A DNA stretch of 33,706 bases from Lachnospiraceae bacterium (GTDB lineage Bacteria; Bacillota; Clostridia; Lachnospirales; Lachnospiraceae): positions 1 to 33,706 of the forward strand of contig JAFSKG010000040.1 of the NCBI GenBank assembly GCA_017449075.1. Reading direction: 5' to 3'. Below, piece after piece: positions 1 through 33,706 of this stretch. How positions within the stretch are numbered: position 1 is the first letter of the stretch; every line of letters begins with the position of its first letter. Made by a program: the position numbers and the translations under genes. Under the pieces are notes generated by a model. It was not told the DNA's origin and did no database searches. It was given only the letters and a program-made list of their open reading frames with translations.

Positions 1-2217
1 TAATGTATTAGTTGTGTTTGTACTTGCAGGTATTCCTGCACCTCCACCACCGCCTCCGCCTCCACCGCCTCCGCCTCCACCACCAGAATAAACACCACAA
101 TGACGTGGAGTAGGAACGATATCTCCCCATAATGCATATAACACCTTAGGAGAAGTTATGTATTCGTTCGGATCGAATTTATTTTGAAATGCTGTGTCGT
201 TATACCAACCAAGAAAATTCTTATTGTTTTTTCTTGGATTCGTTGGAAGACTTAGTTTATTACCCTCTTCTACACTTACACTTGTTATATTTGTTCCACC
301 ATTAGTATTAAAACTTATAAGATGCGATACCTTATTTATACTTGAATTTCTTATAAGACTTATATAACTATTTATAATTCTATTTTGTTGATCCACTAAA
401 TAATTACCTTCTTCATTTAACAATATGAAACTTACTACATTTCTACTGTTCTCATCACTAAATAGTTTTGAACCATCTATTCTTAATTGACATTTGCCAT
501 TATTTAAAGCATATAGCCCATGATTATTATTACTTATTAATTTCTCTCCATTTAGATATACTTGAACAGATTTGGCTCTATGGTCTGTGACATTTAAATT
601 AAGTACTGCATATGTATCATATGGAAGAGCTCCACCTGAACGAAGTTTATTTGCATCATTTATTGTATCTGCTCTAAAATTACCTGTAATTGTTATGGCA
701 CTACTTTTTACATATGGATGAACAGTCATAGTATTTGTATTATCATTTAATAAATCTTCTTCTGTCTTATATATATTATCAAGAACTGTTAATCTTTCAG
801 ATACATTACCATATGGTTGTTCTGTCATATATTGCTCATAATATCCTTCAGCATATTCACTTAAATATGTGCTCTGTTCTATACTATCTCTTAGATTCCA
901 GTATTTCTCGCCTGTCTTTATAAGAAAATAAGGAAAGTTAACCCATTGCTTTGCATAATTTTCTTTATTTGCTCCTGTTAAATTGTCAGAGTTTAGTACC
1001 CAAGTAGGTTTAAAACTTAATTGCTCTCCGCTTGGCGATTTATAATAATACTCTGACACTATGTTATATGTCCTATCCATTATTCTATTATTGACATAAA
1101 AGCTTGCTGCTCTATCTATATTAGTTGTATTAGGATCATAATAGTAATATTCTCCTAGAACTCCTTCATAGCAACTTAGATAATAGAGAACTCCGTATTC
1201 AAATAAGTCATAATTTCCTAAATCAGTATTGTTAAATTCTAAACGGACTTCTATATGGTCAAGTAAGTTTATTCCTTGAGGATTTAGATATCCGTTCCCA
1301 CTATATCTCGCAACTAAATCTTCTACAAAGCCATTAGGTAATAACACATAGTTATCATTACTGCTATCAAAGTCAAAGAACTGCACATTGTTTGCAAGGT
1401 TTAATAATATAGGACTATTACCACTGCTATCCATCATATCTCTTATGACTTTGACATTTGTGTTGCCATTATAATAATTCCCATTATCATCAGATATACT
1501 AACTGTTCCAGCATTTTCACCTGTGTATATCTCGTACCTATCATATGTTGAATGTATAACTACACTTGGGCTTGCTGTTGATGGATGATTGCCAGCATCA
1601 AATAATCCCTCATTAAGCAATGGTGTATCTTCAATTTGGAGTTCTGGTATTTCACTAATTGTTGCTATGTCATTAGTATTTAATGTAACTTCTTCTATTG
1701 TCGACTCCACTATCAGAGTTTCTTCAGTTGATATTTCTTCTACTACTGATTCACTTTCTTTTATGTTTTTATTTATGACTTCATCAAGTACACTCTCTAA
1801 AATATTTAGTGCTTCTTCTTCGTTTGTCTCGCTATTTTCTAAATCACTACTCTCTATAATTGCATTGATTTTCTCAAGTGCCTCTTTCTCATAATCATTT
1901 ATATTTTGCCCACTACTTGTTTCTTCAATGAAATCAATTTGAGCAGTAGATTCAATTGTTTTATCTTCCTCTGGTTCAGTTTCATCCACAACAGTTTCTT
2001 CATTTTCAAAACTATCATTGGAGGATTTTAAATTATCAAAGTCACCACTACTTTCTTCAGTAGTGCTTTCTGCAACACCTATAGATTCATTCGCAGTTGT
2101 GCTTTCTACTACAACATTATCAATACTTGAGTCTTCTGCATATGATGTAATTACCAAACTTATTGTCATAGAAAACATTAAGATGATTGACATTGTCTTT
2201 CTTAAAACTTTTACCAT
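1..2217 (-). CDS. Secreted surface protein with InlB-type repeat and poly-Gly spacer (3' end outside window)
   Basis: The frame is open from an ATG at 2217 to the left edge (739 codons, no stop), so the gene is 3'-partial. GGAGG lies about 8 nt before the start. Residues 1-27 form a signal peptide (MVKVLRK, then a hydrophobic stretch ending SYA). Residues 28 to about 200 are an acidic Ser/Thr/Glu-rich linker with repeated VVEST/EESTT-like segments. The middle 400 residues are not recognised. Near residues 640-700 there is one InlB B-repeat (Flg_new) unit, ISFNTNGG to NFLGWY to LYALW. It is followed by 15 consecutive glycines (bases 40-84) and the start of a new C-terminal region. By family knowledge such proteins are exported and attached to the wall; the anchoring domain would lie beyond the window. 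The acidic linker and poly-Gly spacer resemble those of the giant protease at 23384-33331. The upstream DNA is a candidate invertible promoter, so expression is probably phase variable. Confidence 0.85.
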   Translation of the reverse strand, partial: MVKVLRKTMSIILMFSMTISLVITSYAEDSSIDNVVVESTTANESIGVAESTTEESSGDFDNLKSSNDSFENEETVVDETEPEEDKTIESTAQIDFIEETSSGQNINDYEKEALEKINAIIESSDLENSETNEEEALNILESVLDEVINKNIKESESVVEEISTEETLIVESTIEEVTLNTNDIATISEIPELQIEDTPLLNEGLFDAGNHPSTASPSVVIHSTYDRYEIYTGENAGTVSISDDNGNYYNGNTNVKVIRDMMDSSGNSPILLNLANNVQFFDFDSSNDNYVLLPNGFVEDLVARYSGNGYLNPQGINLLDHIEVRLEFNNTDLGNYDLFEYGVLYYLSCYEGVLGEYYYYDPNTTNIDRAASFYVNNRIMDRTYNIVSEYYYKSPSGEQLSFKPTWVLNSDNLTGANKENYAKQWVNFPYFLIKTGEKYWNLRDSIEQSTYLSEYAEGYYEQYMTEQPYGNVSERLTVLDNIYKTEEDLLNDNTNTMTVHPYVKSSAITITGNFRADTINDANKLRSGGALPYDTYAVLNLNVTDHRAKSVQVYLNGEKLISNNNHGLYALNNGKCQLRIDGSKLFSDENSRNVVSFILLNEEGNYLVDQQNRIINSYISLIRNSSINKVSHLISFNTNGGTNITSVSVEEGNKLSLPTNPRKNNKNFLGWYNDTAFQNKFDPNEYITSPKVLYALWGDIVPTPRHCGVYSGGGGGGGGGGGGGGGAGIPASTNTTNTL

Positions 2218-2270
2218 ATCTTTTCCTCCAATTTTTTTATAACAAAAAATAAACCATATTACCTTTATAG

Positions 2271-2320
2271 TCTGTTGAAATTACCATATTCAATTTTAAT
2301 TTGACTTCAATTTCAACAGA
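2271..2320. repeat. 12-bp inverted repeat in the surface-gene leader
   Basis: TCTGTTGAAATT at 2271-2282 is the exact reverse complement of AATTTCAACAGA at 2309-2320. The right copy overlaps the left recombination site, so the left copy brings an extra CAACAGA half-site. It could be a recombinase-binding half-site, or a hairpin in the 5' leader of the surface-gene mRNA. Confidence 0.6.
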
Positions 2321-2336
2321 ACTTTAAGACTGTTGC
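2314..2336 (+). repeat. Left 23-bp inverted repeat (candidate recombination site)
   Basis: These 23 bases, from CAACAGAAC to GACTGTTGC, are the perfect reverse complement of 2612-2634. Each copy is internally dyadic: CAACAG and CTGTTG arms flank an 11-bp AT-rich centre. That resembles a tyrosine-recombinase crossover site with two recombinase-binding arms. The bases just outside the two copies differ, so the identity is limited to the site. Confidence 0.9.
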
Positions 2337-2398
2337 GAGTTAAAATAAAGTATTTAGTTTTAAGTATTATATTTATGTAAAAATTCTTTGAATAACAA

Positions 2399-2466
2399 TG
2401 CTATGCAATTTTAACATAGCAGTCTTATTTACTATGCTCTTAAAATATAGATTTTATTACATAGCA
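2399..2466. repeat. Cluster of TGCTATG motifs inside the invertible segment
   Basis: TGCTATG occurs at 2399-2405. Its reverse complement CATAGCA occurs at 2415-2421 and 2460-2466, and the near copy CTATGCT at 2432-2438. The first two form a 7-bp stem with a 9-nt loop. Such spaced dyads could bind a regulator or a recombinase accessory factor, or form an mRNA hairpin. No T-run follows, so a terminator is unlikely. Confidence 0.5.
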
Positions 2467-2512
2467 AATATCACTTATAGTTATCCATAAATGAATTCAT
2501 GTCATAAACTGC

Positions 2513-2542
2513 ATTTTATTGCTCATACAAAATTTATGTCAA
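2513..2542 (-). promoter_or_regulatory. Candidate promoter facing the surface gene
   Basis: On the minus strand TTGACA (2542-2537) is followed after 18 bp by TAAAAT (2518-2513). It points left to the surface gene in the present orientation. A transcript would have a leader of almost 290 nt crossing the TGCTATG cluster and the left recombination site. The match is by eye in AT-rich DNA. Confidence 0.45.
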
Positions 2543-2568
2543 TTTATAACAATTATTTAAATTTAATA

Positions 2569-2598
2569 TTGACAAAAATGTCAATTTTGGTGTATTAT
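2569..2598 (+). promoter_or_regulatory. Candidate promoter facing right, away from the surface gene
   Basis: TTGACA (2569-2574), 18 bp, TATTAT (2593-2598), about 14 bp before the right inverted repeat. In the present orientation it fires into the hairpin and T-run at 2610-2641. After inversion it would fire across the left site into the surface gene with a leader of roughly 100 nt. TTGACA-AAAA-TGTCAA is itself palindromic, so a -35 hexamer also exists on the other strand here. Confidence 0.6.
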
Positions 2599-2609
2599 TA
2601 TATTCAGTT

Positions 2610-2641
2610 AAGCAACAGTCTTAAAGTTCTGTTGCTTTTTT
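2610..2641 (+). terminator. Hairpin plus T-run at the right recombination site
   Basis: AAGCAACAG and CTGTTGCTT form a 9-bp stem around a 10-nt loop, followed by a run of T (2636-2641). On the plus strand this reads as an intrinsic terminator just downstream of the right-facing promoter. The T-run lies outside the invertible DNA and would not move with it. Confidence 0.55.
2612..2634 (-). repeat. Right 23-bp inverted repeat (candidate recombination site)
   Basis: Perfect reverse complement of 2314-2336. It lies 6 bp from the recombinase stop codon, which ties the site to that enzyme. Confidence 0.9.
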
Positions 2642-3498
2642 TATTTCTTATACCAAATATCCATTGTTATTCCATATTCTTCAACAGTTTTTCTTAGGTA
2701 TATGAGTGTTGTCTCTGTACTTGAATGTCCAAGTATATTTGCTAATGCTTCAATGTCCTTGTGAATACTATAGTGTTTTACAGCAAATAAATGCCTGAAA
2801 CTATGAGGAAACACAGTATTAGTGTCTACTTCCATCTCTTTTGCTAAGTTCTTTAGCATTCGCCATATACCAAATCTCGTATAAGCATTCCTTCTATTAT
2901 TTAGTATTACTGGACCAGTCTTAATGCCAATTTTTTTACAATATTTTAATAAATCTCTTCTTATGTGCTTATTTAATACTACTTCCCTAATCTTACCTTT
3001 GTTGCTTACTATTATCTTCCCTGCAATTACCATCTCATAAGTAATCTGTCCTATCTCTGATGCTCTAATGCCTGTATTCGCGATAATTTTTGCTACAATT
3101 ACTGCTTTCGCATACTTCTTTTTTCCACATTTAATAAGTCTCTTATAATCAACTTCTTTAACATATCTGCCACTTGGCTTGCAATTCCTTTTAACTATCT
3201 TTAATCTCTTTATAGTAATATTGCCTTTGCCAAGAAACTTTAAAAAGATGTGATTCATTCCTATTTTGCCATTTATTGTATCTGGATTTGTATGTATCTT
3301 TTCAAGATAATCCTTATACTTTATTATGATTTCCTTATCAATCTTAGATATAGTCAAGCCATTTGTGTCATACAGCCATTCCAAAAATTTCCTTGCTTCA
3401 GATAAATACTTTTTGATAGTTTGTTCTCCATTTTCAGCCTCATACCTCAAATAATACTCATACGAACATAGCATTGCCTTTAAATCTTTTTCATTCAT
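2641..3498 (-). CDS. Tyrosine recombinase, likely DNA invertase
   Basis: 285 residues, the usual length of XerC/XerD-type recombinases. The N-terminal SAM-like DNA-binding domain covers about residues 1-95 and the catalytic domain about 110-285. All six catalytic positions can be placed: Arg145 (TGIRASEI), Lys167 (SNKGK), His232 and Arg235 (HSFRH), His258 (LGHSS) and Tyr267 (TLIYLRKT). The enzyme would cut and rejoin DNA through a 3'-phosphotyrosine link. The start is fixed by AAGGAGGTT about 6 nt upstream. Its stop codon is 6 bp from the right 23-bp repeat and no phage genes are nearby, so a local invertase fits better than a prophage integrase. A housekeeping XerC/D role is unlikely, given the divergent sequence and the context. 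A leader with an intrinsic terminator precedes it. Confidence 0.9.
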   Translation of the reverse strand: MNEKDLKAMLCSYEYYLRYEAENGEQTIKKYLSEARKFLEWLYDTNGLTISKIDKEIIIKYKDYLEKIHTNPDTINGKIGMNHIFLKFLGKGNITIKRLKIVKRNCKPSGRYVKEVDYKRLIKCGKKKYAKAVIVAKIIANTGIRASEIGQITYEMVIAGKIIVSNKGKIREVVLNKHIRRDLLKYCKKIGIKTGPVILNNRRNAYTRFGIWRMLKNLAKEMEVDTNTVFPHSFRHLFAVKHYSIHKDIEALANILGHSSTETTLIYLRKTVEEYGITMDIWYKK

Positions 3499-3536
3499 AA
3501 TTGAACCTCCTTAATAATATTTTTCAACATACAAGA

Positions 3537-3564
3537 TAAAAAAAGAGAAGTGTTGCCACTTCTC
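3537..3564 (-). terminator. Intrinsic terminator/attenuator ahead of the recombinase
   Basis: On the minus strand GAGAAGTG-GCAA-CACTTCTC (an 8-bp stem with a GNRA tetraloop) is followed by seven T. It stands about 40 nt before the recombinase start and reads in the same direction. The upstream lipoprotein gene already has its own terminator at 3934-3961, so this one probably acts on the recombinase leader. Confidence 0.8.
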
Positions 3565-3611
3565 AATTTGAATATATCTTTAATATGTAGATTACTAAGG
3601 AAATCTAACCA

Positions 3612-3662
3612 CTATTTATGCCTATATAATAGAGAACGGCATATATTTTTAAATTTATTCAT
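3612..3662 (-). CDS. Possible 16-residue leader peptide
   Basis: An ATG at 3660-3662 opens MNKFKNICRSLLYRHK and ends at TAG (3612-3614). GAAAGGA lies 9 nt upstream and a good promoter (3688-3716) about 25 bp further. The terminator at 3537-3564 and the recombinase follow, as in a transcription-attenuation leader. The peptide is basic and matches no leader I recognise. It is short enough to be chance; the ribosome site and promoter spacing are the support. Confidence 0.4.
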   Translation of the reverse strand: MNKFKNICRSLLYRHK

Positions 3663-3687
3663 TTTTTCTAGTCCTTTCATATATTTC

Positions 3688-3716
3688 ATTATATCATAAT
3701 TAGTCTTCTATATAAA
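3688..3716 (-). promoter_or_regulatory. Candidate promoter for leader peptide and recombinase
   Basis: TTTATA (3716-3711), 17 bp, TATAAT (3693-3688) on the minus strand. The -10 is perfect and the -35 matches 4 of 6. A transcript would start about 20 nt before the leader ATG. Confidence 0.6.
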
Positions 3717-3933
3717 TTAAAATTTTAATACTTGTAAATCGTGTATATATTACAATCATCGCAATAGTAGATTAATAATTTATACTAAAGTTCACTTTAT
3801 TATGATTTCTCATCATCTATATCTATCTACATATTATTTCTTATGTCTACTTACATAAATTTATGTGTATAAGGATGCAAAATATGTATACATTTATTAT
3901 AGCAATAGAGTCGTTTGGGGACTTATGTTGCAA
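3717..3933. other. AT-rich intergenic stretch
   Basis: No gene is seen. The one notable item is a perfect 14-bp palindrome, ACATAAATTTATGT, at 3853-3866, which could be an operator or chance in AT-rich DNA. Confidence 0.4.
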
Positions 3934-3961
3934 TAAAAAATCGGGCATCACTGCCCGATTC
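3934..3961 (-). terminator. Terminator of the lipoprotein gene
   Basis: On the minus strand AATCGGGCA-GTGA-TGCCCGATT forms a 9-bp stem followed by a T-run, 17 nt after the stop codon at 3978. It probably ends the long liv-lipoprotein transcript. Confidence 0.9.
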
Positions 3962-3977
3962 TATGGTTTAGTTATGA

Positions 3978-4889
3978 TTATTTCACAGGAATATACCCTG
4001 CCTTTTTAATATCTTCCTTACCCTTATCAGACAAAATGTAATTATATAATTTCATTGTTTCTGAATCAGCTGGAGTATCTTCTCTTATAACAAGATAATA
4101 CTCATTTAAAAATGGATATTTGCCATCTCCTATAGTCTCATCACTTGGCATAACTCCATCTATAGATATAAGCTCAAGACCTGGAACTGCATACATTTTT
4201 TTAGCATAGTAAAATACACTATAGCCTATCGCATTACCACTATTGTTATATGATGCAAGAGTCTCTATGAGACCATCCATTCCCTCTATACGATATTTTT
4301 TAGGTGCATCAACTGGTGTCACATCTTTCATAACAAGGTTTAAGAAAAGTGTCTGACTTCCACTATTTAAAACTCTCTGATATGCTTCTATCTTTTGGTC
4401 ATCGCCACCGAGTTCCTTCCAATTGGTAATCTTCTCAGTGTAAATGTCTCTAAGTTGCTCTGTTGTCAAATTCTTAACTTTGTTTTGTGCATTCACTATA
4501 AATACAAGTGCATCCACACCGATAGGAGTCACTTTTAATTTTACTGGACTCTTGTCAATTATCTCTTTTGTCTCTGATGATGGCTCATATACTAAAAGTA
4601 AATCTGCATTGCCATCTAAAAGATTTCTCCATGCATAATCAGTAGTTGTAACTTCTGTATTGTTTTCAGCCTCTGTCAAAGTTTCTCCTAAGTAGCTTGA
4701 TCTTATCTGAGCCATCATAGGCATATTAGCTGTAGAGCCGTCTACTCTTGGATAACTTTTTTTCTCGGCAGTTACCTGTGTGGTTTCTTTTGTTGCATCA
4801 GCAGTTGTTTCTGCTACTTTTACCGTATTGCTGCAGGCAAATGTTGCAAATAATAATGTTGCAACAATAGTTAATTTAAAATATTTCAT
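3978..4889 (-). CDS. PstS-like substrate-binding lipoprotein
   Basis: About 303 residues. The N terminus has a hydrophobic segment and lipobox (LLFATFACS), so it should be lipid-anchored outside the membrane. Residues about 48-300 resemble the PBP-like domain of phosphate-binding PstS proteins: VDGSTANMP near the start of the mature domain, LTTEQLRDIYTEKITNWKELGG, and GNAIGYSVFYYA. The family binds phosphate or a related oxyanion. The GSTA segment differs from the classic phosphate-binding GSS/GSG pattern, so the ligand is uncertain. No pst permease or ATPase genes are present; it follows another lipoprotein and the liv genes. The ATG at 4889 is preferred to the TTG two codons earlier because GGAAGG lies 8 nt before it. 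A palindromic repeat abuts the ribosome site. Confidence 0.8.
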   Translation of the reverse strand: MKYFKLTIVATLLFATFACSNTVKVAETTADATKETTQVTAEKKSYPRVDGSTANMPMMAQIRSSYLGETLTEAENNTEVTTTDYAWRNLLDGNADLLLVYEPSSETKEIIDKSPVKLKVTPIGVDALVFIVNAQNKVKNLTTEQLRDIYTEKITNWKELGGDDQKIEAYQRVLNSGSQTLFLNLVMKDVTPVDAPKKYRIEGMDGLIETLASYNNSGNAIGYSVFYYAKKMYAVPGLELISIDGVMPSDETIGDGKYPFLNEYYLVIREDTPADSETMKLYNYILSDKGKEDIKKAGYIPVK

Positions 4890-4903
4890 TTCCAATTCCT
4901 TCC

Positions 4904-4926
4904 GGGCTCGCAGTGCTCGCCCCTAC
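4904..4926 (-). repeat. GTAGGGGCG-family palindromic repeat
   Basis: On the minus strand GTAGGGGCGAGCACTGCGAG followed by CCC, sitting between the two lipoprotein genes and directly before the next gene's GGAAGG ribosome site. The ends GGGCGAGC and GCGAGCCC can pair only in part. It shares its core and placement with the copies at 12604, 19162, 19917 and 22425. Confidence 0.85.
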
Positions 4927-4934
4927 ATACCCAA

Positions 4935-6713
4935 TTAATATTCAGTAACAAATTCTCCAGCGAAGTCTTTTTCGACTGCATCTTCACGCATGGTGTCAAA
5001 TACAGAATAAGTGTAGATAGGTATCCCATCGTAATCCATAAAACCATATTTAAAACCATTTTGGTATGTGAAAAATTTTTCTGTCATATTATCAATGTAT
5101 TTTAAATTGTCAACTACTATATGCAAGTCATTGTTAATTACTCCCATTCTTCCAGTACTTGCATCAGTAAATGGCTTATAATCAGTCTCAATATTATACC
5201 AACCCCTTATTATAAGAGCCCTGCCAGGAATCTCGTTTGCAACTTTTAAATCTTTGTCCAAAAAGTATGTGTTACCTTCTTTAGTTATAACTATATAATC
5301 GTCATAGGCGTAAGTTTCTATTGAGTCAATGTGATCGAGTACTACATTAAAATTCACATCATAGAGTTCAAAGTCTGTTCTACTTGAATAATCGGTAGCA
5401 GTGCCATTTGAAAAGAAGACTTTGTCAAATTTTTCTATCTTTTCTATCATACAATTGGTGTCAAACTTTTTAACTGTTTCCAGTTTCTCATTGTAAACAG
5501 TATTCTTATTAGCAAATATATAGCCCTCTTGAATAAAAGTATTATCAAGACTCTTAAACGTCGCAACCATCTCTAGTTTATCATTATATACATCACAAGT
5601 ATCATCATCAAACATACCTATATCAATACTCTTATGTGCCAAAAATATAACATTTCCATCATGAACAAATGCGTTAACATATTGATATTCGCCACTCTCT
5701 TCTATCTTTCTGGTTAAATCATCATACTTGCTTTGCTCCTCTTGTATCTTTTCCCAATCCGTCTTCTCTTCTACAAAAGGGCGATCTTCACTCACTTTTT
5801 CTCTCTTGCTAAAGTCATAGTCAAAAGCAATTTTTCCTCTTCTTACAGTTAATATAGGAAATGTATCACCATATATCCTCTCATCTATGTCCTCATCAAA
5901 AATAAAATTGTAATTCTCATCAAGATAATTATACTTTCTGCCATCTGAACCATCTTCGTTTTTTACTTTTCGTGACAAATTAACAAGATGCACATTATTT
6001 CTAGTTTCAACACCATTAAGTGAATATCCTTCTATTCTTTTTAACTCATTAAAATTTTCATCGCAAATTATAGTCACTTCTTTTTTATCGTTGCCGTACT
6101 CATCTGTTGACATAATGAATTTTCCGTCAAAAATTTCTAAATTACTATAAGGCAAGGTGGTTGTTTCTTTATTATTTACATTAAATACTTTTAAATCATT
6201 TTCACCATATGTCTCGGAATTATCCCTATATATAATTTTATCTTTTGTTGAACATTTAGCTCCATAGGTATTTGTAGTAAGTCCAACTTCTTTTCCATCC
6301 TTATCAAAGAAAACAGATCTCACTGTCATATCAATGCTCTCGTATGCCGAATCACCTTCTCCATAAGTATGTTTTTCCAATCCTTCCCCACTATACACTT
6401 TATAAATGTAGTTGGTTGTATTAGCATCTATATCTTCAATAATTTCAACTTGCTCAATACTTGGTTCCATTGTTTTGAGAACTATAGTGCCATCACCTTT
6501 TACCAGCATTGTAGTATTTGTCATCGGATTTCTTATAGAATGAATTTTGTTTATAAACTCTGGGTCGCTGGCAACTTTAGATGTTTTATTTTCTGCAATG
6601 TTTTCATTTGTTACTTTGGTGTCAATTTTTGAATTTTTAGTGCAAGAAAATAAAAACAAAGTAGATATAATTATAAACGACAAAATTTTTATAATTTTCA
6701 CAGTGTTTTTCAT
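4935..6713 (-). CDS. Large lipoprotein with WG-like repeats, function unknown
   Basis: 592 residues. The signal peptide ends in lipobox FLFSC (Cys24), so it is probably lipid-anchored on the cell surface. The rest is rich in Asp, Tyr and Asn and contains many short segments of the type YNDKLEMVATF, YNEKLETVKKF, and near the C terminus NGFKYGFMDYDG. These resemble WG/beta-propeller-like repeats, but the assignment is weak. AAAGGTGA precedes the ATG. It begins 9 bp after the livF stop and is followed by the PstS-like gene, so it probably shares the liv transcript. I do not recognise its function; ligand sensing or cell-surface binding are guesses. Confidence 0.7.
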   Translation of the reverse strand: MKNTVKIIKILSFIIISTLFLFSCTKNSKIDTKVTNENIAENKTSKVASDPEFINKIHSIRNPMTNTTMLVKGDGTIVLKTMEPSIEQVEIIEDIDANTTNYIYKVYSGEGLEKHTYGEGDSAYESIDMTVRSVFFDKDGKEVGLTTNTYGAKCSTKDKIIYRDNSETYGENDLKVFNVNNKETTTLPYSNLEIFDGKFIMSTDEYGNDKKEVTIICDENFNELKRIEGYSLNGVETRNNVHLVNLSRKVKNEDGSDGRKYNYLDENYNFIFDEDIDERIYGDTFPILTVRRGKIAFDYDFSKREKVSEDRPFVEEKTDWEKIQEEQSKYDDLTRKIEESGEYQYVNAFVHDGNVIFLAHKSIDIGMFDDDTCDVYNDKLEMVATFKSLDNTFIQEGYIFANKNTVYNEKLETVKKFDTNCMIEKIEKFDKVFFSNGTATDYSSRTDFELYDVNFNVVLDHIDSIETYAYDDYIVITKEGNTYFLDKDLKVANEIPGRALIIRGWYNIETDYKPFTDASTGRMGVINNDLHIVVDNLKYIDNMTEKFFTYQNGFKYGFMDYDGIPIYTYSVFDTMREDAVEKDFAGEFVTEY

Positions 6714-6722
6714 AATTCACCT

Positions 6723-7427
6723 TTAGTTTTTCTTTCCAAGGTATGCTTCTTTGATTTTTGGATTGTCAAGCAACTCTTTTCCCGAGCCTTGCATCGCTAT
6801 AGTACCAGTCTCAAGCACATAAGCTTTATCTGCAAGTCTTAAAGCCATATTGGCATTTTGCTCTATAAGAAGAATTGTAACACCCTCTTCATTTATCTCT
6901 TTTAAGATATTGAATATGTCTTTTACGACAAGCGGAGCAAGTCCTAGCGATGGCTCATCAAGCATCATTATCTTAGGCCTGCTCATAAGCGATCTCGCAA
7001 CTGCAAGCATCTGTTGCTCTCCACCAGAAAGAGTTCCTGCAAGTTGGTTTTCTCTCTCCTTTAGTATTGGAAATAATCTATGACATTTTTCTATATCATT
7101 TGTAAGATCATCATTTCTAAGATATGCACCTATCTTGATATTTTCAAGAACGGTCATGTCAGGAAAAATCCTTCTCCCCTCAGGACAAAGTGTAATTCCT
7201 TTTCCAACTATCTCAGAAGAACCAATTTTTGTGATATCGCTACCTTCAAAAATTATTCTTCCTTCAGATGGTTTTACAAGTCCAGAAATCGCACGAAGCG
7301 TGGTACTTTTCCCTGCACCATTACTTCCTATGAGAGTTACTATCTCTCCCTCTTTAACTTCAAAACTTATACCCTTTACCGCTTCTATACCGCCAAAATT
7401 AACTTTTAAATTTTCAACTTTAAGCAT
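6723..7427 (-). CDS. livF: Branched-chain amino acid ABC transporter ATPase LivF
   Basis: 234 residues, the normal LivF length. Walker A is GSNGAGKST (about residues 34-42), the signature is LSGGEQQ (about 134-140) and Walker B is IMMLDEPS (about 153-160). LLIEQNANMALRLADKAYVLETG at the end of the core is typical of LivF rather than LivG. It powers uptake of branched-chain or related amino acids together with LivG at the membrane. It overlaps livG by 8 bp and is the last transporter gene, followed closely by two lipoprotein genes. Confidence 0.95.
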   Translation of the reverse strand: MLKVENLKVNFGGIEAVKGISFEVKEGEIVTLIGSNGAGKSTTLRAISGLVKPSEGRIIFEGSDITKIGSSEIVGKGITLCPEGRRIFPDMTVLENIKIGAYLRNDDLTNDIEKCHRLFPILKERENQLAGTLSGGEQQMLAVARSLMSRPKIMMLDEPSLGLAPLVVKDIFNILKEINEEGVTILLIEQNANMALRLADKAYVLETGTIAMQGSGKELLDNPKIKEAYLGKKN

Positions 7428-8187
7428 TTTCTTCTACCCCCAAATAAGCTTCTATAACCTTTGGGTTATTTTGAATTTCATCAGGATTTCCTTTTGCAAT
7501 AAGTTTTCCAAAATCTATAACATAGATTCTTTCAGAAATATCCATGACCAAATCCATATGATGTTCTATAAGTAATATAGTGAGCCCAAACTCATCTCTT
7601 ATTTTTTTGATGTAAGCCGTGAGTTCTTTAGTCTCATGAGGATTCATTCCTGCTGCAGGCTCATCAAGCAAAAGAAGTGTAGGTTTTGTCGCAAGAGCTC
7701 TTGCTATCTCAAGACGTCTTTGTATACCATATGGAAGACTTGATGCAATGTCATATCTATACTTATATAAATCCTGAGACTCAAGAAGTGCTTTAACCTC
7801 TTCTCTCATTGCCAACTCTTGTTTATAATTTATACGAAGCGCGCTGGTAAAGATATTGTCATTATATCTTAGATGAACTGCTATCAAAACATTTTCAAAC
7901 ACAGAAAGATTTTTGAAAAGTCTAATGTTTTGGAATGTCCTTGCAATTCCTCTCTTAGTTATCTCTTCTGGGTCCTTATTGATTATAGACTGTCCAAGAT
8001 ACTCTATATTTCCACTTGTAGGAGTATAAATTCCAGTTATACAGTTAAATGCCGTAGTCTTTCCTGCACCATTTGGTCCTATAATAGCAACTATCTCTCC
8101 CTTATTTACTTCTAAGTTTAATGAATCTATAGCTCTTAGTCCGCCAAATTGAATTGACATATCGGTTAGCTTAAGTATATTTTCCAT
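7420..8187 (-). CDS. livG: Branched-chain amino acid ABC transporter ATPase LivG
   Basis: 255 residues. Walker A is GPNGAGKTT (about residues 37-45), Walker B LLLLDEPAAGMNPHE and the H-loop LLIEHHMD. The signature region reads LPYGIQRRLEIARAL, a common LivG variant of LSGGQ. The ATG shares one base with the livM stop (TAATG), indicating translational coupling. It pairs with LivF to energise the LivHM channel. Confidence 0.95.
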   Translation of the reverse strand: MENILKLTDMSIQFGGLRAIDSLNLEVNKGEIVAIIGPNGAGKTTAFNCITGIYTPTSGNIEYLGQSIINKDPEEITKRGIARTFQNIRLFKNLSVFENVLIAVHLRYNDNIFTSALRINYKQELAMREEVKALLESQDLYKYRYDIASSLPYGIQRRLEIARALATKPTLLLLDEPAAGMNPHETKELTAYIKKIRDEFGLTILLIEHHMDLVMDISERIYVIDFGKLIAKGNPDEIQNNPKVIEAYLGVEENA

Positions 8188-9287
8188 TATACTGCACCTC
8201 CCTCGTCAATATTTTGTTCTTCTTTTTTTCGGCTGTATTTCTTCATGCCTTTTATGGATAATTCTTTTCCACCAAGAAGTCCTTTTCTAAAGAAGAGAAC
8301 TACAACCATAAGCAAGATCGAAAATATTACCATTCTAAAGCCAGGCTTAAATAGTGGTATCTCAGTTCCTGCAACAACAAGTGGCTCATCAAAGAATCTC
8401 AAAATCTCTTTACCAGCTGTAACAAAGAATGCTCCAACAATAGAACCAGTAATCGAACCTATACCGCCAAGAACAACTATAAGTAATATGTCATACGTAA
8501 GAGTAATTTGGAAAGTCTTGCTGTCTATAGATCTCATAAACATAGCAAGTAATCCACCTCCAACTCCTGTAAAGAACGACGATACAACAAATGATAATTC
8601 TTTAGTCTTAAATATATTTATACCAACTGACCTTGCTGCAATCTCATCTTCTCTAATAGCTTTAAAATCTCTACCAGTAGATGAATTTATAATTAGCACC
8701 ATGAGAACTATACATATGAGAGAAAAAGCAAAACACTCTACAGAACTCTTAAATCCCGGAATTGATTTTAACCCGTATGAGCCATTTGTAATTTTATCCA
8801 TCATAGGAGAAGCAATAACCGCTCTTATAATTTCAGAGAAACCAAGGGTTGCTATTGCAAGATAGTCGCTCTTTAGTTTTAACACTGGTATTCCTATGAG
8901 TGCTGCAAATAATGCTGCAACAAGTCCGCCAAGAATTAGCGCCACAGGAATTGGAACAACGGCATTTTCAAGTGCAGGTAATATTCCATTCATATAGTAG
9001 ACATTTGGTCTTGATGCTACAGGTATAGTAAGTATCGCTGTCGTATATGCACCGAGCGCCATAAAGCCTGCTTGTCCAAGTGAGAAAAGACCTGTGAAAC
9101 CCGTCACTATATTCATAGATAGTGCAACAACTGCATAGACAAGCGATTTCTCTATAATTGAAATTGCATAATTATATTCAAACTTATTCATATCTAAAAA
9201 TGCAAGTATTATCACGCTCACGACAACTATTGCAAGATATATAAGAAGGTCTACATTTATTTTATCTTTAAATTTTAATTTGTTCAT
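8187..9287 (-). CDS. livM: Branched-chain amino acid ABC transporter permease LivM
   Basis: About 366 residues with eight or more hydrophobic segments. The motif NIVTGFTGLFSLGQAGFMALGAY near residues 60-85 and the EAA-like loop SVGINIFKTKELSFVVSSFFTGVGGGL are typical of LivM. The C terminus is a basic cytoplasmic tail. I place the start at the ATG at 9287, 6 nt after AAGGAGG; a further ATG and a TTG sit immediately upstream. It starts about a dozen bases after livH. Confidence 0.95.
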   Translation of the reverse strand: MNKLKFKDKINVDLLIYLAIVVVSVIILAFLDMNKFEYNYAISIIEKSLVYAVVALSMNIVTGFTGLFSLGQAGFMALGAYTTAILTIPVASRPNVYYMNGILPALENAVVPIPVALILGGLVAALFAALIGIPVLKLKSDYLAIATLGFSEIIRAVIASPMMDKITNGSYGLKSIPGFKSSVECFAFSLICIVLMVLIINSSTGRDFKAIREDEIAARSVGINIFKTKELSFVVSSFFTGVGGGLLAMFMRSIDSKTFQITLTYDILLIVVLGGIGSITGSIVGAFFVTAGKEILRFFDEPLVVAGTEIPLFKPGFRMVIFSILLMVVVLFFRKGLLGGKELSIKGMKKYSRKKEEQNIDEGGAV

Positions 9288-9298
9288 CATCAACCTCC

Positions 9299-10180
9299 TT
9301 ACACCTTATCTATATTCTTTTCGCCAAAAAGTCCAGTAGGTCTTATGAGAAGCATTACAATCAAAACTATAAATGTAAATGCATCTGAAAATGTTGAAAG
9401 CCCTATAGCTTTTATAACTGTCTCGCAAATGCCAATGAAAAATCCACCTACAAGTGCTCCAGGTATAGAACCTATGCCACCAAATACTGCAGCAACGAAA
9501 CACTTAAGTCCAGGAAGTGAACCTGAAAATGGGAACACTGTCATACGATCTGTGAAATATAATATTGATCCAACTGCAGCAAGTAAACTTCCGATTGCAA
9601 ATGTGAATGAAATTACTTGGTTTAATTTTATACCCATAAGGCTTGCTGCCTCATAGTCTCTTGACACTGCTCTCATAGCCATTCCAATTTTAGTTCTATT
9701 TACAAGCCAGAGTAAGAGCACAACAAGTAAAATTGTAATAATAGGAGTAAGTATAGTAACAAGCGAAGTAGAAATATCTCCTATCTTAATAACTTGCTTT
9801 AGTCCAGGAATAGCTGGATATGCTTTTGGAAGTGCAGTAAAAAGGTATGTTGCAAGATTTTGTAAAAGATATGATACTCCAATCGCAGAAATCATAACTG
9901 ACATTCTTGGTGCCTGTCTCAAAGGACTATAGGCAAACTTCTCAATCAAGATGCCAAGAACAGTTGTGCCAACGAGTGTCACTACTATAGCTACTGGAAA
10001 CGGCATAACTGCAAATGAGAATATCATAAAATATCCAGCGACCATAAATATATCGCCATGTGCAAAGTTAATTAATCTCAAAATGCCGTAAACTAAAGTA
10101 TAACCAATGGCAATAAGTGCATAGCACCCTCCCACTGATATACCAGTAAGTGCATGTTGTAATAATTGATTTATATTCAT
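9299..10180 (-). CDS. livH: Branched-chain amino acid ABC transporter permease LivH
   Basis: 293 residues, highly hydrophobic. GGCYALIAIGYTLVYGILRLINFAHGDIFM (about residues 17-46) is the family hallmark, and SRDYEAASLMGIKLNQVISFTFAIGS is the loop that contacts the ATPases. It forms the membrane channel with LivM. The 133 bp separating it from livJ contain a strong palindrome. Confidence 0.95.
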   Translation of the reverse strand: MNINQLLQHALTGISVGGCYALIAIGYTLVYGILRLINFAHGDIFMVAGYFMIFSFAVMPFPVAIVVTLVGTTVLGILIEKFAYSPLRQAPRMSVMISAIGVSYLLQNLATYLFTALPKAYPAIPGLKQVIKIGDISTSLVTILTPIITILLVVLLLWLVNRTKIGMAMRAVSRDYEAASLMGIKLNQVISFTFAIGSLLAAVGSILYFTDRMTVFPFSGSLPGLKCFVAAVFGGIGSIPGALVGGFFIGICETVIKAIGLSTFSDAFTFIVLIVMLLIRPTGLFGEKNIDKV

Positions 10181-10200
10181 TCTGTAACCCCTATAATTTT

Positions 10201-10229
10201 AGTAGGGGCGGATACTATCCGCCCCTACT
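10201..10229. repeat. Perfect GTAGGGGCG palindrome between livJ and livH
   Basis: AGTAGGGGCGGAT, three loop bases, then ATCCGCCCCTACT: a 13-bp perfect stem. No convincing T-run follows on the minus strand. It would form a stable hairpin in the livJ-livH mRNA and could cause partial termination or protect the livJ message. Confidence 0.85.
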
Positions 10230-10313
10230 AAAAATAATAATCTATATTAACTTCTATCAATTCTTTAGCAGATTTATGCTACTTAATATTGTACAAAAGT
10301 TAATCTCATAAAT

Positions 10314-11510
10314 TTAATTAATTCTTACTACTTCCTTAAATACGAATTTACCATTTTCAACTTCTTTTACATATGCTGCATTTTTATTTGCATCACCATC
10401 AGAATTGAAACTAATGTCTCCAGTAACTCCAGTAAATGAAAGTTTTGTAAGTGCTTCTCTTATAGCATTTCCATCTGTGCTACCTGCTGCCTCTATAGCC
10501 TTAAATATAGCGAGATATGCATCATATCCAAGTGCAGAAACTGCTGGGATATCTTTTGGTTGTCCGATAGATACAAGGTAATTAGAGAAACCATTTACTG
10601 TGCCATTTCCATTTAAGAATATAGCTTCTTCGCCAGTAGCCTTTTCTGGGTCTGCCTCATAGAATGTAGTTACAACTGCACCCTCAGCAGCCCCGTGAGC
10701 ATTCTCTATAATTGTTCCATTTTCCCAAGTGTCTCCTGCGCCGATTTGGCAATCTATTCCAAGTTCTCTTGCTTGAGAAAGGATAAGTGGTGCAGTAGCT
10801 ATAGATGATGGGGCAAATATAAATTGTGGATTTAAAGCTTTAATATTTGTAAGTATTGCCTTGAAGTCTTGCTCGTTTGTTTGGAACTTTTCTTGAGCAA
10901 CAACATCAATACCATTTTTTTCACATGCTTTTACAAAGAAATTACCAAGACCCTCTGAGTAGTCATCACCAAGTTGAGTAATAACAGCAACTCTGCTATA
11001 TCCATGATTCTTGCAGTATGATGACATAACTGTTCCTTGGAATGGGTCTAAGAAACAAGTTCTGAAATAATACTCATTTCCATTTGTAACTTGTGGATTT
11101 GTGCAAGAGCAACCCATAGCAGGTATCTTAGCTTCTTTAAAATATTCACCAGCTGCTATAGAAACGCCTGAACCGTAAGATCCACAAACAGCTACAACTT
11201 TTTCAGCGATGAGTTTTTGAGCTGCATTAACTGCTTCAGTCTTATCTGATTTATTATCTACTTCAAATAATTCTACCTTGTATTCTTCGCCGCCTATATT
11301 TACTTTATTGTAAATCATATTGGCATAACGAATACCATAAACTTCTTGGATACCGCCACCACCATTTTCACCAGTCTGTGGTTCAAATACTCCAATCTTA
11401 ATTACTTTTTCTCCACTTGCAGATGTTGTAGATTGAGATTTATTTCCTCCACAAGCAACAAGTGATAATGCAAGAACTCCTGCAAGCAATATTGTTAAAA
11501 TTTTTTTCAT
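10314..11510 (-). CDS. livJ: Branched-chain amino acid-binding lipoprotein LivJ/LivK type
   Basis: About 398 residues. MKKILTILLAGVLALSLVAC is a lipoprotein signal with lipobox LVAC. The mature part is a type I periplasmic-binding fold (Peripla_BP_6): IKIGVFEPQTGENGGGG, then VAVCGSYGSGVSIAAGEYFKEAKIPAMGCSCTNP and YFRTCFLDPFQGTVMSSY. It captures branched-chain or related amino acids for LivHMGF. An upstream in-frame start would add 35 residues, but GGAGGGA lies 8 nt before the ATG at 11510 and the signal peptide begins there. Promoter at 11588-11615. Confidence 0.93.
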   Translation of the reverse strand: MKKILTILLAGVLALSLVACGGNKSQSTTSASGEKVIKIGVFEPQTGENGGGGIQEVYGIRYANMIYNKVNIGGEEYKVELFEVDNKSDKTEAVNAAQKLIAEKVVAVCGSYGSGVSIAAGEYFKEAKIPAMGCSCTNPQVTNGNEYYFRTCFLDPFQGTVMSSYCKNHGYSRVAVITQLGDDYSEGLGNFFVKACEKNGIDVVAQEKFQTNEQDFKAILTNIKALNPQFIFAPSSIATAPLILSQARELGIDCQIGAGDTWENGTIIENAHGAAEGAVVTTFYEADPEKATGEEAIFLNGNGTVNGFSNYLVSIGQPKDIPAVSALGYDAYLAIFKAIEAAGSTDGNAIREALTKLSFTGVTGDISFNSDGDANKNAAYVKEVENGKFVFKEVVRIN

Positions 11511-11587
11511 AATAATTCCCTCCGAATATATTTGCCACACTATGTTCGCCACTAGTGGACAAATGTTAGTTATAAACTTACATACAT

Positions 11588-11615
11588 ATTTTATCACATC
11601 TACAAGTTTTTGCAA
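11588..11615 (-). promoter_or_regulatory. Promoter of the liv operon
   Basis: TTGCAA (11615-11610), 16 bp, TAAAAT (11593-11588) on the minus strand, about 75 bp before the livJ start. No T-box or riboswitch fold was recognised in the leader. Confidence 0.6.
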
Positions 11616-11629
11616 CTACTTTTTTATGC

Positions 11630-11664
11630 AAAAAAATACGGCCATAACCTAGTTATGACCGTAT
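11630..11664 (-). terminator. Terminator after the TrpX-like gene
   Basis: On the minus strand TACGGTCATAAC, a 3-nt loop and GTTATGGCCGTA form a 12-bp stem with one G-T pair, followed by a T-run. It separates the RNase Y transcript from the liv promoter. Confidence 0.9.
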
Positions 11665-11671
11665 AATTATT

Positions 11672-12592
11672 CTAATTTACTTTAAAATCAACTTTTACAG
11701 TCTTTACATCACTGACCTTCTTGCCGTCTACAAGTATTTCTTTAGCAAGCTCTGCTGCCTTTTCTCCTACAAGTCTATAATCTCTTTCTACTGCCACTTC
11801 AGCTCCAGCACCCTTATGAGTTGTTCCCATTCCGAAGACTTCCTTGTTTGCGGCTTTAGCAGCATCTACAACTTCTTTTGCTTTACTGTCAACTATATTA
11901 TCAGGTATGAGCGTGATTGCATCAACCTTTGGCAATATATTTTTTAGTGCAGCATTCACATCATCTGATTTATTGATAGCGACTGTGTAAATGTCTATAC
12001 CATAACTTGTTGCATAAAATTTAAAGTAGTCTATGAAAAACTCTGAAAGACTATTCCCTGATGTATAGATAATTCCAAGCCTCTTTACATCGGTGTAATT
12101 CTTCTGTATAAAATCAAGTTGCTCTTCAAAAAGTTGTGAGTCTATAACACCAGTTAAATTTGATTTTGGGTTACCCTCTGCATCGCAGTACCCAAGTCTC
12201 TCTGCATTTGACACTGCAAGGAATACTATGGGTGTCTTATCAAAATTTTTCTTAATTGCTTCTGTGGCTGTCGTACCAATCGTAACTAATAAATCTGGTT
12301 TCTTCTCTTTAAATGCATCTGCGATTTGTTTTGCATAACTCTCGTTACCCTTTGCATTTTCGTAGTGGTAAGTGACATTTATATCTTCCACAAGTCCCAA
12401 GTCTTTAAGTCCTACTACAAAACCTTTACGCATAGCATCAAATTCAGCATTCTCTACGCTTGAGCTTATACAAATATTATAATTCTTGCTTACATCAAAT
12501 GTCTTGGTGCCGACTTTTGTTTCTTTCTTGCCGCAGCTGAAAGTAATAATAACTAGTGCTGCAACAGTTATAATTGAAAACATTTTTTTCAT
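11672..12592 (-). CDS. ABC substrate-binding lipoprotein, TrpX-like (ABC_sub_bind family)
   Basis: About 306 residues. The signal peptide MKKMFSIITVAALVIITFSC ends in a probable lipobox cysteine. The mature protein fits the ABC_sub_bind family: CISSSVENAEFDAMRKGFVVGLKDLG, KPDLLVTIGTTATEAI, TPIVFLAVSNAERLG and GAGAEVAVERDYRLVGEKAAELA. Relatives bind aromatic amino acids or other small ligands. No permease or ATPase gene adjoins it. The ATG at 12592 is preferred because GAAGGAG lies 7 nt before it; nine in-frame codons further up are translated palindromic repeat (MLAEPEGAY). It follows RNase Y and probably shares its transcript. Confidence 0.85.
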   Translation of the reverse strand: MKKMFSIITVAALVIITFSCGKKETKVGTKTFDVSKNYNICISSSVENAEFDAMRKGFVVGLKDLGLVEDINVTYHYENAKGNESYAKQIADAFKEKKPDLLVTIGTTATEAIKKNFDKTPIVFLAVSNAERLGYCDAEGNPKSNLTGVIDSQLFEEQLDFIQKNYTDVKRLGIIYTSGNSLSEFFIDYFKFYATSYGIDIYTVAINKSDDVNAALKNILPKVDAITLIPDNIVDSKAKEVVDAAKAANKEVFGMGTTHKGAGAEVAVERDYRLVGEKAAELAKEILVDGKKVSDVKTVKVDFKVN

Positions 12593-12603
12593 ATATGCTC
12601 CTT

Positions 12604-12658
12604 CGGGCTCTGCAAGCATTCGCCCCTACAAAATAGAGCGGATTATATCCGCCCATAC
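12604..12658 (-). repeat. Two GTAGGGGCG-family repeats between rny and the TrpX-like gene
   Basis: A GGGCGGATA-TAATCCGCTC hairpin (12658-12636) is followed by GTAGGGGCGAATGCTTGCAG and AGCCCG (12629-12604). The second copy ends directly at the GAAGGAG ribosome site of the downstream gene. Confidence 0.85.
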
Positions 12659-12659
12659 G

Positions 12660-14210
12660 TTATTTCGCTAGCTCTTGTGCACGAGTTTCACGAATTACAT
12701 TTACTTTGATAGTTCCTGGATACTTAACCTGCTCTTCAATCTGCTTAGCTATAGCGTGTGCCATTATAGTCATATCGTCTTCAGAAACTTTCTCAGGTAT
12801 AACCATGATACGAACTTCTCTTCCAGCTTGAACTGCATAAGCCTTATCAACACCTTCATAACTATTAGTTATATCTTCTAATTGTTTAATTCTCTGAGTG
12901 TAAGTCTCAAGTATTTCTCTTCTTGCACCTGGACGAGCAGCCGACATAGCATCTGCTGCACCTACTATAAACGCAATCGGACATTTTGGCTCTGTGTCTC
13001 CATGATGTGACTCTATAGCATTTAATACTTCAAACGACTCTTTATATTTCTTACAAATATCAAGACCTATCTGAACGTGTGTTCCCTCTACTTCATGGTC
13101 AATTGATTTTCCGATATCATGTAAAAGTCCTGCGCGCTTTGCAAGTTGAACATTTTCTCCAAGCTCTGATGCCATAATTCCAGAAAGTGTTGCAACTTCT
13201 ATACTGTGAACCAAAGCATTTTGCCCATAAGATGTTCTATAGTGCATTCTTCCAAGAAGTTTTATAATCTCAGGATTAAGTCCATGAATGCCAAGTTTCA
13301 AAACTGCTTCTTCGCCCTTTTGCTTTATAACTTGGTCAACTTCTTTTGTAGACTTCTCTACAAGTTCTTCTATACGAGTTGGATGAATTCTTCCATCAAG
13401 GACTAATTTTTCAAGTGAAAGTCTTGCTATCTCACGGCGAACTGGATCAAAGCAAGAAAGAACTACTGTATCCGGAGTATCATCAATTACTACTTCAACT
13501 CCTGTGAGTTGTTCTATAGATCTTATGTTTCTACCTTCACGACCTATGATACGACCTTTCATCTCATCATTTGGAAGTGATACAGTTGATACAGTCGCAT
13601 AAGATACATTTTCCATAGCACACTTTTGCAATGTCTCAAGGACTAAGTTCTTAGCATTTTTCTCTGCCTCATCTTTTGCAATTTGTTCTTGTTCTTTTAT
13701 ATAAAGTGCTGTGTCTCTCTTTATGTCATCTTTAACTGCATTAAAGAGTTCTGTCTTAGCCTGATCTCTTGTGTAACCAGATATTCTTTCAAGTTCTTTC
13801 ACTCTCTGTTCATTTAACTGATTTACAAGATTTTGTTTTTCAGCAATCTCTTTTTCTTTTTGCTCGATAACTTTTTCTTTTTGCTCAAGTTGCTCTAATT
13901 TCTTTTCAGATAACTCGTCTCTCTTAAGAGCTCTATTCTCTATCTCAGCAACTTCTTTTCTTCTCTCTCTTAACTCATTTTCAAGTTCTGTCTTTTGCTT
14001 TAATATTTCTTCTTTTGCTTCAAGTAAAGCATTAACCTTTGTGCTCTCGGCCTTCTTAATAGCTTCGTCTAATAAAGTTCTAGCCTTGTTCTCGGCTGAA
14101 CCAATCTTTTCTAGTGCTGTTTTTTTCTCTATAGTTTTACCAGCATTAAATGCTAAAAATGCTGCAATGACAACAACTACTAAGGAGCCGATGATTATTC
14201 CTACTACCAT
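12660..14210 (-). CDS. rny: Ribonuclease Y
   Basis: 516 residues, standard RNase Y length. Order: N-terminal membrane anchor (about 1-25), long Glu/Lys-rich coiled coil (about 30-190), KH domain with GRIIGREGRNIRSIE (about 215-230), and HD domain with HSIEVATLSG, LLHDIGKSIDHEVEGTH (about 335-385). It is a membrane-bound endoribonuclease that starts mRNA decay in Gram-positive bacteria. The ribosome site is AAAGGAGATGAG, and a strong promoter lies at 14261-14289. RNase J is also encoded in this window. Confidence 0.97.
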   Translation of the reverse strand: MVVGIIIGSLVVVVIAAFLAFNAGKTIEKKTALEKIGSAENKARTLLDEAIKKAESTKVNALLEAKEEILKQKTELENELRERRKEVAEIENRALKRDELSEKKLEQLEQKEKVIEQKEKEIAEKQNLVNQLNEQRVKELERISGYTRDQAKTELFNAVKDDIKRDTALYIKEQEQIAKDEAEKNAKNLVLETLQKCAMENVSYATVSTVSLPNDEMKGRIIGREGRNIRSIEQLTGVEVVIDDTPDTVVLSCFDPVRREIARLSLEKLVLDGRIHPTRIEELVEKSTKEVDQVIKQKGEEAVLKLGIHGLNPEIIKLLGRMHYRTSYGQNALVHSIEVATLSGIMASELGENVQLAKRAGLLHDIGKSIDHEVEGTHVQIGLDICKKYKESFEVLNAIESHHGDTEPKCPIAFIVGAADAMSAARPGARREILETYTQRIKQLEDITNSYEGVDKAYAVQAGREVRIMVIPEKVSEDDMTIMAHAIAKQIEEQVKYPGTIKVNVIRETRAQELAK

Positions 14211-14260
14211 AATCTCTCATCTCCTTTATATAATTATAAACGTGTTTCCACGACCATACT

Positions 14261-14289
14261 ATTATAGAATAATCTATATTAAAATGCAA
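14261..14289 (-). promoter_or_regulatory. Promoter of rny
   Basis: TTGCAT (14289-14284), 17 bp, TATAAT (14266-14261) on the minus strand, immediately after the tRNA terminator. Confidence 0.75.
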
Positions 14290-14294
14290 GAAAT

Positions 14295-14321
14295 AAAAAA
14301 ACCGCGTATAACACGGTTTTT
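14295..14321 (-). terminator. Terminator of the tRNA operon
   Basis: On the minus strand AAAAACCGTG-TTATA-CGCGGTTTTTTT forms a stem with one G-T pair, flanked by A and T runs, just after tRNA-Met. Confidence 0.85.
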
Positions 14322-14325
14322 AAAG

Positions 14326-14399
14326 TGGAGGCTCAGGGACTCGAACCCGGGACCGATCGGTTATGAGCCGATTGCTCTAACCAACTGAGCTAAGCCTCC
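14326..14399 (-). tRNA. tRNA with CAT anticodon (Met or Ile2)
   Basis: The 74-nt cloverleaf has acceptor GGAGGCT/AGCCTCC, D-arm TAGCTCAGTTGGTTAGAGC, anticodon stem ATCGG/CCGAT with loop CTCATAA, and T-arm GGTTCGAGTCC. The discriminator is A and CCA is not encoded. The CAT anticodon reads Met, or Ile (AUA) if modified to lysidine; sequence alone does not settle which. It lacks the usual initiator-tRNA start CGCGGGG. Confidence 0.93.
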
Positions 14400-14425
14400 A
14401 TATTGTTGGTCTACCGCTTTAAAAA

Positions 14426-14498
14426 AGCTGGTAGGCGGACTTGAACCGTCAACCTACTGATTACAAATCAGTTGCTCTACCGATTGAGCTATACCAGC
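14426..14498 (-). tRNA. tRNA-Thr(TGT)
   Basis: The 73-nt cloverleaf has acceptor GCTGGTA/TACCAGC, D-arm TAGCTCAATCGGTAGAGC, anticodon stem CTGAT/ATCAG with loop TTGTA holding TGT, and T-arm GGTTCAAGTCC. CCA is not encoded. It is first in the two-tRNA transcription unit. Confidence 0.95.
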
Positions 14499-14515
14499 AT
14501 TTAAACAGCCTAATT

Positions 14516-14543
14516 ATTTTATCATAAATTAACTATTTGTCAA
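14516..14543 (-). promoter_or_regulatory. Promoter of the tRNA operon
   Basis: TTGACA (14543-14538), 16 bp, TAAAAT (14521-14516) on the minus strand, about 17 bp before tRNA-Thr. Confidence 0.7.
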
Positions 14544-14545
14544 GA

Positions 14546-14575
14546 TATTAAATGAGTGGCTAGATACCACTCATA
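14546..14575 (-). terminator. Likely terminator of the anti-sigma gene pair
   Basis: ATGAGTGG and CCACTCAT form a perfect 8-bp stem with a 7-nt loop. The trailing sequence is only TTTAATAT, so it is a weak intrinsic terminator. Confidence 0.55.
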
Positions 14576-14602
14576 AATATCGCAAAATTTAATCCGTACA
14601 AA

Positions 14603-14899
14603 CTACTCTATTGTCAATATGTCTACAAAACCTGTGATATTGAATACGTCCATTATAACATCACTTACATGGATAAGTTTCATAGAACCTACTTTAGACA
14701 TAGTCTTTTGAGTTGTGAGAAGAACTCTAAGTCCTGCTGATGATATATACTCAAGTTTCTCAAAATCAATTACTAAATCTTTTACACCTTCAATATTATC
14801 ATCAATTGCCTTAGAAAACTCTGGTGCAGTTACAGTATCAATTCTTCCTTCTGGAATAATAGTTAATTTTTCGCCTTCTTTGTTTACATTAATTGTCAT
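14603..14899 (-). CDS. STAS-domain anti-sigma factor antagonist
   Basis: 98 residues, a lone STAS domain like SpoIIAA/RsbV. EYISSAGLRVLL (about residues 50-61) carries the serine that the partner kinase phosphorylates in this family. The unphosphorylated form captures the anti-sigma kinase and frees a sigma factor or other target. GAAAGGAG precedes the ATG. It starts 18 bp after the kinase gene, forming a partner-switching pair. Confidence 0.9.
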   Translation of the reverse strand: MTINVNKEGEKLTIIPEGRIDTVTAPEFSKAIDDNIEGVKDLVIDFEKLEYISSAGLRVLLTTQKTMSKVGSMKLIHVSDVIMDVFNITGFVDILTIE

Positions 14900-14917
14900 T
14901 GTATTTTCTCCTTTCTT

Positions 14918-15322
14918 TTAAATATGTTTTTTAATTCTTAAAATATTATGGTTATCTTTATATTCGTATTCAACACTGTCCATACTCTTCTTGACCATAA
15001 ATATACCTAGGCCACCAATCTGTCTCTCTGTTACTGAAAGTGTCACATTTGGATCTTCTCTCTTAAGTGGGTCATAAGGTTTGCCATTATCCATAAATGT
15101 TATAATGACAGCCATTGGATTTTTTTGAACCTCAAATTTAACTGTTGCCTTTCCAATTTCTGGATTATAAGCATAGTTTGCAATATTTGAAAACAATTCG
15201 TCAATTGCAATATCAATCTCAGCTTTTGCTTTTGCAGGGCAATTTATTTTTTCAAGCTCTGCGTTTACAAATGCTGTAACTTTTTCAACATTTTCAATTA
15301 TAGCAGGAACTGTTATTTCCAT
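14918..15322 (-). CDS. RsbW/SpoIIAB-like anti-sigma serine kinase (HATPase_c_2)
   Basis: 134 residues. The GHKL ATP-binding boxes are visible: N-box DELFSNIANYAY (about 47-58), G1-like FMDNGKPYDP (about 90-99) and G2-like IGGLGIFMVKK (about 116-126). The family binds a sigma factor or another target and phosphorylates the STAS partner encoded next. No sigma factor gene adjoins it, so the target is unknown. The ribosome site is weak (AATAGG) but a good promoter lies at 15349-15377. Confidence 0.88.
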   Translation of the reverse strand: MEITVPAIIENVEKVTAFVNAELEKINCPAKAKAEIDIAIDELFSNIANYAYNPEIGKATVKFEVQKNPMAVIITFMDNGKPYDPLKREDPNVTLSVTERQIGGLGIFMVKKSMDSVEYEYKDNHNILRIKKHI

Positions 15323-15348
15323 TATTTGCTACCTATTATCGATTATTA

Positions 15349-15377
15349 ATTATAACATAGTAATTATTTACTTTCAA
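15349..15377 (-). promoter_or_regulatory. Promoter of the anti-sigma pair
   Basis: TTGAAA (15377-15372), 17 bp, TATAAT (15354-15349) on the minus strand. The -35 lies inside the end of the AtpZ-like gene. Confidence 0.7.
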
Positions 15378-15636
15378 TACTCTTCAAATGGCGTTTCATG
15401 AGCTCACTTTCCTTATTTTTGCTATTTTCCATTGAATTAAGGTAATTTTTGAGTATGGCATAGACATTTCTGATGCCGACTACAAGCCCAAGTATGACAA
15501 AAACGAGCATCAAGTCAACTTTCAAATATGTCTTTATTAGATACCCTACCGCCACAAGCATAAATATAGGCACAAGCATTGATATGCCAAGCTGTAACAC
15601 AAGAGTCCAAGATTTAAATACCTCTGATTTATACAT
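15364..15636 (-). CDS. AtpZ/AtpI-like small membrane protein
   Basis: 90 residues with two transmembrane helices: about 15-37 (LGISMLVPIFMLVAVGYLI) and 42-60 (LMLVFVILGLVVGIRNVY). The second ends in GIRNVYAILKNY, as in AtpZ/AtpI proteins, which help ATP synthase assembly or carry Mg2+/Ca2+. No ATP synthase genes are in the window, so the role is inferred from family likeness only. AAAGGGATT precedes the ATG. Confidence 0.7.
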   Translation of the reverse strand: MYKSEVFKSWTLVLQLGISMLVPIFMLVAVGYLIKTYLKVDLMLVFVILGLVVGIRNVYAILKNYLNSMENSKNKESELMKRHLKSIESK

Positions 15637-15655
15637 TCATAATCCCTTTATAAAT

Positions 15656-15679
15656 ACAAAAGGCGGTTCCCCGCCTTTA
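15656..15679 (-). terminator. Terminator after the secreted-protein gene
   Basis: AAAGGCGG-GGAA-CCGCCTTT on the minus strand, an 8-bp stem extended by T residues, directly after the stop codon at 15682. Confidence 0.9.
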
Positions 15680-15681
15680 TA

Positions 15682-16221
15682 TTAATAACTATCAAGCACA
15701 CCCAAAACCTCAACCTTTGCTGCCGACTTTGGAATCTTGAAACTACAAAAAGAAGTTTCTTCCTTATACTTATACTTCTGTGTCTTTGGATTATAATCAA
15801 CATTATTATAAACCAAAACTTCTCTCAAGCCAACCATTACGCCTTCTGCGCTTTTTGCCCTGATATAAATACTTGTGCCAGTTCTTTTAAGTCCAGTGAA
15901 ATAAAACACAAGGTATGTGTCTGTCCCATCTTCTATATTTCCCTCTCTCACACTATGATTCTTAGTAGTTACTACTCCTTGCATCGTTTGTATGTTTATT
16001 GGGCACTCTACCACGCAACCGTTTTCGCAAACATATGTAAACTTTTCTTCGCAATTATATTCCTTTGCGCCTATAACTGCTGATGATTCAATGTCTTTTG
16101 TTCCTACTACTCCTGGCCCGCCATCAGGTAATATTTCTACACCTACTGCTGTAGAATAAGTTGCAAAAGACATAGATAGCATCGCAATAATTAACGCTAA
16201 ACTTATCTTCTTATTCATCAT
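15682..16221 (-). CDS. Small secreted protein of unknown function
   Basis: 179 residues. A signal peptide covers about residues 1-26 (KKISLALIIAMLSMSFATYSTA). The mature part has cysteines in YNCEEKFTYVCENGCVVECP, which may form disulfides, and a C-terminal beta-rich region (LVFYFTGLKRTGTSIYIRAKSAEG). No domain is recognised. It starts 15 bp after the preceding cell-wall-binding protein gene and is followed by a terminator, so the two form an operon. Either of two adjacent ATGs may be the start; GGGAG lies 4 nt before the first. Confidence 0.75.
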   Translation of the reverse strand: MMNKKISLALIIAMLSMSFATYSTAVGVEILPDGGPGVVGTKDIESSAVIGAKEYNCEEKFTYVCENGCVVECPINIQTMQGVVTTKNHSVREGNIEDGTDTYLVFYFTGLKRTGTSIYIRAKSAEGVMVGLREVLVYNNVDYNPKTQKYKYKEETSFCSFKIPKSAAKVEVLGVLDSY

Positions 16222-16236
16222 TGACTCCCAGTATAA

Positions 16237-17133
16237 TTAATCAGACCACATTTCAAGAGATACTGTATCTAAGTAAAGTGTAAACATTTGGTATCCATCA
16301 GTATCCCAATATGAAAACTTCAATATATGCTGATCTAATTTATGATCTAAGAATACATCTTTAGCTTTAAATGTAAGTTTAGAAGTTGTCTTGCCAAATC
16401 TCTCTTCATAAATAGTATAGACTTCATTTTTAATCTTTTCAGCAAGTACTGGATTTATGACATCAGAGTTTCCTCCAACAAGAGTTGGTATAAGTATAGT
16501 AATTACTACCTTTCCATTTCCTTCACCTTTTACAGTAACTGCATCAGGTAAAGTCTTTCCAATTCTTATTGTCTTATTAATTAATTCTATTCTTGCAGCT
16601 TCCTCTGCCGCCTCTGCAGCTGCTATACTTGCTTCTACTGCTGCCTCTGATGCTGCTATGCTTGCCAACTCTTCTGGACTTCTATTTGCTATTGATTCTT
16701 CTATCGCCTTTTGTTTTGCTATTCTAGCTGCTTCTTCTGACTCTTTCTTTTGTTTTTCAGCAAGAAGTTTAGCGTTGTATCCATCTACATCAAAATAAGT
16801 TGGTACACCTTCAACTAAACCTTTGTTTTTTGTATCAAACTTTTCACCATCAATTGTGACAGTTGAATTAGTTATTGTAGTTCCATCCTCTCTAAATGCG
16901 TAGACTTCACCATCTATACGTTTAAGTCCTGTAGCCATATGTCCATTTTCATCAAAATAGAAATTGCTATAATCATTTCCGACTTTCAAAAATTTCCAAG
17001 ATGAAGTCAAAAATGAACCATCGTCTTCCTTATACTTCCAATTACTTCCATCTTGTACCCACTCACCAGCAAATACTGCGCCTGAAAGTGCCAGTATAAA
17101 TAGAGCGCTTAAAATTGCTAAACCTCTCTTCAT
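16237..17133 (-). CDS. Secreted protein with cell-wall-binding repeats and Ala/Glu coiled coil
   Basis: About 298 residues. The signal peptide is MKRGLAILSALFILALSGAVFA. Next come choline/cell-wall-binding-type repeats: GEWVQDGSNWKYKEDDGS, FYFDENGHMATGLKRIDGEVYAFREDG. Residues about 125-190 are an Ala/Glu/Ser-rich helical stretch (EEAARIAKQ, AAVEASIAAAEAAEEAAR), followed by a C-terminal mixed alpha/beta domain that is not recognised. It is probably held at the cell wall. The ATG at 17133 is chosen because GGGAGG precedes it by 6-7 nt; the ATG at 17148 lies upstream of that ribosome site. Confidence 0.8.
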   Translation of the reverse strand: MKRGLAILSALFILALSGAVFAGEWVQDGSNWKYKEDDGSFLTSSWKFLKVGNDYSNFYFDENGHMATGLKRIDGEVYAFREDGTTITNSTVTIDGEKFDTKNKGLVEGVPTYFDVDGYNAKLLAEKQKKESEEAARIAKQKAIEESIANRSPEELASIAASEAAVEASIAAAEAAEEAARIELINKTIRIGKTLPDAVTVKGEGNGKVVITILIPTLVGGNSDVINPVLAEKIKNEVYTIYEERFGKTTSKLTFKAKDVFLDHKLDQHILKFSYWDTDGYQMFTLYLDTVSLEMWSD

Positions 17134-17170
17134 ATCAAATCCTCCCATTCATATTATTCTTTGTTTAAAT

Positions 17171-17199
17171 ATTTTAACATATCCAATCTAATTTGGCAA
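17171..17199 (-). promoter_or_regulatory. Promoter of the secreted-protein operon
   Basis: TTGCCA (17199-17194), 17 bp, TAAAAT (17176-17171) on the minus strand, immediately after the dnaK terminator. Confidence 0.6.
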
Positions 17200-17228
17200 T
17201 TAAAAATAGGTTCCCTTAGGAACCTACT
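17200..17228 (-). terminator. Terminator of grpE-dnaK
   Basis: AGGTTCC-TAAG-GGAACCT followed by ATTTTTAA on the minus strand, about 20 nt after the dnaK stop. Confidence 0.88.
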
Positions 17229-17247
17229 TTTAATATTTACTTATAAA

Positions 17248-19188
<1,941 letters not shown>

Positions 19189-19899
19189 TTACTTTTTTAC
19201 TTTGACCATAGAGTGTCTTAGTACTTGGTCTTTATATGTATAACCTTTTTGTAATTCTTCTACTACTGTGTCAACTTCGCCTTCTGCATTTTCATCTGTC
19301 ATTACTGCGTTGTGAAGATTTGCATCAAATGGTTTCCCAACTGCCTCTATAGGTTTTACTCCCAATTCCTCAAATGTCTTAAGCATCTGTTTGTAAATTT
19401 TATCAACTCCATCTACAAATGAATTGTCTTTTAAGTCATCAGGTATAGAATTAATTGCTCTTTCAAAATTATCGACTATTGGAAGTATCTTAGTGAGTAC
19501 CATTGAAGCGCCTATGTCTATCATCATTGCAGATTCTTTTTCAGAGCGCTTTCTAAAGTTGTCAAATTCTGCAAGTAGTCTTTTGTATTTATCTTCCCAG
19601 TCTTTTATTTTTTCATTTGCAAGTGCTAGCTCGTCTTTTTCATGGGCTCCGCGAGCGTTCGCCCCTACGGAACCTGCATTCGCCCCTACAGTGCTGTCTT
19701 CGCAAGCATTCTCTCCTGCATTTGATTCACTCTTGCAGTCGCACTCCTTGTCGCACTCTTTGCAGTCTTCTTCGCTACATCCATCAGGTCCGCAGTGTTC
19801 ACAACCGCAATTACAATCATTATTTATCTTTTGTTCGTTCTCCTTTGTTTCTTCATTTTTGTTCATTTCATTATCTATCTTGTCCCTGTTCTCTTCCAT
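19189..19899 (-). CDS. grpE: Nucleotide exchange factor GrpE with Cys-rich and repeat-encoded N-terminal region
   Basis: About 236 residues. The C-terminal two thirds are typical GrpE: coiled coil with EDKYKRLLAEFDNFRKRSEKE, VLTKILPIVDNFERAI, FEELGVKPIEAVGKPFDANLHNAVM and YTYKDQVLRHSMVKV. It releases ADP from DnaK. The N-terminal 65 residues are unusual: ten cysteines between positions 29 and 66. Residues about 71-86 (VGANAGSVGANARGAH) are translated palindromic repeat DNA. The start at 19899 follows GGAAGGAGG; an upstream in-frame ATG would add codons that are only repeat sequence. CIRCE and a strong promoter lie upstream; no hrcA gene sits between them and grpE. Confidence 0.95.
   Translation of the reverse strand: MEENRDKIDNEMNKNEETKENEQKINNDCNCGCEHCGPDGCSEEDCKECDKECDCKSESNAGENACEDSTVGANAGSVGANARGAHEKDELALANEKIKDWEDKYKRLLAEFDNFRKRSEKESAMMIDIGASMVLTKILPIVDNFERAINSIPDDLKDNSFVDGVDKIYKQMLKTFEELGVKPIEAVGKPFDANLHNAVMTDENAEGEVDTVVEELQKGYTYKDQVLRHSMVKVKK
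19644..19689 (-). repeat. GTAGGGGCG-family repeats inside the grpE coding region
   Basis: On the minus strand a partial copy GTAGGGGCGAATGCA (19689-19675) is followed by a full copy, GTAGGGGCGAACGCTCGCGG plus AGCCC (19668-19644). Both stay in frame and encode VGANA-type peptide. A weaker trace (AATGCTTGCGAAG) lies just upstream at about 19698-19711. Confidence 0.9.
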
Positions 19900-19916
19900 T
19901 TGATATACCTCCTTCC

Positions 19917-19987
19917 GGGCTCTGCAAGCATTCGCCCCTACGGTGGGCTCGTAAAACTCGCCCCTACGATTTTGCATTCGCCCATAC
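19917..19987 (-). repeat. Three GTAGGGGCG-family repeats in the grpE leader
   Basis: A truncated GTATGGGCGAATGCA (19987-19973), a GTAGGGGCGAGTTTTACGAG plus CCC copy (19967-19945), and a GTAGGGGCGAATGCTTGCAG plus AGCCC copy (19941-19917) sit in tandem between CIRCE and the grpE ribosome site. They would be transcribed as a structured 5' leader. Confidence 0.9.
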
Positions 19988-19991
19988 GATG

Positions 19992-20018
19992 TTAGCACTC
20001 ACTATCTTCGAGTGCTAA
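19992..20018 (-). promoter_or_regulatory. CIRCE operator (HrcA binding site)
   Basis: TTAGCACTC, nine bases, GAGTGCTAA: an exact match to the CIRCE consensus. It lies directly downstream of the -10 hexamer, so HrcA would block transcription of grpE-dnaK until heat or misfolded-protein stress. Confidence 0.97.
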
Positions 20019-20019
20019 C

Positions 20020-20048
20020 ATAATAACACTTTTCGCATAATTTGTCAA
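20020..20048 (-). promoter_or_regulatory. Promoter of grpE-dnaK
   Basis: TTGACA (20048-20043), 17 bp, TATTAT (20025-20020) on the minus strand, abutting CIRCE. Confidence 0.9.
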
Positions 20049-20085
20049 GTATTTGTACATATATTTTTTTTATTCTAAATAAGGC

Positions 20086-20114
20086 ATAAAAATAGGGCTT
20101 TTTAAGCCCTATTT
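20086..20114 (-). terminator. Terminator of the RNase J transcript
   Basis: AAATAGGGCTT-AAA-AAGCCCTATTT is a perfect 11-bp stem running into a T-run on the minus strand, just after the stop codon at 20118. Confidence 0.93.
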
Positions 20115-20117
20115 AAC

Positions 20118-22118
20118 CTATACCGAGATAATAACAGGTATTATAAGCGGTTCCCTCTTTATATTCTTCCACAAATAGTCTTCTGCCGCAGTTACCACCA
20201 TAGACTTAAGTCTTTTCCAATCATTGTTGCTATCTCTTCTATAGTCATCTATTGTATCTCTCACAACTGATTTTAAACCATTAATCAGTTCTTCAGATTC
20301 TTTCATATACACAAAGCCTTTTGAAATAATATCTGGACCTGAGACAAGTTCTGATGATGCATCAGAAAGTGCCATCGCAATTATTACCATGCCAGCTGTA
20401 GCAAGTGCCTGTCTATCTTTAAGAACTATGTTTCCAACATCACCTACTCCAAGACCATCAACATTTATTCCATTTGATGCAACATGATCTACAACCTTTG
20501 CTGAGTCTTCACAAATCTCAAGCACATCACCAACTTCAAGTAGTAAACACTTCTTTTTGTCAACGCCCACAGACTCTGCTATTGTAGCCGCTTCTCTTCT
20601 ATGCCTATACTCTCCGTGAATTGGTATGGCATATTTTGGATTCACCAAAGTGTAAATTAATTTTATTTCTTCTGCGCAAGCGTGACCTGATACATGAGTA
20701 TCTTGATAAATTACTGTTGCATGTTTACGATAGAGTTCGTCAATAATTTTATTTACTGCTTTCTCATTTCCAGGAATTGGTGTTGATGAAAGAATTACAA
20801 CATCACCTGCTTTAATGTTTAACTTTTTATTTGTACCCTGAGCCATACGAGAAAGTGCAGCCATAGACTCCCCTTGACTTCCAGTAGTAATTATAACTGT
20901 TTTTTCATCCGGATAATTTTTCAGCATATCGGTTTGAACGAGAGTTCCCTTTGGTATATTAATGTATCCAAGTTCTGTTGCAATGGTAATTATATTTATC
21001 ATACTCTTACCTTCAATTGCAACTTTTCTGCCATACTTAGCTGCTGTATCTATAACCTGTCTAACTCTATCAACATTTGAAGCAAATGTCGAAACTATAA
21101 TTCTATCATTATAGTGTTCATTGAAAATAGAATCAAAAATCTTTCCCACAGTTCTCTCACTCATAGTGAAGCCTTGCTTTGTCGCATTCGTCGAGTCAGA
21201 TAAAAGTGCAAGCACACCCATACGTCCTATCTCAGCAAAATGAGTAAGGTCTATAGTATCACCAAATACTGGAGTGTAGTCTACTTTAAAATCTCCTGTA
21301 TGCATCACTATGCCTGCCTTTGTATATACAGCAAGTGCTGCAGAGTCAACAATACTATGATTAGTTTTTATAAACTCCACATACATATTTCCAAGTTTTA
21401 TAATATCAGAGAAATTTACAGTATTGAGTTTATAACCAACTATCTTATGTTCCTTAAGTTTTCCTTCTACAAGCGCCAATGTAAGTTTAGTACCATAAAT
21501 TGGCATATTGAGCTCTTTCAAAATATATGGGATGGCACCTATGTGATCTTCATGACCGTGAGTTAAAACCATTCCTCTAATCTTATTTTGATGTCTCTTA
21601 AGATATGTCACATCTGGGATTACTAAATCTATACCAAGTAAGTCTTCTGTTGGAAATGCATTTCCACAGTCAATAACTATAATGTCATTTTCATCTTCTA
21701 TAACAGTAATGTTCATACCTATGGCATTAAGACCTCCAAGTGGAATGATTTTTATCTTTGCATCCTTCTTTGGATTATAATGCTCTAAGAACTTTCTATT
21801 TTTAGCGGTCATTCTCTCTATATATGATTGACCATTTGATTGATTTCCATTTTGAAAATTATTGCTACTTTGATTGCTTGACTTGCTTTTGCTGTCAGTA
21901 TTATTTTGCTTTTTATTTGCATTCAAATTTTTATTGGCATTATTCTGCTTCTTGCCAAAAGTTTTTTTGTTATTATTCTTTGATTTGTTCTTATTGTCAA
22001 ATTTCTTTTTGTTATTCATATCGTTACTTTTTGTATCTCCTTTGTCAGTACTATTTTTTATGTTCTTTTCGAAGTACTCTTCGAAACTCTTCATTTTGTT
22101 ACCTGTATTAAAGCTCAT
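20118..22118 (-). CDS. rnj: Ribonuclease J with long Asn/Lys-rich N-terminal extension
   Basis: 666 residues, about 100 longer than usual. The metallo-beta-lactamase/beta-CASP core starts near residue 120 (KIKIIPLGGLNAIGMN). The metal-binding motif is HGHEDHIGA (187-195), followed by HTGDFKVDYTP, ITTGSQGE, STPIPGNEKAV and HVSGHA. The family has 5'-3' exonuclease and endonuclease activity in mRNA decay and rRNA maturation. Residues about 20-95 are low-complexity (Asn, Lys, Ser) and probably disordered. AAGGAG precedes the ATG. It starts 10 bp after the DUF1292 gene, as last gene of the ireB cluster. Confidence 0.96.
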   Translation of the reverse strand: MSFNTGNKMKSFEEYFEKNIKNSTDKGDTKSNDMNNKKKFDNKNKSKNNNKKTFGKKQNNANKNLNANKKQNNTDSKSKSSNQSSNNFQNGNQSNGQSYIERMTAKNRKFLEHYNPKKDAKIKIIPLGGLNAIGMNITVIEDENDIIVIDCGNAFPTEDLLGIDLVIPDVTYLKRHQNKIRGMVLTHGHEDHIGAIPYILKELNMPIYGTKLTLALVEGKLKEHKIVGYKLNTVNFSDIIKLGNMYVEFIKTNHSIVDSAALAVYTKAGIVMHTGDFKVDYTPVFGDTIDLTHFAEIGRMGVLALLSDSTNATKQGFTMSERTVGKIFDSIFNEHYNDRIIVSTFASNVDRVRQVIDTAAKYGRKVAIEGKSMINIITIATELGYINIPKGTLVQTDMLKNYPDEKTVIITTGSQGESMAALSRMAQGTNKKLNIKAGDVVILSSTPIPGNEKAVNKIIDELYRKHATVIYQDTHVSGHACAEEIKLIYTLVNPKYAIPIHGEYRHRREAATIAESVGVDKKKCLLLEVGDVLEICEDSAKVVDHVASNGINVDGLGVGDVGNIVLKDRQALATAGMVIIAMALSDASSELVSGPDIISKGFVYMKESEELINGLKSVVRDTIDDYRRDSNNDWKRLKSMVVTAAEDYLWKNIKREPLIIPVIISV

Positions 22119-22128
22119 TTTTTACTCC

Positions 22129-22407
22129 TTATTTTTTTAGACTAATTTCATCCTTTAACATTTTTTCGAAGGTATCGAAAATCCCATCCGCCTCATCATT
22201 TGGCACCACCTCATAACTTGCCTCAGCATCATCAGCACTTGACACATCTTTTAAAATATAGCAGTCGCCCTCTTCTTCATCATCAGCAACTACATCAGCA
22301 ACTAAAAGATAAGTGACTCCATCTATCACTGTCTGGTCGATAACTTCTACTTGGATGTCACCATCGTCGCCATTTAATACTATTATATTTTCTTTCTCTT
22401 TTGCCAT
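22129..22407 (-). CDS. DUF1292 protein (YrzB-like)
   Basis: 92 residues, very acidic. IIVLNGDDGDIQVEVIDQTVIDGVTYLLVADV and CYILKDVSS follow the DUF1292 pattern. The function is unknown; the gene is commonly found after ireB and ruvX in Firmicutes, as here. AAAGGAGAG precedes the ATG. Confidence 0.88.
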   Translation of the reverse strand: MAKEKENIIVLNGDDGDIQVEVIDQTVIDGVTYLLVADVVADDEEEGDCYILKDVSSADDAEASYEVVPNDEADGIFDTFEKMLKDEISLKK

Positions 22408-22424
22408 ATTCTCTCCTTTTAATC

Positions 22425-22447
22425 GGGCTCGCAGTGCTCGCCCCTAC
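22425..22447 (-). repeat. GTAGGGGCG-family repeat that supplies the ruvX stop codon
   Basis: GTAGGGGCGAGCACTGCGAG plus CCC on the minus strand. Its bases TAG (22446-22444) are the stop codon of ruvX. It is nearly identical to the copy at 4904-4926 and ends just before the DUF1292 ribosome site. Confidence 0.9.
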
Positions 22448-22899
22448 AGTTTTTTAACTTGCCTATAATCTTGTAAAATGATTTCCGCTGCAATTTGATC
22501 TATGTTTTTCTTCCACTCGGTTTTTGGGATGCCACGTTCTTGCAAAATTGATTTTGCTTCTACTGTGGTGAGTCGCTCGTCTTGAAACATTATAGGTATG
22601 TTGGGCTCGTGAAACCCTGCATTTGTCAAGCCATTAATTAGCATATTTGAAAAATGCTTCACTTTATCTACTCTGTCGCCTTCAGAGCCATCAGCATTTA
22701 GCGGAAGACCTATAACTATATCAGTGATGTTTTCAGTTTTCATTATCTCAGCAATTTCGCGAATACTCTTTCGCAAGACATTTGCCTTAGTTCGAAAAAT
22801 AGTTTTATGTGGATAAATAAAATCAGTCTCCAAATCAAAAATCGCGAGACCTATTGTGAAATCTCCATAATCAATACCTAAAATTTTTCTTTTCTTCAC
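22444..22899 (-). CDS. ruvX: RuvX/YqgF, Holliday junction resolvase-like pre-16S rRNA nuclease
   Basis: About 151 residues from a GTG start at 22899. KILGIDYGDFTIGLAI is the N-terminal RNase H-like motif (first catalytic Asp), IVIGLPLNADGSEG the middle motif, and DERLTTVEAKSIL plus DQIAAEIILQDY carry the last acidic residues. The family matures the 5' end of 16S rRNA and may resolve Holliday junctions. A TTG at 22998 would extend it by 33 residues unlike the family; neither start has a clear ribosome site. Between HFSNMLINGL and DERLTT there are about 8 extra residues (TNAGFHEP) whose DNA resembles a palindromic repeat, and the stop codon comes from another copy. Confidence 0.88.
   Translation of the reverse strand: MKKRKILGIDYGDFTIGLAIFDLETDFIYPHKTIFRTKANVLRKSIREIAEIMKTENITDIVIGLPLNADGSEGDRVDKVKHFSNMLINGLTNAGFHEPNIPIMFQDERLTTVEAKSILQERGIPKTEWKKNIDQIAAEIILQDYRQVKKL
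22603..22624 (-). repeat. Possible degenerate GTAGGGGCG-family repeat inside ruvX
   Basis: AATGCAGGGTTTCACGAGCC plus C on the minus strand resembles parts of the repeats at 19675-19689 (GCGAATGCAGG) and 19945-19967 (TTTTACGAGCCC). It encodes the extra residues between two conserved RuvX motifs. The likeness is partial. Confidence 0.4.
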
Positions 22900-23006
22900 G
22901 GACAAAACAATAAAAAAATACTTTTCTCTTTCGAAAAGTGAAAACCGAACTATTAAATTAGTTTCACTGACATTTATATAATGAAGCAAGCGCTTCAATA
23001 TTTACA

Positions 23007-23285
23007 TTATTTTAATTCACCAAAACTATGTTCAACATAAAATTTGACGAGTTCCTCTACCAACTCATCTCTCTCCACTTTTGTAATAAGTGCTCTCGCA
23101 CTATTATGGCTAGTTATAAAAAGTGGCTCGCCTGACATAATATATTGAACTATTTGATTTGTAGGATTATATCCTTTTTCTTTAAGTGCAGCATAAACCT
23201 TTGCAAGAACTTCCTTGACATCTACAACCTTTTGTTCTTGATTAGGGTCATTTGTATATATAATTTGTGTTACATCTTTATCCAT
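23007..23285 (-). CDS. ireB: IreB family regulatory phosphoprotein (DUF965)
   Basis: 92 residues and a clear family match: [59 protein letters not shown]. In Enterococcus, IreB is phosphorylated at N-terminal threonines by the PASTA kinase IreK and restrains cephalosporin resistance. The order ireB-ruvX-DUF1292 is conserved. No strong ribosome site is visible; a weak TATTAT -10 lies about 25-30 bp upstream. Confidence 0.93.
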
Positions 23286-23352
23286 ACTTCTATTTTACTT
23301 TATAATATGATTTTTTGCAAGTCTTTGACTACTATAATTTAAAATTTATTCA

Positions 23353-23382
23353 CAAAAAGGGGCGGATAATATCCGCCCCTAC
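23353..23382 (-). terminator. GTAGGGGCG-family palindrome acting as terminator of the giant gene
   Basis: GTAGGGGCGGAT-ATT-ATCCGCCCC followed by TTTTTG on the minus strand, directly after the giant-gene stop codon. It is the same type of palindrome as 10201-10229, here with a T-run that makes it a plausible terminator. Confidence 0.8.
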
Positions 23383-23383
23383 T

Positions 23384-26300
23384 TTATACTGTTGCTAGCA
23401 TTTTCCCATCAGCTGCAACTACATATCCATCTGGTGTAGTACCACCAGCTAACATCGAACCATCTTCTTGGAAGTAATACCAGTCATTTTGTATTTTTTT
23501 CCAGCCTATAACCATTTTACCTTCATCTATAGTCTTGGCATTTTCAAAGAAATATGTTTTTCCATCTATTGTTTTTACCCAGCCAGTAACCATATTGCCT
23601 TCAGTATCAATATAATATATATTTTGTACTGCGACTGAAGTAGGTATATCATTTACTGTTTTTGTCTCAGTTGAATTAATTGCAAAAAATCCATTTGTTG
23701 CAGTTGTACTTTGTCCATTTGAATTAATTGTTAGTTTAAATTTATTTGTAACAATATCAAAAGTCCAAGCGGTCAAAGTTGAATCAATAGCATGCATAAC
23801 TGCAGGTTTTGTAGAAGCATTTTCAGTAGTTGTTGGCGCTGGATCACCCTTTGGCAAAGCTCCACCGCCTCCGCCACCACCACCGCCGCCTCCGCCGCCA
23901 CCGCCACCACCGCCGCCTCCGCCGCCACCGCCGCCGCTAGACTCCTTTTCCCACATAGCTTTGAGTGATATATTTGTTGTGATAGTAATTACTTGTTCAT
24001 CATTATATGTAGATCCGTTGCTTGCCTGCCATCCCGTGAAGTAATATTTATCTCGAGTGAATGCATTTTTATTTATTTTAGTTGGTGCTCCTTCATACAT
24101 TGTCTGTTGTGCCATCGTGCCTTTCCCACCATTTGCACTAAATGTCACAGTAAGTGGTTTGCCATATCTTGCATAGAGAATTTTATCTCCATAAATATCT
24201 TTACCTATACTACTTGTATATACTGCTCCGCTATAAACGCCAGTGGTTGCATCGTAGTTTTCATACCAGCCTACTATAGGCACTCCTTCCTTCTTCAAAT
24301 CCATAGGAAGTGCTACACCTTCGCCTGACACATAATAATTTGGATAATTTGCTGGTGCTGTGCCTTCTGTCGCACCATTGTCATTAAGTGATAATGTATA
24401 TCTTATTCCATTCCACTTTGCATACAATGTCTTTGGTCCATTTACTGTGTAATTTGAACCTGCCGCACCTGCTCTAGTAGTACATCCTGCTTCTTCATAC
24501 CAGTTATTGTCAAATGTGAAGCCTGGCACATTAGTTAAAGACTTTAACTCTGTAGTCTGTCCAAGTATCACATCTATATAAGTAGGTTCTGGTATTGTGC
24601 CATGTCCATTTGCATTGTATGTTATGCGAGCCTTCCATCTTGCATAGACATTTACTTCAACAGCATTACTTGTAGTTAAATCAGTGTTACCCGTGTATTT
24701 ATTTGTATCATTTAAATCAGCATTACTATACCAGCCATCAAATGTGTATCCAGTAGGGATGTTTGTTGGATTAGTTAATGTAATAGCTGTGTCATAAGTT
24801 TTTACTTTGTCTGCTGGTGCTGTACCAACTCCATTGACATTATATTTAATCGTATAAGTGTGTGCTGTCCATTTTGCATAAATAGTTGTGCTACCATCAT
24901 TAGTTGATATTATGTCACTTGTTCCATCGTATGGATTGCTATATGTCTTATTGCTTGCATTATAATTTCTAAACCATCCAGCAAAATCATAGCCATCCTT
25001 TGTTGGTGTTGCAAGAGTCTTATTTACACCATAAGTTTTAGATGTATTATTTTCTGATATTGTTACCCCACTCAATACTGTATTATAATTTATTGTATAA
25101 ACATTTGCTGTCCACTTTGCATAGAATGTTGTTGGTCCATCAACTGCAATACCTGATGTGCCACTCATTCCTACATGGTTCGTAAGTCCCTCTTCTCTAT
25201 ACCATCCCCCAAATGTATATCCAGTAGCACTTGTACTTGGAAGTGTAATAGTTGTAGCACTTGTTATCTCAATTGAAGCAGGTTGAGACGCATTTATATT
25301 TGTTCCATTATATTGTACATTAAATACTACCGCTCTCTTCCACTTAGCATATACATATACAGTCGCACCATTTTCATTTGTCAAATCATCTTTACCTTCC
25401 CACTTAGCACCATATGTACTGGTTGTAGAATCATAAGACTTAAACCAACCTAAGAACTCATACCCAGCAGGAATATGTGTTGGGCTTTGCAACTCTGAAG
25501 CTACGAGTGCTGTCGAATATGTTTTTGTAATTGGTGATGGCTTTGTTGCTCCTACTCCTACTAAATTGTAATCAACTGTATATTGATTAGCATTCCACTT
25601 TGCGTAAATTGTATAAGTTTTTGTTCCTTCTACATATATACCATCAGTTGTCTTGTCATATGCTGTAGAAAGTGCACTTGTTGTATACCATCCAGCAAAT
25701 GTGTATCCCACCTTAGTTGGCGCTACTAAATCATCTGCATATGCAGTGTCGTATGTTTTTACAAATGATGTATCGCCAGTTATAGTTCCACCATTCGCAT
25801 TGTAATTTATAGTATAGGTCTTTGCTGTCCACTTAGCATAAATATCATATAATATTGTTCCTTCTACATATATATCATCATTTGATTGATTGTATGGGAT
25901 GTTAAATGTTCCATTATCAGTATACCATCCACCAAATGTATATCCAGTCTTAGTTGGAGTAGTAAGAGATTCACTATATGGAGTATCGAAAGTTTTTGTA
26001 AATGTTGTAGTTCCTGTTAATGTTCCATCATTTAAATTATATTTAATTGTATAGTTCTTTGCTACCCACTTCGCATATATTTCTTTTTCATCATCTTGCT
26101 CATAACTTAAATCTATAGTTCCTGTATAAGGATAATATAAGTTACTATCTTTATACCACTTATCAAATGTATATCCAACTCTTGTAGGAGTATCAAGTGT
26201 TATATCCGTATGGCAAGTCTTTGTAATAGAATCACTACCTAAAGTTCCACCATTTAATACATATTTGATAGTATATGTATTTGCTACCCAATGTGCATAC

Positions 26301-29300
26301 ATACTCATTGGTGCTGTAATAGGAATTAAATCTTTACTATTACCAATCTTAGTTGCAGTACTTGCATCTGGCCCATCATACCAACCTTCCACTCTCCATC
26401 CTGGTTCAGTCTTGTTTGTCATCGTTGGAAGCTCCATTGGCATAGATGGAGTAGCAAGTTCATATTCAAATTTCGTATCACTTGTAGAACTAATATAGAA
26501 TGTTAATGTTATTCCCCACCTTGCATATAATTGCTTTGTATCACCTTGCATATTACTTAAATCTGTTGTTCCATCATAAGCTGTGCCAGTGCATTCTTCA
26601 TTTTCATACCAACCAATGAATCTATATCCCTGTTTAACATTTGTAGGTGAAGGCAAAGTTGCATTTGTGCCATAGGCTTTAGTCAAATCATTTATGTTGT
26701 CTGCGACATTTGCATCTTCCGCATTTAAATTGAATCTTAGTGTGTAAGTATTTGCAGTCCACTTCGCATAAATAGTATATGTACTTGTGCCTTCTACATA
26801 AATATCATCATTTGCCTTGTTATATTCAGTATTAAATGTAGTATTATCTCTAAACCATCCATCAAATCTGCAACCTGTCTTAGTAGGTGCTGCTAAATCA
26901 GAAGTGATTGGTGTGGCAAATGTTTTTTCAAATGATGTATCGCCTGTTATATTTCCACCATTTGCATTGTAATTAATAGTGTATGTCTTTGCAGTCCACT
27001 TCGCATAGATATAATAAGGCGAAGTTTTACCTTCTTCATATATATTATCATTGGCTTTGCTATACTCATTGTCAAATGTTGTGTCGTCAGTAAACCATCC
27101 ATCAAATCTGTAACCTGTCTTAGTAGGTGCTGCTAAATCAGATGTGATTGGTGTGTCAAATGTTTTTTCAAATGATGTATCTCCAGTTATTGTTCCACCA
27201 TTTGCATTGTAATTAATTGTGTATGTCTTTGGATTCCACTTCGCGTAAATATAATATGGAGTAGTTTGACCTTCTACATATATATTATCTGTTGATTTGT
27301 CATATGCTGTTGTTAACGCACTTGTAGTATACCAACCGCCAAATGTGTATCCTGTCCTTGTTGGTACTACTAAGTCATCTGTGATTGCTGTATCATAAGT
27401 TTTCTCAAATGATGCTGGGCTTACACTTGCCCCTGTGCCTGCATTATAATTAATTGTGTATGTCTTTGGAGTCCACTTAGCATAAAGTGTTGTAGGAGCA
27501 CTTGTTGTGAAACTTTCTCCTGCTGCACCTATACGATTACTAGCAGAAAAATCTGTTGCATTATTATACCAACCATCGAATGTATAACCTGTTGCTGTTA
27601 TTGTAGGAAGACTTACGGTTGTTGACCCTACTATTTCTACAGAATCAGGTGCAGTGCCGTGCCCATTTGCATTATAAACTAAAGCTGTCTTCCACTTTGC
27701 ATATACAGTCTCTGTAGCACCATGCTCATTTGTTAAATCATCACCATTCCACTTATTATTAAACTCTGGTTCTTTATACCAACCTAAAAACTCATAACCT
27801 GCGGCAATATTTGCAGGTATTGGCAAATCACTTGATGAAATATTTACCCCATAAGATTTTGTTATTGGATTAACTACATCTGCAGTAACTCCTCTTAAAT
27901 CAAATTGCACTGTATACTTATTTGGTTCCCAGCTTGGAACTAAATCTATTTCGTCACCCTTATCAGTAGTTAAATCGGTATCTCCAAAATATCTTTCATA
28001 CGGATTGCCATCAAAATCCACAGTCCACCAGCCAGCGAATTGATGATTTGGCTTTGATGGGGTTGCAAGCATTATAGGAACGCCATAAGTTTTAGTTACT
28101 GGATTTACTACTCCATCTGGTAATTTTTCTCCCAGTCCGGCAAGTAAATAATAATTAATTGTATAAGTAATAGGCTTCCACTTTGCATAATAAGTCTTGT
28201 CGCCTTCTAAAGAGTTCCTAGATATTACTGAAATCCTTTCTCCTGAAAAATCAGGATACTCATACCAACCTTCGAAACTATTACCTTCTTTTTTAATACG
28301 AGTTACTCCATTATTAGGCATATAGAATGATTCATTAAATATTCTATCCGCTGGATTTACAAAACCGTCAACCCAAGTTCCACCATTTTCTACAAAATGG
28401 ACTTTATATCTACCTACCTCCCACATCGCTTTCATAGTGTGGCTAGTGTAGTATGTATTAGCATAACCCATTGCAGAAAATCTACGCCCAGAAGGAATTT
28501 CACTCATTTCACCAAGATTACCTCCACCTACTTCATAACGCCAAGTTCTCAATGTATGTCCATATTTATACACATTACTTGGAGTCGGTAGTAAAAATGT
28601 CTCATTAAACATTTTATAATCTCTTGGTGTAAATCCATCTACCCATGACCCGCCATCTAAATCATAGCTAATCTTCTCTTTTGCCTCTCCCTTTATTGGA
28701 TAAAGATTAATTATTTTTCTTTCATCACTCACTGATATAGTCGTTATAGTTTCACCAGTTTCAACATCCTTCCATGCTACTACTTCTGTTCCAGTATAAT
28801 CATATTGTGGATTATTATTTGCCCACACAGGGTCTGTGGCATTAGGAAGAATATATTCTTCTCCATATCTTCTTTTTCTTGTTTCTTTTGGGTTAAAATG
28901 GATTGTCCAATTGTATTCAGTTTCATAGAAGGCCACTTCATACTCATTTCCTATCCAAGTAGCTTCAAAAGTTATGTCATCTTCCACAATAAAACTATTA
29001 AAATCAACTGCTGTATTTGTTCCTTTTATAACCCATTTGTCAAATGTATAATGTGCTCTTGTAGGTGCTGATGGTGTTGCCATTTTATTACCTAATGGTA
29101 TAGATACAGTTCTAGTATCTCCTCCATCATAACCACTCTCAAGCGTTACAGTTTTCTTTTCACCTGGTTCAAGTATATTTAAATCTAATGTACAAGACTT
29201 TCCAAGGAAAGTTATTGTCACTTGATTATCACCCTCTGTCATTATATGGTCTTTCTCAATGCTTGTGTCAATATGATCTTCATTTCCGTCATAAGTTATA

Positions 29301-32300
29301 GTCTTGTAATAAGCTTGATCTTTAAGTTCCCCATCCGAATTATAAGTATAGTTTGTTACTTTTATAACAAGACCTGTAGGATCGAATCTATCTTCACCTT
29401 TTACATAGTCTAGTTTAAGAGGTGCATTCACTACTTCTATACTATCCGCTTCACCAAATTCAGAGAATACATAAAAATATCTTCTTGAACCATGACTATA
29501 ATTCATGCCATAAACTCTTAAATATTTACCTCTGTAATATGCATCAAAATAATTATCATTATCTTTATGATTTACTAAATTTTCATCCGACATTGTGACA
29601 TTTCTAAGTCCTTTGTAGCCTTTATCTCCACAAGTATCTTCATCCATACCATGTTTGTATAGAGCAATGTCGTTGATAGATTTATCCAAATCTAGTGTAG
29701 AGCCTGTAGCAACCCAATATGATATGAGCACCGGATGATCTTTAAAGAAATTTTTTGGGGTTTCGAAATCTTCCCAATCAGTTGCATCTCCTATGAAACT
29801 AGTGTTATATGCCAATGCAGGTTTGTCAAGTGGCAAATAATTTGCTCTATCATTTATATCAGCTATATCAATTTCATATGCATCCGTTGTATTACCATCA
29901 AACATTACAACATTATTATCATAAGACAAATCTCCAGTATATAAAACTGAGACAAACGACCTATCTCTAACTTTATCATCCTTTGTCAAGTAGTTGGTCT
30001 TTGCAGAGAAATCAGCTTTATTTAAATCACTATACGTAACCTCTGTAGTTGTATCATCTCTAAAATATAATTTAACTTTTAGACCTGTCAAATCAATAGT
30101 GTCACCAACATTATAATTTCTTCTTGTAGGTGCAGCTAAGCCTTCGATTTTTCTAATTCTCTTCTTATCCCAACTAGCTTTAAGTGTTCTATTTTTTCCA
30201 TCTCTTATATGGAAAGCTGTATTAAAGTCAAACTCTACATTTTCACCAACCTTTACATCATACCAATGATGGAAAATGTATCCTGCTGCAACTGGGTCAT
30301 CAGGCTTTTCAACTTTTTGATGATTCTCAACAAGTCTTGTAAAGTTTTCTCCTTTACCACCTAAGTCAAAAGTTACTGTCACATAACCACTTATAGTAAA
30401 ATAACCTTGTGAACCTTCTACATCTATCCTTGCATAAGTTTTATCTTTTGGATTTGTTGCGCTATACTCTGTACCATTACCACCTACAATTTTAAGACAG
30501 CCCTCAAACATATTGTCGCTTGAAGTTACAGAATTTGTAATAAATGTAGATGATGCATATATAGTTTGTAAGTTTTCACAGTCCCAAAATAATCCTTCCA
30601 TATTAGTTACATTTTGAGTATTAAAACTACTTATGTCAAGCGCCTCTATATTTTTAACACCATAGAACATAAATCCTATATCAGTTGCATTTTCTAATGT
30701 GAAACCTTCAAGATTTATATGTCTAAGATTTCTTGGATACATTTCATTATATCCGCAGAACATAGAGTTTGCATTTTGAAGCGAGCTTGTATCAAATGTG
30801 CTAAGGTCTATACTCTCGAGCATACCACACATAGCAAACATTCCTTGCATATTGACTACATTGCGTGTATCAAAGCTAGCCACATTTACAGTTGCTATTG
30901 CAACCGAATCAAACATATTTGACATGTCTACTACTTTACTTGTATCAAAACTTGTCACATCAATAGTTAAACTTCTTGGATTGTCAATCATCTTGCTGTC
31001 TTCTCCTTCATTTGTAAACATAAGATTCCATCCAAGACCAGAGAACATATGGTTCATGTTTGTAGAATTGCTCGTATCAAGATACTCAAGACCGCTTATC
31101 TCTTCGCAATTTTTAAATGCATTATCTAGGTCATACCCATAGACTCCCTTGCTCGAAAACATATATGAACTATCTTCTGGCAAATATATATTTCCATTAT
31201 TTGGTGCATAAATGTAAACTTCTGTTCCTTTGATATAACCTTTTAATCCATCACTTCCTGTTATTTCCCATTCATAGTCAAAATCAGTTGGTGCTGAATC
31301 AGGATAAACTTGTATTTTGATTTTAGTAATTTGGCTTTTAGACGCAGTTGTATTATCAAACCAAGTATATGGCAAATGATAAACTACTTCTTCCCACTTA
31401 GCTTTAAGTGTAACATTATCAACAACTTCTATCTCATCTTCGTCATCATATTCATTGCCATCACCATCCACCCAGCCAATAAATTTACAACCTTTCTTAG
31501 TAAAAGTATTTTTTGGCAATTTAACAATTTCACCTGGTGTTGCTATTATGCTTTCCATAAAACCTTCACCGCCATTAGAATCAAAAGATACTAATCCAGT
31601 TTCATTAGTAAGCGCTCTAATTCTAAAGTTGCTGCCATAAAGCATTCCATCTCTTCTAAAAGTTCCATCTCTATTCAAGTCTATCCATTCACCTGTACTA
31701 TTATCCTTATATAAACTTTGTCCAAGTGCAATTTCATTCATACTTGGTCTATCAATAGTTTCTGATCCATAATCTACAGATTCATCTACAAGCAATTTAA
31801 CGTCGTCTGGCAAACTTAAAACTATAGAGAAATATGTATCCTTCTTTAAACTTATACTGCTATTGAGCGGGATGGTAAATATTCCCTGCCCAGCATGAGT
31901 CATATTTTGCGTAAGTCTAAGTTCACCATCAGCTGGGTTTTTCATAGCTATATCGCTAGTATATATTTTTATCTTACCACCATTTATTGGTGAATAATGA
32001 GCAATATTAACTGCATCTAATTTTTGATTTGCTTCACCTGTTACCTTAAAAATATTTCCAACTTCAGTTGTATTTAAGTGACCTATACTATCTAAATATC
32101 CTGCTGAAGCTGTTGTGTCATAATGATAATTATATTTATAAGTGTCAGCCTCAACTACATCTATAGCATATATGTTATTATCTATAGACAAGTCATAGTA
32201 TGATAACCAAAAATATCCTTCTTTTGCTGTTTTATATGGTGAAATTGAGTTTTCATCTCCCCAGCTATTTCTGATAAGCCATGCACCAGGACCTTCTGGG

Positions 32301-33331
32301 ATCTCATTCTCATGTATATTAGTATTGTAATATGAAAAGTTTTCTGCAGGTATATTGTCATTCCAACCAACTATAATTACCCCGTGGTTTGAATTATTTT
32401 TCACTTTTTCTCCATTCACCAATCTTCTTGGCGACAAATAATGCCACTCACCATTTACTTCTTTACTAGCAAGCTTTTCTTGTCCTGCATGATAACTTAT
32501 GCCGACTGCACCATGTTCCATAATAGCTCTTTTGACACCTTCTCTATCTGATTTAGGTATTATGTGAACATTGTTCATTTCAAATGCATTTTCATTAAAT
32601 GCATACTTATCTTTTTCAGGTGGAAGTCCGTTCTCAACCATACTACTCATTAATGAATAAGGGACATTGGACTCCCTTGTTGCTCCCATATAGGTTGAAC
32701 CGACAAATGCTGCATGCAAAAAGTTTCCACCAGCATTGCCAAATGATGGCACTGCATAACCACGTTTTATATAATAGTCAGGGTCTATATCATTATAATC
32801 TCTTAATTCAACGCCCGGTTTATCTATATTTTCTGAATTTGTAACATTTTTTAAACCTTTAAGCACATAATATGAAAATGCAGCTTCACTCAAGTCAGAT
32901 TTTTCATTGTAATCCGCTACCGAACTTGCAATTAATAAATTCTTTTTACGAAGCGATATTTCCATCAAGCCTATTGTGGCAAATGCCCAACAAGTTCCAT
33001 ATGGATTTTGATTTCTTATTGGAGGGACTATTGAGACACCAAAATCATTTGTTATTTCACGAGAATCATAACGATCTGGTAGTTCATTTGACCCAAATAA
33101 TTTCTCAAATGGATCAGCAAATCTATTATTCTTTTTAAACTCTACAGGTGGAATATCGAGCGGAATATATCCAAAGAAAGGTTCTGTTTCTTCTTCTACT
33201 TCTACTTCTACATCACTTGAAGTTGCTATATCAATTTCTAACTTTCCTACAAGTAAATCTAAATTGCTTTCAGTGGCAACTATTTCAAAATCTATAATTT
33301 CATCCGTGATAATATCATCAGCTTCTGACAT
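23384..33331 (-). CDS. Giant papain-like surface protease with InlB-type repeats (5' end lost)
   Basis: 3,315 residues from the ATG at 33331, but the frame is open up to 33604 without any ATG, GTG or TTG, and no ribosome site precedes 33331; the native start and signal peptide are missing. Order: acidic linker; C1A papain-like peptidase with Gln108, Cys114 (GTCWAFA), His316 (SNHGV) and Asn355 (RNSWGDE), all present; a lectin-like beta domain (about 385-560); one Flg_new unit; BspA-type DUF285 repeats (FDTSKVVDMSNMF); two Ig-like (Big_3-type) segments; about 20 more InlB/Flg_new repeats (GYTFDGWY to IYAKWT); 25 glycines; and C-terminal cell-wall-binding repeats (GWKKIQNDWYYFQEDGSM). By family it would be a wall-bound protease/adhesin. 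Without its signal peptide it may not be exported. Confidence 0.9.
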   Translation of the reverse strand: MSEADDIITDEIIDFEIVATESNLDLLVGKLEIDIATSSDVEVEVEEETEPFFGYIPLDIPPVEFKKNNRFADPFEKLFGSNELPDRYDSREITNDFGVSIVPPIRNQNPYGTCWAFATIGLMEISLRKKNLLIASSVADYNEKSDLSEAAFSYYVLKGLKNVTNSENIDKPGVELRDYNDIDPDYYIKRGYAVPSFGNAGGNFLHAAFVGSTYMGATRESNVPYSLMSSMVENGLPPEKDKYAFNENAFEMNNVHIIPKSDREGVKRAIMEHGAVGISYHAGQEKLASKEVNGEWHYLSPRRLVNGEKVKNNSNHGVIIVGWNDNIPAENFSYYNTNIHENEIPEGPGAWLIRNSWGDENSISPYKTAKEGYFWLSYYDLSIDNNIYAIDVVEADTYKYNYHYDTTASAGYLDSIGHLNTTEVGNIFKVTGEANQKLDAVNIAHYSPINGGKIKIYTSDIAMKNPADGELRLTQNMTHAGQGIFTIPLNSSISLKKDTYFSIVLSLPDDVKLLVDESVDYGSETIDRPSMNEIALGQSLYKDNSTGEWIDLNRDGTFRRDGMLYGSNFRIRALTNETGLVSFDSNGGEGFMESIIATPGEIVKLPKNTFTKKGCKFIGWVDGDGNEYDDEDEIEVVDNVTLKAKWEEVVYHLPYTWFDNTTASKSQITKIKIQVYPDSAPTDFDYEWEITGSDGLKGYIKGTEVYIYAPNNGNIYLPEDSSYMFSSKGVYGYDLDNAFKNCEEISGLEYLDTSNSTNMNHMFSGLGWNLMFTNEGEDSKMIDNPRSLTIDVTSFDTSKVVDMSNMFDSVAIATVNVASFDTRNVVNMQGMFAMCGMLESIDLSTFDTSSLQNANSMFCGYNEMYPRNLRHINLEGFTLENATDIGFMFYGVKNIEALDISSFNTQNVTNMEGLFWDCENLQTIYASSTFITNSVTSSDNMFEGCLKIVGGNGTEYSATNPKDKTYARIDVEGSQGYFTISGYVTVTFDLGGKGENFTRLVENHQKVEKPDDPVAAGYIFHHWYDVKVGENVEFDFNTAFHIRDGKNRTLKASWDKKRIRKIEGLAAPTRRNYNVGDTIDLTGLKVKLYFRDDTTTEVTYSDLNKADFSAKTNYLTKDDKVRDRSFVSVLYTGDLSYDNNVVMFDGNTTDAYEIDIADINDRANYLPLDKPALAYNTSFIGDATDWEDFETPKNFFKDHPVLISYWVATGSTLDLDKSINDIALYKHGMDEDTCGDKGYKGLRNVTMSDENLVNHKDNDNYFDAYYRGKYLRVYGMNYSHGSRRYFYVFSEFGEADSIEVVNAPLKLDYVKGEDRFDPTGLVIKVTNYTYNSDGELKDQAYYKTITYDGNEDHIDTSIEKDHIMTEGDNQVTITFLGKSCTLDLNILEPGEKKTVTLESGYDGGDTRTVSIPLGNKMATPSAPTRAHYTFDKWVIKGTNTAVDFNSFIVEDDITFEATWIGNEYEVAFYETEYNWTIHFNPKETRKRRYGEEYILPNATDPVWANNNPQYDYTGTEVVAWKDVETGETITTISVSDERKIINLYPIKGEAKEKISYDLDGGSWVDGFTPRDYKMFNETFLLPTPSNVYKYGHTLRTWRYEVGGGNLGEMSEIPSGRRFSAMGYANTYYTSHTMKAMWEVGRYKVHFVENGGTWVDGFVNPADRIFNESFYMPNNGVTRIKKEGNSFEGWYEYPDFSGERISVISRNSLEGDKTYYAKWKPITYTINYYLLAGLGEKLPDGVVNPVTKTYGVPIMLATPSKPNHQFAGWWTVDFDGNPYERYFGDTDLTTDKGDEIDLVPSWEPNKYTVQFDLRGVTADVVNPITKSYGVNISSSDLPIPANIAAGYEFLGWYKEPEFNNKWNGDDLTNEHGATETVYAKWKTALVYNANGHGTAPDSVEIVGSTTVSLPTITATGYTFDGWYNNATDFSASNRIGAAGESFTTSAPTTLYAKWTPKTYTINYNAGTGASVSPASFEKTYDTAITDDLVVPTRTGYTFGGWYTTSALTTAYDKSTDNIYVEGQTTPYYIYAKWNPKTYTINYNANGGTITGDTSFEKTFDTPITSDLAAPTKTGYRFDGWFTDDTTFDNEYSKANDNIYEEGKTSPYYIYAKWTAKTYTINYNANGGNITGDTSFEKTFATPITSDLAAPTKTGCRFDGWFRDNTTFNTEYNKANDDIYVEGTSTYTIYAKWTANTYTLRFNLNAEDANVADNINDLTKAYGTNATLPSPTNVKQGYRFIGWYENEECTGTAYDGTTDLSNMQGDTKQLYARWGITLTFYISSTSDTKFEYELATPSMPMELPTMTNKTEPGWRVEGWYDGPDASTATKIGNSKDLIPITAPMSMYAHWVANTYTIKYVLNGGTLGSDSITKTCHTDITLDTPTRVGYTFDKWYKDSNLYYPYTGTIDLSYEQDDEKEIYAKWVAKNYTIKYNLNDGTLTGTTTFTKTFDTPYSESLTTPTKTGYTFGGWYTDNGTFNIPYNQSNDDIYVEGTILYDIYAKWTAKTYTINYNANGGTITGDTSFVKTYDTAYADDLVAPTKVGYTFAGWYTTSALSTAYDKTTDGIYVEGTKTYTIYAKWNANQYTVDYNLVGVGATKPSPITKTYSTALVASELQSPTHIPAGYEFLGWFKSYDSTTSTYGAKWEGKDDLTNENGATVYVYAKWKRAVVFNVQYNGTNINASQPASIEITSATTITLPSTSATGYTFGGWYREEGLTNHVGMSGTSGIAVDGPTTFYAKWTANVYTINYNTVLSGVTISENNTSKTYGVNKTLATPTKDGYDFAGWFRNYNASNKTYSNPYDGTSDIISTNDGSTTIYAKWTAHTYTIKYNVNGVGTAPADKVKTYDTAITLTNPTNIPTGYTFDGWYSNADLNDTNKYTGNTDLTTSNAVEVNVYARWKARITYNANGHGTIPEPTYIDVILGQTTELKSLTNVPGFTFDNNWYEEAGCTTRAGAAGSNYTVNGPKTLYAKWNGIRYTLSLNDNGATEGTAPANYPNYYVSGEGVALPMDLKKEGVPIVGWYENYDATTGVYSGAVYTSSIGKDIYGDKILYARYGKPLTVTFSANGGKGTMAQQTMYEGAPTKINKNAFTRDKYYFTGWQASNGSTYNDEQVITITTNISLKAMWEKESSGGGGGGGGGGGGGGGGGGGGGGGGGALPKGDPAPTTTENASTKPAVMHAIDSTLTAWTFDIVTNKFKLTINSNGQSTTATNGFFAINSTETKTVNDIPTSVAVQNIYYIDTEGNMVTGWVKTIDGKTYFFENAKTIDEGKMVIGWKKIQNDWYYFQEDGSMLAGGTTPDGYVVAADGKMLATV
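23861..23935 (-). repeat. Poly-glycine (GGN) tract of the giant protease
   Basis: 25 consecutive Gly codons (GGC, GGT, GGA) form a GC-rich island in AT-rich DNA. It separates the repeat stalk from the wall-binding end. A 15-codon tract of the same kind lies at 40-84 in the other surface gene. Confidence 0.95.
26850..27330 (-). repeat. Near-identical tandem 240-bp blocks in the giant gene
   Basis: The stretch near 26872-26940 recurs almost base for base at about 27112-27180, an offset of 240 bp, and covers the segment from PTKTG to SFEKTF. Most other InlB-type repeats in the gene have diverged, so this duplication looks recent. Confidence 0.7.
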
Positions 33332-33565
33332 TTCACTTTCAGTTGCTATGCTTATTTCATTATCAACTATAGCAGCTTCGCTTGATGAATCTGTCTCATC
33401 TTCTACAACTGCTTCACTTGTTGAGTCTGTCTCGCCTTCAACAACTGCTTCACTTGTTGAGTCTGTCTCGCCTTCTATAACAATTTCACTTGTTGAGTTA
33501 GACTCTTCTTCTACAACTGATTCACTTGTTGAATCTGTATCATCTTCTATGACAGTTTCACTTGT
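33332..33565 (-). repeat. Six 36-bp tandem repeats encoding the acidic linker
   Basis: Units of 12 codons encode TSETVIEDDTDS, TSESVVEEESNS, TSEIVIEGETDS, TSEAVVEGETDS, TSEAVVEDETDS and SSEAAIVDNEIS. They lie in frame with the giant protease but upstream of its first ATG. The pattern breaks at the presumed insertion-sequence boundary. Confidence 0.85.
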
Positions 33566-33706
33566 TGTATATAAGTCAATATAATTAGTAATAGTTAGTA
33601 CGAATTATTTTAACTTGCATATCTTTTCTGAAATGGAGTTAAGTAATTAAGAGAAGCATGCTTTCTCTTGTGATTGTAAGTGACATATGCAAAGTTATTT
33701 ATGCCA
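33566..33706 (-). mobile_element. End of an insertion sequence truncating the giant gene
   Basis: The transposase tail ends at 33610, and about 45 bp follow before the 36-bp coding repeats begin. TG at 33566 is a plausible IS terminus because the repeat pattern stops there. The other end lies outside the window, so terminal repeats and target duplication cannot be checked. Confidence 0.65.
33610..33706 (-). CDS. DDE transposase C-terminus, IS3/IS481-like (5' part outside window)
   Basis: The frame from the right edge reads INNFAYVTYNHKRKHASLNY then LTPFQKRYAS and stops at 33612-33610. YNHKRKHASLNYLTP is the typical end of the rve/DDE integrase core in IS3- and IS481-type transposases. Only about 31 residues are visible, so the family is not settled. 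Confidence 0.75.
   Translation of the reverse strand, partial: GINNFAYVTYNHKRKHASLNYLTPFQKRYAS

Follow-up and report, generated by a model that had tools for sequence, protein, structure and literature searches.

The window, i.e. the whole stretch of 33,706 nucleotides analysed here, from a relative of gut Clostridia, very probably harbors an invertible promoter that serves as a phase-variation switch and is flipped by the adjacent tyrosine recombinase. The organization of the locus is presented in Table 1. According to the proposed mechanism, the recombinase would recombine the two 23-bp sites and thereby flip the 275-bp segment. As assembled, the main promoter is predicted to fire rightward, in the direction of the recombinase gene's 3' end, the right site together with its T-run could end this rightward transcription, the hairpin within the segment could stop read-through from the recombinase gene, and the surface gene would be OFF. 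In the flipped orientation the promoter would read across the left site and the leader and transcribe the surface gene (ON), and the two orientations would represent transcriptional ON and OFF states. A promoter-inversion switch had already been proposed in the first-pass annotation, and this reading is supported by the junctions of a second locus in the same genome, opposite segment orientations in congeners, the single site of a congener (G005:C84) and the layout found in relatives. The locus represents a new and well-supported example of an established switch type, in which some details of the terminators are unusual.

Table 1. Features of the switch locus and the basis of their assignment.
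Feature	Position	Strand	Basis and remarks
Surface protein, putatively secreted; 5' part of target gene, List_Bact repeat	1..2217	-	runs off window start
Ribosome-binding-site-like GGAGG before start codon	2225..2229	-	read from sequence
ON-leader hairpin 2, weak terminator-like; stem 2253-2258/2266-2271, T-rich tail 2243-2252	2243..2271	-	RNAalifold
ON-leader hairpin 1; 5' arm takes in six left-site bases	2272..2319	-	pattern at four loci
Left recombination site (inverted repeat arm)	2314..2336	.	exact arm match, site copies, site matrix
Putative invertible segment, 275 bp	2337..2611	.	bounded by arms; similarity to second locus
Terminator-like hairpin inside segment	2399..2421	-	hairpin scan; reads from recombinase towards surface gene
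Leftward promoter-like site, judged not functional	2513..2542	-	broken at second locus (L005)
Main promoter TTGACA-18-TATTAT; points away from surface gene as assembled	2569..2598	+	promoter scan, comparison
Terminator-like hairpin from right site; 9 pairs, loop 10, T-rich tail	2610..2647	+	reads from segment towards recombinase
Right recombination site (inverted repeat arm)	2612..2634	.	exact arm match, site copies, site matrix
Tyrosine recombinase, 285 aa, presumed to act on both sites	2641..3498	-	ORF, Pfam, alignment

Structure of the locus

The two arms of the inverted repeat (23 nt each) are 100% complementary and enclose a gap of 275 nt; the right arm and the recombinase gene's 3' end are 6 bases apart, and the left arm is located 96 bases from the start of the surface protein (2217, minus strand). 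These coordinates confirm the earlier description of a perfect 23-bp repeat around 275 bp between both genes. It represents the longest inverted repeat of the whole window at a spacing of 80-500 bp, the next three having 12 bp, and the longest repeats in 60 dinucleotide-preserving shuffles of the window ranged from 11 to 14 bp, in line with the previous statement that a chance origin is very unlikely. The repeat had not been recognised from described switches, but it falls in a recognisable site class, namely, ACA(T/G/A)AAT in a dyad around 4 bp. Based on a site matrix derived from the loci of other genomes, the arms rank third and fourth among all 22-mers of the window.

The surface-protein ORF is open over the 739 aa seen and incomplete at the window start. 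The List_Bact repeat (PF09479) is its sole Pfam match, the N-terminus, as judged by eye, suggests that the protein is secreted, and it exhibits 90% identity to a congener's protein over 454 aa. The recombinase matches the Phage_integrase family (PF00589, E 1.2e-16). R145, K167, H232, R235, H258 and Y267, which we take to be the six catalytic residues of a tyrosine recombinase, do not vary among 16 aligned relatives, as expected from the claim that all six are present. The enzyme probably flips the window locus, the pairing of recombinase and site being by position only.

A second locus in the same genome

The exact 23-mer is present in four copies in the assembly, namely, as an inverted pair at the window locus and as an inverted pair at a second locus (C28, L005), and the DNA between the sites of the latter is 69% identical to the window segment in the same orientation. 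Past its right site the C28 contig continues with exactly 119 nt that represent the reverse complement of its own left site and flank. The contig contains junctions of both orientations, as if both had been read; alternatively, its tail may have arisen by fold-back copying or reflect a genuine inverted duplication. A further recombinase, 84% identical to that of the window, begins another contig of the same genome. The switch had been described as self-contained, but it may not be, because of the identical sites and the 84% identical recombinase elsewhere in the genome.

The alternative scenario of a former switch that is now locked, with recombinase and sites intact and a segment that no longer flips here, would account for the fact that the contig crosses the window locus in one orientation and that an exact-site search of the assembly revealed no inverted junction of this locus; locked relatives with a single site also exist (see below). 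It is nevertheless improbable, given that the arms of both loci still share one identical sequence while the DNA between them has diverged, that the six key residues are kept and that both kinds of junction have been assembled at the second locus.

Conservation of the recombinase-repeat layout

The functional switch predicted for the window has a layout that is common among recombinase relatives, most of which bear titles of Clostridia groups. A repeat of 14 bp or more is located 3' of the recombinase in 49 of the 59 loci from other genomes (a count that includes L111, whose repeat is unlike the others, with N runs left in) and 5' in one of 79, compared with 4 of 456 control windows; an exact repeat is absent in 10 of the 59 relatives. 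Contigs end within 500 bp of the recombinase on its 3' side in 19 of 80 loci, six in or at a site, and on its 5' side in none of 80. Under a strict rule, and with the doubtful L111 omitted, 38 of 50 cassettes yielded a candidate target ORF; in two the contig came to an end, and ten were without a target by this rule.

Both arms are dyads in their own right, and the right one looks like a terminator when its T-run is included; the repeats might accordingly be only a terminator pair or regulator-binding dyads around an ordinary promoter, with the recombinase as an unrelated neighbor. The excess of repeats 3' of the recombinase (49/59 relatives versus 4/456 control windows) and the presence of segments that are inverted between their arms in congeners make this explanation very unlikely.

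Orientation of the segment and locked loci in the genus

Recombination between the arms, as assumed for the window, is also suggested by the comparison of congeners; the site itself was searched in the window's own genome and in 12 genomes of the genus. One example is the pair G005:C53 and G006:C35, whose recombinase genes are 93% identical and whose segments exhibit 86.6% identity in inverted but 57.7% in direct orientation. A search of related genomes for both orientations beside the same recombinase had been proposed, and this pair documents opposite orientations beside closely similar recombinase genes. Among the 14 cassettes of the genus 26 pairs of segments are homologous; 21 of them run the same way and five are inverted, all five with G006:C35. 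Another example is G005:C84, where a 90% identical surface protein is located behind one site with the promoter side facing the gene; it is by comparison with this locus that the window is read as OFF. Even with 3 mismatches allowed, its genome contains no second site, and its contig has no recombinase match. G005:C84 and G000:C8 both retain one site only and thus represent the locked relatives.

Cassettes with different sites precede related genes within the genus, therefore cassettes are gained or exchanged. Such gain or exchange would also suit repeats that delimit a mobile element moved by the recombinase or serve as its attachment sites, an idea that is scarcely credible since the recombinase gene is not part of the segment between the repeats, either in the window or in the cassettes that were examined, and the segment keeps its place but differs in orientation. 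A single genus contains related genes behind different site/recombinase pairs or a single leftover site, and this variety allows the gain, exchange and freezing of switches to be studied side by side.

Comparison with known systems

In the fim switch of E. coli about 300 bp of DNA contain the promoter, genes of tyrosine recombinases are found nearby and the target is a surface structure. Its repeats are shorter than 23 bp and two recombinases act on them, whereas the window has one recombinase and 23-bp dyad sites. The window locus resembles cwpV of Clostridium difficile in its clostridial host, the tyrosine-recombinase type of inversion, the large surface protein as target and the idea of a terminator in the OFF state: the tyrosine recombinase RecV inverts a stretch of about 200 bp, bounded by 21-bp repeats, upstream of this large cell wall protein, and a terminator has been proposed for its OFF state (PMC2784873). 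In that system the cwpV promoter lies outside the inverted segment and recV is not near cwpV, whereas at the window the promoter is internal and the recombinase adjoins the right arm.

The closest published kind is inverton group 139 of Clostridia with invertase group 35 (PMC11892184, Microbiome 2025), likened by layout and host and not by site motif. The group comprises 33 invertons, 32 of them from Clostridia, and nearly all have a tyrosine-type recombinase of one group nearby; the window likewise has a tyrosine-type recombinase next to its putative inverton, also in Clostridia. One of its examples has, by its coordinates, arms of 26 bp and a gap of 205 bp, which is within the range seen here. 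Terminators and leaders are absent from the description of the group in the consulted part of that study, whereas the window has candidates for both. Of the 15 Firmicutes samples in which another study found inversions by read mapping, 14 were Clostridia (PMC5903667); in the portion considered, the clostridial targets are mostly signalling and chemotaxis genes, whereas the target of the window is a surface protein. Among open-licence PMC papers, judged by title and start of the abstract, none was recognised as reporting phase variation of a type IV secretion system or the use of a recombination site as a terminator.

Promoters, terminators and leader

The C28 site precedes an operon similar to those of VirB4-type secretion. 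A large surface protein and, at the second locus, a type IV secretion-like operon would be under the control of a recombinase-linked flipping promoter of a kind that recurs across Clostridia. We tentatively consider a wider reading, which is rather doubtful as a whole. The 23-bp site might have a triple role as crossover, as recombinase-side terminator in the OFF state and, in the ON state, as 5' arm of a leader hairpin that is conserved and precedes a terminator-like one, coupling inversion to RNA-level attenuation. Because an identical site also precedes the VirB4-type-like operon, one recombinase could moreover switch surface protein and secretion machine at the same time, or swap flanks from one locus to the other. 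A possible dual use of one DNA site in recombination and transcription termination thereby becomes testable.

The main promoter lies inside the segment and is predicted to be able to read over the arm into the gene, as expected for an inverton. Both of its hexamers are kept at C28, its counterpart at C8 is TTGACA-17-TAATAT, and in G005:C84, read as locked ON, the -10 side is kept while TTGACA is absent at the corresponding place. Two outward promoter-like sites had initially been described. The rightward one, kept at the second locus, stands, but the leftward one is broken there and for this reason judged not functional; it would also run into the terminator-like hairpin within the segment. 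Promoter-like sites are not unusual as such in this region (13 versus 9.8, sd 2.7, in shuffles), and promoter calls failed in 34 of 65 cassettes, a set in which the L005 row takes its recombinase side from the chimeric contig tail and the L048 row is without target flank.

The hairpins of the locus may terminate transcription. That of the right site was missed in the first hairpin scan, which allowed loops of 3-8 only. The arm hairpins of the 14 genus cassettes were surveyed with mononucleotide shuffling as control. An outward hairpin with a T-run at the recombinase-side arm is present in five of them (window, L040, L041, L042 and L048) and in a weaker form in L046; L044 has a hairpin with a T-run at the target-side arm instead, and arm hairpins reading into the segment occur in L046, L047, L050 and L052. 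This mixed pattern counts against the terminator idea.

In the ON leader, two pairs of hairpin 2 are changed on both sides across four loci (RNAalifold), a value that is reached by 66 of 500 shuffles, and Rfam gave no match in positions 1-6000 of the window up to E 0.5. The pattern of hairpin 1, which has 11 pairs, was found at four loci among 12 genomes, compared with 0 for the reversed-pattern control. It is perfect at two complete switches and altered at two locked loci by changes from U-A to U-G, and all three changes keep G-U pairs. Hairpin 1 could also be an extra half-site of the recombinase rather than an RNA structure.

Structure of the switch and its nearest relatives

The first-pass annotation had placed a perfect inverted repeat between a surface-protein gene and a recombinase gene, and this placement is borne out: the two 23-nt arms are 100% complementary and lie 275 nt apart. 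Its judgement that chance is an unlikely source holds as well: when the whole window was shuffled 60 times with dinucleotides preserved, the longest repeats at a spacing of 80–500 bp measured 11–14 bp. To the right lies a minus-strand gene for a tyrosine recombinase of 285 aa, which matches PF00589 and whose best NCBIfam models are XerA, XerD and XerC, every one under its cut-off. The closest solved relatives of the recombinase alignment are XerC-like, XerA and XerD proteins, and residues R145, K167, H232, R235, H258 and Y267 show no variation across 16 aligned relatives. To the left begins a secreted-looking protein carrying a List_Bact repeat; a relative of it (79% over 619 aa) is encoded near another switch in the congener G005 (contig C53).

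DNA inversion in Clostridia is established (PMC5903667; PMC2784873), and we class the window switch with the invertible promoters, as a new member. It probably belongs to the nearest described set, inverton group 139 with invertase group 35 (PMC11892184). From the cwpV switch, as portrayed in PMC2784873, it differs in the promoter position and in the recombinase of its own that adjoins it.

Features of the window and of related loci (L-numbers denote loci of relatives; C-numbers without a genome are contigs of the window genome)
Feature	Position	Strand	Remark
Left arm	window 2314-2336		
Right arm	window 2612-2634		
Predicted segment promoter	window 2569-2598	plus	
Leftward promoter-like site	window 2542-2513	minus	not conserved at C28
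3315-aa protein	window 23384-33331		19 List_Bact repeat stretches, papain-like domain, DUF285, choline-binding repeats
Right window edge	window 33406-33706		assembly-breaking repeat; exact 141-mer in common with right edge of C11
IrrE-like metallopeptidase gene (PF06114)	L014:1672-2256 (C11)		behind second recombinase; housekeeping genes follow
Chromosomal operon	L158:1-12569 (C8); L047:5358-16001 (G005:C17)		VirB4-like (CD1110 family), PrgI-like and pilin-like products; preceded by single decayed site in C8, by complete switch with different site in G005:C17
Recombinase remnant	L057:5025-5288 (G002:C60)		short; 56% identity over query residues 1-63; TAG within match
Switch-adjacent ORFs	L128:7059-7910; L098:7230-8051		resemble another recombinase by first residues
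Segment with TTGACA/TATAAT promoters	L100:6771-7251		promoters face outward near both ends

A second locus with identical sites

The genome assembly (1.64 Mb, 49 contigs, 76% complete) contains the exact 23-mer four times, twice in the window and twice in contig C28, where the two copies form an inverted pair separated by 268 bp; no further copy was found with up to 3 mismatches allowed. The inner segments of both loci share 69.4% identity in the same orientation and 57.3% when inverted, and the target-side flanks 64.2%, so that the sites are conserved far more than their surroundings. Contig C11 starts with a recombinase 84% identical to that of the window (protein), its end cut by the contig edge, and C28 likely adjoins C11 in the genome.

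Past its right site, C28 repeats its own left site and flank exactly in reverse complement, over at most 119 nt (23 of site, 96 of flank). This junction fits the expected product of a population holding both orientations, but it would also arise from fold-back copying with the repeat as primer or from a true inverted duplication. A common assembler has 119 among its steps. Exact 141-mers are common to eight contig-edge pairs among the 42 of 49 contigs compared (139 in two pairs), which points to de Bruijn assembly; left out of this count were C21 and C41, probably masked contigs that match one another along the whole length tested.

In its first three products the C28 operon shares 32–40% identity with C8 and G005:C17. 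Next in the C8 operon comes a VirB4-like ATPase of the CD1110 family (465 bits, cut-off 325), 95% identical to that of G005:C17, and a PrgI-like protein scores above cut-off in G005:C17 and slightly below in C8; visual inspection of the listed ORFs of both operons revealed no relaxase. As C28 ends before any visible ATPase, its operon would have a secretion role by resemblance. First genes of this kind also sit behind switches with other sites in the genus (L047, L051, L054).

Orientation of the segment

In G005, a protein encoded on contig C84 matches the window surface protein at 90% identity over 454 aa. Its gene lies behind a single exact site, with the promoter's −10 side turned towards it; TTGACA is absent at the corresponding place, with one copy further upstream. 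Neither a second site in G005 (up to 3 mismatches) nor a recombinase match on that contig was found. In C8, where no recombinase match was found, the operon is preceded by TTGACA-17-TAATAT, a single decayed site and a similarly formed leader. By comparison with these two loci, the window promoter faces away from its gene, so that the assembled orientation would be OFF. Promoter calls in 51 cassettes of the wider family gave 17 OFF, 7 ON and 27 uncalled, those in 14 genus cassettes 7 OFF and 7 uncalled. The L100 segment may serve both sides alternately.

Recombinase matches (E up to 0.001, some weak) occur in 9 of 12 genus genomes, the window genome included; beside the G002:C60 remnant no repeat pair was found. 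Opposite orientations occur in two congeners: the segments of G006:C35 and G005:C53, whose recombinase genes share 93.0% identity, are 86.6% identical inverted versus 57.7% direct. Of the 26 homologous segment pairs among the 14 genus cassettes, 21 share one orientation with respect to the recombinase; all five inverted pairs involve G006:C35.

Hairpins and leaders

The right arm and the following T-run form a 9-pair hairpin with a T-rich tail directed towards the recombinase; mononucleotide shuffling predicts 0.03 such hairpins for each strand of a segment. The same arrangement recurs in L040, L041, L042 and L048, more weakly in L046, and on the target side instead in L044. Across 65 cassettes, the ten bases beyond the arm included at least seven T 14 times on the recombinase side versus once on the target side (mean T counts 4.4 versus 2.9; Wilcoxon p 5e-4). 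The window segment has an additional hairpin directed towards the surface gene.

The predicted ON leaders of the window, C28, C8 and G005:C84 form a pair of hairpins; the first takes in part of the site and has a pattern confined to these four loci among 12 genomes. In this structure 98.5% of the 68 cells are paired, with changes on both sides at two pairs, but 66 of 500 shuffles do as well, so the leader structure is suggestive only.

The wider recombinase family

The recombinase-alignment scan took the best 80 of 536 relatives (32–38% identity), titled mostly Lachnospiraceae, Oscillospiraceae and other Clostridia, with one Collinsella. Of these, 59 loci have 700 bp of flank, and 49 (one doubtful) carry an exact repeat of 14 bp or more 3′ of the recombinase, with none in ten; 5′ of it the count is 1 of 79 (control windows 4/456). 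Within the same best 80, contig ends lie at most 500 bp from the recombinase 3′ end in 19 loci and from the 5′ end in none (p 4e-6), in agreement with assembly graphs branching at the site, and six contigs stop in or at a site. The half-site consensus, drawn from 45 of 51 cassettes showing a clear dyad, is ACA(T/G/A)AAT on either side of 4 bp. By consensus score, two places of no known meaning lead all window 22-mers, followed by the two window arms in third and fourth place.
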